Shown piece by piece: positions 1 through 64,000 of a stretch of DNA of 64,000 nucleotides. Positions within the stretch are counted from its first letter, which is position 1, and the number at the start of each line of letters is the position of its first letter. The notes below the pieces were generated by a model that worked only from the letters and a program-made list of their open reading frames with translations, had not been told where the DNA came from and ran no database searches. The translations under genes were made by a program, and so were the position numbers. The stretch lies in assembly GCF_028285565.1 (NCBI RefSeq), contig NZ_JANQOY010000028.1:1-64000 (forward strand), written 5' to 3'. Source of the stretch: Acaryochloris sp. IP29b_bin.148. Its GTDB lineage: Bacteria; Cyanobacteriota; Cyanobacteriia; Thermosynechococcales; Thermosynechococcaceae.

Positions 1-226
1 TACAATGCCCACTAGCGATTCCTGCGACGTTGGTGACTGCCAATATTGTTTTTTGATCTATACCTTTAACGCTAGGGAGCCATTTGCTCGATGGCAGTAA
101 ACCAAGCTTGTACTTGGAAACTTTAAATCGATGTTTTCAACTCCCACCTGGATGATTCCAGGTCAAAAACTGAGGTAAGACGGCGTTGCGGGAAAAGCAC
201 CTAATCGGTTTCTAAAAAAGATTTTC
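1..226. other. left edge, no confident gene
   Basis: No gene can be supported here. On the minus strand a frame stays open from about position 137 to the left edge, but it has no ATG or GTG start and a TGA lies just upstream. It could be the decayed start of a gene outside the window or chance. Confidence 0.3.
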
Positions 227-280
227 TTACCTAAAAGTAAGAACCCCAACCTTGCGACTGGGGTTCTTACTTTTAGGTAA
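227..280 (-). terminator. rho-independent terminator of tRNA-Leu
   Basis: A perfect 22-bp inverted repeat (227-248 against 259-280) encloses a 10-base loop. It begins directly after the 3' end of tRNA-Leu. Read on the minus strand it is followed within a few bases by a run of six T (complement of the A run near 214-219), which is the layout of an intrinsic terminator. Confidence 0.75.
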
Positions 281-605
281 TGGGGGCGGAGGGACTTGAA
301 CCCTCACGACCTTACCGGTCAACGGATTTTCATTCTCCCGCTGCTTTCGCAGCTGCCAGTGTGGTTTTGAGAATTGGACTCTCCCTTTACCCGCGCTGTC
401 TAAGATAAATCTTAAGTAGCGTGAGGGTAGCTCCCGTCGAGTCTCTGCACCTTCCAAATCAGTGATGATTTGGCTTGGCTCAGGATTGCCTTGTCTGCAA
501 GATCAGATTTAGGTTTCCCTGAGTTTGAGAGCATTCACTTACAAGATTTCTCCTGTAAGGCTCAGCTTTCTAAGTCCGTAGCGTCTACCATTCCGCCACG
601 CCCCC
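281..605 (-). tRNA. tRNA-Leu(UAA), interrupted by a group I intron
   Basis: The 5' exon is 572-605 and the 3' exon 281-330 on the minus strand. The acceptor stem GGGGGCG (605-599) pairs with CGCCCCC next to discriminator A at 281. The anticodon stem ACGGA/UCCGU closes a seven-base loop CUUAAAA once the exons are joined, giving anticodon UAA. The exon boundary lies between U34 and A35, the position of the ancient cyanobacterial and plastid trnL intron. CCA is not encoded. A strong terminator follows at 227-280. Confidence 0.95.
331..571 (-). other. group I intron in tRNA-Leu(UAA)
   Basis: This 241-nt intron starts after U34 of the tRNA and ends with G at 331. The conserved core is readable: the P-like element AATCCTGAGCC, the R-type element GTGCAGAGACTCGACGG and an S-type GAGAGTCC. 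These match the catalytic core of the trnL group I intron shared by cyanobacteria and chloroplasts. There is no endonuclease gene inside; the short frames across it are chance. The small size is normal for this family. Self-splicing is expected from the family, not shown here. Confidence 0.9.
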
Positions 606-947
606 GGGTTGCTTGGACTACAATAGCACGGGATTATGACAAGTTTGCAAGTCAATTTGGATTGATGATTGTCCAACTTTCTGTCTGGGCAGAGCAGCCT
701 TTGGTAGAGACTGAGAACCTCGATATTTATCTGAACAAAGCGCTAGCTCAATCACCAACCTGACGCCCTGAGGTGTGCTGATACGCCTTGAATACTGCTT
801 TGGAGTCATCCATACCCTGAGTTATGCCTTGTGTAGTGCAACCTACCCACTCCCACCTTCCGAAAATTGTGTAAGGAATCACGAAACACGAGAGAGCATA
901 CGCTACATTGATGACATGGTGTGAAATATTGATTGGGAGATATTGCC
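606..947. other. intergenic stretch between trnL and the Tic20-like gene
   Basis: No gene is supported. The stretch should contain the minus-strand tRNA-Leu promoter and the plus-strand promoter of the Tic20-like gene, but I could not pick a convincing -35/-10 pair for either. Confidence 0.4.
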
Positions 948-1442
948 ATGAGTTGGGATGCATCCACCCCTTGGTCAGATAGAGTCTTTGGCGCCCTGCC
1001 TTATCTGTTACCCCTCATGGATGCGTTAGTTTACGGTGATGGAAACTTTATTGTGCGCCAGTTTCCTACTGTTTCTAGCCTTGTTCTATTGCCGATCATC
1101 CCATTCGTGCAGATTTATGGTGCCTTCGTTAAGACACTGCCTTTTGCGGGCCTGATCTTATTTATGGCACTGTTTTTTGCAGTAGTGAGGAATGAGAATA
1201 TCAGCCGATTTATTCGATTTAATGTGCTGCAAGCTATTTTGTTAGATCTCATCCTAATGGTGTGCAACTTGGTGTTGCCCATTATCAGTCAAGGAATCCA
1301 GCTGGAACTGCTTACCGAAACGCTGTTCAACACTATTTTTCTGGGTGTGTTCGCTACCTTTGTGTATAGCGTGTTTAAAACGGTTCAAGGACAATACGCC
1401 GAAATTCCCACTATTTCAAACGCTGTGAACATGCAGCTTTGA
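948..1442 (+). CDS. Tic20-like membrane protein (Ycf60 family)
   Basis: A 164-residue protein with about four hydrophobic segments near residues 13-30, 45-80, 90-112 and 124-142, and short charged loops. This is the pattern of the Tic20/Ycf60 family. In plastids Tic20 is part of the inner-envelope protein import channel; the cyanobacterial homologue's role is not settled. The ATG at 948 is chosen over an in-frame TTG at 933 because GGGAGA lies about eight bases upstream of the ATG. It stands alone between trnL and the EAL gene. Confidence 0.75.
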   Translation: MSWDASTPWSDRVFGALPYLLPLMDALVYGDGNFIVRQFPTVSSLVLLPIIPFVQIYGAFVKTLPFAGLILFMALFFAVVRNENISRFIRFNVLQAILLDLILMVCNLVLPIISQGIQLELLTETLFNTIFLGVFATFVYSVFKTVQGQYAEIPTISNAVNMQL

Positions 1443-1597
1443 TCGTTTCCCCATCGACTGTTCAGTCCTAAAAACTAACAGACAAGGTATATGTGGCACC
1501 CTTAGGATTATGGGGCACACTAGTGATATCGATGTATGGCGGTGTCCTGTTTGCCGGGCTAAATTTTGCCTAAATACATCTGGCGGATACGTTTTGA

Positions 1598-2386
1598 ATG
1601 GGTGGTCAAGGAAACTCTATTGTGGCCGATCAAGAACCGTTAGCAGCGGGATGTTCAGGATGCCTGAGCACTCCTGAGCTGAACTTTGACTTTACAATGG
1701 CCTTTCAGCCAATTGTGAATCTTAGCAATGGTACGATTTTTGCCCAAGAAGCGCTGGTTCGTGGCCTAAATCAGGAGTCAGCTGCCAGCATTCTAGGACA
1801 AGTGACCGATGAGAGTCGCTATCGTTTTGATCAGGCTTGCCGTGTTAAAGCAATTCAGCTTGCGGCAGAGTTAGATATTCAATCTATATTGAGCATTAAT
1901 TTCTTGCCCAATGCAGTGTATCAACCAGAGCTATGCATTAGGACCACGATTGAAACTGCTCAAAAATGTAATTTTCCCCTCCACCAAATTTTGTTTGAGT
2001 TAACCGAAGTGGAAAAGGTGAGGGATTATGCTCATGTTCGAGACATTATTGAGCATTATCAAAAGCTTGGATTTAAAACGGCACTCGATGATTTTGGTGC
2101 TGGCTACTCAGGGTTAAATTTTTTGGCTGATTTTCAGCCAGACTTTATTAAGTTGGATATGGCCTTAATTCGCAATATTGATCACGATAAAGGTCGGCAG
2201 GCTATTGTGAAAGGAATTATTCAAGTCTGTCGCGATTTAGCCATCGAACCCATTGCAGAAGGGATTGAGACTGAAGCTGAATTAGCAGTGCTGAAACAGA
2301 TGGACATTCAGCTATGTCAGGGCTATTACTTTGCTAAACCAAGTTTTAGATCGATCATCACTGACTTGCCTCTTGCTCCTCACTAG
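1598..2386 (+). CDS. EAL-domain protein, predicted cyclic-di-GMP phosphodiesterase
   Basis: The 262-residue protein is a stand-alone EAL domain with no GGDEF or sensor domain. The signature EALVR is at residues 51-55. Further active-site blocks follow in order: an Asn in SINFLPNA, FELTE, DDFGAGYSG, the metal/base Glu in AEGIE, and the C-terminal QGYYFAKP. All expected metal and general-base positions appear intact, so it is probably an active enzyme hydrolysing c-di-GMP to pGpG in the cytoplasm. The N-terminus carries a CSGC pair (residues 19-22) of unknown role. The start codon is ATG with a weak upstream purine stretch. Confidence 0.88.
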   Translation: MGGQGNSIVADQEPLAAGCSGCLSTPELNFDFTMAFQPIVNLSNGTIFAQEALVRGLNQESAASILGQVTDESRYRFDQACRVKAIQLAAELDIQSILSINFLPNAVYQPELCIRTTIETAQKCNFPLHQILFELTEVEKVRDYAHVRDIIEHYQKLGFKTALDDFGAGYSGLNFLADFQPDFIKLDMALIRNIDHDKGRQAIVKGIIQVCRDLAIEPIAEGIETEAELAVLKQMDIQLCQGYYFAKPSFRSIITDLPLAPH

Positions 2387-2559
2387 CTTTGTACTGATAA
2401 CCATTGCCATTGCCTGAATTTGACAGGAGATGTCTCCAGTCAGGAAATTGAATGATAGAATGTGAGATCCTTGCTTCTTAAAAGAACGGAAAAAATCGGT
2501 GATCCATGTGGATAAACTGCCTTCTCAAGGAAGCCTTAAGCCCATAAGGAGAAAATTTC

Positions 2560-2889
2560 ATGACTGCTTACGAAACAATGTATATTCTTCGCCCAGATTT
2601 GGGAGAAGAACAATTGGATCAGGCCATTAACAAGTATCAAGACTTGCTAAAAGATCAAGGGGTTGAAGACATTGATACCCAGCATCGGGGCAAGCGCCGT
2701 TTAGCCTATGAAATTCAAAATTTCCGTGAAGGCATCTATATTCAGATGAACTACAACGGTCAGGGACATGCGATCGCAAAATTAGAACGCGAGATGCGGA
2801 TTAGCGAGCAAGTGATTCGTTACTTGACGCTCCGCCATGAAGGTCCCGCCGCTGCGGATGCGGAAGACACTGAGTCGGATGACGATTAA
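2560..2889 (+). CDS. rpsF: 30S ribosomal protein S6
   Basis: The 109-residue protein opens with the S6 pattern [11 protein letters not shown] and keeps the [10 protein letters not shown] and [12 protein letters not shown] blocks. The C-terminal tail is acidic and ends in DDD, common in cyanobacterial S6. The protein binds 16S rRNA in the central domain with S18. A clear AAGGAG precedes the ATG by about eight bases. The gene stands apart from rpsR or ssb here. tRNA-Ser follows on the opposite strand two bases after its stop. Confidence 0.95.
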
Positions 2890-2890
2890 A

Positions 2891-2977
2891 CGGAGAGGGG
2901 GGGATTCGAACCCCCGTTAGGTTTGACCCTAAAACAGATTTCGAGTCTGCCGCATTCAACCACTCTGCCACCTCTCC
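2891..2977 (-). tRNA. tRNA-Ser(CGA)
   Basis: An 87-nt class II tRNA on the minus strand. The acceptor stem GGAGAGG (2977-2971) pairs with CCTCTCC (2898-2892), with discriminator G at 2891. The anticodon loop contains CTCGAAA, giving anticodon CGA for serine UCG codons. A long variable arm and the T-loop GTTCGAATC are present. CCA is not encoded. Confidence 0.93.
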
Positions 2978-3011
2978 AGGTTGGTGATTTTGGTTTAGTC
3001 TAACGCCTATT

Positions 3012-5285
3012 CTACAGGGGAGAAGCCGGATTTTCACTAAGAGGGAAGGTGGATTCAAAACCGCGATCGCGAGTCCACTGCACGGCACCATCTCTGGGGG
3101 TCCAATAGACCTGGGGAATTCGGCGTTCTAACTGGCTCAAACTTTCGGCATCGATATAGGGAGATGTGAGAATAAGGACTTGAGGTTGCAAGTGGTGAAT
3201 CGCTTCTAGATCAACCTTTGTGGACCACCATAGTACCTGCGGGGAAGAAACGTTGGTCGTTTGTAACCAAGGCAATACTCTTTGGTAACGACCCGCGACC
3301 ATCAGCCAGTTTTGCTGATGGATGGTGAACTGCAGTAGCGTTGGTTGGTGCCGCAAGACGCTGATTTGAGCTTGGTTTTGAATCAGCTGTTCCCCGACTT
3401 GGAGTAAACGTAGCTGCTCCGGTTGGACCTGGAATTTGAGAATCCACTCTTGCAATGCCGTGTTGTCGGTTAAAGAGATGGGAATCAGCTTTTTTAAAGG
3501 GACCTGCTGGAGTAATTCTGGCCATCCTTCTCGCCAACGAGGTCGTAAGTCTGTAGCTAAGGCTAGATCGACTTGATCAATCCCCTGGCGTTGCAAAAAA
3601 GGAACGAGGGTTTGGGATGCGGTGTTGCGATCGCCACTATTCAACACCAACGTTCCCTCCGGTTGCTGGAGCACCATCATCGGTGGTGTGGCCCGGTCAA
3701 AAATCGTGATTTGGAAGCGATGAACTTGATGATGCCAAAGGGGCAGGATGATGATGCCTAAGGCCAAGGTGATCAATAGCGATAAACGTTGCTTCCAAAC
3801 GGGTAAGAGCCATGCCGACACCAGCAGCCCATAGAGCAGTACCAATTGCCAGATGGAGAGGGTTCCGAGGGTTAAGGAGGCTCCCGGTAACTGACTGATC
3901 TGAGTAACCAGCCAAATTAATCCCTGGGTGGGTATTGCCAACAGCCAAGCCAGTAGACTCCCTGCCAAAGGCCACACTACCGCTACGATACCGCTACAAA
4001 ATCCACCTGCCGTCAGCAAAATCAACAGTGGCGTTGTACAAATATTGGCCAGCAAACAATAAATCGGAGCAATCCCAAATTGATAGAGCTGTAAGGGCAA
4101 CGTCCACAGCATGGCGGCGATAGGGACTGCGAATAGGGATGCGATCGCAGGCGGTAACCAATCCAGTTTCTGAGTTAAGGGGGGCACCGTCACGATCAGT
4201 CCCAAGGTGGCGAGGAAGCTCAGATGAAATCCCAAATCCCAGATCCATTGGGGCTGGATAACGAGCAGCCCAACAGCCACTAACAGCAATACACCAACTG
4301 GATTTAACTTCCGGTTGACCGCAACGGCTGCCAAACCTGCCATGCCCATTAAGACTGCACGGGCAACCGAGGGTTCGAATCCACTTAAGCAGATAAAAAT
4401 GATGAGTCCGCTTAGCCCAGTAAGCAACTGAGTTCGAGAGGATAGACGACCCGTGATCTTCAGCAGCCCCGCCAGAATGATAGAAACATGGAACCCTGAC
4501 GCTGCCAATGCATGGGCTAAACCGACTTTGACAAAGCGATTGCGTAGATCGAAGGGTAAATCGACTCGACGATGGCCCAAGACCATAGCACTGACGAGCG
4601 CACCTTTCTCGGGTCCCAGGAATCGGGCATGCGATCGCACAATGCGCTGCCGCACAGCCCATCCACCCCAATTTCCTCCAGACTGCTTGACCGTAACGGT
4701 TTTACCACGCAAACCTGCAAAAATACCGGAGCGGGTGAGGTAATCTTCAAAGTCAAAGCCTTGGGGCGTAGCGGAGCGGCGAGGCTTATAAAGATAGCCA
4801 GACACTTCTACCCGTTGCCCTGGATGCAGGTCTTGTCCCTGCTTTGGAGGCAAGGATACATAAAGCAGTCCGCGAACTGTTTGTTGAGTTGGCTTGGCTT
4901 GTAGGTTTAGCGCCTGCATCTGAAACTGAACGGTTTGACTCCGCGTCAGGCGAGGTACAGTTTTGACTGTGCCTGTAACAGTTACTGGAGATCGCGAGAC
5001 TTCAGCGACCATCCGACTGATATCTCTTGACCCTGAAGTTGGGGTGCGAAGGACAAAATACAGGCTCGCAAACAGCGCGATGGCTAAAGCCAATAGCCAA
5101 AAGGCAATCCTTGGGCCTCGTCGCCAGGGATAAAGAAACGGCCAGGGGGTTCGTAAGCTGAGCATTCGCATTCCCATTAGCCCCAGCCCTAAGCCCATCA
5201 ATCCTATCCAGCCATAAGGATGAGCCCTGGAGAGTAAGCCGACTATCCAGGCGATGCAAAGAATGACCCCATTCAACGCCTGCAT
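3012..5285 (-). CDS. ComEC/Rec2-family DNA uptake channel
   Basis: The 757-residue integral membrane protein has hydrophobic segments at both ends of an N-terminal soluble region, then the long competence domain (about residues 220-510) with the GHRRVDLP and LAASGFHVSI blocks. ComEC moves single-stranded DNA across the inner membrane during transformation. The C-terminal part corresponds to the metallo-beta-lactamase-like domain, but the metal-binding motifs are not recognisable: the usual DVGQGD region reads IFDRATP and no HxHxDH is seen. The ATG follows directly after the TAA of the upstream cupin gene, so the two are probably co-transcribed. Its 3' end faces tRNA-Ser. Confidence 0.87.
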   Translation of the reverse strand: MQALNGVILCIAWIVGLLSRAHPYGWIGLMGLGLGLMGMRMLSLRTPWPFLYPWRRGPRIAFWLLALAIALFASLYFVLRTPTSGSRDISRMVAEVSRSPVTVTGTVKTVPRLTRSQTVQFQMQALNLQAKPTQQTVRGLLYVSLPPKQGQDLHPGQRVEVSGYLYKPRRSATPQGFDFEDYLTRSGIFAGLRGKTVTVKQSGGNWGGWAVRQRIVRSHARFLGPEKGALVSAMVLGHRRVDLPFDLRNRFVKVGLAHALAASGFHVSIILAGLLKITGRLSSRTQLLTGLSGLIIFICLSGFEPSVARAVLMGMAGLAAVAVNRKLNPVGVLLLVAVGLLVIQPQWIWDLGFHLSFLATLGLIVTVPPLTQKLDWLPPAIASLFAVPIAAMLWTLPLQLYQFGIAPIYCLLANICTTPLLILLTAGGFCSGIVAVVWPLAGSLLAWLLAIPTQGLIWLVTQISQLPGASLTLGTLSIWQLVLLYGLLVSAWLLPVWKQRLSLLITLALGIIILPLWHHQVHRFQITIFDRATPPMMVLQQPEGTLVLNSGDRNTASQTLVPFLQRQGIDQVDLALATDLRPRWREGWPELLQQVPLKKLIPISLTDNTALQEWILKFQVQPEQLRLLQVGEQLIQNQAQISVLRHQPTLLQFTIHQQNWLMVAGRYQRVLPWLQTTNVSSPQVLWWSTKVDLEAIHHLQPQVLILTSPYIDAESLSQLERRIPQVYWTPRDGAVQWTRDRGFESTFPLSENPASPL

Positions 5286-5759
5286 TTAGATTTCAAATAG
5301 CTGAAGATCATCCCGGTTGTAGAGTTGACGGTCCTCACCATTACGAACTAACCGTTGCCGTAGTTTGGGATAGTCACAGATATCTACAGATCGTCGTTCT
5401 CCCCCCATCAAATAGACCAAATCTTGGTCAAAGGGATTTGATAAACAATGGGGCTGGGAAGGGGCTGTAAACCCTATAAAGTCGCCTGGACCGACTTCAT
5501 ATTCCGCTTCACCAATAGCGGCAATCCCTTTGCCCGAAAGGATATAAATAAATTCTTCTTCTTGATGATGGTAGTGAAACTGGGTTGTGTCTCGACCCGG
5601 CTCTACCCTGACCAGATGAACTCCCAGCCGTTCCAGTCCCACCCAATCTCCAATAGATTTAGTGTGTCGAACTGCATTGGAATTTAAAGGATGTTGAAAA
5701 CGTTGTTCGGGCGACTCCTGGATAGCGAAAGCTTGTACTAAATGACGTGTGAGAATCAT
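5286..5759 (-). CDS. cupin-domain protein
   Basis: The 157-residue protein is a single cupin. The first motif contains HYHHQEEEFIYILSG (around residues 83-97) and the second contains PGDFIGFTAPSQPH, which together supply the usual two-His/Glu plus His metal site. The N-terminal 60 residues resemble those of sugar- or glyoxylate-type cupins, but the substrate cannot be told. It sits immediately upstream of comEC with no gap between stop and start. That suggests shared transcription rather than shared function. Confidence 0.75.
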   Translation of the reverse strand: MILTRHLVQAFAIQESPEQRFQHPLNSNAVRHTKSIGDWVGLERLGVHLVRVEPGRDTTQFHYHHQEEEFIYILSGKGIAAIGEAEYEVGPGDFIGFTAPSQPHCLSNPFDQDLVYLMGGERRSVDICDYPKLRQRLVRNGEDRQLYNRDDLQLFEI

Positions 5760-6029
5760 GGTTACACTCCTGAGTCATATGTGATGCTTCTGTCTTGGCA
5801 TGGGACGAACGCTCAACGGGTAGTGCATGCTGAAATTATTAAAGATGGGAGGTAGTCGCTTGAGCTTAAATCGAGTTCTCTCAGTGGGTAATTGCTAATC
5901 AACAGTCACTATATCTTTGTTCCGTTGCTCGAACCACACCGATTAAGGCACAGATCCAAGACCGTATCGAGCAAGCATAAGTCGGCGGCTTACAGGGGAA
6001 CAGCAAGCTATGGTAGCTACATAGCGCTT
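5760..6029. other. intergenic, left flank of accessory block
   Basis: No gene is supported. The part next to 5760 should hold the minus-strand promoter for the cupin-comEC pair. The right part grades into the IS66-like remnant. Confidence 0.4.
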
Positions 6030-6502
6030 GTACAGATGGATGAACCTACTACGCCAAACGCAGAACAGCAGCGGAAATGGATATGCTGCCAAACTTTATA
6101 GATACGAGTATTCATGATGGCTGGAAGAGCTATGCCAGTGATGATTGTGCTCATGGCTGATGCAATGCTCATCATTAGCGGGAGCAAGCCATATTGTTGA
6201 ACGCTCCCAACAGCCTTGGCCCAAGGAGATGATCGCGCTGTTGATAGACATCAAATCCAGGAAAAGGCTACGAAAGCTGAAGGCTTAACAAGCCCCAACA
6301 CAGAGCCAATCGAGACGTTGGAGCAGCATTACCATCCGCTAATAGCAGATGGATTTAAGAATGACCTAAGCCCACCGATGGATGAGCATGCACCCAAGAA
6401 AAGAGTCTCGCCGTGTTCGGGATTATATTCAACTTTGCGAAGGCCAGGCATTTTTGCACCCAAACGTATTGTTGCTCGCAATCCTATGAAACTTATGCTC
6501 TA
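6030..6502 (+). pseudogene. decayed IS66-family transposase (C-terminal part)
   Basis: Pieces of an IS66-type DDE transposase can be read in shifting plus-strand frames. Near 6080-6170 one frame gives LPNFIDTSIHDGWKSY and then a CNAHH-like block interrupted by stop codons. Near 6217-6265 another frame gives QPWPKEMIALLIDIK. Near 6300-6360 a third gives an IETLEQHYHPLIADGF-like segment, followed by a KKR stretch. These match the order of conserved blocks in IS66 transposases. In-frame stops and at least two frameshifts make it inactive. No terminal repeats were found. It marks the left side of the polysaccharide island. Confidence 0.7.
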
Positions 6503-6981
6503 GTTGGGCAGCAACTATAAAATCCAAAAAGATTGCCAAATACTACAATCGTATGATATCTTTTCAAAATATTCCCTATATCTTAATAAGATGTAAATAT
6601 TGCAAATAAAATCCAACACTAAACTCTGTTGCTTAGCATTTTTATCACCTCTGACTTGAGCTACATCTTCAAAGTAAAAAAAAGCTCTAGGATCTCTATC
6701 CTTGTGAAGGTAATAAACTTTGCCTCAAAGCCTACGAAATATTTTAAGTAACTCTGGGAAGTTCGTGCGTCGCGATTGTCTAAACCCAGTAGTTCTACAG
6801 TAGAGTGTGCAAGATATCTAAGGAATATTTTTTGGACATAAAATCTATATAAATAAGTGGTTAAATTTAAAATTTGCCCAATATCAGTAAAAGTTTTACT
6901 ATACGTATATAAAAATGGGTGCAAGTGATTCAGGTTCATGTCAACGAACCTCCAAATAACTTACCTAATATGGAAGACGCA
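6503..6981. other. AT-rich intergenic region upstream of the polysaccharide locus
   Basis: No convincing gene. A minus-strand frame at 6661-6939 could encode 92 residues but resembles nothing I recognise and has the composition expected by chance in AT-rich DNA. The promoter for the plus-strand locus should lie in the right part. Confidence 0.4.
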
Positions 6982-8151
6982 ATGGAAAATCGTAAATTGT
7001 TAATACTAGGAACCCGTGGAATTCCTGGTAATCATGGCGGCTTTGAAACATTTGCTGAGCGCTTAGCTATCTATTTAAAGTCTGCTGGCTGGCAAGTTTG
7101 TGTCTATTGCCAGAGTGATGAAAAAACAATACTAACAAGAGAATGGAATGGCATTGAACTGATTGATATTCCCGTCTCACGAGAGGGAGCCTTGGGGTCT
7201 ATTATTTTTGATCTCAAGGCAACTCTGCATGCGCTCAAAAATCCTGGCATTATCCTTTTATTAGGCTATAACACTGCTGTTTTCTCGATTTTGTGGTTTA
7301 TAAAAAAGCGTGTTGTGATCACCAATATGGATGGTATGGAATGGTGGCGCCGTAAATGGACCTTACTGCAAAAGATCTGGCTGTTCCTAAATGAGCGGTG
7401 CGCATGTTGGTTCAGCACACATCTGATTGCAGATCATCCTGGAATTAGGATGAATTTTCTGGAACAGGGTGTCTCTTCAGATAAAATCACATGCGTTCCA
7501 TATTGTAGCGAGCTTGTACCGAGTGCTGATCCGCGCCACCTTGAAAGGTATGGTTTAAAGCCCAACCAATATGCAATCATCATTGCCCGTCCAGAGCCAG
7601 AAAATTCCATTCTAGAAGTTGTTGCGGCTTTTGCTGAAAAGCCGAGAGGATATAAGCTAGTAGTCCTTGGTAAGTACTTACCCAAGAACAATGCTTATCA
7701 TAAAGAGGTTTTGGCTGTAGCTAGTCAAAGTACCGAAGTTCTTTTCCTGGGCGCTATTTATGATACTGAGGTTGTTCAAGCGTTGAGGTATCATGCCCGC
7801 CTGTATATTCATGGTCATACCGTGGGAGGAACGAATCCGTCTCTAGTTGAAGCACTAGCCGCCGGTATGCCAGTCTTGGGACACTATAATCGTTTCAATT
7901 ATTGGGTTGCGGGTTCAGAAGCTGAATACTTCTACGAGCAAAAAGACTGTTCACTTCAGCTAAGCCAGATTCTAGGGAATGATCAGCGACTTCGTGCGAT
8001 GAGACAGTCTAGCTTTGAACGTTATCAGAAGCTATTTTCAAACAATCGAGACGTCAAGGCATACGAGGAACTTTTCCTCTCTTATGTTGATTCTTACACT
8101 TTGGATGTTTCTGTCTCCCAGTCTAAACGAGAAGTAGTTGCCCAACGCTAA
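6982..8151 (+). CDS. glycosyltransferase with DUF1972-type N-terminus
   Basis: The protein begins ENRKLLILGTRGIPGNHGGF. The RGIPGNHGGFETF block is typical of DUF1972 glycosyltransferases such as capsule rhamnosyltransferases. The GT-B acceptor-side and donor-side lobes follow, with GGTNPSLVEALAAGMPV at about residue 290 as the donor-site region. It should add a sugar to a lipid-linked intermediate on the cytoplasmic side. The ATG at 6982 is chosen because GGAAGA lies four to five bases upstream; an ATG at 6970 and a GTG at 6919 are in frame. It is first in the plus-strand polysaccharide series. Confidence 0.82.
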   Translation: MENRKLLILGTRGIPGNHGGFETFAERLAIYLKSAGWQVCVYCQSDEKTILTREWNGIELIDIPVSREGALGSIIFDLKATLHALKNPGIILLLGYNTAVFSILWFIKKRVVITNMDGMEWWRRKWTLLQKIWLFLNERCACWFSTHLIADHPGIRMNFLEQGVSSDKITCVPYCSELVPSADPRHLERYGLKPNQYAIIIARPEPENSILEVVAAFAEKPRGYKLVVLGKYLPKNNAYHKEVLAVASQSTEVLFLGAIYDTEVVQALRYHARLYIHGHTVGGTNPSLVEALAAGMPVLGHYNRFNYWVAGSEAEYFYEQKDCSLQLSQILGNDQRLRAMRQSSFERYQKLFSNNRDVKAYEELFLSYVDSYTLDVSVSQSKREVVAQR

Positions 8152-8421
8152 CCACCCAAAGCAGATGGGGTCTCCTGTAGACAACTTAAATCTGGGCCAT
8201 TTTAATCAATCATTCTCAAACTAATGTAGTCATAACTGTAGTCCGTAAAATTTTTAGAACTTGTGAGTACAAGTAGGCAGAAGTATAGAACTTCTCTTTA
8301 CTGAGCCTCTTCAAAAAATTAATCGAACCATAAATTAGGCGCTATGCCTTGCGACAATTGTTAGCACCAGTACATATGTAACCTTTTTAAAAAACTTCAA
8401 TTAATCTTAGGATCCTCTTTC

Positions 8422-9882
8422 ATGCAAGACCATTCACCCTATTCACCTATCAGCCCATCTGCATATCAGAGGACTCATCCTAATATTAGTTATCGTTGGC
8501 TGGGCATTGTCCTAAATGGAATGGTTTGGAGTTGTGTGTTTCTTTACCTGAAGCTATCACCCCCCATCTACAGTAGTCAGGTAGGCGTGATAGTTGTAGG
8601 TGGCGATTCGAAGATCGATGTTGCCCTCCCCGGTGGGGTTAGGGCAGCAACCTCTCCCGCTAGCGGACAATCTAACTCATTTGAAGATCCTAGAACAATC
8701 TACACACATATTGCTACCAATCCCGCAGTATTGGATAAGGCTGCTCAGCAATTGGGAATGGATTCTGCCGAATTTGGTGAACCTGAAATTACGGTGGATG
8801 AAGAGAGCGCCATTCTTTCCTTTGCAATTCAAGGAAAGACACCACTGATATCACAGCGAAAACTATATGCACTTTTCACTGCAATTGATCAACGTCTTCA
8901 AAAGCTTCGAGAATTTACGTTGGCACAACGTGAAGGTGAAAAGCAACTAACACTAAGCGCTGCTCGTCGGAAAGAAGAAAAAGCACGCAGTACGTTATCT
9001 AAGTATCAATCTGCCTCTGCTTACAATTCTGATCAGCAACTTCAAGAGCTATCAACAACCATTGAGCAACTGCGTCGTGTGCGTTCTGAAAACTACGCCA
9101 AAGCTAAAGGCTTAGGTGGCCGCCTTGCTCGCTTAGATCGTGAGGTAGAACTTAACACACAGACTGCTACAGACCGCTATAGGCTTGAAGGGGATCCAGT
9201 TTATCAGAAGTTACTGAGTGAATATGGACGTCTCAAAGCAGAACTAACCCAGATTTCTGCTCTACTATCTCCTCAGCATCCGCAAGTTCAGGATGTACAA
9301 GAGCAATTGAATGCAGCTAGCTCGGCTCTGCAAAGCCAAGGCTCATCTGCTTTGGGTAAACAACTGCAGACGTCTGCACTACTTCAACTAACTCCCCTCA
9401 ACGCTGACCCTCAGACCAGCGTCGTTCGGGGTGAACTATTCAAAGACTCTGTTTCAGGTTTAGCGGATCGAGACGAGTTAATTTTTCAGGATCGGGTTTT
9501 GGCCAAGGAAATTGCTCGTATGGAGGCTCGCTTAAATACCTTGTCAGGGGAAAAACATAAGGTAGATGGACTACGGCGAGATCTACAGGTTGCTGAAACG
9601 CTTCTTGCCTCAACTCTGACAAAACTAGATCGCAGTAGAATCGAAGTCTACGCCATGTATCCACCCATACAAATGGTCACAGAGCCCACACTTCCTGACG
9701 AAGATGCCCCTATATCACCGAATAAGCAAATGGCTTTTCTGACAGGTCTTGCTGGTTCATTCATCGTAACACTGGGTCTCGTCCTAATCTGGTACGAAAA
9801 GCGAGATCCATCACCGTCTTTAGCAAGATTAGAACAGGAAACACTCAAGAATCGAGAAGAGTTGGAGCGCCTTCACTCATAG
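8422..9882 (+). CDS. polysaccharide chain-length determinant (Wzz/GNVR type)
   Basis: The 486-residue protein has a membrane segment near residues 25-45, a long periplasmic region rich in coiled coil (about 150-400), a proline-rich PPIQMVTEPTLPDEDAPISP block before the second membrane segment near 440-460, and a short charged tail. This is the layout of polysaccharide co-polymerases that set chain length with Wzy. There is no C-terminal tyrosine-kinase domain, so it is not a Wzc-type fusion. A 270-bp AT-rich gap precedes it and may carry a promoter. Confidence 0.82.
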   Translation: MQDHSPYSPISPSAYQRTHPNISYRWLGIVLNGMVWSCVFLYLKLSPPIYSSQVGVIVVGGDSKIDVALPGGVRAATSPASGQSNSFEDPRTIYTHIATNPAVLDKAAQQLGMDSAEFGEPEITVDEESAILSFAIQGKTPLISQRKLYALFTAIDQRLQKLREFTLAQREGEKQLTLSAARRKEEKARSTLSKYQSASAYNSDQQLQELSTTIEQLRRVRSENYAKAKGLGGRLARLDREVELNTQTATDRYRLEGDPVYQKLLSEYGRLKAELTQISALLSPQHPQVQDVQEQLNAASSALQSQGSSALGKQLQTSALLQLTPLNADPQTSVVRGELFKDSVSGLADRDELIFQDRVLAKEIARMEARLNTLSGEKHKVDGLRRDLQVAETLLASTLTKLDRSRIEVYAMYPPIQMVTEPTLPDEDAPISPNKQMAFLTGLAGSFIVTLGLVLIWYEKRDPSPSLARLEQETLKNREELERLHS

Positions 9883-9913
9883 GTAGACATGATATTAGAT
9901 CGCCATAGACCGA

Positions 9914-11230
9914 ATGCAGCATCTATTTAAAAAGGCAGGTGGAACCTTTAGTCTCAGAATTGCTTCAATGTTTTTTGCCTTTGTCATGGGCGTTATACAT
10001 GCCCGCTTGATGGGCAGCACTGGCTCTGGGATTTATGATTATTCAACTTCATGGGTATATCTTTTAGCTATCCCTGCGTCGTTGGGATTCAATGGTTTGC
10101 TGGGCCGGGAGATTGCTCTATATCAAACAGAAGCAGAATGGGAAAAACTTGTTGGCCTGAAAAGGTGGGCTAGCCTACTGACATTAATCATCTCTGTCGG
10201 ATTAGCACTCGTAGCTGGAACGATTGCCTGGCATACAATCCAAGATGAAACTTCTCAGTTAACTTGGGCATTTTGGATGGCAATGGTTTCATTGCCCTTC
10301 CTAAGCTTGAGAATGATCTACAGAGCGATGATGCGGGGACTTGACAAGATCGTTGTTGGGTTGATGCCTGAAATGATATGGGCGCCTTTTGTACAACTCA
10401 CTGTTGTGGTCTTTATTGTAGTTGGTATACAAAATGAACTGACAGCTAGCTCGGCTGTGATTGCGTTTAGTCTTTCCACTGGCTTGAGTTTAATAATCAG
10501 TATTCTGACAGCATCTAGATTCCTTCCTGAAAAGGTCAAAGCGGCAAAGCCCAGTTATGAACGCTTAACTTGGCTCAAGTGTGCTGTCCCCTTTATGCTC
10601 CTTGAGAGTCTCAATGAAATTAATAGTCGGGTAGATATCCTAATGATTGGTAATCTTGATAGCGTCAGTGCTGCAGGAATTTATAATCCGGTCAATCGTG
10701 GCTCACTATTAATTACGTTTGTGCTAATGGCGTTTAAGGGACCGTTGTCGCCGACTATTACTACTTTGTTTGCCAAGGGAGAGTTGCAGGAGTTACAACG
10801 TATATTAACAAAAACAGCTCGTGTGGTTGTAGTGTTTTCTGGTTTGGCAACGATCTCTTTTTTGATCTTTGGAAATCAGTATTTAAAAATATATGGTTCC
10901 GAATTTACAAAAGGGCTTGGAGCATTAAATATTCGTTGCCTTGGTTTATTTGTATACGCTGTGGTAGCCGGGCATTCCTCGACAGTTTTAAGTATGACTG
11001 GATATGCTCGATTTACTGCAATCAGCAGTATCTTAGCGACAGGAATGAATATTGTACTAAATATGCTTCTAATCCCAATATATGGCATCAATGGTGCTGC
11101 AATAGCGACAACAACTTCTCTTTTAGTATCTGGTGCAATTAATGCTAATCAGGTGCATAAAACTGTGGGTTTGCGGCCCACAATTTTGAGAGACATAATG
11201 AAACTTAGAGATGTCTTTCATTTTAAATAA
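9914..11230 (+). CDS. Wzx-like lipid-linked oligosaccharide flippase
   Basis: The 438-residue protein is almost entirely hydrophobic, with about twelve membrane segments. It opens with KKAGGTFSLRIASMFFAFVMG, the usual start of polysaccharide-type MATE/MVF-superfamily flippases. A YNPVNRGS-type loop lies between the two halves. Its expected job is to flip undecaprenyl-diphosphate-linked repeat units to the periplasmic face. It follows the chain-length gene by 31 bp and precedes a sulfotransferase by 52 bp, which suggests one transcription unit. Confidence 0.85.
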   Translation: MQHLFKKAGGTFSLRIASMFFAFVMGVIHARLMGSTGSGIYDYSTSWVYLLAIPASLGFNGLLGREIALYQTEAEWEKLVGLKRWASLLTLIISVGLALVAGTIAWHTIQDETSQLTWAFWMAMVSLPFLSLRMIYRAMMRGLDKIVVGLMPEMIWAPFVQLTVVVFIVVGIQNELTASSAVIAFSLSTGLSLIISILTASRFLPEKVKAAKPSYERLTWLKCAVPFMLLESLNEINSRVDILMIGNLDSVSAAGIYNPVNRGSLLITFVLMAFKGPLSPTITTLFAKGELQELQRILTKTARVVVVFSGLATISFLIFGNQYLKIYGSEFTKGLGALNIRCLGLFVYAVVAGHSSTVLSMTGYARFTAISSILATGMNIVLNMLLIPIYGINGAAIATTTSLLVSGAINANQVHKTVGLRPTILRDIMKLRDVFHFK

Positions 11231-11282
11231 AGAAAATAGATGAATACGCTAGAATCAGCTGCTAAAAAATGAGAGTCAAATA

Positions 11283-12263
11283 ATGAAAAAGAATCAATAT
11301 TTAATTATTGGTGGCACAACGAAAGCTGCAACTACCTCTTTATTTCATTACTTGGCTGATCACCCAGAAGTGACAGTAACAAGCATTAAAGAGACCCGTT
11401 TTTTTATTGATCAAGACTATCCATTGATGCCTCCCGTTGACACTGGTTGGTGGGAAGGTGCCGATAAATTCGAAGCATTTTTCCCGAATAATGATCCATG
11501 TTTAAGGGTAGATGTAACACCTGACTATTTATATTCGGCAGGTACACCTTTGCGATTGAAATCGTTGTTACCAAATGTCAAAATTGCTTTTATTTTACGA
11601 GATCCAATAACACGTGTTGTCTCTTGGTATAAGTATGCAAAGCAGATAAATTGTCTACCTAGTTCGATGACGTTTAGAGAATATATTGACAAACAAATGG
11701 CCGGGGGACATTTTGAGCAGGCCAAGCAAGATAGAAGAAACGGATTACATATTCCTTCGCCTGAATATTTTTTAAGTGCGTTAGAACATGGACATTACTC
11801 AAAGTATCTTCAATCTTATATAGATGCTGTTGGACCTGATAATGTGAAGGTTTATTTCTATGAGGAACTTTGTGCTGAACCAATAAAAATTTTGCACGAC
11901 CTTTGTGATTTCGCTGCTATTACATCTAGCTTTTATGATAGCTATGATTTTCAAATTTTCAACCGCAGTATTTCTATAAAGAATGCCCGGTTAAACCATC
12001 TTTATTCAAAATTTCGTTACCATGTTCGACGGTATACTCATAATTTGCCAATTCATCAAGTTTTTCGTCAGATGCGTCTGTGGTTTGATCCAATTTACTA
12101 TCGATTAAATGGTAAAGCTGACGAAAAAGTTGAAATAAACTCCGATCTCCGTGCAAAGTTAGAAGCATATTATGAGTATGAAATTATTGCTTTAGAAAAA
12201 ATATTAGGCCGTTCAGTGCCTTGGTCAATTAAACCTCAAATAAACAAAAGTATGGGCAAATGA
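11283..12263 (+). CDS. sulfotransferase (PAPS-dependent, Sulfotransfer_1 type)
   Basis: The 326-residue cytoplasmic protein starts with IIGGTTKAATTSLFHYL, the 5'-phosphosulfate-binding loop, with Lys14 at the expected place. The 3'-phosphate-binding motif is FILRDPITRVVSWY, with Arg106 and Ser114. A KETRFF block follows the first loop, as in heparan-sulfate-type enzymes. It should transfer sulfate from PAPS to a sugar hydroxyl or amine. Its position between flippase and polymerase genes points to sulfation of the exported polysaccharide. Codon use is clearly AT-rich. Confidence 0.85.
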   Translation: MKKNQYLIIGGTTKAATTSLFHYLADHPEVTVTSIKETRFFIDQDYPLMPPVDTGWWEGADKFEAFFPNNDPCLRVDVTPDYLYSAGTPLRLKSLLPNVKIAFILRDPITRVVSWYKYAKQINCLPSSMTFREYIDKQMAGGHFEQAKQDRRNGLHIPSPEYFLSALEHGHYSKYLQSYIDAVGPDNVKVYFYEELCAEPIKILHDLCDFAAITSSFYDSYDFQIFNRSISIKNARLNHLYSKFRYHVRRYTHNLPIHQVFRQMRLWFDPIYYRLNGKADEKVEINSDLRAKLEAYYEYEIIALEKILGRSVPWSIKPQINKSMGK

Positions 12264-12307
12264 AAACATAGCTCATCTTTATGCATATATCTATTTTAAA
12301 TGACTAA

Positions 12308-13798
12308 ATGCTAATTCCTAAACCTAGCCAAGTTTGCCGTAATATCACTAATTTCTATGTTGCCGCTGTTCAAAAGGAAGAAATTCCTTTTCTGATAGTA
12401 TTTGTGATCGCAATGTACACTCCATTTGAGCTATTTGCCTTGAAATGGTTACCTAGTGCCATTTCAGGCCCTTTGCGGTTTCTTCCAGAAGTTATCCTTT
12501 ATGGACTAACTGCAAAAGTACTAGGTAAACGTTTATTCCAAAACCATCATCTACAAGCCACACCAATAGATATCTTGCTACCATTTTTTTTCTTGTCAAC
12601 TTTTATCTCAATTGCTATTAATGGTAGTGATTTAATACCTTCTATTGATAATTTACGTTCTTTATGGAGATATTTATCAGTTTACTATATAGTTGTGAAT
12701 ATCAATATCTCTTTGGAGCAACTAAATTTGATGCTTAAGGGCATCAAATTTGTGGGATTGCTTCAAGCTGTCCTAGCTTTTTTTCAATACTTACTACCGG
12801 TAGGGTTTCAGCAATTTTTTGCACCTGGTGACTTCCAAGTCGGCGACTATGAGAGAGTGTCACAGGCAGAGGCAGGGAAAGTTAAATCTGGTGCAGTATT
12901 TGGCATGTTTACTAATCCCTCAGTATTGGCTGCTTTTTTATTATTTGTTATTGCGATCACAACCAGCCATATTTATATTGCCTCTCCAGGCTGGACAAAC
13001 ATAGTAAAGCTTAGAGAATACTCTAGTTGGGCCTTACTTGTTTTTGGTGTCTTTGCATCTAAAAAAAGAGCCCCTCTAGTTATGGTTTTCTTAATTCCTT
13101 TAATATTTTTGTTCTTCCACAATAGAATTCGGAGATTACTCAAGATAGGGTGGTTATATGCTGCAATTCTATTTCTAGTTGTTTTAGGTGTCCTCTTACT
13201 GGGTACTTCAGTAGATACCTCTTTTACATCACAAGATGAAGCTAAAGGCTCCATCAATCTTGCGTCTTATCTCTTTCAGATTTTTTCGCCAGAGTACTAT
13301 GAACACTCAGCAGAAAGCTCGCGAGGTTGGGTCATCCAAACAACAATATCTACGTTGCTAAAATCTGGAAGTTGGTTTGGTTTTGGACCAGATTTAGAAA
13401 ATATGAGAAATATTATGTTCGACCTGCTAACTAGTGCTTCAGATCGGTCAAAAATATTCGATCTTCAACCTTTAGAAGATGTTTATTGGTTAGCTATGCT
13501 TGCTTATTTTGGGCCAATTGGATTGGGAATTTATAGTCTTATCCTTTGGCGATTGTTTCGGATTGGAAGATGGCTAACATTATCTTCACCTCTAGAAAAT
13601 TACCGACTTTTAGGATCCTTATTCTGTACGCTCATTGTTGTTACTATACTTTATAATTTTGTCTCTCGGACACTTGAGTTTAGACCCTATAGCTTTTATT
13701 TTTGGCTTACTTCTGGACTTGTAGTTAATGTTTATAATCGTCACGGAAATGGTCAATCATTGAACTCTTTTGACTGTCCCATGCTTACTCGCGAGTAA
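12308..13798 (+). CDS. O-antigen ligase/polymerase-like membrane protein (Wzy type)
   Basis: The 496-residue protein has around ten to twelve membrane segments and one large periplasmic loop between about residues 310 and 395. The loop contains SSRGWVIQTT and FGFGPDLEN, the arrangement seen in the O-antigen ligase/Wzy family (RGW and GxGP-like motifs). With the flippase and chain-length protein it completes a Wzx/Wzy export set. Whether it polymerises or ligates cannot be told from sequence, but polymerase fits the neighbours better. Confidence 0.8.
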   Translation: MLIPKPSQVCRNITNFYVAAVQKEEIPFLIVFVIAMYTPFELFALKWLPSAISGPLRFLPEVILYGLTAKVLGKRLFQNHHLQATPIDILLPFFFLSTFISIAINGSDLIPSIDNLRSLWRYLSVYYIVVNINISLEQLNLMLKGIKFVGLLQAVLAFFQYLLPVGFQQFFAPGDFQVGDYERVSQAEAGKVKSGAVFGMFTNPSVLAAFLLFVIAITTSHIYIASPGWTNIVKLREYSSWALLVFGVFASKKRAPLVMVFLIPLIFLFFHNRIRRLLKIGWLYAAILFLVVLGVLLLGTSVDTSFTSQDEAKGSINLASYLFQIFSPEYYEHSAESSRGWVIQTTISTLLKSGSWFGFGPDLENMRNIMFDLLTSASDRSKIFDLQPLEDVYWLAMLAYFGPIGLGIYSLILWRLFRIGRWLTLSSPLENYRLLGSLFCTLIVVTILYNFVSRTLEFRPYSFYFWLTSGLVVNVYNRHGNGQSLNSFDCPMLTRE

Positions 13799-13877
13799 CA
13801 TTTTATGGGAATATGAAAAATCAAACAACAGAAGATTCAGTTCTTTGTCTTTGATTTAGACTAGATCGAGATAATAT

Positions 13878-15452
13878 ATGCGTCTAAAACATAAAAAAAA
13901 CAAATATTTATTGATGCTTGTAGTAGCTTGCACTGCAGGTGCGATCGGTTTTCGTTATTCAGAAAAGCTTCTTTCTGGATCTTCAAAAGCTCAAATTTCG
14001 AATCAATTTATTACAGCTTCATTGTCCTCAGAAAAACGATCTATCCCTCCAGGATTGATGTGTTTTAATGTGAATGCGATTCGGGTTAAACAATGGGACA
14101 GTGTGCAATTTACTGATGCAACTAAATCTCTTTCTCCCAGTGTTCTACGTCTGCCTGGAGGTCAAGGCGCTAACTATTGGGATTGGCAACGTGGAGGACT
14201 CAGTCAGAGCTTTCAAGGTTTACCAGATGGTGTTCCGTTTTTTTTGAAAGGTGCTAGAGATCGTAGATATACCGCTGGAAGCTTGGAAAATTTTTATACT
14301 TTTTCTAAGGCAACCGATACTACACCTCTGTTTGTTTTGAATATGCTGAGTTCTACCCTAGAATCTCAAGTGAGTATGCTAAAACAAGCGGAATCCCTTG
14401 GTCTACCTATTGAAAAAATTGAACTCGGTAATGAATTCTACTTTGGAACAAGAAACAATCGAGCTGTATTTCCATCACCTGTAGATTACGCGAAGACATC
14501 CATCCAGTGGATTGCAAAGATCAAATCAGAATTTCCCAAAGCAAGAATTAGTGTGATGGGAGTCTCAGATAGTGGTCGGATTCGCCATCGACTTGAAAAA
14601 CGGCGCTTGAATTGGAACCGAATGGTATTTCCAATTGTATTAGATAACGCTGATGCAGTCACTTTGCACGTTTACCCGGATCACGGGCTTACCCCAGCCA
14701 GAACATCTGCTTCATATGACTATCCTTTTTTTGATGAACAAGACACGCCAACTATCTTGGGTGAACCTTTTAGGCATTGGAACATTATTAAGAAGACTGA
14801 TGGTTTTAGTACTTTGCCAAGTGACAAAAAAATTTGGATAACAGAGTACAACATGCATGAAAGACTGCGACAACGCAAGGTTCGTCAAACGCGTGTTACA
14901 GGAAGCTGGGCGCATGGATTGTTCAACCTAGTTCTGGGGCTGCTATTTTTAGAAGACCCGCGTGTGGAAAAAATTTGTAACCATATGCTGGTCGGCAACT
15001 CACAATTCTCGGCTATTTATGATGGGAATAAGAGCTTTTTTAACCCTTCTAAACCATCAATTCCAACAATACCCTTTGACTTATCAGCAACGGGCGTTGC
15101 CTTACAACCATGGGGAGAAATTTTGAAGAAATCTAATGAAGCTAGGCAGGTGAAATTTACCAATGTTCCTATGCTCATAGGTAAGCAACAATTTCAATAT
15201 CCAGCTTTATACGGTTGGTCTTTTGCTAATCAACAAAAGAAACAAGAGGCTGTCGTCGTAAATTTATCGAAACAACCTTTGGAAGTTGATTTAAGCTCAA
15301 TTTTTCCTTCAGGTATTACCTATAAGCAAATTGAAGGACATCCGCGAACATTAGTGACTAAAACCACTTCACTCCAGGAGGTAGAGGGGTATGCGTCTCA
15401 ATTACTTTCTTTCCCTCCCTACTCTGTTTCACATTTGAAGTCTAGAGAGTAA
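13878..15452 (+). CDS. membrane-anchored glycoside-hydrolase-like protein
   Basis: The 524-residue protein has a basic N-terminus and one hydrophobic segment (about residues 9-26), so it is probably anchored or secreted. The body looks like a (beta/alpha)8 barrel of clan GH-A: ELGNEF places a candidate acid/base Glu at 186, and WITEYN places a candidate nucleophile Glu at 323. RLPGGQGANYWDW near residue 91 and a C-terminal beta-rich region resemble arabinofuranosidase-type families. The exact family is uncertain. In this locus it may trim or release the exopolysaccharide outside the cytoplasm. Confidence 0.65.
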   Translation: MRLKHKKNKYLLMLVVACTAGAIGFRYSEKLLSGSSKAQISNQFITASLSSEKRSIPPGLMCFNVNAIRVKQWDSVQFTDATKSLSPSVLRLPGGQGANYWDWQRGGLSQSFQGLPDGVPFFLKGARDRRYTAGSLENFYTFSKATDTTPLFVLNMLSSTLESQVSMLKQAESLGLPIEKIELGNEFYFGTRNNRAVFPSPVDYAKTSIQWIAKIKSEFPKARISVMGVSDSGRIRHRLEKRRLNWNRMVFPIVLDNADAVTLHVYPDHGLTPARTSASYDYPFFDEQDTPTILGEPFRHWNIIKKTDGFSTLPSDKKIWITEYNMHERLRQRKVRQTRVTGSWAHGLFNLVLGLLFLEDPRVEKICNHMLVGNSQFSAIYDGNKSFFNPSKPSIPTIPFDLSATGVALQPWGEILKKSNEARQVKFTNVPMLIGKQQFQYPALYGWSFANQQKKQEAVVVNLSKQPLEVDLSSIFPSGITYKQIEGHPRTLVTKTTSLQEVEGYASQLLSFPPYSVSHLKSRE

Positions 15453-15704
15453 ATACTCAGCGGCCTAAATTCTGTGAAGCTGTTACAGGTTCCTTAAATT
15501 ACACTTTCATTATTGAGTTATGTGATTTTTCTGGCAATCACTATCTATTAAAAAGTTTCTGCTAGATTGCAAAACTCTGACTTACATTAGTTTTTAATCT
15601 TAATAGTAGAAATAGTTTATCTAGCACTAAAATATTTTTATTCCTTCTTTATTGAGATTTGTTTTAGATGGCTAGTACTAACATTGTTGTTTATATCATC
15701 AGAT
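15453..15704. other. AT-rich gap within the polysaccharide locus
   Basis: A 250-bp gap separates the hydrolase-like gene from the second sulfotransferase. No gene is visible. Very AT-rich sequence near 15590-15660 may hold an internal promoter. Confidence 0.35.
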
Positions 15705-16703
15705 ATGGTTGCTCAGCTTGATTCACTTTACCTCCGTACTAGTCCTCGAAGAGCATTGATACGGCTTTTAAGTTATACCTTTTTTGAAGGTCGTCCTCTT
15801 ACTACAAAAGGTCGATGGATTAATCCATTGGTATTTGCATTTTTCGACTTTCAGAAACATCTTCCAAAATTGAAAACAGTCAAGAAGCCAATCTTTATTA
15901 TTGGAACTGGCCGGAGTGGGACGACAATTTTAGGTACGCTTCTCTCTATGCACAAAGAGGTGGGGTTTTTAAATGAACCCAAAGCGCTTTGGCACTCTAT
16001 CTATGAACAAGAGGATTTAGCAGGAAGCTACAGTCGTGGTAAAGCTGAATATCGCCTAACTGAAAATAGTGCTACTGAAGAAGTTAAATTAGCTGCTCAA
16101 AAGCTTTTTGGTGCATATTTAACTATTTCTGGTTCAAAAAGGGTTGTTGATAAATATCCAGAGCTAGTTTTCCGCATACCATTTGTGCGAGCACTATTCC
16201 CAGATGCAAAGTTTATCTTCTTAATTCGCAATGGCTGGGATACTTGCCAGTCTATTGAAGGATGGTCGAATCGGCTGGGGATTGAAGTAGATGCGGAAGT
16301 ACATGACTGGTGGGGAGTTGATCAGCGCAAGTGGAAGTTGCTGTGGGAGCAAATTATCCGTATCGATGATGATTACCGAAACCTCCATTTAGAGCGAGAG
16401 CAATTAGAGAACCCATTGGATATGGCCACTTTAGAATGGATTGTAACAATGCGGGAAGGCTTACATTATATGACTCAGATTCCCCATGGTATTCATCTGT
16501 TGCGCTATGAGGACTTAGTCTCTCAGCCGCAACACACTTTAAAACATCTTTTGGAGTTTTGTGAATTATCGCCAGATTCAAGATTCCTTGAGTTTGCGCT
16601 GAAAAAATTATCTCCAGTGCCCGCTAGAGCTACTTATACAATGCATCCATCGCTGCAACCTTATTTTCATGAAACCATGAATGCATTAGGGTATACACCA
16701 TAA
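15705..16703 (+). CDS. sulfotransferase (second, Sulfotransfer_3-like)
   Basis: From the ATG at 15705 the protein has 332 residues. The PAPS loop IIGTGRSGTT is at about 65-74 and the 3'-phosphate motif LIRNGWDTCQS places Arg175 and Ser183. It is distinct from the sulfotransferase at 11283: it has Arg-Ser in the loop, a 60-residue N-terminal extension and NEPKALWH after the loop. An in-frame TTG at 15684 is possible but less likely. Two unlike sulfotransferases in one locus suggest sulfation at two positions or on two sugars. Confidence 0.83.
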   Translation: MVAQLDSLYLRTSPRRALIRLLSYTFFEGRPLTTKGRWINPLVFAFFDFQKHLPKLKTVKKPIFIIGTGRSGTTILGTLLSMHKEVGFLNEPKALWHSIYEQEDLAGSYSRGKAEYRLTENSATEEVKLAAQKLFGAYLTISGSKRVVDKYPELVFRIPFVRALFPDAKFIFLIRNGWDTCQSIEGWSNRLGIEVDAEVHDWWGVDQRKWKLLWEQIIRIDDDYRNLHLEREQLENPLDMATLEWIVTMREGLHYMTQIPHGIHLLRYEDLVSQPQHTLKHLLEFCELSPDSRFLEFALKKLSPVPARATYTMHPSLQPYFHETMNALGYTP

Positions 16704-16787
16704 GATGCTAGTGGTATTACCTACATATTTGAACCTAGCGGATAGTGCTTTGAACACGAATAATGTAAAGCTGACAATCATCGAATA

Positions 16788-18026
16788 ATGTCTAGACTTC
16801 TGTCACTAAATACCTATCACTATCGAAGAGGTGGGTCTGATGTTGTGTTTTTCGAGCATGCCCATATGTTCGAAGAGCGTGGGTGGTCAACCGCAATGTT
16901 TACGATGCATCATCCTCGTAATATTGATTCACCCTGGTCACAATATTTTTGCGAAGAATTAGAATTTGGCCATCAATATGGACTCAAGGACACCCTGCTA
17001 CGAGCAGGTCGTGTTATTTATTCTTTAGATGCTAAGCAGCAAATAGAACGCCTAATAGCTGACTTTAAACCTGATGTTGCCCATGCCCACTGCATTTATC
17101 ATCATCTTTCCCCTTCTGTATTGGTGGCTCTCAAGGAGCATCATGTGCCAACGGTGATGACAGCACATGATCTCAAGTTGGCCTGTCCGGCCTACAAAAT
17201 GCTCAACCGTCAAGGGATCTGTGAGAAGTGCAAGTCTGGCAATCTCTTGCATCTTCCACTCAACCGTTGTATTCGCGATTCCTTAGGCGCAAGCATGTTA
17301 GTGATGTTGGAATCTGCCATTCATAAGTCGTTGGGCTTATACAAACGCTACTTAGATCAGGTAATCACACCTAGCAAGTTTTTCCGATCAAAGCTGATCG
17401 AATGGGGTTGGTCTTCAACACAACTGGCGTATGTTCCTAATTTTATTGACTGTCGTGACTATACGCTGTCTCCAGATTTTAGAAATCACGTTCTCTACTT
17501 TGGACGGCTAGCACCCGAAAAAGGTGTTGATACGTTAATTCGAGCAGCTCATCGTACGGGCATTGAACTGGAGATTGTGGGAACAGGACCAGAGGAAGTG
17601 GCTCTTAAAGCAATGCCCGAGTCACAGTCCCCTCTTATCAAGTTTTTGGGCCGGTTAGAAGGGGATGCTTTAAAAGCTGCGATTCACCGTGCCCGTGCAG
17701 TTGTTTTGCCGTCTCGGTGGTATGAGAATGCGCCGATGAGCATATTGGAAGCTTATGCCAGTGGTCGAATTGTTATTGGTGCCAACATTGGCGGTATTCC
17801 AGAATTGATTTGTATCAATGAGACAGGATACTTGTTCGATGTTGATGATATTGAAGGATTGGCTACAGTGCTAGAGAAGGTTTGTGCTATGGAGGATCGA
17901 ACTCTATTGGCTATGGGCAAACAGGCACGGCAATGGGTTTCTGAGAACTTTAATCGAGATCAGTATGCTCGTGAAATGATAAAACTTTATGCATCATTAG
18001 GGGTCCGAGGGGTAAATCAGATCTAA
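16788..18026 (+). CDS. glycosyltransferase family 4 (GT-B)
   Basis: The 412-residue protein begins RLLSLNTYHYRRGGSDVVF; the glycine-rich RRGGSD turn is typical of GT4 enzymes. The C-terminal half has YFGRLAPEKGVDTLIRAA and WYENAPMSILEAYASG, the latter carrying the donor-phosphate-binding Glu region. A CPAYKMLNRQGICEKCKSG block in the middle contains three cysteines and is seen in a subset of capsule GT4 proteins. It is the last plus-strand gene of the polysaccharide locus, 84 bp after the sulfotransferase. Confidence 0.85.
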   Translation: MSRLLSLNTYHYRRGGSDVVFFEHAHMFEERGWSTAMFTMHHPRNIDSPWSQYFCEELEFGHQYGLKDTLLRAGRVIYSLDAKQQIERLIADFKPDVAHAHCIYHHLSPSVLVALKEHHVPTVMTAHDLKLACPAYKMLNRQGICEKCKSGNLLHLPLNRCIRDSLGASMLVMLESAIHKSLGLYKRYLDQVITPSKFFRSKLIEWGWSSTQLAYVPNFIDCRDYTLSPDFRNHVLYFGRLAPEKGVDTLIRAAHRTGIELEIVGTGPEEVALKAMPESQSPLIKFLGRLEGDALKAAIHRARAVVLPSRWYENAPMSILEAYASGRIVIGANIGGIPELICINETGYLFDVDDIEGLATVLEKVCAMEDRTLLAMGKQARQWVSENFNRDQYAREMIKLYASLGVRGVNQI

Positions 18027-18222
18027 ATTTACCTAAATTTTAGAAGGCTAATCAGTAGGACTGTTTCAAGTTGTCGAGAGTAAAACTGAATCCAATATTC
18101 TGGTATATCTAGCATTTTTGCTTCTCACGGACTTCCAATTCCTTCGAATTGCCTCTAGCGAACTTAAAACAGCCCTATGCTGAACAGATCCCCAAGAAAA
18201 TTTAGAGCTGTCTTAGAGATTG

Positions 18223-19662
18223 TTAATTTAACTTGCTAAGAGTGTCTCCTTCTTGAGGTGACAGTTTTACAACCAATGATCTCAAGTGGCCTCTAATCAC
18301 AGAAAAGCATAAGGTTAATACAAACTGTAATGATATAAGCACTCGAATATCTTTCTCGACAATAGCTATACTGGCAATAAGAATCACAAATATGAGATGC
18401 CTAATGAGAGGCTGAGATATCGCTTTGCGGTCCCCACCAGCACGATAAATAGAATAACTAAACCAACGACTAAGTGCTCGAGCGACTATGAAGAAAGCAC
18501 CATAGAAATTGATCGAAAGGAATAATGATGGACCAACTAAACGAGCTATTTGCAAGGCAGGAGAGATAGCAACTCTGTAGAGAGAAGATGAATAAGTATA
18601 CGCTCTAAAAATCAATCTAAGAATAATCAGGAAGATCATCCAAGTGATAAATTCAATAAGTAATTCATAGCTAAATAGGTTATGAGCTTCATAAGGCTTG
18701 AATGCTAGTATTAGCAAGCCTGACAAGGCTAACATAGCTGCCCATATCCAAGCATAAACTTCAAATGGTGAATTCTGTTTTTTCTTTATATACTCTATTT
18801 TATCTGCATTGTTATGCTTTGATTCATATCTAAGTTCGTATAAATCATTTTCGAAATAACAGGCTTCGTAAATACACCAAAACGATAATAGAACCAATAA
18901 AATTGAAATAAATAGTTGAATACTGATAGGATTAGAAAAGCCGTAAGCAACCAAGATAAAAGGGTAGTCTTCAAGAAGAACCACATTAAGTAAATGGTTG
19001 GTATTTCCTCGCTTAGATTTGTGCGTATAAGCGAAAGGAATATATATATTTTGACCAGCGCTCAGCTGTTTTGCTTTTGGATGTTCATAGAAGATAAATT
19101 CATTGACAATATTTTTTAAGTCTTTGTCCTCTAAGTTATCTGATATAAAGGTTGACTTCTGTAATTCATCGTAAGTCAACAGCTTTTGCAAGTAGACTTG
19201 CTTCCCAGTAGCTCTAATCCCATTCTGCGTGGTTAATATTTGGGAAGACAAGATAACATCTACCTGAATATTCATTTGGGTCAATAGAGGCTGAATGATG
19301 AAATCAAAGCCATTACTTGCAATGATGACTTTCTTCCATATTTTAGACTCTAGTATTTTGACAATATCTGAGTTGAGATATTCCGCTACAAGATTTACAG
19401 CTCGTTGTTTATAGAAAAAGTATGACCAAGGAAAGAGAATAGAAATGCAAATAACATGTATTGCATTACGATAAACAGTTCTTTTATTTTCACCAGGGAA
19501 TAAATTCCAAACTTTAAACCAGTCAAGCAAGGCTAAAATGAGTGCAACTAATGTTCTGGGCTTGGCAGAATTTAGATACTCTTCCGTAGAATTAGATAGG
19601 AATAAAGTATGATCAAAATCTAAGATTAAAATTTCGTTTTCTGCGCGAATTTCCATAAACAC
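18223..19662 (-). CDS. HAD phosphatase-like domain fused to a UbiA-like membrane domain
   Basis: The first 200 residues form a haloacid-dehalogenase-like domain: DFDHTLF gives the nucleophile pair Asp15/Asp17, IIASNG gives motif II, and SDNLEDKDL resembles the acidic motif. Residues 230-479 are hydrophobic, with about seven membrane segments. YEACYFENDLYELRYE after the first of these resembles the first Asp-rich motif of UbiA prenyltransferases. HAD-UbiA fusions are known in polyprenyl-linked sugar metabolism, so a lipid-carrier role is plausible but inferred. The gene converges on the polysaccharide locus and is strongly AT-rich. Confidence 0.62.
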   Translation of the reverse strand: MFMEIRAENEILILDFDHTLFLSNSTEEYLNSAKPRTLVALILALLDWFKVWNLFPGENKRTVYRNAIHVICISILFPWSYFFYKQRAVNLVAEYLNSDIVKILESKIWKKVIIASNGFDFIIQPLLTQMNIQVDVILSSQILTTQNGIRATGKQVYLQKLLTYDELQKSTFISDNLEDKDLKNIVNEFIFYEHPKAKQLSAGQNIYIPFAYTHKSKRGNTNHLLNVVLLEDYPFILVAYGFSNPISIQLFISILLVLLSFWCIYEACYFENDLYELRYESKHNNADKIEYIKKKQNSPFEVYAWIWAAMLALSGLLILAFKPYEAHNLFSYELLIEFITWMIFLIILRLIFRAYTYSSSLYRVAISPALQIARLVGPSLFLSINFYGAFFIVARALSRWFSYSIYRAGGDRKAISQPLIRHLIFVILIASIAIVEKDIRVLISLQFVLTLCFSVIRGHLRSLVVKLSPQEGDTLSKLN

Positions 19663-20471
19663 AGTCTAAACAAGCAAGAGAATATATAGCGACTCAAGTT
19701 ACAGCAAGAACAAGTTATAGAAAGGTCAGAAAAGATGCTTTTGCTTGCATTCAGTACTGAGGCCTTCTAATTTATCAGCGGTGAGAGACAATGCTACTGA
19801 GCACCGTTCGAAACACACCTGAGATGTTCTGCTGAAATAGCAGTTTGACTATCTAGCGCTATCTGATTGCTATCAATAGTTACCTAACAATCATATACAT
19901 GATGCCAGCAGCTTAATGGATGGCAAATCATTGATTCGGGGAAATTGGTAGTTGCCGGTCATAATACTGAGATGTATTGATATTGATCGGTGGGCTTGAA
20001 TTAACCTTAAGTCTCTTGACTGACACTTTTAGGCTAAATGAATGGTTCAACTATGTTGACTTGCTCGTCATAGAGAATCTCTTCGCCTTTGTCTGCAACC
20101 TGCATGACTCGGGCTTGGATAGTGACCAATCGCCGCCTCATTTTTCAGTTCAAGTTGAGTTATGGGATTCAACAGTCAATCGTAACTTGCACAAATAATA
20201 TGCATTACGTGCTGTGAGCCAATTTATACAGGGTGTAGCGCTTTCGCGTTAATGTTCACCAGTCTAGGGAGGAGCACTCTTTATTTTATACCAAAAAAAC
20301 TTAGTTTACACAGTATTGATTTTGACTTGACAACTGTTGCTTTTCATTGGGGTAGAGTAAACCCATTGTAAAGCCTTTAAAACTCAGATTAGCCAAATTA
20401 ACCTAAAAAACTTTATAGATAATATTTTGTCAGTGTCAGTGGTGAGAAGCGCAGGACATTAACAAGGCTGA
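19663..20471. other. 800-bp intergenic region, right flank of accessory block
   Basis: No gene can be supported. A plus-strand frame at 19977-20198 starts with TTG and resembles nothing known to me. A 35-codon minus-strand frame (about 20033-20140) is also unsupported. The region probably holds the promoters of the HAD-UbiA gene (minus) and of the membrane protein at 20472 (plus). Confidence 0.4.
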
Positions 20472-21074
20472 ATGCTAGTTTTATCGTTTATTCATTGGTT
20501 GGTCATCCTCAGCGCCCTTATTAGTGCAGCGGGAGCCTTCGCTTATATTCGCGATACGCTCGCAGGTCGGACGAAGCCTAATCGGGTATCTTGGTCCATG
20601 TGGGCGTTACCACCGCTCATTAGTACAGGGGCGGCCTTATCAGCGGGCGCAGATCCATGGGCCACCCTGCGCATCTTTATTGCAGGCTTGCTGCCACTGC
20701 TGATCTTCTTAGCGTCATTCGCCAACCAACAAAGCTACTGGAAAATGGGGGCGTTTGATCTAACCTGTGGTGCTTTTTCACTGCTGGCTGTGATTCTAGT
20801 TGCGATCGCATCTCCACAGCTTGCCATTCTCTGTGCCATCGTTGGGGACATCTTTGCGTCTTTCCCCACCCTGATTAAAACCTGGAAATATCCAGAAACA
20901 GAAACAGGAGCCATGTACATTGCCAGCTTCTTGAGCGTGGTGCTAGTGCTGCCCTCAATCCCGGAATGGAACATTGCTAATGCTGGGTTTCAGCTCCATT
21001 TATTGGCCATGAGTTCGCTCCTGCTCTTTGCCGTCTATCGTCAACGCTTTCAAATTCACCATCGTTGGAGATAA
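20472..21074 (+). CDS. conserved membrane protein of unknown function
   Basis: The 200-residue protein has about seven hydrophobic segments in two similar halves. One half carries RTKPNRVSWSMWALPP and the other ASFPTLIKTWKYPETE. Internal duplication with a proline-containing turn is reminiscent of PQ-loop or SemiSWEET-type transporters, but I cannot assign the family firmly. GC content is back to the level of the core genome, and it carries a HIP1 site at 20802. Confidence 0.7.
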   Translation: MLVLSFIHWLVILSALISAAGAFAYIRDTLAGRTKPNRVSWSMWALPPLISTGAALSAGADPWATLRIFIAGLLPLLIFLASFANQQSYWKMGAFDLTCGAFSLLAVILVAIASPQLAILCAIVGDIFASFPTLIKTWKYPETETGAMYIASFLSVVLVLPSIPEWNIANAGFQLHLLAMSSLLLFAVYRQRFQIHHRWR

Positions 21075-21249
21075 CGGAATCGGCACCTAAACGGAATCGG
21101 TCTCCTTCGCTTGGCTTTTGCAGCAATCAGGTTTCTCAGATTTCTCAGGCAACTCTAGTGACTGACTCAGTAACTTCCTGGAGTCCGCCCAGTTTTCTAT
21201 CAGTCCTCCTTCAGACTCTCCCTCTAGATTGAAAGCATCGAGATAGAGG

Positions 21250-21666
21250 ATGATTCCCATGCAACGCACTAACGCCTTGACCCACAAAACCTTAGCTGGC
21301 ATTGCTGCCTTGGCTGTCAGCTTTAGTACGACAGCTGCGCTAGCAACTCCGGTTCAGCGCCAAATCATTACCCAAGGGCCGAATGGTGCCAGCAAGCTGG
21401 CCAAAGTGACTGCTACTCAACCCTCTCAGACTCGCCAATTATCCCCCTTTAACTTGGCGTATATGGCTTACCAAGGTTGGTTCACCCATGAAGGCATCCC
21501 CGCTGCCAGCCGTTTGGTCCGTGATTATCGGGTTGGACGGCTTACGGCCACTGAAGTCGCTCAAGCCGCTGTGCAAACAAACCGTCTTTCAGCAGAGGTT
21601 CTCGAAGATCCTAGCTATCTATCCAGCTTGGATAGCCAGCTACAGGCCCTTAGCCAGTCTGACTAA
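21250..21666 (+). CDS. small secreted protein of unknown function
   Basis: The 138-residue product starts with a signal peptide: basic residues, then LAGIAALAVSFSTTAALATP, with likely cleavage after ALA near residue 32. The mature part is about 105 residues, rich in Ala, Gln and Thr, without cysteines. I do not recognise the family. A second ATG at codon 4 is possible as the start. It was kept because signal peptide, codon use and start context agree. Confidence 0.65.
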   Translation: MIPMQRTNALTHKTLAGIAALAVSFSTTAALATPVQRQIITQGPNGASKLAKVTATQPSQTRQLSPFNLAYMAYQGWFTHEGIPAASRLVRDYRVGRLTATEVAQAAVQTNRLSAEVLEDPSYLSSLDSQLQALSQSD

Positions 21667-22285
21667 TCAATGCTGCTCATAAGCATGTTATAAGCGATGG
21701 CATGCTTATCTCAGCTCTGTGGACCGTTATCGTCTTTTGAGACCACCCTCCTAAAGGACGGAATATGAGCCGCAGTGATGGTCGACGACATTTAGGATGA
21801 CATGACTCTCGAAGTTTGAAAGCTCGCCACTTTCAAGGATGGGCTGAACAATGAGTCAGCAAAGGTATCTACCGTGACAGTATCAATGCATTCTTCGATA
21901 GACTTGGACCTCCAAGAGGTCTAGTAGCAGAGAGTCTCGGCTGTTTAATCGGGTTTAATACATATCGCCAGAGATAAAATCTAAAGTTCAACGAATCTCT
22001 GTCAGACTTGAAGACAGAAAACCGATTCTGGTTGTTTGGAGCAATTTAACTCAGCAGGGTGTTGTCTAGAAGGCGAGTAGACATCAGTCAGGGTTTAGCG
22101 CTGCAATCTATGTCAGTAGTGCTGAATCCCACCCTCTTTAAAGGGGAGAGTGTGTCACAGTGAAGGTAGAGGTAAGCGCTCGTGCTTATTGCTCTCTGTC
22201 CATTGCTCTGATACTCATGCGTTTGCCTACGACAGTTTTGCCGGTTCACTGAACGGCTGCTGGGTGACTAACGCGCTTCGACGTT
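21667..22285. other. intergenic region without recognised gene
   Basis: No gene is supported over about 620 bp. It starts with the hairpin at 21679-21709. The repeated short blocks of GGTC/GACC-type symmetry seen further on do not form a clear structure. The promoter for the CPBP protease should be in the right part. Confidence 0.4.
21679..21709 (+). terminator. possible terminator after the secreted protein gene
   Basis: ATAAGCATG (21679-21687) pairs with CATGCTTAT (21701-21709) around a 13-base loop. It lies 13 bases after the stop codon. No T run follows, so it may only be an mRNA-end hairpin. Confidence 0.4.
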
Positions 22286-23212
22286 ATGACTTACAGCTTG
22301 CCTTCACCGCCTTCTCGGCCCCAAAGTTTGCTGGGACAGTTTCTCCAATTTGTGAGACGTCCTCACTATACAGTTAACCTCCCAACTCCCCACTCAGGAA
22401 GGGTTGATATCCCTAGACTGTATGCTCTAGCTTTACTGATTGTGCTACCGCTAGGGTTCATTAGTGCGATAGTGGCTACCAATCTGCAAACCAACAATGC
22501 CATTGAAGAAGTGGTTCAAACGGTTGGCATTGAGCAGATTGTGCTGTTGGTCGTGGTGTTCGCTCCGCTGTTTGAAGAAGCCATCTTTCGTTTACCGTTA
22601 CGCTACACGCCTAGCAATCTAGTCATTCCCCTCGGCATTGGGTTGCTGGGAGTCGTTTCTGCTTTAATGCGATCGCAAGTTTTACCTGAAGTGGCTTCGT
22701 TACCCTGCCTAGGTGGAATCATTGCTCTTGTATGGCTCTTGCGAGTATGGCTACAGCGACAGGATTCTAAACCCATTCATCAGCTGTATGAAAAATGGAT
22801 AGGCTGGCTATTTTATGGATTAGCTATTCTCTTTGGTTTAATTCATCTGGGCAATTTTAGTAGCCTAGGGTGGCAAAATTGGTTCCTTGCTCCACTGCTG
22901 GTCTTGCCCCAAACGGCGCTGGGCGTTTTTCTCGGCTTTATTCGTCTCAGATATGGATTTTGGTGGGCGGTGCTGACCCATGCCATCCATAATGCCTTGG
23001 CATTGACCCCGCTATTATTGGTTCGGCTAGGGTCCGAGAAATTGCTGAACAGCTTGGAGCAAGGAGAAACAGAAGCCTTACAGGACTTAGCCCCCACTGA
23101 CTATATGCTTCTGCTCTTGTTAATGGCATTTGTGGTGGGCATACTCATGCTCTGTATTGTGACCGTCTGGTTCTTAATCGGGGCATGGTTAAAAGAAAGA
23201 CGGCAACCCTAA
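22286..23212 (+). CDS. CPBP-family intramembrane metalloprotease
   Basis: The 308-residue membrane protein has the CPBP (Abi/CAAX-like) motifs: FEEAIFR with Glu97, Glu98 and Arg102, then FGLIHL with the second-motif His and THAIHN with the third. Around seven membrane segments surround them. Family members cleave prenylated or membrane substrates; in cyanobacteria and plastids some are linked to light acclimation. The substrate is unknown. The N-terminal 45 residues are soluble. It stands alone between long intergenic regions. Confidence 0.85.
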   Translation: MTYSLPSPPSRPQSLLGQFLQFVRRPHYTVNLPTPHSGRVDIPRLYALALLIVLPLGFISAIVATNLQTNNAIEEVVQTVGIEQIVLLVVVFAPLFEEAIFRLPLRYTPSNLVIPLGIGLLGVVSALMRSQVLPEVASLPCLGGIIALVWLLRVWLQRQDSKPIHQLYEKWIGWLFYGLAILFGLIHLGNFSSLGWQNWFLAPLLVLPQTALGVFLGFIRLRYGFWWAVLTHAIHNALALTPLLLVRLGSEKLLNSLEQGETEALQDLAPTDYMLLLLLMAFVVGILMLCIVTVWFLIGAWLKERRQP

Positions 23213-24086
23213 GCCTTTTTCAACCGGTGACGATGGGCTGCGCCTGTCTGAAGTGGCAATAGCATTGTCTGCGAAAAGGCTACCAGTCTATTTTTCTACT
23301 TTGGAGTTAAGCTTGAAAGCCCCAAAAGCGCCATAGACTCGCTATAGTGAAGTGGCACCTTCAGTAAGGACGGGGCTCATGACCTACAAGAGTGTCCCTC
23401 CAGATGTGAATAGCTAAATAGCAAAAAGAGCTTTGTATTCACTGATCGGTAGTGCCCAAGCCATCGTCGACACCGCCAATCTGAATCCATGATTCGGAAT
23501 ATGGATTGGGGTTTTGGGAAAAATCTAAGAAATATATCCACAATTTTTGTGGGTAGGGTGTGCTTATTTTGGGTTTAATTGAGCGCCAAAATGAATGGGC
23601 TCATGAAAAATGATGCTGATGGCCCAAATCTTCACTGAGAGACCCAAAAAACCAGATTAGATGCCCAAAAACTACTGTGCTTAATAAATTTTTACAGAAT
23701 TAAATTTTGGCGAACATCTATTTCACAGTAGATGTGTCTAATCTTTCATCTCTAACTTAGGCAATTCTTCAAACCCTTTCAGCGTAAGAATCTTAGGATA
23801 AACTAAGGCTAAAAATGGTTGCTTAGACATCGCAAATATCTCGGTGTGCCCAGAAGTGATTACCAAAAAAAACCTGAAATCCAGGGAATCTAAAGGTTGT
23901 GTCGATCTATATTGAGCCAATAGCCATTAGAATGTTCCATTAAAATAACGTAGCTGCAATATTTTCAGCTAGTTAGTCTGTCATAACAATCTGGTACAAC
24001 TTGATGATTTATTAATCTTTTTGTCCAGACTCAGTAGACTCGAATATTTTTTTGCTCACGCTCAATCGAACAATAGGAGTCAATCA
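23213..24086. other. 870-bp intergenic region upstream of the HU gene
   Basis: No gene is supported. A minus-strand frame at 23738-23920 (60 codons) resembles nothing known to me. CCACAATTTTTGTGG at 23538-23552 can form a short hairpin. Between about 23560 and 23680 CCCAAA and GGGTTT type segments recur on both strands, so a folded transcript is possible. The right end holds the HU promoter. Confidence 0.4.
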
Positions 24087-24371
24087 ATGAATAAAGGAGA
24101 ACTCGTCGACGCCGTTGCTGATAAGGCAAGTGTCACGAAAAAGCAGGCAGATGCTGTTCTGACTGCCGCTTTAGAGGCCATTGTTGAATCTGTCTCATCT
24201 GGAGAAAAAGTCACATTGGTGGGATTTGGCTCATTTGAACCTCGCGAACGCAAGGCTCGGGAAGGGCGCAATCCTAAAACCGGTGCAAAGATGAAAATTC
24301 CCGCAACCAAAGTTCCGGCTTTCTCTGCAGGTAAGCTATTCAAGGAAAAAGTTGCTCCTAAGAAAAAATAG
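24087..24371 (+). CDS. HU-family DNA-binding protein
   Basis: From the ATG at 24087 the protein has 94 residues with the HU fold: MNKGELVDAVADKASVTK, the VGFGSFEPRERKAREGRNP block leading into the DNA-minor-groove arm, and a lysine-rich end. AGGAG lies eight bases upstream, so a longer in-frame start at 24021 is rejected. HU bends and compacts DNA in the nucleoid. The CobD-like gene begins 38 bp downstream. Confidence 0.95.
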   Translation: MNKGELVDAVADKASVTKKQADAVLTAALEAIVESVSSGEKVTLVGFGSFEPRERKAREGRNPKTGAKMKIPATKVPAFSAGKLFKEKVAPKKK

Positions 24372-24409
24372 TGCTTTGCATCCGTTCCGTTGAGGATACA
24401 AGGTAACTT

Positions 24410-25504
24410 TTGAACCGGCCTCGACATGGAGGTAACCTGCTATGGGCTGCAGACGTAGCAGGTTGCTCTCCAAACTCTATCCTGGACTTCTCAGCCAGTA
24501 TTAATCCTTGGGGTCCTCCCCCCTCTGCGATCGCAGCAATACAAACTCATCTCGGTACGCTCACAAGCTACCCTGATCCCAGCTACCGCTCGATTTGTCA
24601 GGTTTTAAGCAAGATCCATCAACTACCTAGTGACTGGTTCTTGCCTGGCAACGGTTCGGCTGAACTGCTCACTTGGGCCTGTCGAGATTTGGCCCAACTT
24701 TCTGAGACGGGCCTGTTGACCCCTGCCTTTGCCGATTATCAACGTGCCCTGCAAGCCTTTCAGGCTCAACTTCATCCCTTTGCTTTGGACTTAAAGGCGG
24801 CTTGGGATCTGCCGCTCGATGACGTGTTGACTTTAACGCTCAAACGCGTCAGCCAATCAGCCATTTCTGGCTTGTTACTCAATAGTCCCCATAACCCCAC
24901 TGGCCAACTCCTCAATAGCCAGCAAGTGGAATCCCTGCTCGATCGATTTGAGTTAGTGGTGATTGATGAAGCCTTTATGGACTTTGTGTCGCCGGATGGC
25001 TCGGGTAGTTTGATTCCTAAGGTGCAAGACTTTCCTAACTTGGTGATCTTGCGATCGCTGACCAAGTTTTACAGTTTACCCGGCTTACGGTTGGGATATG
25101 CGATCGGTCACCCCGATCGATTACGACGATGGCAACAATGGCGGGATCCTTGGTCGGTTAATTCTCTGGCAATTGCCGCTGGGATAGCCGTGCTCCAAGA
25201 TCAGGCGTTTCAAGACCAAACCTGGCAGTGGTTGTCTCCTGCCCGCGCCCAGTTATGGACTGGCTTAAAGGAGCTGGGCTGTTATCCATGGCCCAGTGTG
25301 GCCAACTTTCTACTGGTCGCGACGGATGTGTTCGTTCCGATGCTTCAGGAACAACTGCTAAAGCGTCATCAAATTTTGATTCGAGATTGCCTGAGTTTCC
25401 CTGAGCTCGGTCCTCACTATTTTCGGGTTGCGGTACGCACGCCCGCAGACAACCAACAGTTGCTGACTGCATTGGCGGATTGCTTGCCAAGCTTGTCTGC
25501 ATAG
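24410..25504 (+). CDS. cobD: threonine-phosphate decarboxylase-like PLP enzyme (CobD family)
   Basis: The 364-residue fold-type-I PLP protein begins with RHGGNL, then DFSASINPWGPP, the hallmark of CobD-type threonine-phosphate decarboxylases. NSPHNPTGQ and the PLP lysine in SLTKFYSLPGLRLGY (Lys219) are present. CobD makes aminopropanol phosphate for the cobamide nucleotide loop. Histidinol-phosphate aminotransferase is the main alternative, but the HGGNL start favours CobD. The start is TTG because HGGNL needs all upstream residues and no ATG precedes them in frame. The next gene follows by 39 bp. Confidence 0.8.
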   Translation: MNRPRHGGNLLWAADVAGCSPNSILDFSASINPWGPPPSAIAAIQTHLGTLTSYPDPSYRSICQVLSKIHQLPSDWFLPGNGSAELLTWACRDLAQLSETGLLTPAFADYQRALQAFQAQLHPFALDLKAAWDLPLDDVLTLTLKRVSQSAISGLLLNSPHNPTGQLLNSQQVESLLDRFELVVIDEAFMDFVSPDGSGSLIPKVQDFPNLVILRSLTKFYSLPGLRLGYAIGHPDRLRRWQQWRDPWSVNSLAIAAGIAVLQDQAFQDQTWQWLSPARAQLWTGLKELGCYPWPSVANFLLVATDVFVPMLQEQLLKRHQILIRDCLSFPELGPHYFRVAVRTPADNQQLLTALADCLPSLSA

Positions 25505-25543
25505 ATCAGGATAGGTAAGGCGTGACCGCCCTGGGGATTGGTG

Positions 25544-26842
25544 ATGGCTGGCGATTATGATTTGGTGGTGGTGGGCAATAATGCGGCGGCTCGCTTTGCT
25601 GCGATCGCAGCAAAGCAACGCTCAGCCCGAGTCGCTCTAATTTCCGTCGCCCCCGAAGCGATTCCCCACCACTTAATCCTCAGCCAGTGGGCTCAAACCC
25701 GTCGTCAACCGCCACTGGGTGCGGAGGAATGGGCAGCAGCCTTGATCCTGAATCTTCAAGCCTCGCGCTCACCGGCCAAACTAGCCAGTTTAGGCATCGA
25801 GCAAATCGATGGAGTGGCCCAGTTCTGCCATAAACCTCAACTTCAGGTGCAGGTTCAGAATCGGGTGTTGCGATCGCGGCGGTATCTCCTGTGTCTAGAC
25901 GCGGATTTACCTCCTCCTGATATTCCTGGGATGCCTGTAGAGGATTGGATTAGGCCAGCCCAAATTATGTCGCAATTAGAGACCCTCGATGCCTCCCATT
26001 CCCTCCTTGTCGTGGGCGAGGGGCCTGTTTCCACCATCCTCAGTCAAGCTTTAGCCCACTTAGGGTACTCTGTTCACCTGCTCAGTCAGCACTCCCATCT
26101 CCTGCCTGGGGAAGATGCAGAAGCAGCCCTGCGGGTCCAAGCACATTTAGAAGCAGAGGGCGTCCACCTCTATACTCACTGCCAGATCAAGGAAGTGCTC
26201 CAACAGCCTCTCTATCAAGTGGTGACCGCCGATCAAGGCACATTGATCGCTAGTGCCCTGATTTGGGCTGAAGAATCCTCCTCAGCCTGCCTTGACCCAA
26301 ATCGAGTGACGGTGAATCTGCGGCATACACCCCAAGGCCTATGGGTCAATGCTCAGCTGCAAACCTCGCATCCCCAAATTTATGCCTGTGGCTCTGTGTT
26401 AGGGGGGTATACACTGGCAGATATTGCCCACTATGAGGCCACCGTAGCGGTTCACAATACGCTATCACGGCCAAAACAGGTGGACTATCAAACCCTACCA
26501 TGGGCGATTCAAACCGTCCCAGCCTTAGCCCGCGTTGGACTAACAGAAGCGCAGGCACAGCAGACCGCCCAGCCCTTCCAAGTGATCTATCAACCCTTTA
26601 AAAACACTGAAAGAGGGAGACTGCAGGATGAACAGAGCGGTTGGTGTAAGCTGATTGTCCACCAGAATGGGCAAATACTAGGGGCACATGTGGTGGGTCC
26701 TGCGGCGAGCGAGATTGTTCACCTTGTCTCTATGGCAATGAAACAGCAGTGTTCAATGGCAGACCTAACCGAGTGGGCAGCCTTTGAGGCTAGCTATGGG
26801 AGTATTGTGGGGCAAGCTGCTCAGCAGTGGAATGGGCGTTGA
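25544..26842 (+). CDS. flavoprotein-like protein of the dihydrolipoamide dehydrogenase family, degenerate
   Basis: The 432-residue protein has the overall plan of pyridine-nucleotide-disulfide oxidoreductases, including the C-terminal dimerisation domain with VPALARVGLTEAQAQ and the HVVGP block. Key motifs are altered. The N-terminal FAD loop reads VVVGNNAAARF instead of GxGxxG, the redox CxxxxC disulfide is absent, and the second FAD motif reads ACGSVLGG instead of AxGD. The NAD loop VVGEGPVSTIL is better preserved. It may be a non-redox relative. The ATG at 25544 is preferred to TTG at 25538. It likely shares an operon with the CobD-like gene. Confidence 0.65.
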   Translation: MAGDYDLVVVGNNAAARFAAIAAKQRSARVALISVAPEAIPHHLILSQWAQTRRQPPLGAEEWAAALILNLQASRSPAKLASLGIEQIDGVAQFCHKPQLQVQVQNRVLRSRRYLLCLDADLPPPDIPGMPVEDWIRPAQIMSQLETLDASHSLLVVGEGPVSTILSQALAHLGYSVHLLSQHSHLLPGEDAEAALRVQAHLEAEGVHLYTHCQIKEVLQQPLYQVVTADQGTLIASALIWAEESSSACLDPNRVTVNLRHTPQGLWVNAQLQTSHPQIYACGSVLGGYTLADIAHYEATVAVHNTLSRPKQVDYQTLPWAIQTVPALARVGLTEAQAQQTAQPFQVIYQPFKNTERGRLQDEQSGWCKLIVHQNGQILGAHVVGPAASEIVHLVSMAMKQQCSMADLTEWAAFEASYGSIVGQAAQQWNGR

Positions 26843-26860
26843 GCGCCCAGACCATTCGCT

Positions 26861-27877
26861 TTAACCCTGGACCACTGGGGATGCCTGACCGAGCTGATCG
26901 CGCTGGTGGGGTGTTGATAAGCTGGTGATATCAGGACCTGTTGGAATAATACCGCCCGGATTCAAGGGAAACAGGAACCCATAATAGCTTTGCTTGACGG
27001 CCTCTAGATTGCAGGTCTCTGCCACCCCTGGCAGCTGGTATAAATCCCTTAAATAGGGGCCTAAGTGCTGGTAGTCTTGAATTCGGCGACGATTGCACTT
27101 AAAGAGTCCGTAATAGACCACATCAAATCGAAATAATGTGGGAAAGAGGCGGACATCTGCCAGGGTCAGGGTATCACCACAGAGATAGCGGTGATCAGCT
27201 AAGACTGCATCTAGCTCGTCCAACACTTGGAATAGTTCATGACAGGCTTGGTCATAGGCGGCTTGCGTTTGGGCAAAGCCACACCGATATACGCCATTGT
27301 TAACCGCATGATAAATTTTGTCGTTCCACGGATCGATTGTGGATTGCAGCGCTGGGGGATACAGATCGAGGTCGGGCTGTTCGGCCAATTGATTAAAGGC
27401 CGTATTGAGAATAATAATAATTTCGGAACTTTCATTGTTCACAATCTTGCGAGTTTGCGTATCCCATAAGACTGGAACGGTGCAGCGACCATCATAACCG
27501 GGTTGGGCCAGCCGATAGAGATCCTCCAGACTGTTGCAGCCTTGATGTTCTGCTTCGAAAACCCACCCGCCTGCCGTGGCTGAAGGCTGAACGACGACGA
27601 CATCAATCACTGCTTGTAGCCCTTTGAGGGCGCGGACCACTAGCGTGCGGTGAGCCCAGGGACAGCCTAAGCCAACATAGAGTCGATATCGCTGAGCTAC
27701 AGGAGGAAAGGGAGAATCCGCCGTATCCTCGATGGTGTAACGAAACTGGCTATCTGGACGGACATAAGCGCCTGCTTTGCTGCGAGGTGCCATATTCGAC
27801 ATCATCAGATTCCACATAGTGGTCCAGACAAACTTACCGAGTCCAATGATGGCCTTAGGTGGAAGTGATTTACCCAT
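26861..27877 (-). CDS. glutathionyl-hydroquinone reductase (omega/Xi-class GST)
   Basis: The 338-residue protein carries VGLGCPWAHRT with the nucleophilic Cys72, the signature of Xi-class enzymes (YqjG/ECM4). These reduce glutathionyl-hydroquinones. Other family blocks are VPVLWDTQTRKIVNNESSEI for glutathione binding and RYLCGDTLTLADVRLFPTL in the helical domain, plus a YYGLFKCNRR segment. Length is normal for the family. The gene is convergent with the flavoprotein gene (18 bp between stops) and is probably transcribed alone. Confidence 0.9.
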   Translation of the reverse strand: MGKSLPPKAIIGLGKFVWTTMWNLMMSNMAPRSKAGAYVRPDSQFRYTIEDTADSPFPPVAQRYRLYVGLGCPWAHRTLVVRALKGLQAVIDVVVVQPSATAGGWVFEAEHQGCNSLEDLYRLAQPGYDGRCTVPVLWDTQTRKIVNNESSEIIIILNTAFNQLAEQPDLDLYPPALQSTIDPWNDKIYHAVNNGVYRCGFAQTQAAYDQACHELFQVLDELDAVLADHRYLCGDTLTLADVRLFPTLFRFDVVYYGLFKCNRRRIQDYQHLGPYLRDLYQLPGVAETCNLEAVKQSYYGFLFPLNPGGIIPTGPDITSLSTPHQRDQLGQASPVVQG

Positions 27878-28186
27878 AGCAAAGATCTCCTGAGATGGGA
27901 CGATTCGTCATTTTTCTGAGATTGCGGAGTTAGAAGAACGGGATCTATTCTCAAACTCTAACCCACCCAGTTACATACTCAGTTGGAGCATCCATAAGGA
28001 AAATACAAGGGCGATCAGCAGACTATTCAGAAGGTTAATCACAGTTACCAGAAAGGTGAAATGATCTTGAGGTTCAAATTAATCCATCGATTTGTCTTTT
28101 AAGCTGAGGTTAGTCTCGCTATTACAGATTTTTTCCCACGCCAATGGGAATCGCGATAGTAACAACTTAGCCCAAAGGATAAAGCC
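27878..28186. other. divergent intergenic region
   Basis: This stretch lies between two divergent genes and should carry both promoters. No gene and no clear promoter pair was found. The start of the minus-strand gene has AGGAGAT just upstream. Confidence 0.4.
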
Positions 28187-28555
28187 ATGCGTGGACTATT
28201 TTTAACCTTACTGGCAACGGCGTTAAGCCTATTAGTGGTTGATCTGGTGTTCCCAGGGGTCGATTTGCCGAGTTTTCCGGTTGCTTTAGCAGCGGCCATT
28301 GCGATCTGTTTCGTCAATGCCATTGTCAAGCCTGTACTGACGGTTCTGTCGTTTCCCTTAACTGTGTTGTCCTTAGGGGGATTTTTATTGGTTCTGAATG
28401 GAATCTGCTTTTGGTTGGCCTCGACCTTTGTGCCTGGGTTTCAAGTGAGCGGTCCACTGGCATTCTTGTTTGGTCCCATTTTGCTCTCCGTCGTCAATAC
28501 CTTTTTGAATCAGTATTTGATGCAGCCACAGTTGGTGGATGGAGGGCCTTCATAA
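28187..28555 (+). CDS. phage-holin-family-like membrane protein (4 TM)
   Basis: The 122-residue protein has four hydrophobic helices and a short polar tail. The NAIVKPVLTVLSFPLTVLSLGG block is characteristic of a widespread small family annotated as phage holin family IV. Many cyanobacteria have it outside prophages, so a lysis role should not be assumed. No other phage genes are near. The start codon is ATG, with AAGGAT about ten bases upstream. Confidence 0.78.
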   Translation: MRGLFLTLLATALSLLVVDLVFPGVDLPSFPVALAAAIAICFVNAIVKPVLTVLSFPLTVLSLGGFLLVLNGICFWLASTFVPGFQVSGPLAFLFGPILLSVVNTFLNQYLMQPQLVDGGPS

Positions 28556-28602
28556 TTTGCTGACTCAACCCCGTTGATGGGGGCAAGCCACCCAGATCCC
28601 TT

Positions 28603-28893
28603 TTAGCCTGCGATCAGGTCACGGGTTAATACTTCTAGAGGAGGGTGGATGGCAACTTTTACTTTTAGGGGGCAGCAAAGTTCTTCGCGAGATTGAGCTA
28701 ATTCGCGAATCAGGAGGAGCCGAGAGCGGATATAAGCTGTGGCATTGGCTTCCTCGTTGACGGGAAGAACATTGCGATCTCTGAGATTTGTCACTAACAC
28801 CTGGACCAGCTGTTTGTCATTGAGCTGGGTCAGAAGATCGGTCTGGGTCGTTTCGATAACGTCCCAAACATGGCGGAGAAGGTTGGAATTCAT
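28603..28893 (-). CDS. conserved hypothetical protein
   Basis: From the ATG at 28893 the protein has 96 residues, is soluble and mainly helical, with LWD-type helices at the start and PPLEVLTRDLIAG at the end. AAGGTG lies about seven bases before this ATG, favouring it over GTG at 28902. I do not recognise the family. The central TAYIRSRLLLIRELA helix is basic, so nucleic-acid or protein contact is possible. It converges with the holin-like gene. Confidence 0.6.
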   Translation of the reverse strand: MNSNLLRHVWDVIETTQTDLLTQLNDKQLVQVLVTNLRDRNVLPVNEEANATAYIRSRLLLIRELAQSREELCCPLKVKVAIHPPLEVLTRDLIAG

Positions 28894-29150
28894 CACAATC
28901 ACCTTAGGTGAATGTTTTGCAAAAAAACAGTTTGTTGTCGCTGGTTTTAATATTTTCTTTATATTTGAGCTTTCCCAATTCTACGCCGATCACTTCACGA
29001 CCCACCAGTAGATAGGCTACAAAACATATAAATTAACTTACATAACATATAAGTTCATCTGAAATCGCTAGGATGGCGACTTTCCGTGCTTTGTTGTAGC
29101 GAAAATAACAATTTCCCAAGCATTAAGGTCAAAGTTGAGTGAAGGCAAAG
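28894..29150. other. AT-rich gap
   Basis: Upstream region of the minus-strand gene at 28893. Two overlapping copies of an ACATAnAAnTTnA-like segment (about 29018-29056) suggest a possible operator. No gene is seen. Confidence 0.3.
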
Positions 29151-29654
29151 CTAGACACTCAACAACCGTCCTAGCCAAGTGTCCACTTTCTGCTGGAGTT
29201 GATGCTTCCGCTCCCATCGCCGGAAGGCCTGTTCGTAGGCTTCATCTCCGGTGTGATAAACGTTCCAGGCATTGAGTCCCAATCGTAATCCCCATAGCAG
29301 CGCAATGTAAAAAGACCAGGGGAAAGAGAACCCCATCAGGGCATTGAGGAGGATCAGGCTAGAATTTGCGATCGCATATCGTCCTGCTTTTTTCCGTAAA
29401 TTAGCGCGACGGTATTGGTTAAAGCTTTGGCGTTTGACCAGTTCACCCGCTTGCGTTTTAATACTTTGGGCGGCTTGTTCTAGCGTGTGTTGGGGAATGC
29501 CTAGCTCTTCCGCAATTTCTAAAAGTTGAGTATGAGAAAATTCACCGTCATAGTCTTGCTGTGCGATCGCAAGATTTAAAATTTGCTGAACTTGTTCTTG
29601 GCTATAGGTCGATGCGGCTGTTGCAGAGTCAGAAGCCATTCCTTTTATATCCAA
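29151..29654 (-). CDS. 2TM-domain protein
   Basis: The protein has a soluble N-terminal half with a SHAP-like EEAEELGI helix and an amphipathic stretch. A pair of membrane helices follows (about residues 98-130, NSSLILLNALMGFSFPW to ALLWGLRLGLNAW), then a WERKHQLQQKVDTWL tail. This matches the small 2TM-domain family found with histidine kinases or alone in cyanobacteria. The function is unknown. The start is uncertain: TTG at 29654 or ATG at 29639 (five codons later); neither has an ideal ribosome-binding site. Confidence 0.65.
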   Translation of the reverse strand: MDIKGMASDSATAASTYSQEQVQQILNLAIAQQDYDGEFSHTQLLEIAEELGIPQHTLEQAAQSIKTQAGELVKRQSFNQYRRANLRKKAGRYAIANSSLILLNALMGFSFPWSFYIALLWGLRLGLNAWNVYHTGDEAYEQAFRRWERKHQLQQKVDTWLGRLLSV

Positions 29655-29878
29655 TACCTAACTTCCATTATGCCAAACGAACAAGAGCATCCAACCCCAT
29701 CCTGGATGTCAATCTCCCTAATGCCTGATGGTTTTACCGTGATCGACTTGATCGTCCAGTGAGGCTGTAAGTCCCATCAACGCTGTATTCCTGCACAGAT
29801 AAGACAGTTGGGTGGGATTAAAATTCACAGGTACGGGAATTTCTGCACTCGTAGTGGCGCTGGATTTTAAAGATGGGG

Positions 29879-30490
29879 CTACCAAATTTTTGCCATTTTC
29901 AACATAAATCCAGGCAGCTCTGGTTCACAATTGACGATTTCTGGATGTTCTAAAACGACCGGATCAGTCTCGGGACGGTAAATATAAACCTGCTGATTTT
30001 GACGGTCGATCAGAAGCCCCAAGCGAACACCATTAGCAATATACTCCTTCATCTTGTTTTGCAGACTGACTAAGGAATCGCTAGCCGAACGCAGTTCCAC
30101 AACAAAATCAGGGGCAATCGGTGCAAAGGAAGCTTGTTCTTCGGGTGATAGTGCCTGCCAGCGATCGGCCTGAATCCAAGCGGTATCGGGCGAGAGGGTA
30201 GCTCCATGGGGCAAGGTAAAGTCAGCACTGGAGTCAAACACTTCTCCAGTATCGTTTTCATCCGCCCAGTTGCCCACTTGCTGTGAAATTTTGAGGTTGC
30301 GGTTTCCCGTATCTGAAAAGGCTGGCGGCATAACGGTCACTTCCCCATTCGCACTGCGTTCGATGCGTAAATCAGGATTGGTCCGGCAAAATTCATAGAA
30401 TTGCTCGGAACTCATTTGCCGTGCCAACATCAGTGCCGATAGATCGATCGGCAGTGTTATGGTCTCGGATTTAACAAAAAGGCTTGTCAT
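29879..30490 (-). CDS. Uma2-family (DUF820) putative nuclease
   Basis: The 203-residue protein has the Uma2/DUF820 pattern: EFCRTNPDLRIERSANGEV near residue 33, SPDTAWI, then PDFVVELRSASDS with the Asp and Glu of a PD-(D/E)xK-like core, and the IANGVRLGLLIDRQNQQVYIYR block. The family is greatly expanded in cyanobacteria; its biological role is still unclear and nuclease activity is inferred from fold. It is a single gene on the minus strand. Confidence 0.85.
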   Translation of the reverse strand: MTSLFVKSETITLPIDLSALMLARQMSSEQFYEFCRTNPDLRIERSANGEVTVMPPAFSDTGNRNLKISQQVGNWADENDTGEVFDSSADFTLPHGATLSPDTAWIQADRWQALSPEEQASFAPIAPDFVVELRSASDSLVSLQNKMKEYIANGVRLGLLIDRQNQQVYIYRPETDPVVLEHPEIVNCEPELPGFMLKMAKIW

Positions 30491-30576
30491 GGGACTCTTG
30501 ACTTGGCAGGGAAAGCATCCGCTCTTTCAATTGTATCCAAGGCTGTAATGAACGCCTCGTCAAGGATACTGTGACG

Positions 30577-31899
30577 TTATAAAACCCGAAGTAGACTAGG
30601 GATCGAGTCGATCGCCGCCATCTGACGGATTTCGTCTAATGCTTGGCGAAAATTACCTTCTTGCACATCATGAGTCACCACAACAATCTCGGCTAAGCCT
30701 GCTTTCACATCTGTTTGGACGACAGATTCTAGACTGACACCATGATGGCCAAACACGGTGCCTAATTTACCAATCACACCGGGATGATCCTTAGTGAGGA
30801 ACCGAGCATAGAAGCGAGTCACCAGATCCGTCATCGGGGCAATATTGCAGGAGTGCGGATGAGAATAGGTTAATAGGGGATGGATACGAGAAGTTTCTGG
30901 ATCGTTAGCCACAATGCCTGTTTTCAACAAGGCGGCAATATTAATTAAGTCCGCAACGACCGCGCTAGCCGTAGGCCCTGCGCCAGCACCTGGCCCTAAA
31001 AACATCACCTGTCCTAACGGATCAGCTTCAATCAACAGGGCATTAAAAACGTCATTGACGCTAGCCAGTGGATGGTCTAGGGGGACGAAGGTAGGGTGTA
31101 CTCGCACCTCCAATTGAGGTGGGGGGAGTTCCGCTGTGGTGGTGGGAACTTTTGCGATCGCAAGCAGTTTGATCACAAATCCCAGATTTTTAGCGTAGTT
31201 AATATCGGCTGCACTGATCTGACGGATCCCTTCTCGATGGACTTGCTCTAGATCAATCTGTCCACCAAAGGCAAGGGATGCCAAAATGGCAATTTTATCG
31301 CCTGCATCCAAACCCTCCACATCGGCGGTGGGATCCGCTTCGGCATAGCCCAGAGCTTGGGCTTCAGCCAGCACATCAGCAAAAGCGGCCCCTGACTGCT
31401 GCATCTTGGTGAGAATATAGTTGGTGGTGCCATTGAGAATGCCAATTAAGGTATGGATCCGGTTGGCTCCTAGGGATTCCTTCAGAGGTTGAATGACCGG
31501 AATACCACCTGCTACAGCTGCCTCGATCATGACGTAAACGCCTGCTTGGGTCGCGGCTTTAAAGATTTCTTCGCCATAGCGAGCAATAACCGCTTTGTTG
31601 GCAGTGACCACATGCTTGCCCTGAGCAATGGCATCGAGAATCAGGGATCGAGCCGGTTCTAGGCCGCCAATCACTTCAACCACCATATCGATGGTGGGAT
31701 CGTTGATGATGGCGTTGAGATCCGTGGTGAGTACCTCAGCCGGTACATTGAGGCTGCGCGCTTTATCTAGAGACCGCACCCCAACTTTGGCAATTTCAAT
31801 CTCTTGCAAGAGGGGATGACGGCCTTCAGGACTCGCAAAGATTTCCCCCACGCCTGTGCCTACGGTTCCTAATCCAAGTAAGCCAATTTTGAAACCCAC
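30577..31899 (-). CDS. hom: homoserine dehydrogenase
   Basis: The 440-residue enzyme has an N-terminal NAD(P)-binding loop GLLGLGTVGTGV, a central catalytic domain with GGIPVIQPLKESL and GILNGTTNYILTKM followed by AEADPTADVEGLDAGDK (catalytic Lys/Asp), and a C-terminal ACT domain (about residues 360-435). It reduces aspartate semialdehyde to homoserine on the route to threonine and methionine. The ACT domain suggests feedback control by an amino acid, as in other bacterial enzymes. It is single copy here and followed by the DUF4291 remnant upstream. Confidence 0.95.
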   Translation of the reverse strand: MGFKIGLLGLGTVGTGVGEIFASPEGRHPLLQEIEIAKVGVRSLDKARSLNVPAEVLTTDLNAIINDPTIDMVVEVIGGLEPARSLILDAIAQGKHVVTANKAVIARYGEEIFKAATQAGVYVMIEAAVAGGIPVIQPLKESLGANRIHTLIGILNGTTNYILTKMQQSGAAFADVLAEAQALGYAEADPTADVEGLDAGDKIAILASLAFGGQIDLEQVHREGIRQISAADINYAKNLGFVIKLLAIAKVPTTTAELPPPQLEVRVHPTFVPLDHPLASVNDVFNALLIEADPLGQVMFLGPGAGAGPTASAVVADLINIAALLKTGIVANDPETSRIHPLLTYSHPHSCNIAPMTDLVTRFYARFLTKDHPGVIGKLGTVFGHHGVSLESVVQTDVKAGLAEIVVVTHDVQEGNFRQALDEIRQMAAIDSIPSLLRVL

Positions 31900-31952
31900 G
31901 GTTATGCCCCATCTCGATCACAAACCTTATTGTGACATTCCAATTCAAGTCT

Positions 31953-32225
31953 TCAACAAGATGTAGGGAAAATTTGTGGGACTTGCAACTTGTCAGCGGT
32001 TTCCCGATCCTCAACCGGATAGGGGGATTCTGCAGACGTTCGGAGGGCTTCATAGTGACCAGACACCACATGCTGCCGCTGTTCTGCCACGAAATCTGAA
32101 ATATCTTCAATATCAATAATCCACTCTTGAGCATACTGACGAATGGCTTCTCCCCGTAGGCCCAATTGAATCGCCCGTCGCTCTAGCTTATGGACGGCTG
32201 GATGATGGTCTGGGTCCCCCTGCAC
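31953..32225 (-). pseudogene. DUF4291-type gene, C-terminal remnant
   Basis: The 90 residues match the C-terminal end of DUF4291 proteins as I remember them: DPDHHP, then KLERRAIQLGLRGEAIRQY, AQEWIIDIEDISDFV and a short tail. The frame stays open upstream through the mobile-element end to a TAA near 32309, so the original start is lost. The N-terminal part of the same gene lies on the far side of the IS605 element at 34091-34153. About the middle half of the family's usual 200 residues is missing from both sides, so the gene is broken by insertion and deletion. Confidence 0.72.
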
Positions 32226-32314
32226 CAGGACACCCAGAACTGAATCGCGACTATCCCCGTCTTCAGCGAAGCAAGGCGGTGCAGGATAGCGGTAAGTCGT
32301 GAGGCTAGCTGCCT

Positions 32315-32764
32315 CTAAGGCTTACGATCTTTTTTCACCGCTGAACCGCTGCCTCTAGAGTGCTCTTGAATATATTTTTCTAGCACCTCAATCGGTGCCC
32401 CACCACTGGAAGCATAGTAAGACTGATCCCCCCATAACCCCTTATTCCAGTTTTTGAAATATTCCCTCAGTTGTTTTTCAAATTCCTTTCTCAGCGTCCG
32501 ACTAATGGCGCTTTTAACACTTCCAAATACTTTGCCAGGGGCAACGGATGGATGCATATCTACTAGTAGATGAATGTGGTCTGGTTCTCCATCACACTCC
32601 AACAAATGACACTCTTTCGAGAGTAGTACGCTAGCAGCGATGTCTTGCGCTCTATCAATCATCTTTGGCGTTAGGCATTGACGGCGGTAGGCGGTGACGA
32701 AATAAGTATGCAGGACAATTGAGTAAACGCTATGTGATCTTTTTCTGTATATACATTTTGCCAT
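32315..32764 (-). CDS. tnpA: IS200/IS605 family TnpA transposase (HUH, Y1)
   Basis: The 149-residue protein is a complete Y1 transposase. The HUH motif is DHIHLLVD (His63 and His65), and the catalytic tyrosine is probably Tyr131 in VLEKYIQEH. GLWGDQSYYASSGG precedes it. TnpA cuts and joins single-stranded element ends at hairpins. Length and motifs are normal, so the element may still be mobile. Its start faces tnpB. Confidence 0.93.
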   Translation of the reverse strand: MAKCIYRKRSHSVYSIVLHTYFVTAYRRQCLTPKMIDRAQDIAASVLLSKECHLLECDGEPDHIHLLVDMHPSVAPGKVFGSVKSAISRTLRKEFEKQLREYFKNWNKGLWGDQSYYASSGGAPIEVLEKYIQEHSRGSGSAVKKDRKP

Positions 32765-32803
32765 ACTTAATTAATATGCAGGACATTTAGATATAATCGA
32801 ATT

Positions 32804-34081
32804 ATGCTAACACGCCGCACCACCTTTAGGCTTTACCCCACACCTGCTCAAGAGCGACAGCTTTTTGAATGGCGTCGGTTGCATGCCTACTTGTACAATG
32901 CGGCATTGGCAGAGCGGCGTGACATGTATAAGCGCTGGGGGATTAGCGTTGATTATTTCGCTCAACAAAACTGTTTGCCTGCGTTTAAGAAGCAGTGGCC
33001 TGAATTCAAAGCATTAGGGTCTCATGCATTGCAAGCCACTCTAAAGCGGGTAGACATGGCCTTTCAAGGTTTTTTTAAAGAGCTTAGAGGGCATCCCAGG
33101 TTCAAGTCTTTTCGTCATTATTCGGGTTGGACTTACCCTTGTAAACAAAGTTGGAAGGCACAGACAGACGGCAAACATGGGCACCTGAAGCTCACAAATC
33201 TGGGAACGATCAGGATGAGAGGTCAGGTTAGGACCTGGGGGGAGCCAACCACTTGCACTATTGTGTATCGGCAGGGTAAATGGTATGCCTCGATTACTGT
33301 CAAATGTGTTCCCGTTCGTTCAACTCAACCAGGGGCTGTGGGCATTGACTTGGGCTGCAAGGAAGCGATCACCTTATCGACGGGTGAGCAGATCCCTAAG
33401 CCAGAGTTCATTGCTGCGGGAGAGCGGTTGGTTAAGCGCCTATCAAAAGCGTTACGGCGTAAGCGCTCTCCTAATCGTAAGGCAGGAATTAAACCTTCTA
33501 AACGATGGATTGCTGCCCAACGCCGTAAATCAAAAGCACAGCAAAAAGTCACACGCCAAAGACACGATTGGCTGCATCAAATCACCAGCAAGATAGTGAG
33601 CAGTAATAGCCTAATTGCAGGAGAGCAGTTAAATGTGTCTGGCATGACTCGCAAATCTAAGAGAGGCAGGCGCAAGAAACAGAAGGCTGGGCTTAATCGG
33701 TCTATCCTTTCTGTGGGATTTGCAACTATCGGTAGCCTGTTGGCTTATAAGTCGGCTGAGGCGGGAGGATTTTATTTGGAGTCCCCCACTCGCACACTCA
33801 AGCCCACTCAACGCTGTGCAAAGTGCTGGGAGTTGACGCCTAAGACGCTCAGCGACCGGGTACATCAATGCTCTAATCCAAAGTGTGGACATATTGAGGA
33901 TAGAGATGTTAATGCGGCTCAGGTTAATCTGATTTGGGCCAGGGGGCAGGAATTGACCTCTTTAGACGCGGAGTCGCCAAGCTCTACTGACTGCGGAAGC
34001 ATGAGGCAACTTGGGGCGAAGAAGCGTGCAAAATCTCAAACTAAGCAGGACGGAAACCCCGTTCCTCTTAGGGCGGGGTAG
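32804..34081 (+). CDS. tnpB: TnpB RNA-guided nuclease of an IS605 element
   Basis: The 425-residue protein has the N-terminal helix-turn-helix region (FRLYPTPAQERQLFEWRRL), the RuvC-like core with Asp182 in GIDLGCKEA, Glu274 in GEQLNVSG and Asp368 in EDRDVNAA, and a CxxC...CxxxxC zinc finger between the last two. All catalytic residues are present. TnpB proteins are programmable DNA nucleases guided by an RNA from the element's right end, and help retain the element after excision. The last codons overlap the right-end hairpin. Confidence 0.93.
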   Translation: MLTRRTTFRLYPTPAQERQLFEWRRLHAYLYNAALAERRDMYKRWGISVDYFAQQNCLPAFKKQWPEFKALGSHALQATLKRVDMAFQGFFKELRGHPRFKSFRHYSGWTYPCKQSWKAQTDGKHGHLKLTNLGTIRMRGQVRTWGEPTTCTIVYRQGKWYASITVKCVPVRSTQPGAVGIDLGCKEAITLSTGEQIPKPEFIAAGERLVKRLSKALRRKRSPNRKAGIKPSKRWIAAQRRKSKAQQKVTRQRHDWLHQITSKIVSSNSLIAGEQLNVSGMTRKSKRGRRKKQKAGLNRSILSVGFATIGSLLAYKSAEAGGFYLESPTRTLKPTQRCAKCWELTPKTLSDRVHQCSNPKCGHIEDRDVNAAQVNLIWARGQELTSLDAESPSSTDCGSMRQLGAKKRAKSQTKQDGNPVPLRAG

Positions 34082-34090
34082 TTCATTCAC
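33950..34090 (+). ncRNA. predicted omega/reRNA scaffold of TnpB
   Basis: TnpB guide RNAs derive from the 3' end of tnpB and the right end of the element, with the guide read from flanking DNA. Here the 3' end of tnpB contains the right-end hairpin at 34056-34079. The scaffold would end at the element boundary near 34090, and the guide would begin with TCGTCCCTGCTGAGGC from the disrupted gene. The 5' limit is a guess; this is by analogy only. Confidence 0.4.
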
Positions 34091-34153
34091 TCGTCCCTGC
34101 TGAGGCCAGCGCGCTTTTTGGTGGAGGTAAGGTTCGGTACGCAAGGACATCAT
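34091..34153 (-). pseudogene. DUF4291-type gene, N-terminal remnant
   Basis: Read on the minus strand from ATG at 34153 the DNA gives MMSLRTEPYLHQKARWPQQG and then Arg, after which the reading continues into element DNA. TEPYL...RWPQQGR is the start of DUF4291 proteins as I remember them, where the next residues should be HILAQFD-like. The loss of agreement at 34091 fixes the right junction of the IS605 element. The rest of the gene is at 31953-32225. Confidence 0.65.
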
Positions 34154-34288
34154 AGACGAGCCAATTAACTGAGGAGATGAATTCAAGTTTGTACTGCATT
34201 GTAGTACACCTAGGCAGGTTGTCCACTGTCCATCTGCCTGATTCGATGCAGACTCACTCAGCTAAAAACTCATTAATCCAGTGATGGG

Positions 34289-35509
34289 TTAAACGGTAAA
34301 TTCTTCAGTTACGTCGGCTAAAAGTTGATGGAGTGTGTTACCCAAGTTTTTGTAATCATGATGTTCTTCAACATAGGACCTGCCGTTTTGGCCCATAAGA
34401 TTACGCTCTTCCAGAGACATTGAAGCCAGCTGCTTCACGGCATGAGCCATGGCTTTGGGATCTTCTGGCGATATCGATAGACCTGCCTGTACGTCAGCAA
34501 CTGGATTATTACGAGCATTGCAGGCATAAACAATGGGTCGAAAGGAGGCTAGATAATCAAATAGTTTGTTAGGGCTAATGCCATATTTAAATACGTCTAC
34601 TTTCAGCAGATGAAAAATAAGTGCATCTGTGTTCATCAGTAGCTGAGGGACATGAGATTTAGGAACCCTCTCTTGAATAAAAACATTGTCCAAATGGAGT
34701 TGTTGCACCTTGTTTTTAAGGCGTTCTTTTTCAGGACCATCGCCAATCAGATACCAATTGACCGCTGTGTCCTGCTTGAGAAGCAAAGCAGCTGCAAGCA
34801 ATGTTTCTAAGTTGTTGGCTGGTCCAAACGATCCTAGATACATCACTTTAAAAGCCTCGCCTGTTTCTTGCTGTGGCGGTGTGACATTTATAAAGCCATC
34901 TAAATCAATGCCATTGGGTATATATTGAATCTTTTCCTTTGGAATACCTAAGTTGCAAATATATTCATGCCCATAAGGTAATAAAACAATAGTTCTTTGG
35001 GCTGTTTTATATAAATAATTTTCTATTTTATAAAAGATGACACTGAGTGGATGCCTTTTGCTCAGCACCTTCATGTCGATTAAGGTTTGAGGCCAAAAAT
35101 CTCGTACTTCAAAGCAGAATGGAATACCATATTGCCTTGCAATCCTTTCGCCCGCAAGAGCAGCAAAAGGGTGAACCGATGAGCCAATCACAATATCGGG
35201 GATAAATAAATTTTGCCTTTTAAAGGCTTGGACAGCATTCCAGGCAAATGTCAGGATATTGAGTAATCTGCCTATGCCATTCCCTGTGTAGTTGTAGGAA
35301 GATAAAATTAAGTACTTTACAGATTCTTCTTCAAAAATAGATGGCGTTTTAGGAGGCGTATAAGATTCATCAATATAGGGATGATTAGAAGAGGCTAGAA
35401 TCAATACCTCATGGCCATGATTGACTAATTGCTGGGCAAGAATATGGTGACGGCCACTGATGCCAAGGGATGGAGGGCTCGCATAATGATTGACAATCAG
35501 TACTTTCAT
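34289..35509 (-). CDS. glycosyltransferase family 4 (WcaI-like)
   Basis: The 406-residue GT-B protein starts KVLIVNHYASPPSLGISGR, typical of WcaI/WbuB-type GT4 enzymes, and has VMYLGSFGPANNLETLLAAA and SPNKLFDYLASFRPIV in the donor-binding half. It stands alone: no other surface-polysaccharide gene lies within 10 kb. It is AT-rich compared with the neighbouring acnB, so it may be another acquired gene or an outlier. Substrates are unknown. Confidence 0.82.
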   Translation of the reverse strand: MKVLIVNHYASPPSLGISGRHHILAQQLVNHGHEVLILASSNHPYIDESYTPPKTPSIFEEESVKYLILSSYNYTGNGIGRLLNILTFAWNAVQAFKRQNLFIPDIVIGSSVHPFAALAGERIARQYGIPFCFEVRDFWPQTLIDMKVLSKRHPLSVIFYKIENYLYKTAQRTIVLLPYGHEYICNLGIPKEKIQYIPNGIDLDGFINVTPPQQETGEAFKVMYLGSFGPANNLETLLAAALLLKQDTAVNWYLIGDGPEKERLKNKVQQLHLDNVFIQERVPKSHVPQLLMNTDALIFHLLKVDVFKYGISPNKLFDYLASFRPIVYACNARNNPVADVQAGLSISPEDPKAMAHAVKQLASMSLEERNLMGQNGRSYVEEHHDYKNLGNTLHQLLADVTEEFTV

Positions 35510-35749
35510 TCTATGAATCAGTTTATGGTTTTAAGAGGGCGAATATATACTTGTTTTTTATGTTGATGCACTAAAGTTTAGGCCAAATCTTTCCGCTTTA
35601 ATCAGTTAAAGCATATCTTTAATCAGAGCATCGACTGGGACCTCTTTCGCCGTGGATTGAGCATGCCAATACAGCACCTTGTCCAGCGCAAGGCCGCAAT
35701 CGTTCATCCTTCAATGCATTCTCAAAGAGATAGCCTGATCTGTGATCTC
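35510..35749. other. intergenic between acnB and the glycosyltransferase
   Basis: No gene is seen. Two TTTAATCAG-like segments (near 35597 and 35619) may be a short direct repeat in the promoter of the glycosyltransferase. Confidence 0.3.
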
Positions 35750-38368
35750 TCAGCTGACAGGCATGCCTAAAATATCTTCAATTTTAGGTAACTCCTCCAA
35801 AGGAATCACGCGACCCTCATCAATAAAGCCATCAATCTGATCAAAATTGAGATAGCGGTAGAGATCCGCCGCAAAGGGATCAATCTTCTTGGCGACGATG
35901 TCCTGGTATTCCTCTGGGGTGGGGATACGGCCGAGTAATGCACAAGCAGCAGCCAACTCTGCTGACCCTAGATAAACCTGCGCCCCTTTACCCATGCGGT
36001 TATTGAAATTACGGGTTGAAGTCGAGAACACCGTTACCCCATCTTCCACGCGGGCCTGATTTCCCATGCAGAGGGAACAGCCCGGCATCTCGGTGCGCGC
36101 CCCGGCTGCAGCAAAAATACCGTAGTAGCCCTCTTCTCGCAGTTGCTTCTCATCCATGCGGGTGGGGGGACAGATCCAGAGCCGTGCTTTTGTGGTTCCT
36201 GCTCCTTCCAAGACCTTAGCTGCGGCCCGGTAGTGACCAATATTGGTCATACAAGAACCAATAAACACCTCATGAATGGGGTCATTCACCACTTCAGACA
36301 GCGTTTTAATATTGTCTGGGTCGTTAGGCGCTGCCACCAAGGGTTCGCGAATCTCATTCAGGTTCACGTTCACCACTTCGGCATACTCGGCATCGGCATC
36401 CGCTGACATCAGAGTCGGATTGGCCAGCCATGCTTCCATCTTGGCCACCCGGCGCAGAATCGTCCGGGCATCCTGATAGCCACGGGCCGCCATATTCTTA
36501 AGCAGGGCAATATTAGAGCGTAGATACTCGGCCACCGTCTCTTCGCTGAGTTTAATGGTGCAGCCTGAGGCCGATCGCTCTGCCGATGCATCCGTTAATT
36601 CAAAGGCTTGCTCTAGTTTTAGATCCGGCAGCCCTTCCATCTCTAGGACTCTGCCAGAATAGATATTTTTCTTATTCTGTTTCTCGACAGTCAATAATCC
36701 CTTTTGGATAGCGACGTAGGGAATAGCATTGACGATATCTCGCAGGGTAATGCCAGGCTGTAGATCGCCAGTGAATTTAACCAAGACCGATTCCGGCATA
36801 TCCAAGGGCATGGCCCCAATCGCCGCCGCAAAGGCCACCAAGCCCGAACCAGCAGGGAAGGAAATGCCTAAGGGAAAACGAGTGTGGGAATCGCCCCCTG
36901 TACCCACGGTATCCGGCAACAACATCCGGTTGAGCCAAGAGTGGATAATGCCATCTCCTGGGCGCAGAGCCACCCCACCCCGAGAGGCAAAGAAGTCGGG
37001 CAGATGGGTATGGGTATCAATATCAACGGGCTTGGGATAGGCCGCGGTATGGCAAAAGCTTTGCATCACTAGATCAGAACTAAAGCCGAGGCAAGCTAGC
37101 TCTTTCATCTCGTCACGGGTCATCGGCCCCGTGGTATCTTGTGACCCCACGGTGGTCATTAAGGGTTCACAGGACATGCCAGGGCGAACACCCGGAAGAC
37201 CACAAGCCTTGCCCACCATCTTTTGGGCCAGGGTAAAGCCTTTACCGGAATCTGGTGGTGGAGTGGGTCGAGTAAAGACGTCGCTCGGCTCCATTCCTAG
37301 CTCGATACGAATTTTGTCTGTCAAGGACCGGCCAATCAGTAGGGGGATCCGGCCTCCCGCCTGGACTTCATCGGTAATGGTTTCGGGCTTGAGGGTAAAG
37401 GTCGTGAGGACGGTGCCTGCCTCATCTGTGATTTCGCCTTTGTAGGGATGGATGGTAACCACCATCCCAGTGTCTAAGCCAGAGACATCACATTCAATCG
37501 GCAAGGCGCCTGAATCTTCCGCTGTGTTGAAGAAAATAGGTGCAATATTGCTCCCTAAAACGTAGCCGCCAGCTCGCTTGTTGGGAACAAAGGGAATATC
37601 ATCGCCAATATGCCAGAGAACCGAGTTAATCGCTGATTTTCGGGATGATCCGGTACCAACCACATCTCCTACATAAGCGACGGGATGACCTTTTTGCTTG
37701 AGTTGAGCCAAGGTCTCTAGCCCGTCTGGCATCCGAGTTTCTAGCATGGCCAAGGCATGCAGGGGAATATCGGGTCGTGTGGTGGCGTGGGGAGCTGGTG
37801 AGAGGTCGTCAGTATTTGTTTCGCCCGGTACTTTAAACACAGTAACGGTAATGGATTCGGGTAACTTGGGTTTGCTAGTAAACCATTCTGCTGCCACCCA
37901 GGAATCAACGACGGACTGGGCATAGGCATTGGTTTGGGCTAGCTCCATGACGTCGTGGTAGGCGTCGTAAACCAAGACTGTATGCTTGAGGGCCGTGGCG
38001 GCAGCGGTGGCGAGTTCAGCATTATCTGATTTGAGCAGGTCCACTAAAGACTGGACGTTATAACCGCCCATCATGGTGCCGAGGAGTTCAACCGCAGCGA
38101 TGGGGGTGATGAGGGGACTGGTGGTTTCGTTGGTTGCGATCGCACTCAAAAACGAAGCCTTCACGTAGGCCGCCTGATCGACGCCAGGGGGGATGCGATC
38201 GCGCAGCAATGCCATCAACGCCTCTTCTTCCCCTGCCGGGGGAGACTTGAGCAGCTCACACAGATCGGCCGTCTGCTCAGCCGTCAACGGCAGCGGCGGA
38301 ATGCCTAACGCAGCCCGTTCCTGAACATGTTGGCGGTAAGATGTCAGCATTTCCAAACCAGATCCCAT
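35750..38368 (-). CDS. acnB: bifunctional aconitate hydratase 2 / 2-methylisocitrate dehydratase
   Basis: The 872-residue protein has the AcnB order: N-terminal HEAT-like domain (about 1-160), the swivel domain 4 (GDVVGTGSSRKSAINS), then the catalytic domains with three Fe-S ligands in IGSCMTNIGH and MPGCSLCMGNQ. GGDSHTRFPLG and the substrate-binding STSTRNFNNRMG are present. It interconverts citrate and isocitrate. AcnB is the usual cyanobacterial aconitase. Length is normal (about 865-880). No start ambiguity: the next in-frame Met is MLTSYRQ. Confidence 0.96.
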   Translation of the reverse strand: MGSGLEMLTSYRQHVQERAALGIPPLPLTAEQTADLCELLKSPPAGEEEALMALLRDRIPPGVDQAAYVKASFLSAIATNETTSPLITPIAAVELLGTMMGGYNVQSLVDLLKSDNAELATAAATALKHTVLVYDAYHDVMELAQTNAYAQSVVDSWVAAEWFTSKPKLPESITVTVFKVPGETNTDDLSPAPHATTRPDIPLHALAMLETRMPDGLETLAQLKQKGHPVAYVGDVVGTGSSRKSAINSVLWHIGDDIPFVPNKRAGGYVLGSNIAPIFFNTAEDSGALPIECDVSGLDTGMVVTIHPYKGEITDEAGTVLTTFTLKPETITDEVQAGGRIPLLIGRSLTDKIRIELGMEPSDVFTRPTPPPDSGKGFTLAQKMVGKACGLPGVRPGMSCEPLMTTVGSQDTTGPMTRDEMKELACLGFSSDLVMQSFCHTAAYPKPVDIDTHTHLPDFFASRGGVALRPGDGIIHSWLNRMLLPDTVGTGGDSHTRFPLGISFPAGSGLVAFAAAIGAMPLDMPESVLVKFTGDLQPGITLRDIVNAIPYVAIQKGLLTVEKQNKKNIYSGRVLEMEGLPDLKLEQAFELTDASAERSASGCTIKLSEETVAEYLRSNIALLKNMAARGYQDARTILRRVAKMEAWLANPTLMSADADAEYAEVVNVNLNEIREPLVAAPNDPDNIKTLSEVVNDPIHEVFIGSCMTNIGHYRAAAKVLEGAGTTKARLWICPPTRMDEKQLREEGYYGIFAAAGARTEMPGCSLCMGNQARVEDGVTVFSTSTRNFNNRMGKGAQVYLGSAELAAACALLGRIPTPEEYQDIVAKKIDPFAADLYRYLNFDQIDGFIDEGRVIPLEELPKIEDILGMPVS

Positions 38369-38527
38369 GAAGCGTTCTCAATCAATAAAAGTACAGTTAA
38401 TTCACTCAAAACCTGATGTACGAGCCTAGACATCTGAACAGATGAATAAACATCGAACACGGTTTAGCCGCATATCCAATATATCGTTGGATTGTCAGAG
38501 TCTACTGTGTAGCTTCATACTGCCAGG

Positions 38528-39193
38528 TCATTTCGTCCATTCCACATCAACCGACTGAATGCTATTGCGGTTATAGGCTGTGACGGTTGCCTCCACCTGT
38601 GAACCGCTCCAAGCAATCGACGTCATTCGATAGGTGTAGTTTGGTCCCAGTTGTTGTTTAGCTCGTTGCAAGGCTGCAACCGCATCAGCGCTGCTAAAGG
38701 CAAGGTAGATAAGAATGCTAACGATGACTGCCAGCCCAGCCCCTCCCACCCATGCACTAATAGGGGGCGCTGCGTTTATTCCAGAGGTCCTTAGGGCAGC
38801 CCGAATCTGTGGATGGCGGAGTTGACAGTAAAGCCACGGTAAATAGATGGCTAAAGCTCCGGTAAAGATCCACGAGACAGAATTCAAGATCGGGGACAGG
38901 CGTAATTGAGCCATCCATAGATCTGGATCCTGAAACACGACTATGCCGATGACGGTGGAGCAGACCCGGTACATCCAGTAAAACCCTGAGCACCGAGTGA
39001 CCCAAATCGTAACCTTTAAGTTTCCCCTCAAAAGGAAGACACCAGCGATGATGCCCACACTCCCAAGACCGGATATTGAATTTACGCCGTTTTCACCTCG
39101 ATAGATCAGCATCAAAATATCGAGTAGCCCATACAGTATCAGAGACCAGCCCGCGCGGTTCAATATGTTCCGATAGCTGTAAGTCTTCATCAT
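38528..39193 (-). CDS. membrane protein of unknown function
   Basis: The 221-residue protein has four to five hydrophobic segments (about residues 12-30, 40-57, 65-90, 110-125 and 147-165) followed by a 50-residue soluble tail ending SVDVEWTK. I do not recognise the family. It lies 31 bp downstream of the next hypothetical gene, so the two are probably co-transcribed. Start ATG; MMKT gives two adjacent choices. Confidence 0.6.
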   Translation of the reverse strand: MMKTYSYRNILNRAGWSLILYGLLDILMLIYRGENGVNSISGLGSVGIIAGVFLLRGNLKVTIWVTRCSGFYWMYRVCSTVIGIVVFQDPDLWMAQLRLSPILNSVSWIFTGALAIYLPWLYCQLRHPQIRAALRTSGINAAPPISAWVGGAGLAVIVSILIYLAFSSADAVAALQRAKQQLGPNYTYRMTSIAWSGSQVEATVTAYNRNSIQSVDVEWTK

Positions 39194-39224
39194 TGATCAA
39201 GCGCTGATCACAGCCTGCTGATTC

Positions 39225-39917
39225 TCAGTCAGCGTTAGAAACCTGAGCGGGTTGAGCACTGGAAGGGGACTTCGCGGGGTTGTGGGCAATCACCCTTTGA
39301 CCTAGCTCAGCCTGGCTGCCCCAGGGTTGCAGCGCTGAAGGCAGTTGCCATTGACCCCAGTCAAACCCATCTTGAATTGCCCAGGATAAATCCACCTGCT
39401 GAGGTACGTCCAAGGAATGGCTACAGGTAAGGTCTGCTTGGTAGGCTGCCACAATTTGGGGGTCTTGCTCCATTTCTGGGGATTGCAGGTAAAGGACGGC
39501 GCAGCGATATCGCTGATACCAGCCTGCGATCGCATGCTCTAACTTATCGGCAGTCGTGCGACAAACAATCGCTGCACTTCCCCACCACCAAGCAGCCACT
39601 AGCCATTGGTCTGGCTCCCCCGCTTCACTCTGAAACGCATGGATACTATTGACCAAAGTAGAAATATAAGGGCAGGCGGCAATCGCTGCGACATCACATT
39701 TCCAGATCGGAGCTGGGGGTTCATTTTCCGGGCGCTGCTCCCGCCAGACTTGCAGCAAAAATCCCAGTGGATCGGAGCCTTGGGCATAGACGGGCCAGTT
39801 TTGATGAACCAACCCCTCTGGATAATGCTGTTGGAGTGCTAATAGGGGAGATAAATGCTCAGGACTCAAAAGCGGAGCCAAAAGCTGCAGAGGTTGAGGC
39901 AAAGAATCCACGGGCAT
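39225..39917 (-). CDS. hypothetical soluble protein
   Basis: The 230-residue protein is soluble, rich in Pro, Gln, Ala and Trp, with no signal peptide. The middle contains WLVAAWWWGSAAIVCRTT. No catalytic motif is recognisable. It is upstream of the membrane protein at 38528 with a 31-bp gap. Codon use is like the core genome. Confidence 0.6.
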   Translation of the reverse strand: MPVDSLPQPLQLLAPLLSPEHLSPLLALQQHYPEGLVHQNWPVYAQGSDPLGFLLQVWREQRPENEPPAPIWKCDVAAIAACPYISTLVNSIHAFQSEAGEPDQWLVAAWWWGSAAIVCRTTADKLEHAIAGWYQRYRCAVLYLQSPEMEQDPQIVAAYQADLTCSHSLDVPQQVDLSWAIQDGFDWGQWQLPSALQPWGSQAELGQRVIAHNPAKSPSSAQPAQVSNAD

Positions 39918-39990
39918 TGTCCTTTAGAAAGGGGTGAATGGAGGGGATGTCCCTCTCAGCAGTATCCCTGTTTACCCGACCTGCAATCAA

Positions 39991-40539
39991 CTAGCGGTGC
40001 CACCAGGCTCGTTCCAACGGGGGATAGCGGTCAATGGCTTGCTGCCATATCTGGTCAACTATCTCTGCCGGAAGCAGCGTGGCATTAACAGTCAAGATGG
40101 CTTCTTCTACACCGATGGCTTCGAAGGCTTCGAGCTGACTGGCGAGGAGCTGAGCGGGCATATAGTGATGACATCGCTGGTTTAAGCGCTGACACAGGAC
40201 GGATTCTGGCAGCTCTAACCCCACCAATTGAACGGGACCTAAAGCCCTTAAGCGCTGGCGATGCGCCCGTTTGAGGGCTGAACAGGTGATCACGATTTCG
40301 CGTTTTAGATGAATGGCTTGACGGATATCGGCTGCGATCGCATCCAACCACTGCTGTCGATCCCCTTCGGTCAGCGGTATATAAGCGGCCATTTTCTGGA
40401 TATTGGCCCTAGGATGGCGGCGATCACCTTCCAAGAAATCACAGTCTAAACGGGCCGCTAGTAAACGTCCCACGGTGGTTTTTCCCGAGCCAGCCACCCC
40501 CATCATCACCCAGACGAGAGGAGACGCTGCTCTAGTCAT
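39991..40539 (-). CDS. gntK: gluconokinase
   Basis: The 182-residue kinase has Walker A in MMGVAGSGKTTVGRLLA (about residues 12-28), FLEGDRRHPRANIQKM where the gluconate kinase signature DxxxxHP is expected, and VITCSALKRAHRQRLR. It phosphorylates gluconate to 6-phosphogluconate, feeding the oxidative pentose phosphate pathway. The gene begins 17 bp after the stop of the HlyD-like gene and may ride on that transcript, although no functional link is obvious. Confidence 0.88.
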   Translation of the reverse strand: MTRAASPLVWVMMGVAGSGKTTVGRLLAARLDCDFLEGDRRHPRANIQKMAAYIPLTEGDRQQWLDAIAADIRQAIHLKREIVITCSALKRAHRQRLRALGPVQLVGLELPESVLCQRLNQRCHHYMPAQLLASQLEAFEAIGVEEAILTVNATLLPAEIVDQIWQQAIDRYPPLERAWWHR

Positions 40540-40556
40540 GGTCTCAGACGAGAGGT

Positions 40557-42158
40557 CTAGCGCAAGTGTTTGATGCCATCGGCTTCCTTGGAGAATCGAT
40601 CCGTAATTAAGCTAATCACAGGTCGCTTGCGCACCTGGATATTGACGCTAATGGACATCCCTGACTGGAGCGCTAACTTGCGCCCTTTCGTCTCCAAGGT
40701 TTGCGAATCTAATTTTACAGTCGCTGGAAAGCTGTAAAACTGTCTGACTTCAGTCGGGGGCAAGGCATCGGAACCAATCGATTCTATGGTGCCTTCAATA
40801 TCCCCATATTCGCTGAAATTATAAGAATCGACCCGAACATCTACAGGCATTCCTGTCTGTACAAAGCCAATATCTTTATTCGTGATATAGACTTTGGCTG
40901 TCAAGCTATCCGCGGGCACAATTTTCAAAATAGGTTCGCTGGCATTAGCGACAAAACCAGGCGAACTGGGCTGTAGATCAAACACCACGCCATCCACTGG
41001 GGCTGTTAACTCTTGAAAGCCGAGGGTCAGATTGGCCTGCTTTATTCGGTTATCGAGATCTGCGATCGCACGTTGATTCTCAACCATCGCTTTGGTCAAT
41101 TGACTATCAATTTCCGTGACTTTTTGAGCATTGAGCGCAATGCGATCCAGTAAATCTCGCTGGTTAGTGGCAGCGGTGTTAGCAGTTTGAGCTTCCGCCT
41201 GCACTTTCTCTTGATTAATTTGCTCCATTTGACGGAGCAAACGCAGCTTCTCTTGCTGGAGGCGAGAGGCTTCAGCAGCCCCCGTTTGTACCTCATCTTG
41301 CTGTTGCTTAAACTGAATGCGAGAAATCGCCCCCTTCTTATAGGCTGCCTCAATATCCTCAACAATTTCTTGGTTCAGCTTCAGGGTCTCCTGAACACTC
41401 TCCAGCTGGATCTTGTTTTGCTGCAGTTGCACTTCAATTTGACGCAGCTGCTTTTCTGATTGCAGCACCTGGGCTTGGGCCGCAGCCACACTACTAGACC
41501 CTTGAGCCAAACCCGACTGCAGTCGTAAGCGTTCTTCCTCAGAGAATTTTTTGAGTTCCTTGGCTCCGCTTAATTGGGCTCGGTACAGCTTGTTCTCAGC
41601 AACAAGGGCTTGGCGATCGCGGGTGGAATTGATGAGTTCTGGATTAATGATGTCAGGAAGCGAAGCATCTGTATTGCCCTGCAACTGCTGTCGATAGTAT
41701 TCATTCACCTGCACCAGATTTTGGCGCTGCCGCTTTAGGGAGTTAATTTCAGATTTGGTCCCTTTGCGATTGAGGACAATCAGGACGTCCCCTTTTTTAA
41801 CGGATTGTCCCTCTTCAACCAAAATTTCGTCCACAACGCCAGCAACGGGAGATTGGATCGCTTTTACGGTTCCCTTCGGTTCTAACTGGCCACTGGCCGG
41901 AATGGCTTCTTCAATTTCAAATATGCAGGCCCAGGCCAGCGCTGCCGCTGCTGCCCCCACAATGCCCCAAATAATGGCTCTAGACCATGTGGGCGATTGT
42001 TGGAGAAGGACAGGTCGATCAAAAGGTGTTTCTTTTTTCTTCTGTTGGACCTTCGTCAAAGGCACCACGTTGGGTGCAGCATCAGGGGGGCCAGATGAAT
42101 TAACGTTTACCTTTGTTTTTTGCTGATCCTCACCTGAAAAGTCTCGCATACTCGTCAT
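40557..42158 (-). CDS. HlyD-family membrane fusion protein of a type I secretion system
   Basis: The 533-residue protein has a soluble cytoplasmic N-terminus (about 65 residues), one membrane helix (AIIWGIVGAAAAALAWACIF), a lipoyl-like half (GVVDEILVEEGQSVKKGDVL), a long coiled coil (about 150-385) and a second lipoyl half with the beta-barrel domain. It bridges the inner-membrane ABC exporter and a TolC-like outer-membrane channel, which is not in the window. The ATG overlaps the stop of the ABC gene by four bases, so they are translationally coupled. Confidence 0.9.
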   Translation of the reverse strand: MTSMRDFSGEDQQKTKVNVNSSGPPDAAPNVVPLTKVQQKKKETPFDRPVLLQQSPTWSRAIIWGIVGAAAAALAWACIFEIEEAIPASGQLEPKGTVKAIQSPVAGVVDEILVEEGQSVKKGDVLIVLNRKGTKSEINSLKRQRQNLVQVNEYYRQQLQGNTDASLPDIINPELINSTRDRQALVAENKLYRAQLSGAKELKKFSEEERLRLQSGLAQGSSSVAAAQAQVLQSEKQLRQIEVQLQQNKIQLESVQETLKLNQEIVEDIEAAYKKGAISRIQFKQQQDEVQTGAAEASRLQQEKLRLLRQMEQINQEKVQAEAQTANTAATNQRDLLDRIALNAQKVTEIDSQLTKAMVENQRAIADLDNRIKQANLTLGFQELTAPVDGVVFDLQPSSPGFVANASEPILKIVPADSLTAKVYITNKDIGFVQTGMPVDVRVDSYNFSEYGDIEGTIESIGSDALPPTEVRQFYSFPATVKLDSQTLETKGRKLALQSGMSISVNIQVRKRPVISLITDRFSKEADGIKHLR

Positions 42159-45109
42159 GATTGCGTCTCCTGTTGCTGGTACAGCCAGTAGTAACGTCCT
42201 TTTTGCTGCATAAGTTCTGTATGGGTGCCTTGCTCAACGAGTTGACCTTGGTCCATCATTAAGATCATATCCGCAGATTCCAAGGTTTTGAGGCGATGGG
42301 TAACAAAGAAAACGGTGCGATCGCCAAAGGCTTCTGCCAGATTGAAACAGACTTGGCGCTCAGCATTGTAATCCAGCGCACTCGTGGCCTCATCCAGAAT
42401 AATAAGCTGGGGATTTTGTAAGACCATCCGTGCGATCGCAATTCGCTGCCGTTGCCCCCCCGATAGAGACGAACCGCGCTCGCCGACGCGGGTGTTATAC
42501 CCCTGCGGTAGCTCCATAATAAAATCATGGGCATAGGCCACCTTGGCCGCCCCCACAATCTCTTCTGCGGTCGCATCAGGTGCGGAGAGGGCAATATTCT
42601 CTTGCACTGTGCCATCAAACAGCAAGCTGTCTTGCAGCACCATGCCAATTTGGCGACGCAGGGAGTAGAGTTCAACCTTGCTAATATCATACTGGTCGAC
42701 CAGGATCCGGCCACTGTTCGCTGGATACAACCGCATCAATAATTTCATCAACGTGCTTTTACCCGATCCACTCTGACCCACAATCCCCACAAAGGTTTGA
42801 GGCGGAATATCCAGAGCAACCTGTTGCAGCTGCATCGGTCCAGTCTCTTTAAAACGGAAGGACAGATCGTCAAACTTCACTCCCCCTTGAATTAAGGGCA
42901 TAGGAATCAAGTCTCGATCCGCTTCGGTCACTTCCTGGGGATAATCCAGAATGTCGCTTAATCGCTCTAGGGACAGGGCCGTTTCCTGGAAGTTTTGCCA
43001 GAGTTGGATCAATCTCAGCAGTGGTCCGGTCGTATATCCCGCAATAATCCGAAACGCAATCAGTTGCCCGACTGTAAGCTGCCCTTGAATAAAGAGATAG
43101 GCTCCCACCCACAGTAATAACAAACTCGATAACTTATTTAAAAAGCCACTCATGGATCCCGCTGTGGTGGATGCCACAACGGCCTTAAACCCAGAGCTAA
43201 CATAGCGAGCATAGCGGTCTTGCCATTGCCATCGAGACTTCAGCTCAATATTTTGGGCTTTGACCGTTTGGATCCCAGAGACCACCTCCACGAGATAGGA
43301 TTGGGTCCGGGCATTTTCTTCGGCTTTACTCCGAGTTAAGCGGCGAATAATCGGTGCAAAAATTAAGGTCAATACGGCGAACAAAGGCACGGTTGCCAAG
43401 GCCACAATGGTCAGCAACCAGCTATAGAACACCATGACCACGATATAGACCACCGAGAACACCGCATCTAACACCACGGTGAGTGCGGTGCCGGTCATAA
43501 ATTTGCGAATATTCTCTAGCTCATTCACCCGAGTCGCGAGTTCACCCACAGGCCGCCGGTCAAAATACCGTAAGGGTAAGCGCACCAGGTGATCGATCAC
43601 CTCGGCCCCCAAGGTCATATCAATCCGGTTGGTGGTATCCACAAATAGGTACGTGCGGAAGCTGCTCAACAAGGCTTCAAAAATCGCCACACCCACCAAC
43701 AACAGACCTAAAACATTCAGTGTCCCTAGGGCGGCTTGAGATAACACTTTGTCGATAATGACTTGGGTGATCAGAGGATTGGCTAATCCAAACAGTTGGA
43801 CAAAGAATGAGGCTACCAGGACCTCAATCAACACCTTCCGATGTTTCTTAATCGAGGGCCAAAACCAACTGAGATTAAAGTGGCTTTGGGGGGTCTCATG
43901 GGTCCGCTCTAAGAGTAAAACCTGAATCCTGTCACCAAAGGATTCCAAAAAACTGTCGGGATGCTTACGGAGCAAGGTTTGTTCGGGTACCGCAAACACA
44001 ATCTCTTGGGCACTCGTTGCATACACTAGGGCCAAGCGATCTTGCCAGTTAATTAGGGCTGGCGTTGGCAATCGCGGAAACGCAGAAGCAGGGGTTTCTA
44101 CAAGCTGTGCCCGTAATCCCATAGATTCCGAAATTGCACCATAAACGGGCAGCGAAATCCCTGGACCATTGCGATCGGTATGATTTTTGAGAATACGGCG
44201 GATCACATCTTTCCGAAACGGCAAGTTGAGATGCAATGCCAACATTTGAAAGCAGGCCAGCGGAGCATCAACTGGACCTCGACCAGCCTTAAAGGGGTAT
44301 TTCCCTTTTTTAATTGGTGCATCTTCCACCGCAGGTAGCAGCGGAGGGGCTTCAGGAATCTCTTCCAGAATGGGTTGAGAATCAACAATGGGTTGTGGTT
44401 GGATCGATTTTGTGGGCTTAGGGGGGGCCAAACCGATCAGCCGCAGCTTTTCGGACCGAGAGATTTTGCCATGGAGCTGCTCTAAGCAAGCTTCTAAAGA
44501 CTGACCAATTTCGAGATCAGGCACAGTCCCACCACTGACATACCACTGCAGATGGGGTTGTAGCTGATCAATCGAAATATCTCGGATTGCGCTAGTTTTC
44601 ACTAAGCTATCCGTCATGGTCTGTTCCGCTAAAGATTTCAGATCAGTTGAACCATCTGCCCGGATCAACAGATGTTGACCTAACACATCAAAGGTTTCTA
44701 GGATACTGGGTTGCTGATCATAAACTTGAGCAATAGCGGGTTCATGCGCCAATAGTTCCAGAAAAGTAGCAGCGGGTAACTTGAGACCCACCGTTTCCAC
44801 AGATGCAATCGCCGTTTCACAAGGCGTTTGCCGAACAAGGCTGATCCAACCCACGGCAGCACCAGGTCCTAGTAGACTCAGTGTAATCGGTGTTTCTGTG
44901 CGCGGATCGTACCCCAGCAGGCGCACCTGCCCCTGATAAATCAGCGTAAAATCCTGGGGCATGGCCCGATTGGTTAAAATCGGTCGTCCCAAAGGATAGC
45001 GCAGCGCTTGAAACTCCTGAGCTAACGAAGATAAGACAGAGTCTGACAGTTGATCAAAACCTGGCAGATCTTTAAGGAAAGATTCGACCGAAAGGATGGC
45101 AGAAGTCAT
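42155..45109 (-). CDS. type I secretion ABC exporter with cyclic-nucleotide-binding-like and degenerate C39 domains
   Basis: The 984-residue protein has, in order: a cNMP-binding-like domain (about residues 10-130), a linker to about 265, a C39-like domain (about 270-400), six membrane helices (about 425-700) and the ATPase domain (about 735-980) with GQSGSGKST, LSGGQRQRIAIARM and IILDEATSALD. The C39 site reads DAPLACF, lacking the Cys of DCG, and the later His of the HW motif is replaced in ALINWQ. So it resembles the non-peptidase domain of HlyB. Start ATG overlaps the stop of the parvulin-like gene. Confidence 0.88.
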   Translation of the reverse strand: MTSAILSVESFLKDLPGFDQLSDSVLSSLAQEFQALRYPLGRPILTNRAMPQDFTLIYQGQVRLLGYDPRTETPITLSLLGPGAAVGWISLVRQTPCETAIASVETVGLKLPAATFLELLAHEPAIAQVYDQQPSILETFDVLGQHLLIRADGSTDLKSLAEQTMTDSLVKTSAIRDISIDQLQPHLQWYVSGGTVPDLEIGQSLEACLEQLHGKISRSEKLRLIGLAPPKPTKSIQPQPIVDSQPILEEIPEAPPLLPAVEDAPIKKGKYPFKAGRGPVDAPLACFQMLALHLNLPFRKDVIRRILKNHTDRNGPGISLPVYGAISESMGLRAQLVETPASAFPRLPTPALINWQDRLALVYATSAQEIVFAVPEQTLLRKHPDSFLESFGDRIQVLLLERTHETPQSHFNLSWFWPSIKKHRKVLIEVLVASFFVQLFGLANPLITQVIIDKVLSQAALGTLNVLGLLLVGVAIFEALLSSFRTYLFVDTTNRIDMTLGAEVIDHLVRLPLRYFDRRPVGELATRVNELENIRKFMTGTALTVVLDAVFSVVYIVVMVFYSWLLTIVALATVPLFAVLTLIFAPIIRRLTRSKAEENARTQSYLVEVVSGIQTVKAQNIELKSRWQWQDRYARYVSSGFKAVVASTTAGSMSGFLNKLSSLLLLWVGAYLFIQGQLTVGQLIAFRIIAGYTTGPLLRLIQLWQNFQETALSLERLSDILDYPQEVTEADRDLIPMPLIQGGVKFDDLSFRFKETGPMQLQQVALDIPPQTFVGIVGQSGSGKSTLMKLLMRLYPANSGRILVDQYDISKVELYSLRRQIGMVLQDSLLFDGTVQENIALSAPDATAEEIVGAAKVAYAHDFIMELPQGYNTRVGERGSSLSGGQRQRIAIARMVLQNPQLIILDEATSALDYNAERQVCFNLAEAFGDRTVFFVTHRLKTLESADMILMMDQGQLVEQGTHTELMQQKGRYYWLYQQQETQS

Positions 45110-45864
45110 GGTGCTTGCACAGAAACAGTAATAGCGTCATTAGCAACGGATGTGGATTGGAGTTGCACTTGCAACCAGTCATTAAAACGCTGATTCAGCA
45201 ACTGTTGCCGTAGCGTGTCATCGAGTTGAGCAGAAATTAATTTTTGCAAACTGACAATCACAAACCACTCGCCTAACCGAATGGGGGGACGCACTTGACC
45301 CGGCTGGGCATTGGAGAGAATTTTGGTAAGGGTCGGGTGTAAATTTGATGCAGGAACCGGCCCAATCAACCCCCCAGTCTGAGCTTCAGGACCTTGTGAA
45401 TATTGAGTGGCCAACTCAGAAAAGGGCTGTTCCCCTGCTTGAAGCCGAAAATAGAGTTCCTGAGCCACTTCAGCACTAGCGACTCGAATAAGTGAGTAGA
45501 CGTATTGATCAAACTGACCTTTTTGCTGGAGGAAATCTGACTCTACCTGATTGTTCCAAGTCTGATACTTAAACTTTTGCAGTTTTACCTGTCGTTGTGC
45601 CTGAAGTGCCAGTTGCTCAGGCGTCATGCGAAAATGCTTAAGCCAAGCTTGCTTCTGGTTCTCATCCGCAATTTGATGTTGGCGATAGAATTGCTCAACG
45701 GCCTGCGCGGCCTCCTCAGGGCTCAGCGTCATATCTTGAGTCGCTTGGTCAATAATCAATTCTTTCAGCAACTGAGGGAGAAGCTGATACTGCCCAAGGA
45801 AGGGAATTAAATCAGAGGATTGAAGAGTTTTATCCACAAGCGGCAGAGCAGAGATCATAATCAA
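45106..45864 (-). CDS. parvulin-type peptidyl-prolyl isomerase-like protein in the secretion operon
   Basis: The 252-residue protein has a helical N-terminal half and a parvulin-like half (about 125-225) with EQPFSELATQYSQGPEAQTGG and IRLGEWFVIVSLQ. It has no signal peptide, so it should act in the cytoplasm, perhaps holding the cargo before export. Its stop overlaps the ABC start by four bases. In other bacteria such isomerases often sit next to type I exporters; the precise role here is inferred. A second Met at codon 3 is an alternative start. Confidence 0.78.
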   Translation of the reverse strand: MIMISALPLVDKTLQSSDLIPFLGQYQLLPQLLKELIIDQATQDMTLSPEEAAQAVEQFYRQHQIADENQKQAWLKHFRMTPEQLALQAQRQVKLQKFKYQTWNNQVESDFLQQKGQFDQYVYSLIRVASAEVAQELYFRLQAGEQPFSELATQYSQGPEAQTGGLIGPVPASNLHPTLTKILSNAQPGQVRPPIRLGEWFVIVSLQKLISAQLDDTLRQQLLNQRFNDWLQVQLQSTSVANDAITVSVQAP

Positions 45865-46688
45865 AAATACTCTTAATCTAGAGGGTTATTCAAGTCTATG
45901 GAGCAAGTCGGAGACCATATTCATAAGACCAGATGAAGCGGTGGACATGTGCAAAGTATAGTTACCATACCCTTCTCGCGAGAAAGATATGACGTATGTG
46001 GAATATTTTCATCATCGTAGAATTATCTACCCAGTCCTTCCTTGCGGTATAAATCCGTATATTTATAGTGGATCTTAGGCAAGTCGCAGACATAGCATAG
46101 GCTGAAACCTTTTTTCAGTAACACTTTCGTGGTTGTCGCTATGTTCCTTGTAATCCGAGATCTGTTATGCAGTAACTCGCTGATGACTTTATTTACTTTC
46201 AGCAGGAACCGTAACATCCCATAAATTTATTTCTCCAAGGCAAATAGTTCTTTTATGTTTTACAGTTTATATAGAATTGTATTGATGATAACAATCAGTT
46301 TTAAATTTCTATTGATACCCTTCTCTTCCGCCTAGTTAATAACTGATAAAGCTTTCAGTTTTATTGTAGGTATTTCTAATCCTATTACTGCCTTGAATAA
46401 AACACTGCATGAATCATTGATAGTCTCAGGTAGATGATCAGCAATCAACGCTATTTTCTTAAAGTCAATCTCTTTAACAGATCAGGGATTGCAGTGAACA
46501 ATGATTGATCCGTGCATCAGTAAATAGGTATAAAGCAGCTCCCAGATGCATCCATCAGAAAGGTTAGGTAATCTGTGCGCAATGTTGATTGAGTAGATTA
46601 GGGTACAATTGCTCGATTGCAGAATCACCCGATCAGCGAAGCCGATAGAACGTATGAGCGGCAGACTCTGAGCCTGCCGCTATCCTGC
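45865..46688. other. intergenic region between cargo gene and secretion operon
   Basis: About 820 bp without a confident gene. A 64-codon minus-strand frame at 46023-46217 has no recognisable similarity. The right end holds the hairpin at 46658-46680; the left end should hold the promoter of the parvulin-ABC-HlyD operon. The AT-rich stretch 46240-46380 has the composition of a regulatory or decayed region. Confidence 0.4.
46658..46680 (-). terminator. hairpin downstream of the cargo gene
   Basis: GCGGCAG (46658-46664) and CTGCCGC (46674-46680) form a 7-bp GC stem around nine bases. It starts nine bases after the cargo gene's stop on the minus strand. No clear T run follows, so termination may be partial. 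Confidence 0.5.
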
Positions 46689-49082
46689 TTACAGGATAAA
46701 GTTATCTGCTGTTAAGTCATTTACACTGACATTGACCAGGAAGACCGAATCGTTATTGCCCAGATCAATCAAGGTGCTAGTGCCTACCTGAGTAGCAGCA
46801 CCGCCTATCCCTAAAATCTCATCGATATCACTAAACACAGCGCTTAAATCGAGAACATCACTCTCATGAACGCTTGAGATTGAAAAATCTAGGATGAAAT
46901 CAGTTCCTGAATTCGTGCCAAAGACGAAGGTATCTTGGCCATTGCCACCCACGAAGTTCTCATTCTGACGGCTCCCAATCAAAAGGTCATTACCCCCACC
47001 CCCATCAATGACGCCATTCACGGTTCCTTCAGCACCGTTAAAGATATCGTCAAAATTGCTCAGGGTCGCATCACCATTGATTTCACCTTGGTTATTGATG
47101 GTGATTCCAGTAGTCGCTGCACTCGCATCAATGGCAGCGGCTCCACCGGTAAGGGTACCTCGGTTATTCAATGCACCCTTGAGCGCTCCACTAATGTGGA
47201 CTCCAATCTCATCTGCGGCAATCAAACCTGAGTTATTGATGTCGCCATCCAGCGTCACCCCAGCTTGAATATCGATGCCGTCATCAGTTCCTAAGATCCG
47301 CCCTCGATTATCCAAGTCACCCGCAAAGGTGGTGGATCCCGTCACACTCGTAAACAGACGTATACCATCGCCAGCCTGATTACCTGTGCCATCACCACGG
47401 CCTCGGATAATACCGTCATTACGGAGAGAGGCTTCGACAATATCGCCATCTTGATCGCCGGTTTGCAAGGAAACACCAGCACCGTTATTGCCTTCACCCG
47501 CATCAATCAACCCTGAACGTCCATTCAAGATGGAATACGCTTCTGCGGTAGAGTCGGCGTAAACGGTGCCATTCCGCTGATCACCCGTACCCAGAATGTG
47601 GCCAAAGTTACGCAGATCAACGCCTGAGCCATCAATATTAACGGCTCGACTTCCGCTTTGAATGATGCCACGATTAATCACCGTGGCATCATGCTCTGCA
47701 TCCCCAAAATACAAGCCATTTTGAGCGCCATCAATCAGTCCACCTCTGGCGTTGGTCAAGGTCCCTTCATAAGCTAGACCATCTGAAAAGCGAACCGCTG
47801 CAGTGGCTCCTTGGGTACTCTCGGATAAAATATCGCCTCGATTCACAATATTGCCTCGATAGATGGTTCCTCCACCATCAACCCCCGAGAAAATTCGTAG
47901 ACCATCTCCTGCTAAGCCTAAGTTAGCTGCTGCTTGACCGCGACCTTGAATCGTTCCCCGGTTGACCAGCGTTGCATGGACAACATCACCCACAACGTCG
48001 CCCGTCTGCAGGGCAATTCCTGCACCTTGGTTGCCGATCCCTGCGTCAATAACGCCGTTTCGGCCATTCACAATTCGGTAGTTCTCAGCGGTAGCATCTG
48101 AGTAGACGGTGCCATTTCGCTGGTCATCTGTACCCAGAATTTGACCAAAGTTCCGTAGATCAACCCCCGAACCATCGATATTGACGGCCCGACTGCCACT
48201 TTGAATGGTGCCAAAATTGCGAAGGGTTAGATCATGGTCTGCATTGCCAATATACAAACCATTGCGAGGCCCCTCAATCAGGCCATCCCGGCCATTAACA
48301 ATCTGTCCATCAAAGCCCACACCATCTTCGACCACTAGGCCACCGAGGAAACCGACATTGACTTCAGCAGTAATCGCACCGTTATTAATCACGGATCCAC
48401 TCACGGACGTCTCGGGTTGACCGGAACCGTTAAAAAAGCGAAGACCGCTCGATCCATTCGCTGCAACTCGGGTGCCATCAGCAAAGACAGCTGAGCCATC
48501 GCCCCGACCTTGGAATAAACCATGATTGACGATATGAATGCGCTCACTGGTAGGGTCACCTGCAGCCCCCACCTGCACTGAAACAGCATCTCCAAGATTG
48601 CCTTTTCCCGCATCAATAATGCCAGAACGCTGGTTGAGAAGCCTAAAGTGATCAACCGTGCCATCCACATATAGAGTTCCGTTTCGCTGATTGTCAGTGC
48701 CCAGAATCGAACCAGAATTGATGACGGTGCTGCCATCTCCATCGCTGATATCCACCGCTCGGCTATCGGATTCAATGGTGCCTCGATTAAGCAACCGGAA
48801 ACGATTGCCAGTGGCACTGACGCCATTAACGCCCCCATCGATCAGACCTTGATTAAAGACGGTGCTGGCCACACCATTGGCTTCAATCGCAGTTTGATTG
48901 CTGTCGATAGAGGCATCCTTTTCGACAACAACCCTGTTGAAGCCCCCCTCTGTAACAACGCTATTGTGATCACCGGTTTGTAAGTGTTGACCCGAGCGGA
49001 CGCGTAAAGATTCACGAAATTCATCCAGCACCACAGGCTCGTTTCCTGAATCACTATCATTGATCACGTTGACATTAGACAT
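46689..49082 (-). CDS. large repeat protein with RTX-like C-terminus, probable type I secretion cargo
   Basis: The 797-residue acidic protein has no signal peptide. It consists of three related modules of about 181-190 residues (offsets of 543 and 570 bp), each with a SRAVNIDGSGVDLRNFG-like line, then ILGTDDQRNGTVY, then NGRNGVIDAGIGNQGAGI. Asn-Gly-rich short turns suggest a right-handed beta-helix. A degenerate nonapeptide pair GGGGNDLLIG and GGNGQDTFVFG follows near residue 690-715, and the end DVLDLSAVF to LTADNFIL resembles RTX secretion signals. The gene lies upstream of the exporter operon, so it is the likely cargo. No Cys residues. Confidence 0.82.
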   Translation of the reverse strand: MSNVNVINDSDSGNEPVVLDEFRESLRVRSGQHLQTGDHNSVVTEGGFNRVVVEKDASIDSNQTAIEANGVASTVFNQGLIDGGVNGVSATGNRFRLLNRGTIESDSRAVDISDGDGSTVINSGSILGTDNQRNGTLYVDGTVDHFRLLNQRSGIIDAGKGNLGDAVSVQVGAAGDPTSERIHIVNHGLFQGRGDGSAVFADGTRVAANGSSGLRFFNGSGQPETSVSGSVINNGAITAEVNVGFLGGLVVEDGVGFDGQIVNGRDGLIEGPRNGLYIGNADHDLTLRNFGTIQSGSRAVNIDGSGVDLRNFGQILGTDDQRNGTVYSDATAENYRIVNGRNGVIDAGIGNQGAGIALQTGDVVGDVVHATLVNRGTIQGRGQAAANLGLAGDGLRIFSGVDGGGTIYRGNIVNRGDILSESTQGATAAVRFSDGLAYEGTLTNARGGLIDGAQNGLYFGDAEHDATVINRGIIQSGSRAVNIDGSGVDLRNFGHILGTGDQRNGTVYADSTAEAYSILNGRSGLIDAGEGNNGAGVSLQTGDQDGDIVEASLRNDGIIRGRGDGTGNQAGDGIRLFTSVTGSTTFAGDLDNRGRILGTDDGIDIQAGVTLDGDINNSGLIAADEIGVHISGALKGALNNRGTLTGGAAAIDASAATTGITINNQGEINGDATLSNFDDIFNGAEGTVNGVIDGGGGNDLLIGSRQNENFVGGNGQDTFVFGTNSGTDFILDFSISSVHESDVLDLSAVFSDIDEILGIGGAATQVGTSTLIDLGNNDSVFLVNVSVNDLTADNFIL

Positions 49083-49811
49083 GGTTGTATCTCCAGAATT
49101 TTTCTAGACAAATGGTTCATCACTCGGACGACTGTGAATCATCAATAGGGGCAGTAAAGTCGGCGATACTGCACTGTCCTCCAAGGAAGGCAGCACGATC
49201 CAACCGAGCAGATCAGTACAAGTGATTCCTGCTAGGCATATCGAAACTAGAAGAGGCAGGTGGGTTCAGCTCAGCGGAGAAGCCTTGCCTGGATTTGAAA
49301 AAGACGTCAACTCACGAGCCATGAGACCAGGGAGTGTGATTCAAATCAAGCTTATGTATTTCAATGACCTTACTGCTTTGACAATAGAGGATCTAAAAAG
49401 TAAAAATACCTCACTTTTTATCTCAGCTTTTCTCAGCCAAATTAAAAATTCTTTTCCTGAAAATCCTTTCTCATAAGGCTTTCAGGATTCTCATGTTTCT
49501 TTCATTTATCCCTTGGCTGCAACTCAGATCAATTCAGAAATTAGCTACAAAAAATATTTATTTTTGAAAATTAAAAACTTGGTTCACCATTGATGGACTT
49601 TATTACACTAAATTCCCTGTCAAATTGCCTCACTTTTTGTCTCAGTTGCTCCAGAACAGTGAACAGCTTGTTTGGGAGAAGAAGTGCGATGGTCGAAGGC
49701 CGGAGGAGTCCATCGCGCCCCACCCCTAATACTGACAAACCTGCGCAGGACAGTCGCTGAACTCCAGGACAATCACCAGCGCAGGTGTCAAAACTATTGC
49801 TACTACTGTTT
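49083..49811. other. intergenic region upstream of the cargo gene
   Basis: No gene is supported over 730 bp. A plus-strand frame at 49222-49476 has no similarity I recognise. It contains an 18-base direct repeat (49409-49426 and 49628-49645, one mismatch), and two inverted repeats: GCGATGG/CCATCGC (49686-49692/49710-49716) and ACCTGCGC/GCGCAGGT (49739-49746/49779-49786). The latter lies 26 bp below the stop of the hydrolase gene. The minus-strand cargo promoter should be near 49083-49200. Confidence 0.45.
49409..49645 (+). repeat. 18-base direct repeat pair
   Basis: CCTCACTTTTTATCTCAG (49409-49426) recurs as CCTCACTTTTTGTCTCAG (49628-49645), 219 bp apart. Both copies sit in AT-rich DNA. They could be a regulatory element or the trace of an old duplication. 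Confidence 0.6.
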
Positions 49812-50771
49812 CTACTGGGCCGTCAGCTGCTGCTGAATCCAACGATGTAGCTCAGCATTGATCACGTCAGGACGCTCGTCATGGGGACAGTGCCCTGCAT
49901 CCACTAAGACTAGTTCAGCTGCTGGGTAAAACTGCTGGAATTTTTGGGCTTTTTGGGGTGTCATCCACGGATCGGCTGCTCCCCATAGCAAAAACAAGGG
50001 GCGGTCCAAGCTTGGTAGCAACTGATCGAGCTTGCGGCCAGGTGGCGACTTAAACACGCCTGCAAACACGCCTCGTGCGCCCTTATCTAAGGACGGTCGA
50101 TAGATTTCTTCCACCAAACGATCTGTGACTGCCGATTGATCCTTATACAACTGGGATAAGGCTTTGCGGATATTTTCTGGCTTGCGCATACGGTTAAACA
50201 AGAAGTAGCTCATCACGTTGATTACAGGACGAGATCGCATCACTTTTTGCCGCCGCGCTTGCCACTGCTGCCGCCAAGCTGGCAATTCCGGTTTAGGCTC
50301 AACGTCTGTAAAGGATCCAGCACAGTTGAGCAACACTACCCCTCTGGTCCAGCCAGGACAATCCACTCCAAAACAGAGACTGGCATAGCCGCCGAGGGAA
50401 TTCCCGGCAATAAACACCGGCTCCTGAATCACTTCTTCACAGAAGGCCTGGATCTGGGCTCGCCATAAATCACCGGTATAGTCCATATTTGGCTTTGCCG
50501 AGCGGCCAAACCCCAACATATCCACGGCCCATACTCGGTAGTCGCGAGAGAGTACCTCAATATTTTTGCGCCAGTGATCGGTAGAGGCCCCAAAGCCATG
50601 CAACAAGACCACACAAGGACCTTGTTCTCCCTGCTGAACGTAATGAATTCGCCATCCCTGCCACTGCCAATACTGAGCGGTTGGAGTTTGTTCTAATGCA
50701 ACTGTCACAATTCGGTCCTTGAAAAATGTTGAGTGAATCGGGTCGGGGCTGGCTGCATCCACAAACCACAT
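49812..50771 (-). CDS. alpha/beta-fold hydrolase
   Basis: The 319-residue protein has VVLLHGFGASTDHW (oxyanion region), the nucleophile Ser in AGNSLGGYAS (around residue 142), the acid Asp in WGAADPWMTP and the His in AGHCPHDERP, a complete triad. The C-terminal half matches the haloalkane-dehalogenase/pheophytinase-like branch common in cyanobacteria. The substrate is unknown. The start is uncertain: ATG at 50771 gives a 25-residue tail; a GTG near VTVALEQ (around codon 23) is a possible alternative. Confidence 0.8.
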   Translation of the reverse strand: MWFVDAASPDPIHSTFFKDRIVTVALEQTPTAQYWQWQGWRIHYVQQGEQGPCVVLLHGFGASTDHWRKNIEVLSRDYRVWAVDMLGFGRSAKPNMDYTGDLWRAQIQAFCEEVIQEPVFIAGNSLGGYASLCFGVDCPGWTRGVVLLNCAGSFTDVEPKPELPAWRQQWQARRQKVMRSRPVINVMSYFLFNRMRKPENIRKALSQLYKDQSAVTDRLVEEIYRPSLDKGARGVFAGVFKSPPGRKLDQLLPSLDRPLFLLWGAADPWMTPQKAQKFQQFYPAAELVLVDAGHCPHDERPDVINAELHRWIQQQLTAQ

Positions 50772-51086
50772 AGGTCAGATGTAACAGTCTATGCTTGCAG
50801 CAATGCTGGCATCCCTCTTTTTTATGAATACACTAAATTTTTATGCTTGTGTTTCCTAATCATCTAGACAAGAAGGGAGAATCTAGGTCTGTGGGGTCAG
50901 CCACTTCTCAGTTGATCCCCACATCGATCACAGACTGGCCATAAAGTTGTCATTTAGGCTAGGAATGACTTAGATTGTTACAGAACCAAACCTTGAGAAT
51001 CCATTTAGGTGTAACGCTGAACTGCCCCATTTTTGTACAATAAAAGTGTTTAAGAGAATGTTAGTGCTCAAGTTCAAACCATCATC
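50772..51086. other. divergent promoter region
   Basis: This stretch lies between a minus-strand and a plus-strand gene. TACAAT at 51036-51041 is a plausible -10 for the plus-strand gene, but no good -35 was found. No gene is visible. Confidence 0.35.
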
Positions 51087-51383
51087 ATGCTGTCTCCAGA
51101 TGAATTAATTGGCCAAAAAGTATGGGTAAACGTTGAGCGGGATCCCGATTATCCTAATCTTGATCCCTATCGTGTTCAAGCGGAAATCACTCAACCCACT
51201 TCTCCTCCCTGGTTCTTTGCTCGCTACCAAGATCCCCCCCAACGGATTTATGAAACGGGGAAGTGGTTAACCCTATACGAAGCTCAACAAGCAGTTCTGA
51301 CCGATCCCGTGATCGAGTACGACGACTGGAATGATGAAGACGATCTAGACGAAATGTCATCCGACCGATTCGAGCGTCTTTAG
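51087..51383 (+). CDS. conserved hypothetical protein, small and acidic
   Basis: The 98-residue protein begins MLSPDELIGQKVWVNVERDP and has a compact beta-rich N-terminal part, then a highly acidic tail (DDWNDEDDLDEM). I do not recognise a named family, but the compact N-terminal block looks conserved in type. It is plus strand between convergent neighbours. Function unknown. Confidence 0.6.
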   Translation: MLSPDELIGQKVWVNVERDPDYPNLDPYRVQAEITQPTSPPWFFARYQDPPQRIYETGKWLTLYEAQQAVLTDPVIEYDDWNDEDDLDEMSSDRFERL

Positions 51384-51398
51384 TGTCCCAACCCACCC

Positions 51399-51647
51399 TT
51401 ACTCTTGAGAAGACGGCATCCGCTTGCGGATCTGGCTAATGATGCCTGTAAGGATAGAGCCTGCCATCACTAAGCCAATTGCAGGTTGGATGACCTTGGG
51501 CCAGAGGCTATACCAGACATCGAACCCTAATGGAATGCCCAGCTGTCGTCCTGCCAGCCCGACGAGAAACCAGACAAAACAGAAGATCACGAAAAACACG
51601 TCGATCATCAGGACATTGTTAATGCCATTGATGAGTTTTTCTAACAT
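51399..51647 (-). CDS. small two-helix membrane protein
   Basis: The 82-residue protein has two hydrophobic segments (about residues 14-32 and 50-70) and a basic C-terminal tail QIRKRMPSSQE. No family recognised. Its stop lies 16 bp from the stop of the convergent gene at 51087. Confidence 0.55.
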   Translation of the reverse strand: MLEKLINGINNVLMIDVFFVIFCFVWFLVGLAGRQLGIPLGFDVWYSLWPKVIQPAIGLVMAGSILTGIISQIRKRMPSSQE

Positions 51648-51736
51648 AGCCCTCTCTAAACTTTTTTGACTGCAACAACCGCAGACATCAGTGCGACCGA
51701 TCGCTGATGCCTCTCCTATCTTTTCATAAAGGGCAG

Positions 51737-52162
51737 CTACCCATCAAAGACCCAAGCCTGGACTCGCTCTAAACTGGCCCAGTTTGGCTTTCGCTTCAAG
51801 CCATCGTCAAAACTTTCTTGGAGTTCGTCCCGCAGCTCTGGAATCGCCATTGCAATTTGCTGAGCAATCTCCACATGCTTACGAACGCCTTTCTGCCCCG
51901 TTTCTAGCATGGCGACCGCCAAATTTACCCGCGCTTGCGGATCTTGAGGGTTGAGCTTTACTGCTTTTTGGGCTGCTTTTAAGGCCGAATTATATTTATC
52001 GGCTAATAGATACAGCCAGGCTAAGCAGGTCCAGGCGGGGCTACTTTTACGGGCGCGATCGCAAATGTCCTTAAAGACAGGAATTAAATCTTCAGCAGGC
52101 TCTCCGGCTTGGTAACGATCTAAGGCTTCCTTAAAGACATCGTCGAGGGTAGTGTCAGTCAT
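51737..52162 (-). CDS. TPR-type protein
   Basis: From the ATG at 52162 the protein has 141 residues. Residues 40-95 (PAWTCLAWLYLLADKYNSALKA to QDPQARVNLAVAMLETGQ) form about two tetratricopeptide repeats. This is a small scaffold type common in cyanobacteria; partners are unknown. An in-frame upstream ATG at 52198 would overlap the iscA-type gene and is less likely. The close spacing suggests the two are co-transcribed. Confidence 0.75.
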   Translation of the reverse strand: MTDTTLDDVFKEALDRYQAGEPAEDLIPVFKDICDRARKSSPAWTCLAWLYLLADKYNSALKAAQKAVKLNPQDPQARVNLAVAMLETGQKGVRKHVEIAQQIAMAIPELRDELQESFDDGLKRKPNWASLERVQAWVFDG

Positions 52163-52173
52163 TCCCAAAAATC

Positions 52174-52530
52174 CTAGGCAGAGAAAGACGTTCCACAACC
52201 GCAGGTCTGCGTTGCATTGGGGTTGGTGAATTGAAATCCACCGCCAATCAAGGCATCACTGTAGTCGAGAACCAAACCATAAATATACAGCATACTCTTG
52301 GGATCGGATACGACTTTAAAGCCGTCGTAATCAAACACCTCATCTGAGTCCTGAATATTATTGGGATCTTCAAAATCCATCGTATAGGACATGCCAGAAC
52401 AGCCTCCGCCTCGAACCCCCACTCGTAAGCACAGATCTGTCCCTTGCTTCTCGCGTAATTCCAATACATGCTTCAAGGCATTGTCCGTCATCATAATGCC
52501 GCGTTGTTGAGACTGAGTTGCTTCTGCCAT
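52174..52530 (-). CDS. A-type iron-sulfur carrier (IscA/SufA/HesB family)
   Basis: The 118-residue protein has the three conserved cysteines of A-type carriers: Cys44 in GGGCSGMSY and Cys110 and Cys112 in TCGCGTSF at the C-terminus. It should deliver Fe-S clusters during maturation. It can be a SufA- or IscA-like paralogue; which cannot be told from the window. The downstream TPR gene begins 11 bp after its stop (in minus-strand order). Confidence 0.92.
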   Translation of the reverse strand: MAEATQSQQRGIMMTDNALKHVLELREKQGTDLCLRVGVRGGGCSGMSYTMDFEDPNNIQDSDEVFDYDGFKVVSDPKSMLYIYGLVLDYSDALIGGGFQFTNPNATQTCGCGTSFSA

Positions 52531-52614
52531 GGGTTCACCTATTCCTTCTGCAAATCAATATAAACAACTGCTTCTAACGTTTATTCTATCTCAGGGTTTT
52601 GGCATCAACCGATT

Positions 52615-53568
52615 TCACGCTGGCTGACGCCGCAGGTAAAGCAGCAGCCCCCACAATAAACTGAGACCCGCAACGTATTTAACTGGGGCAGGCACCACAG
52701 GAGAAGGGGAGAAAAACCCTTCGATGCCGCCAGCAATGATCAGCATCGGCACCACTCCAAACATCAGCTGTATCGCTTGGGCTCCATACAGCTTTAAGGC
52801 AGCTAGCCGTTTGTATCGACCGGGGAAGACCACGGCCTTCGCCAGTAATAACCCAGCTCCCCCAGCCAGAAAAATCGCGGGCAGTTCCAACGCGCCATGG
52901 GGAAAAACAAAGGCCCAAAAGGGATAGGCCAATTTATTTTGACCAACTAAGGTTGCGATCGCAGCAATACTCAAACCATTAATCCACAGAATAAAGAGGG
53001 TTCCTACCCCTGCCAGCAACCCACCTGCAAAGGCAGAGAAAGTGACGCTGATATTATTTTGCATAATATTGCTAGAAGCTAAGGGTTCACTCCCGACAAT
53101 GGACCCCATCCACAGTTGGCCATCTTCCTGAACCATGTGAATAATGCGTTGGGGAATGATCAAATCCATAAACACGGGATCTCGCCAGGTGTACCACCAT
53201 CCCAGCAAGGCTCCTGCCAAAAACACAGCCGTCGCTAGAATCGTAAACCCCCAGGTCTGTTGAACAACCGCAGGGAATCCCCAACCAACAAACTCCCACA
53301 TCGACCGCCAAGCGGGTCGCCGTCCGCCCTGATAGATTTGAGAGTACCCGCGCAAGGTCAATTGCTTGAGTTGATCGGTAACCCCCGGTCCCATCTGACG
53401 GGCCCGAGACCGGGCCAGATCAGCAACCACCATTCTGTAGAGGCCACTTAAATCCTGAACCTCCCGGCCTGTTAGGTTTTTGAGACTATATTTTTCCGCT
53501 TTCTGGAGCAGCTGTTCATAGCGTTGCCACTGAGGTTCCTGTTGAGCCAGCCACCGCTGTCCATCCAT
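52615..53568 (-). CDS. stage II sporulation protein M-like membrane protein
   Basis: The 317-residue protein has a soluble helical N-terminal region (about 90 residues) and around six membrane segments. The FGGLLAGVGTLFILWINGLS and FPHGALELPAIFLAGGAGLLLA blocks match the SpoIIM family, which occurs widely in non-sporulating bacteria, including cyanobacteria. The function there is unknown. It lies six bases downstream of the nucleotidyltransferase gene and is probably in its operon. Confidence 0.85.
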   Translation of the reverse strand: MDGQRWLAQQEPQWQRYEQLLQKAEKYSLKNLTGREVQDLSGLYRMVVADLARSRARQMGPGVTDQLKQLTLRGYSQIYQGGRRPAWRSMWEFVGWGFPAVVQQTWGFTILATAVFLAGALLGWWYTWRDPVFMDLIIPQRIIHMVQEDGQLWMGSIVGSEPLASSNIMQNNISVTFSAFAGGLLAGVGTLFILWINGLSIAAIATLVGQNKLAYPFWAFVFPHGALELPAIFLAGGAGLLLAKAVVFPGRYKRLAALKLYGAQAIQLMFGVVPMLIIAGGIEGFFSPSPVVPAPVKYVAGLSLLWGLLLYLRRQPA

Positions 53569-53574
53569 TGCTGC

Positions 53575-54705
53575 TTAGCTCATCATCGGCGATGGCGCAT
53601 GGGCATCTTGGCGGGCATCCGTAATCAGCCAGTCTAACGACGCAGCTCGGACATCTAAGGAGGCCCCTGTCTTGTCCACGCAATAGCGACCAAAGACCAG
53701 CTTATCCACCAAACGGACTTCGGAGCCTAAGCGAGAATATTCAAAAATAACGCTATTATCGACTGTGGCTCCACTACAAATGTGACAGTTAGGACCGATC
53801 ATGGCGGGACCAATAATCTTAACGCCTTCTTCAATACGGGTCATGCCACCGATGTACACCGGACCTTGAACATCAACCTTATCCCAATCAATATCAACAT
53901 TTAAGCCAGTGTAGATTCCCGGTGACACTTCATGGCCAGGAATCGCAACGTTTTTGACATCGCCCATCAATACGCTACGAATGGCATGCCAATAATCGGG
54001 CACTTTACCGATATCCACCCATTGGAAATCCATGGCAATCCCATAGAAAGGCATATTCATAGAGACAAGTTTGGGAAACAAATCGCCCCCAATATCAAAC
54101 TCTTGGCCTGACGGAATCAGATCCAACACTTCCGGCTCGAAAATATAAATCCCCGTGTTGATCGTGTTGCTCAGGGCTTCATCGACGCTGGGTTTCTCTT
54201 GGAACGATTTGACCCGACCTTCTTCATCGGTCACCACAACACCATAACTGGAGACATCTTCCGGCTCCACAGTTTTCATCACGATGGTGGCAATGGACCC
54301 TTTTTGCCGATGCCATTTCACCGCCGCCGTTAGGTCTAGATCGATCAGGGCATCTCCACACAGGACAATAAATGTATCATCAAAGAAGGGAGAGAAGTCT
54401 TGAATCCGACGCATTCCGCCGGCGGATCCGATCGCATCCCCAATCAGATTCCCGTCTTCAATCCGCCCTTCAAAAGAATAGGCAATATCAACGCCAAAAC
54501 GTTGGCCATCTCGAAAGTAGTTTTCAATTTCATCCGCCAAATGGCTGACGTTCACCATAATTTCCTTAAAACCATGTTGCCGGAGCAACTCCACCAAAAA
54601 CTCCATCACTGGCTTTTGCATGATGGGAATCATGGGTTTAGGAATCGTGAATGTTATAGGGCGAACACGGGTTCCTTTCCCCGCCGCCAAAATCATCGCT
54701 TTCAT
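53575..54705 (-). CDS. sugar-phosphate nucleotidyltransferase (mannose-1-phosphate guanylyltransferase-like)
   Basis: The 376-residue enzyme has the nucleotide-binding start MILAAGKGTRVRPITFTIPKPMIPI, the metal-binding LCGDALIDLDL, and substrate loops QEKPSVDEAL and TGIYIFEPEVLDLIP. A left-handed beta-helix C-terminus follows (about 265-350) with hexapeptide-like VYIGGMTRIEEGVKIIGPAMIGPN. It makes a nucleotide sugar from a sugar-1-phosphate; GDP-mannose is the best guess. It could feed the polysaccharide locus, but no direct link is visible. Confidence 0.85.
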   Translation of the reverse strand: MKAMILAAGKGTRVRPITFTIPKPMIPIMQKPVMEFLVELLRQHGFKEIMVNVSHLADEIENYFRDGQRFGVDIAYSFEGRIEDGNLIGDAIGSAGGMRRIQDFSPFFDDTFIVLCGDALIDLDLTAAVKWHRQKGSIATIVMKTVEPEDVSSYGVVVTDEEGRVKSFQEKPSVDEALSNTINTGIYIFEPEVLDLIPSGQEFDIGGDLFPKLVSMNMPFYGIAMDFQWVDIGKVPDYWHAIRSVLMGDVKNVAIPGHEVSPGIYTGLNVDIDWDKVDVQGPVYIGGMTRIEEGVKIIGPAMIGPNCHICSGATVDNSVIFEYSRLGSEVRLVDKLVFGRYCVDKTGASLDVRAASLDWLITDARQDAHAPSPMMS

Positions 54706-54850
54706 ATCAAATGTTGTGTTTTATAGATAACTAGCCACCAATTTCAGGGCGGAAGTCCCAATTTTCAAAGTTTAGATTGGCATTAACAACTCTCCCCGCC
54801 TTGGCATCATAGCTTATAAATCGGCGTGTCCAAGATCTTATAACGCGCTT

Positions 54851-55714
54851 CTAAAGAGCGTAAACATGACCATTGATCAGCAACCGCGTGATCCCTTTAG
54901 CGACGAGCTGAGAGTAGGTTTTCTTGAGCACATTGCCATTGGGAACTTTCACAATTCTTTGATTGCGATGGGAAAAGCGGCGAGCAATACGATGGTTGTC
55001 AAAGATGGGTAAGGTCTTAGCATTGACGTCATCTTCAGGAATCGTTCCTAATTCCCCAAAGGCTTGCAGTGGACAGGTAATCAACTCTGCCGATCGGTCT
55101 ACCACCAAGTAGCATGTTTTGGGAAAGCTGACTTCGGAGAAGGGGCGCACTTGAATCAACGCTTCTGACTCTAAAGTCACCCCTAGTGGAGATTGCGGTT
55201 CTAAAGTCTCATCCTCTTCGCTCTCGTCAGCGTCATCCGCTTCAAAGTCATCCAAGTCTTCATCCTCGTCCACCTCATCTAAGGGAGGATCGTGCAGGTC
55301 ATGTTCGATATCAGCAATAATTTCTGCTAAATCTTCGTCTTCAGCCAGCTTGGGTAAGGGTACAGGCTGAGACTCTCCTTTGGCGTTAGTACCGTCGTTT
55401 ACCACCGTCCGATCACGCTTTTTGATGAGGGCAGGCCGAGGGGAAGCAACTGAGTCTGTCTTTTGGGGTACAGGATCAGGGGTTTGGATGGCGCTGGCGG
55501 ACCCTTTGCGCGTAGATTTAGGCGTTCGTTTTTCCTGCTTGGTAGCGAGTAGAGCATCATACTCTTGGTCAGGCAGCTGGTTTTTAAGAATCCGACGAAT
55601 CGTGGAACTGCTGACTGCAAAACGGTCCGCCAACTGGGCAATCGTCTCTTCAGACTCTCGAAAGAGTTGAGTAATGGTTTGTTTATCTGAATCTGAGAGC
55701 TTGCTACGCGTCAT
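54851..55714 (-). CDS. HTH-domain protein with long acidic linker
   Basis: From ATG at 55714 the protein has 287 residues. The first 45 contain a Trp-repressor/HTH_23-like helix-turn-helix (LSDSDKQTITQLFRESEETI to SSSTIRRILKN). A Lys/Ser/Pro-rich stretch follows, then a very acidic linker (around residues 130-180 with DEVDEDEDLDDFEADD), and a conserved C-terminal domain with TCYLVVDRSAELITCPL and GNVLKKTYSQLVAKGITRLLING. A cyanobacteria-type protein of unknown role. An upstream ATG at 55780 is possible. It is divergent from the Fur-family gene. Confidence 0.7.
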   Translation of the reverse strand: MTRSKLSDSDKQTITQLFRESEETIAQLADRFAVSSSTIRRILKNQLPDQEYDALLATKQEKRTPKSTRKGSASAIQTPDPVPQKTDSVASPRPALIKKRDRTVVNDGTNAKGESQPVPLPKLAEDEDLAEIIADIEHDLHDPPLDEVDEDEDLDDFEADDADESEEDETLEPQSPLGVTLESEALIQVRPFSEVSFPKTCYLVVDRSAELITCPLQAFGELGTIPEDDVNAKTLPIFDNHRIARRFSHRNQRIVKVPNGNVLKKTYSQLVAKGITRLLINGHVYAL

Positions 55715-56026
55715 AAAATTGGGTTGAGGAAGATGAAGGAAGAGATATCCCACAGGATCATCAGGATCGTGGAGAAGCATTTCCCTTCCATATCCTAGTA
55801 TGTTGTGGGCTGAACGTTGATCAGGCTGGTCAGCACTGAATTCATACTGCTGTTTGTATCCAACTTTTTCCTTAAGTTAACAGACTCAAGTCGAATTGGT
55901 TGGTCTATTCTAGGACTACGGCATTTCGGTATGGTCACTCTCAGCCCTTCTCGCCGTATTTGTCGGTAAAATTGAACCCTGTTGCCATTAATAGGCAATG
56001 GGATCGTCCTTGACGATACGCTTGCT
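55715..56026. other. divergent intergenic region between the HTH and Fur-family genes
   Basis: About 310 bp should carry promoters for both genes. No Fur or Zur box with clear symmetry could be identified by eye. No gene is supported in this gap. Confidence 0.4.
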
Positions 56027-56434
56027 ATGAAATCACAACTCACCCGCAGCCAAAATACGGTGCTTAAGCTTTTGAAGCAGTTGAATCGAGAGATTTCTGC
56101 CCAAGATCTTTATATTGAGCTGCGGAAAGCACAGTTGTCGCTTGGCCTCGCCACTGTTTATCGTGCCCTTGAGGCGCTGAAGTTGAATGGCGCCATTCAA
56201 GCACGTCTGTTAAGCAATGGTGAAACGCTATACTCAACGGCGCAGCAAGATAGACACCATATGACGTGCCTGCAATGTGGGGCCTCTATTCCCATTCAAG
56301 ATGAAGAATGTCCGGTGCATAAATTGGAAGATCAGCTCCGACAATCTGCGCAATTCGAAATTTTCTACCACACCTTAGAGTTCTTTGGTCTCTGTTCTCC
56401 GTGTCAGCTAGAGCAATCTCATTCCAAGCCATAG
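56027..56434 (+). CDS. Fur-family transcriptional regulator
   Basis: From ATG at 56027 the protein has 135 residues: the winged helix (LNREISAQDLYIELRK to LGLATVYRALEALK) and the zinc-site motifs HHMTCLQCG and CSPCQ. The dimer-type metal residues (HHhTC and FYHTLEFFGLC) fit a Zur/FurB or Fur-like regulator rather than an extreme outlier. The metal cannot be decided. A TTG 45 bases upstream is in frame but less likely. It may regulate the divergent HTH gene; this is inference. Confidence 0.88.
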   Translation: MKSQLTRSQNTVLKLLKQLNREISAQDLYIELRKAQLSLGLATVYRALEALKLNGAIQARLLSNGETLYSTAQQDRHHMTCLQCGASIPIQDEECPVHKLEDQLRQSAQFEIFYHTLEFFGLCSPCQLEQSHSKP

Positions 56435-56616
56435 CGCTGAGCATACACTCGACGTCCCTATATCGACCGTCATTATCGACCGTTATAGCTGCCAAAAATA
56501 ATTAAGATTGTTGTGGGTTTATGTAGGATTTGGTGTCATAGTGATATATAACTTCAACTTCCTTTATGCCTAGCCCGTAAAGGGATACTGCCGCCCATCT
56601 CGACAACTGCCCAGCT

Positions 56617-57009
56617 ATGGTGATTGATTTTCTACCCTTTCAGTTTCAGATTGAATCTCTACCGATTGCGGGAGGGAGTTTATGGGCAACGGGTTTATAT
56701 GTAGGCTTTTATCCGTTGAGTCAATGGATCACGGCGCAATGTTGTCGATGGCTCAATTACGCCGAGCGATCGCTTTATTTATCGGCAGAAGAATTTGAAC
56801 GAACCCGCTCGGCCCGAGAAGCGCAAAATCTCTTCTTTGCCTCTCTGCTTAGTATCGTGCCGTTTTTGCTGGTGGGGAGTCTTTGCTATTGTGCCAGTGT
56901 TTGGGGCTTTGGCGGTCGGAGTTGGGGCGTCAGTCTCGGTATGATTGCGTTGCTGGTGGGAGGGGTCTCTGAGCTAGGTCGCCGAGATAGCCAATCTCGA
57001 CATTATTAG
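56617..57009 (+). CDS. hypothetical membrane protein
   Basis: The 130-residue protein has hydrophobic stretches at about 17-38, 80-103 and 110-125, with a helical soluble part between (CRWLNYAERSLYLSAEEFERTRSAREAQ). No family recognised. It is tandem with the Fur-family gene but 180 bp downstream, and convergent with the LpxB-related gene. Confidence 0.55.
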   Translation: MVIDFLPFQFQIESLPIAGGSLWATGLYVGFYPLSQWITAQCCRWLNYAERSLYLSAEEFERTRSAREAQNLFFASLLSIVPFLLVGSLCYCASVWGFGGRSWGVSLGMIALLVGGVSELGRRDSQSRHY

Positions 57010-57027
57010 GTTGGTCCAGAGAAGGCT

Positions 57028-58317
57028 TTAGAGCGAGGCACTGGCGTTTTGTGGATCTGCAGCCAGGGTGTTCTCGATGAGTCTAGCCAAACGTGTAGCC
57101 GCACCTGTTTTACCCCGAACAGCTCTTAGGTCAGTTTGCATCTGTTGTAACGCTGTGGGGGCGTTGAGTAAATGCTGTAGGTGCTGTGCGATCGCATCAG
57201 GATACACCTGCCCCACATGCTCTGGTACAATCTCCTGACCTGCCCAAATATTGGGCCAAGCTTTGAGCCCTAGCCCTCGGCTTAAGATGCAGCGGTTGAC
57301 TAAAGCTGCCAACGGTGTCCCTACGAGCGGCAGCTGGGTGACTAACCCCCATCCCCCATCCCACACCCGTATAAACTCTAGCTGTTGTGTGGGGATAACG
57401 ACGAGCATCGGTATGGCTAAGGCGGTCAGTTCAGCCGTGTTAGCACCCACAGTGGTGACACAAACCTGACAGTGCCGGAAGAGATCATAGGCGGGACAGC
57501 AGGGCCACAACCAAACTGGGGTGCCGTTCGGCGTACATAGGTAGGCAAGACCCCGCTCAGACCTATTCAAAACGGCGGTGCTGCCTGCAAACTTGGAAAT
57601 TAGAGCGTTCTGAGTGGGGTCAGCGTATTGTTTGAGCGTCTCTATGGATACGCCTGGGGCAACCGGAATCACAAATTGGGTTTGGGGGCGATGGTGATGC
57701 AGCTGATCGGCAATGCCCAGGCAAAACGGGACTCCCACCCGTAATTTTGCGGGTTTAGATCCAGGTAATAGCCCGACAATTTCAGTGTTGGCATCCCAAC
57801 CGAACCCTTGCAAACATGCGATCGCATCGGTACTGGGTTGAATATCGGTCATTAAATGACCCACCACCGATACCTTAGAGCGATACCGACGCGGAACCCG
57901 TTGCAGCATGTGCGCCTGTGTAACCCCACAGGCGTCAATCCAAGGTAACCAGCGAGGCGTCCATTCGGCATAGGTGACAATGCGATAGCCCAATCGCTTG
58001 CCAATCGCCACGGCATAAAACTGATCGCCTCCCAAGAAAACCACTACCCCCTGTGGATGCCACTGCCATGGATTGGGCGTTTTGCCCCAGAGCAGAAAGG
58101 GAAAGAATTGCTGTGGTTCTAATACCCGATCAACCCCTGGAAAAGTGGCCGCAACTGCTGCCTCATGTCCACCCGCATGGGGGCAGGGAGAGAGCAAGAT
58201 CGAGACTCGACTAAACTGGCTGCGAGCCCTCAATGCTTGCAGAACAGGTCTGACCCAAGTGGAGAGTTCACCGGGGCCATTGCTGAGCAGGACCAAATCG
58301 GCCAAGACTTCAGTCAT
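57028..58317 (-). CDS. lipid-A-disaccharide synthase-related protein
   Basis: The 429-residue protein has a GT-B-like layout with LLSNGPGELSTWVRPV at the start, then GLLPGSKPAKLRVGVPFCL and VTTVGANTAELTALAIPMLVV. This matches the cyanobacterial/plant-type LpxB-related family. True LpxB makes lipid A disaccharide; the substrate of this relative is unknown. The start is well placed by the conserved LADLVLLSNG block. Its divergent neighbour is the NYN gene. Confidence 0.85.
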   Translation of the reverse strand: MTEVLADLVLLSNGPGELSTWVRPVLQALRARSQFSRVSILLSPCPHAGGHEAAVAATFPGVDRVLEPQQFFPFLLWGKTPNPWQWHPQGVVVFLGGDQFYAVAIGKRLGYRIVTYAEWTPRWLPWIDACGVTQAHMLQRVPRRYRSKVSVVGHLMTDIQPSTDAIACLQGFGWDANTEIVGLLPGSKPAKLRVGVPFCLGIADQLHHHRPQTQFVIPVAPGVSIETLKQYADPTQNALISKFAGSTAVLNRSERGLAYLCTPNGTPVWLWPCCPAYDLFRHCQVCVTTVGANTAELTALAIPMLVVIPTQQLEFIRVWDGGWGLVTQLPLVGTPLAALVNRCILSRGLGLKAWPNIWAGQEIVPEHVGQVYPDAIAQHLQHLLNAPTALQQMQTDLRAVRGKTGAATRLARLIENTLAADPQNASASL

Positions 58318-58396
58318 TAGATAAACTGCGGATGTGCAACAGAAGTGTCACAATAAAGAAATGATTAAGCAATATTAAAAAAAGTTACGAATCGGC

Positions 58397-58948
58397 ATGG
58401 AGACATCTTCTGAGCAACCGATCTTGTTAGTAGACGGTTACAACATCCTGGGGGTTTGGTCGCAACACCAGAATGGTTCTGCTCCGGCTGAGATCTTTGA
58501 ACATATCCAAGAATTAGAGACAGCCAGACTCCACCTCACGGATGCCCTTGCCAACTACAGTGCGTTTCAAGGATATCAGGCTCGGATTGTCTTTGATGCC
58601 CAGAATCGGCAAGAAAAAGGGATCTGTGAACCCTTTACGGAATCCCTAGATATCTATTACACCGACTATGGTCAAACAGCGGACACCTATATTGAGCTGT
58701 ACTGTGCCAAAGCACGACCTCGGAGGGCTCGGATTATTGTGGCAACGTCTGATCGAGCCCAACAGCTGACGGTGATGGGATATGGTGCAGAATGGATGTC
58801 GGCTCTGCAGCTCGTCAAGGAAATGGCGGCAACTACCACTAAAATTCGGTCGAAGCAAAATACAAAAAAACGTTCTCCCAGCCGCCTCCTGGCCCACTCG
58901 CTTGATCCTGAAGCCAAACGTAAATTAGAGCAGTTGCGCTGGAGTTAA
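58397..58948 (+). CDS. NYN-domain protein (YacP-like nuclease)
   Basis: The 183-residue protein starts PILLVDGYNILGVW, with the Asp-Gly-Tyr-Asn core of NYN/PIN-like nucleases. IVFDAQNRQEKG and DTYIELYCAKARPRRARIIVATSDRAQQ supply further Asp residues of the metal site. YacP-like proteins are ribonucleases (Rae1-type in Bacillus). The C-terminus is basic and helical. Probably cytoplasmic. Confidence 0.88.
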   Translation: METSSEQPILLVDGYNILGVWSQHQNGSAPAEIFEHIQELETARLHLTDALANYSAFQGYQARIVFDAQNRQEKGICEPFTESLDIYYTDYGQTADTYIELYCAKARPRRARIIVATSDRAQQLTVMGYGAEWMSALQLVKEMAATTTKIRSKQNTKKRSPSRLLAHSLDPEAKRKLEQLRWS

Positions 58949-59095
58949 AGCAGGTGAGTCTGTCTGAATCCTCAGCTAAAACTGGATTGTAAGGGGTTCG
59001 CCATGCCGTCTACACGTTCTAGACTTCCTAGTGCAACAAAATATGAATTTCCTGGCAAAGTGGTACAAGAGGAATAGGTCGCTACGGTTGTTCCT

Positions 59096-60388
59096 ATGAC
59101 CCACTATGGCATCATATCTGTGTCGGCCACCGGGCCACTGAACACTATGCTCCCCCTCGGCCAAGAGTTGCAGCGTCGTGGCCATCAAGTCACGCTCATT
59201 GCACTTCTGGATGCTCAACCTAAAGCCGAAGCCGCTGGCATTCCGCTACAAGCTGTTGGCCAAGTGGAGTTCCCAGTCGGAAGAATGAAGGCAGCTTTAT
59301 CACATTTAGGGAAGCTAAGCGGTCTAGCCGCTTTACGCTACACTATTGAACTCTTAAACCGAGAATCTGAGGTGTTTCTCAGGGATGGACCCGAAATTTC
59401 TCGTAAAATCGGAGTAGAAGCGCTGTTAGTCAATCAAGGTGCCCAAACAGGTGGTACCTTAGCCGATCATCTACATATTCCGTTTATTACGGTTTGCAGT
59501 GCTGTCGTCTTGAATCAAGACCCATCAATCCCTCCCTTTAACACCCAATGGCCCTATAGCCTGGCGTGGAGTGCGCAACTCCGTAATCGCTTTGGCTATT
59601 GGCTCTTGTCCCGTGCGGCAACATCTATCCGCAACACCATCCAACACTATCGCCAACAATGGCAACTCCCTGCTTATCGCCAATCGAATGATAATTACTC
59701 TGGCCTTGCTCAAATCAGCCAAGCGCCCGCTGATTTTGAATTCCCTCGTCGGACCCTCCCCCCTTGGTTTCACTTCACTGGACCCTTCCATACCACTAAT
59801 AGTCGAGAGCCGATTCCCTTCCCCTGGGAGCGACTAGAGGCTGAGAAACCCATAATTTACGCTTCCATGGGAACTCTGCAAAATCAGCTCCTCTGGGTTT
59901 TCGAGCAAATTGCGGAAGCATGCTCCAGTTTGGATGCACAGTTAGTCATTTCTCTCGGCGGTTCGACCCAGCCAGAGGATCTCCCTCAGCTCGCTGGCGA
60001 ACCAATTGTGGTTGGATATGCCCCCCAACTTGATATTCTTCAGCGGGCAACAATCATGATTACCCATGCGGGTATGAATACCACTATGGAATGCTTGATG
60101 CATGGGGTACCCATGCTTGCGATCCCAGTCGCAAATGATCAGCCGGGGGTTTCCTCTCGGATTGTTTGGAGTGGAGTGGGAGAGCGAATTTCATTGCGCA
60201 GTCTCACGGTGGAAAAGTTACGGGTAAAAATTCAGTCTGTCTTAACCCAGCCATCCTATAAGGAGGTAGCGCTTCGACTTAAGGCGGCGTGCCGAAGTGG
60301 GGGTGGCGTCAACAAAGCGGCTGACATTATTGAGACAGCGATTACCACCGGTCAGCCTGTCTTAGCTCAGGCCAATCCTGATGTTTAG
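59096..60388 (+). CDS. UDP-glycosyltransferase (GT1, MGT-like)
   Basis: The 430-residue GT-B protein has IISVSATGPLNTMLPLGQEL at the N-terminus and the UGT donor signature QLDILQRATIMITHAGMNTTMECLMHGVPMLAIP near residue 310-345. It resembles enzymes that glycosylate small lipophilic molecules, such as zeaxanthin glucosyltransferase, so a carotenoid or other lipid acceptor is possible. Start ATG. Its own promoter region of about 150 bp lies upstream. Confidence 0.82.
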   Translation: MTHYGIISVSATGPLNTMLPLGQELQRRGHQVTLIALLDAQPKAEAAGIPLQAVGQVEFPVGRMKAALSHLGKLSGLAALRYTIELLNRESEVFLRDGPEISRKIGVEALLVNQGAQTGGTLADHLHIPFITVCSAVVLNQDPSIPPFNTQWPYSLAWSAQLRNRFGYWLLSRAATSIRNTIQHYRQQWQLPAYRQSNDNYSGLAQISQAPADFEFPRRTLPPWFHFTGPFHTTNSREPIPFPWERLEAEKPIIYASMGTLQNQLLWVFEQIAEACSSLDAQLVISLGGSTQPEDLPQLAGEPIVVGYAPQLDILQRATIMITHAGMNTTMECLMHGVPMLAIPVANDQPGVSSRIVWSGVGERISLRSLTVEKLRVKIQSVLTQPSYKEVALRLKAACRSGGGVNKAADIIETAITTGQPVLAQANPDV

Positions 60389-60483
60389 GGAAAGGGAGAT
60401 CAGTCGCTTGGATTGATGGCTGGGTTAACGATGAACAGTGGTGGCAACACCACTGATGCCAGTCTCTCTAGTCAATGATTTAG

Positions 60484-63400
60484 TCACTCAACCCGTTTAT
60501 TGGGCGTGAGCTGCAAGTACAGCCCAGGTACGACGAGTAAGGCAATTAACGTGGCAGCGATTAGGCCGAAAATTATGGCCATACACAGCGGGAACCATTC
60601 TGCTTCACTAAAGGCCAAGGGGAGAAGCCCAATCACCGTGGTAATAGAAGTGGTCAAAATGGGGCGGAGGCGATCGCTCGCGCCTAAGGCAGCAGCTTGA
60701 CGGACGCCTAAGCCTTGCTTACGCCGCTCATTCATGGTTTCCACCATCACAATTGCATCATTGACCACAATTCCCGTTAATGAAATCACACCAATGGCAG
60801 CAGGAAAGGAAAAGGGCAAATTCAGTAAATAAAAGCCAATCAAGGTTCCCGTTAAAGCAAACGGAATCGTAAGGATAATAATCAGAGGCTGAGTATAGGA
60901 CCCAAACTGCAGCACCAGCACGGCAAAGACGAGGAAAATGGCCACCACTAACATCTGTCCTGCTGAGCCAAAGGTCTCTCCGCTGGTCTCGGCATCGCCG
61001 CCATATCGATATTCATAGTCCTGGGGCCAAGTTTTTTGCATCTCCTGAAGTTTGGGCGTTAGCTTGGCCAAAATATCGGCATCATATACTCCAATTCCCG
61101 GTACGTTTTTGGCTAAAACGGTGACGGTACGCTGACTCTTGCTGTGGGTGATTGACAGGGGGACTGCTCCAGGGGCCGGTTCTAACACTGCTTCAGCAGG
61201 GATGCTTTTGCCCTGAGCGGTAACAAACCGAATCGTTTGAAATTCATCTTGACGGGAGGGACCCCCGACTTCTCCCTGGCGGGAGGGCCAGAGGGTACTG
61301 AGACGGATTTCTAGATCTTCTTCTCCGCTGCCAATGGGGAAGTCACCAATGTCGTTGTCAATCATCAAATAGCGCCCTTGAGCCGCCAGTTCACTCTGGC
61401 TGAGGCTATAGAAATCGAGGGCTTCTCGTTTCGGAATCAGCTTGTAGTCCTCTCGCAAATTGCCTAAGTCATCCCGGACATCCATGGTGCCCGGAATTTC
61501 CCGCAGGACCTGCTGGACTTGGACCGAGATTTCCCGCAGAACCTGCATATCTTCGCCACTAATCGCCACTTGAATCGGATCTTCACCGCCCCCGGCTCGC
61601 TCATACTGAATTGCCAGGGTGGAGCCAGGATAGTTGCGGAGGATTTCGGTTTGGAGTTGCGATCTCAACTCTCGTGCATATTCAAAGGACTGCCGTTGTC
61701 GTTGATCGGACTCCACAAAGATGACCGAGAAACCGACAAAGTAGTCTGAATTAGTAGGCTTCAGCTCCCCAGAAGAGACTAAGCTACTGCGTTTGCCCAC
61801 CAATTTGACCACGCTCTTGAATACGGGCTGTCCATCTGGATCGCGATAGGCCAGTAACGTCTCACCCATCTGATCGGCGACGGTTTGGGTACTTTCCAGT
61901 GTGGTACTCGGGGCCAACTCCACATTGATACTGAGTTTAGAACCGTCATTTTGGGGAAATAGGTTCGACGGTAACGCGGTAAATAGGACACAGGCAAATA
62001 TAAATAACCCTATTGCGCCGAGAGACCAGAGCCGAGCCACCGTCTTATTAGGGACCGTCATTTTCAAGCTCCAATTTGAGAAGCGAGCTGAGGCCACTTC
62101 AGTCAACCGATCCACAAAGGTTTTATTTGAGCCGCCTTTAACATTCCCTAGCAGAAATTTAGACAGAGGAATGACGACCAGCAGAGACAGGAAATAGCTG
62201 ATCACCAAGCAGGTAATGGCACTAATCGGAATCAGGCGAATAAATTTGCCCATCGTACCGGAAATAGCCATAAGGGGGGCTAAAGCCAAGATTGTAGTGA
62301 GTTGTCCAGCAAAGGCAGGTCCGGCATAGGCTTTAACCGTCCGTAGGGCGGATTCTGCAAATCCTAAACCCTCGACAAAAATACCATCATGCATGCCCTC
62401 CAACATCAGGATAAAAACGTCCACCAGCAGCCCCAGGGCCAGGATCATGCCGATCAAGACCATAGAGTTGAGGGTTTGCCCCCCCAACCACAGGAAGAAA
62501 ATCGCCGCAATAAAGGTAAGGGGAATGGCCAATCCGGCAATCAGGGCTTCACGCCAGGTCAAGGCCACCAGCAGAATGATAAAAACGAAAAAGGAAGCCT
62601 GACCAACATTACTCAACAAGTTGGCAAGCTCATCATTGATGGTGATCGCATCGTTGTTGAGGATCCGATACTCCATGCCCGCAGGCCAAATTCTGGGATT
62701 TTGGCTGGCTTCCTCTAAGGTTTGGAGGGCGTCGGTAATCACTTGAATCGTGTCGCTACCCGCCACCTTGACAATATCTAAGGTGATCGTGGATTGAAAG
62801 GGCTGATTTTCCCAACTCAGAAAAGCTCGGTTGGTTTCCCGCTCTAAATCCCGCCGCACATCTGCTACTTCTTCCAAGCGGACGATCCGGTTATCGGTGA
62901 GTCGAGCCACGGGGAGGGATTTTAAATCCTCAAGACTACGAAATCGACCAAACAGTCGTACCTGAGCGCCAATCGCATCATCGCGAACCCGGTCCCAGGA
63001 GGCATCTTGGTTACCCCCTTGAATCGCATTTCTGACTTGCGTGGAGGAAATCCCTAAACTGGTAAGCCGACTGGGAATCATCTGCACATGGATGACTTCA
63101 TCCCGGTTGCCCGATAAGTTGACTTCGCGCAGATTTTTAACCGACTCTAAGATATCTTTGAGATCTTCGGCAGTTTGACTGAGGGTGGCAATATCTAAGT
63201 TAGGACCAAACAACCCCACCGTCAAAATGGGCGCATCTTGTTGAGAGACTTGCACAAAATCGGGTTGTTCACGCCCTTCCGATTCTGCGGGCAGTTCCGG
63301 TTCGGCATCATCGACTTTACCCCGCAGTTCTTGAATCGACGAAGCTACAGGGGCTTCCGCTCGAAACTCCACATCAATGATCGAATAGGAATTGAAGGTG

Positions 63401-63732
63401 GCACTTCTCACATCCTTCAGCCCTTGCAGGGACTTAATTTCCTTTTCCAGTTTGTCGGTAACGCGGTTTTCAATCGTTTCAGCATCGGTACCTGGCCAGG
63501 TCGTGGTGATATTGGCTCGGGCAATTTTGATGTCAGGGTCGGATTCTTTGACCATGGAGACATAGCCCATCAGGCCACCCATCACAAACAGAAAACACAG
63601 CAAAATCCCAAAGACTTGGCGAGTGAAGAAAAACCGGGCGAAGGGAGAGGCTTGCTCTAACTCAGACGTTCCATGAGCCTGGTCATCAGGCGTTTCTAAG
63701 GTAGGGTTAGTCTGACGATCCTCAGTTTGCAT
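60484..63732 (-). CDS. RND efflux transporter permease (HAE1/AcrB type)
   Basis: The 1082-residue protein has the RND layout: twelve membrane segments in two halves, large periplasmic loops after helices 1 and 7, and the LSLTGIVVNDAIVMVETMNERRKQGLG block. SDPDIKIARANITTTWPGT after helix 1 is typical of a HAE1-like branch. It probably pumps small hydrophobic molecules with the adaptor upstream (minus order). The first 30 residues are polar. Length is normal for the family. Confidence 0.93.
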   Translation of the reverse strand: MQTEDRQTNPTLETPDDQAHGTSELEQASPFARFFFTRQVFGILLCFLFVMGGLMGYVSMVKESDPDIKIARANITTTWPGTDAETIENRVTDKLEKEIKSLQGLKDVRSATFNSYSIIDVEFRAEAPVASSIQELRGKVDDAEPELPAESEGREQPDFVQVSQQDAPILTVGLFGPNLDIATLSQTAEDLKDILESVKNLREVNLSGNRDEVIHVQMIPSRLTSLGISSTQVRNAIQGGNQDASWDRVRDDAIGAQVRLFGRFRSLEDLKSLPVARLTDNRIVRLEEVADVRRDLERETNRAFLSWENQPFQSTITLDIVKVAGSDTIQVITDALQTLEEASQNPRIWPAGMEYRILNNDAITINDELANLLSNVGQASFFVFIILLVALTWREALIAGLAIPLTFIAAIFFLWLGGQTLNSMVLIGMILALGLLVDVFILMLEGMHDGIFVEGLGFAESALRTVKAYAGPAFAGQLTTILALAPLMAISGTMGKFIRLIPISAITCLVISYFLSLLVVIPLSKFLLGNVKGGSNKTFVDRLTEVASARFSNWSLKMTVPNKTVARLWSLGAIGLFIFACVLFTALPSNLFPQNDGSKLSINVELAPSTTLESTQTVADQMGETLLAYRDPDGQPVFKSVVKLVGKRSSLVSSGELKPTNSDYFVGFSVIFVESDQRQRQSFEYARELRSQLQTEILRNYPGSTLAIQYERAGGGEDPIQVAISGEDMQVLREISVQVQQVLREIPGTMDVRDDLGNLREDYKLIPKREALDFYSLSQSELAAQGRYLMIDNDIGDFPIGSGEEDLEIRLSTLWPSRQGEVGGPSRQDEFQTIRFVTAQGKSIPAEAVLEPAPGAVPLSITHSKSQRTVTVLAKNVPGIGVYDADILAKLTPKLQEMQKTWPQDYEYRYGGDAETSGETFGSAGQMLVVAIFLVFAVLVLQFGSYTQPLIIILTIPFALTGTLIGFYLLNLPFSFPAAIGVISLTGIVVNDAIVMVETMNERRKQGLGVRQAAALGASDRLRPILTTSITTVIGLLPLAFSEAEWFPLCMAIIFGLIAATLIALLVVPGLYLQLTPNKRVE

Positions 63733-63777
63733 AGGGCCTATCCTTGCGCTGTGCTATATTCAATCCGGCGAAGCTGC

Positions 63778-64000
63778 CTAGCTTTGACCCGCGACATCGA
63801 CCACATCAACGGGTGAATCATTCACCAGTCGATTGCTGCCTTCGGTAACCACCAGTTCACCGGGTTTCAACCCCCGAGCAATCGAAATTCGATCTAATCC
63901 TTCAATATCTAAGACCACGGGGCGCTGCTCCACCCGTCCCGTCTCTTCATTGACCACAAACACATAGGATTTGCGATCGCGGGTAATCACTGCCCCAAAG
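63778..64000 (-). CDS. RND efflux periplasmic adaptor, C-terminal part (runs off window)
   Basis: Only the last 73 or so codons are inside. GAVITRDRKSYVFVVNEETGRVEQRPVV and LKPGELVVTEGSNRLVNDSPV are the beta-barrel and membrane-proximal end of an RND membrane-fusion protein. Its stop lies 45 bp before the permease start, so they form an operon. The N-terminal part is outside the window on the right. Confidence 0.88.
   Translation of the reverse strand, partial: FGAVITRDRKSYVFVVNEETGRVEQRPVVLDIEGLDRISIARGLKPGELVVTEGSNRLVNDSPVDVVDVAGQS

Follow-up and report, generated by a model that had tools for sequence, protein, structure and literature searches.

Gene content of the block

The window analysed here covers the opening 64 kb of a contig of 78 kb, part of a 5.07-Mb draft genome. 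Between positions 6982 and 18026 it carries a row of plus-strand genes in the order GT1, PCP, Wzx, ST1, Wzy, GH, ST2, GT2. GT1 (6982-8151) is a Cps2T-like glycosyltransferase of the DUF1972/GT4 type (PF09314, E 1e-17; NF046071 was matched under its cut-off). Its reading frame opens at 6919, and the likely start is 6970 or 6982. Identity to GT1 homologues was 63-65% for G014, a genome of another genus, and 56-59% for Pleurocapsales. Both the flippase and the co-polymerase of a Wzx/Wzy locus were found. The Wzx flippase (9914-11230) matched PF01943 (E 1e-16) and has homologues in the exopolysaccharide (EPS) loci L046, L066 and L112. PCP (8422-9882), a polysaccharide co-polymerase without a kinase domain, was recognized by a weak match to the chain-length model TIGR03007, by two terminal transmembrane segments as its only ones (residues 27-45 and 438-456) and by homologues of 37-40% identity in EPS loci. 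The Wzy polymerase (12308-13798) matched PF04932 under the cut-off (E 8e-6). It has at least eight hydrophobic segments, is 45% identical to the Wzy of Phormidesmis and is homologous to the wzy products of other EPS loci with similar gene order.

Sulfotransferases within the cluster, the mark of a sulfated EPS locus of the xss type, are represented by ST1 (11283-12263; PF00685, E 1e-11; motifs GGTTKAATTSL and RDPITRVVS) and ST2 (15705-16703; PF13469, E 6e-27). The reading frame of ST2 opens at 15684, and its homologues, found with 55-66% identity in five other cyanobacteria, begin at codon 15705. GT2 (16788-18026; PF00534, E 1.5e-27) is a GT4 glycosyltransferase. The original prediction had named a flippase, a Wzy-like and a chain-length protein, two glycosyltransferases and two sulfotransferases on one strand. 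Pfam/NCBIfam models, homology and topology bore out these assignments, but the prediction had overlooked GH (13878-15452), and the last gene of the block is on the minus strand.

The locus had also been called complete, which did not hold. It contains no priming glycosyltransferase, all five PF02397 genes of the genome being on other contigs, and no OPX exporter, the single PF02563 gene of the genome likewise lying on another contig. Since only two glycosyltransferases are encoded inside the locus, the repeat unit must be very short or made with other genes too. Regulators resembling XssS, XssR or XssQ were not seen in the ORF list of the block. Elsewhere in the genome (contig C242), a lone sulfotransferase-like gene of 32% G+C (L101:10570-11496) has in its vicinity a PglD-like gene and one for a small priming transferase of the PglC type (7602-8222).

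The last gene (18223-19662, minus strand) codes for a protein with a HAD-IB phosphatase-like domain (PF12710, E 1e-5; DxD motif) and, in the same chain, a membrane domain with 7-8 helices. It was considered as a UbiA-type prenyltransferase, but Pfam gave no UbiA match up to E 10, and a fold search matched the HAD half only. Of 28 further genomes in the family, only G014 and the congener G003 have close relatives (57-58%). These are also the two of the 28 that carry ST2, a coincidence of 1 in 378 if the genes are independent. The homologues in G003 and G014 are unlinked to ST2, and homologues in other genomes are not beside recognisable EPS genes. A link of this gene to the EPS locus is doubtful, and the gene was left outside the locus proper.

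At the left edge of the block, a decayed IS66-type transposase remnant (6005-6184, plus strand) gave a weak PF03050 match (E 0.006) with four internal stops, in agreement with the prediction that the block starts at such an element. It is the best IS66 match of the genome in a frame-tolerant genome search; when its fragments were scanned directly against Pfam, nothing matched. Other features were noted elsewhere in the window. A 6S RNA gene (16-198) adjoins a tRNA-Leu(UAA) gene with a 241-base group I intron (281-605, minus strand). At 32804-35509 a TnpB-like ORF (by eye) lies next to another glycosyltransferase-like gene that is AT-rich (G+C 0.405) and may be a further sugar gene gained by transfer. 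On the minus strand at 40557-49082 is a row of genes that, by eye, encode an HlyD-like adaptor, an ABC transporter of the peptidase type, a PpiC-like isomerase and a large protein with repeats; the row resembles a type I secretion system for an adhesin-like protein.

The glycoside hydrolase and its pairing with Wzy

GH matched no Pfam or NCBIfam model, that of GH51 included, and is unclassified with respect to these models. Its N-terminus contains LLMLVVAC with the lipobox-like VVAC at residues 15-18, suggesting that the protein is probably an exported lipoprotein. When a GH profile was compared with the PDB, GH51 arabinofuranosidases were matched (E 1e-6). The AlphaFold model (pTM 0.83) had its best Foldseek matches among GH51/GH79 structures (E 7e-24, TM 0.65, 10-16% identity). 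Two putative catalytic glutamates, E186 (in GNE) and E323 (in TE), are kept in seven homologues. In the family of 82 homologues, from which a tree was built with FastTree, E186 is present in 82/82 and E323 in 81/82 members. E186 lies inside one of the search patterns, so that its conservation is partly by construction, while E323 lies outside them. The predicted catalytic pair (GNE/TE) on a modelled barrel of the GH-A type places GH in clan GH-A, but not in GH51 in the sense of the Pfam/NCBIfam models.

The wzy gene was found upstream of gh, in the same direction, in 11 loci, ten of them cyanobacterial and one gammaproteobacterial: the window, G294, Phormidesmis, seven Pleurocapsales and the gammaproteobacterial locus L115. 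One ORF separates the two genes in Phormidesmis; in the gammaproteobacterium they overlap by 4 bases (wzy ends at 8809, gh starts at 8806). Sulfotransferase genes lie near several of the 11 loci. The accompanying genes vary: the set is pcp-wzx-wzy-gh in Phormidesmis and wzy-gh in Pleurocapsales, some of which also have st1, while G014 has gt1-pcp-wzx-wzy-st2. In G014, ST2 is followed by a gene for an exported protein that has a lectin-type domain and looks GH5-like by eye (L046:15474-17015), and in the congener G003 by one for a different exported protein (L062:564-1733); where this GH is lacking, ST2 loci may have exported hydrolases of other kinds. A search of open-licence papers brought up none on a Wzy-GH pairing in sulfated EPS loci of cyanobacteria.

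Sulfur-related genes also occur around distant members of the family. Several sulfotransferase genes surround gh in Parafilimonas and on an uncultured Bacteroidetes contig, and gh has sulfatase genes around it in Polaribacter, Kordia, Winogradskyella, Carboxylicivirga and others. In all, the 109 proteins scanned as neighbours of distant, non-cyanobacterial gh genes included 17 sulfatases and 6 sulfotransferases, which are raw counts with no background rate. Sulfatases are common in the polysaccharide-degradation regions of marine Bacteroidetes, so the link between GH and sulfatases may be indirect. Many relatives (actinobacteria, acidithiobacilli) have neither a sulfatase nor a sulfotransferase neighbour, and the annotated relative on a Rhodococcus plasmid is labelled a hypothetical protein. 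With sulfotransferases beside gh in makers and sulfatases in likely eaters, the most economical interpretation is a family whose targets are sulfated glycans in makers and eaters alike. In the producers, we infer from sequence that GH would cut a sulfated glycan and thereby trim or release it. As a tentative extension, GH might found a new clan GH-A family for sulfated glycans, coupled to Wzy for nascent-chain processing in producers and to sulfatases for digestion in marine Bacteroidetes. If that were true, makers and eaters of bacterial sulfated slimes would have one hydrolase family in common.

Base composition and origin of the block

The window contains 29 HIP1 sites (GCGATCGC), where 0.73 are expected by chance, but none at 4638-20802. 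The gap predicted between about 4.64 and 20.80 kb is therefore real. It is the largest of the 30 gaps in the window (P = 0.006 under even site placement). For background, overlapping 14.7-kb windows were taken from the rest of the 64-kb window and from 21 other stretches of the same genome; 0/137 were free of HIP1 (minimum 3 sites, mean 7.3). The block proved more AT-rich than its flanks, as predicted: its G+C of 0.399 (40.0%) is below that of every sampled background window (mean 0.489, SD 0.008, minimum 0.448), genome G+C being about 48%. GC3 was 0.27-0.40 for the block genes and about 0.45-0.57 for most neighbours.

The HIP1 octamer is itself rich in G+C. When the site rate was scaled to the composition of the block, the expected number fell from 6.3 to 2.5, and finding none then had a P of about 0.08. 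Low G+C and the HIP1 gap are thus largely one signal, and the absence of sites mostly follows from AT-richness; the lesson is that the two should be counted nearer to one signal than to two. Islands of Synechococcus have been found by a low number of HIP1 sites together with unusual codon usage (PMC3025956). The proposed check of G+C and codon bias came out divided here: G+C deviated, but in synonymous codon choice the mean log-likelihood per codon ranged from -1.13 to -1.34 for block genes and from -1.02 to -1.31 for neighbours. As these ranges overlap, codon usage is not clearly alien, and it adds little to the island call for this block. AT-richness is also found in comparable loci. Another EPS locus of the same genome (contig C131) has a G+C of 0.40, and the related locus in G014 has 0.42 in a 0.49 background with zero HIP1 sites; the Phormidesmis locus has five. 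AT-richness is largely a feature of this gene class. The block thus has the deviating composition and HIP1 scarcity of a genomic island, but as signals for transfer these are confounded by gene class.

Evidence independent of composition came from the distribution of the genes. In the six other genomes of the genus, two of which are 92-98% complete, wzx was absent at E 1e-10 save for a 24% match in one, and gh was absent from all six. Among 390 genomes of the class, source genome included, ST2 was found in 5 and GH in 7. The congener G003 has an ST2 66% identical and a homoserine dehydrogenase 88% identical to those of the source genome. ST2 is equally close (65-66%) to that of G014 and to that of G095, a genome of another family whose homoserine dehydrogenase is only 65% identical. 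That ST2 is no closer to the congener than to other genera and families, despite the 88% identity of the homoserine dehydrogenases, supports transfer; support values in the st2 tree were weak (0.57-0.79). Nearest partners among the compared loci differed from gene to gene, Phormidesmis for wzy, pcp and wzx and G014 for gt1.

Comparison with related genomes, which had been proposed as a check, was informative for gene content but not for the site itself. The cupin-comEC pair on one flank and the gene at 20472 on the other each lie in other surroundings in the congeners, and with both flanks rearranged no empty site could be read. Terminal repeats of at least 16 bases between the block edges were not found. 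A 14-base direct repeat (AAACTTTATAGATA) occurs near both edges, at 6091-6104 and 20408-20421, probably by chance. A plasmid origin of the locus was rejected: GH had a single remote match, 25% identical, on a Rhodococcus plasmid, and Wzy had none.

The same data could be read as an old resident block lost in most relatives, whose low G+C and HIP1 gap reflect a class of membrane and surface-sugar genes. The AT-richness of the other EPS loci, the indistinct codon usage and the ST2 homologue in G003 agree with such a history, which we nevertheless consider rather unlikely given the absence of wzx and gh from congeners, the ST2 of G003 being no closer than those of other genera and families, and the IS66 remnant at the edge. 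The patchy distribution of wzx, gh and st2, the divergence of ST2, the gene-specific partners, the rearranged flanks and the IS66 remnant together suggest that the locus was probably acquired and is probably mosaic, and that the block has probably moved between cyanobacteria more than once. The original idea of an acquired island is therefore partly supported, by gene distribution, ST2 divergence, the rearranged flanks and the IS66 remnant. The lack of a readable empty site, the AT-richness shared with other EPS loci and the dependence of the HIP1 gap on composition speak against a simple, recent island.

Proposed working of the locus and comparison with known systems

Sulfated exopolysaccharides play a part in cyanobacterial mats and blooms, but to our knowledge only a small number of the loci that make them are well described. 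We read 6982-18026 as a partial, mosaic Wzx/Wzy-dependent sulfated-exopolysaccharide locus, probably moved repeatedly, whose GH cuts the same polymer (probability about 0.68). Directly observed were the protein families, the gene order, the catalytic pair and fold of GH, its pairing with Wzy, the sulfotransferase and sulfatase neighbours and the absence from congeners; beyond these we infer the substrate, cellular place and role of GH. A repeat unit would be started on lipid by a priming transferase encoded elsewhere, and GT1 and GT2, perhaps with others, would add sugars to the lipid-linked unit. ST1 and ST2 would put sulfate from PAPS on it in the cytoplasm. Wzx would then flip the unit, Wzy would polymerise the units under chain-length control by PCP, and an OPX protein encoded elsewhere would export the polymer. 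Outside the cytoplasm, GH, probably lipid-anchored, may cut this polymer for clearing, length control or release. The product is probably sulfated, judging from the sulfotransferases, though the acceptor of ST1 and ST2 could instead be a lipid or a small glycan.

Wzy matches an O-antigen ligase/polymerase family weakly, the block has no OPX gene and PCP has no kinase domain, all of which would suit a product that stays bound to the cell, such as a sulfated O-chain of lipopolysaccharide, its chain made by Wzy and PCP and attached by an unlinked ligase, instead of a free exopolysaccharide. We find this doubtful, as one OPX gene is present in the genome and the synechan locus, too, keeps its OPX gene elsewhere (PMC8205485). 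It is about as doubtful that the GH-like protein, rather than hydrolysing the polymer of the locus, catalyses transglycosylation, has an accessory role or has glycans of foreign origin as its substrate. Loci without recognisable EPS or sulfatase genes harbour 44/82 of the family members, distant relatives that would fit such a function; on the other hand both catalytic glutamates are conserved, and the pairing with Wzy is direct and conserved. With GH as a hydrolase of the locus polymer, which is the reading we prefer, the enzyme would be a candidate tool to cut bacterial sulfated polymers. The conserved Wzy-GH pair is a handle for spotting sulfated-EPS loci in raw genomes.

Among known enzymes, the GH51 alpha-L-arabinofuranosidases and GH79 beta-glucuronidases have in common with GH the clan GH-A fold, two catalytic glutamates and an extra beta domain, but identity in the structural alignments is 10-16%, and GH falls outside all Pfam/NCBIfam models. 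PslG of Pseudomonas aeruginosa, a glycoside hydrolase that also has two catalytic glutamates, is encoded by the operon that makes its own polysaccharide substrate (PMC6813494), as proposed here for GH. PslG is associated with the inner membrane, and its activity was needed for full Psl production in one study, while another group found otherwise (PMC6813494). It differs from GH in that the profile and fold matches of GH are GH51/GH79, PslG not being among them, and in that the polymer of GH is probably sulfated.

The xss (synechan) cluster of Synechocystis PCC 6803 resembles the locus in its Wzx/Wzy proteins, two sulfotransferases, PCP and an OPX gene located elsewhere, and is accessory as well, being plasmid-borne (PMC8205485). 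It encodes eight glycosyltransferases, including the priming enzyme XssP, and the regulators XssS/R/Q (PMC8205485), whereas the locus has two glycosyltransferases, no priming enzyme and no regulator seen but does contain a GH gene; the text of the xss paper mentions no glycoside hydrolase (PMC8205485). Other counterparts are the sulfotransferase-bearing clusters of other cyanobacteria, incomplete Wzx/Wzy clusters called 'more or less partial' by Maeda et al. 2021 (PMC8205485), to which the locus adds the Wzy-GH pair, GH going unmentioned there. In itself this is an unremarkable accessory EPS locus whose kind is already known; it groups with these partial sulfotransferase-bearing clusters, and the unclassified GH with its conserved Wzy pairing is the added point of interest.
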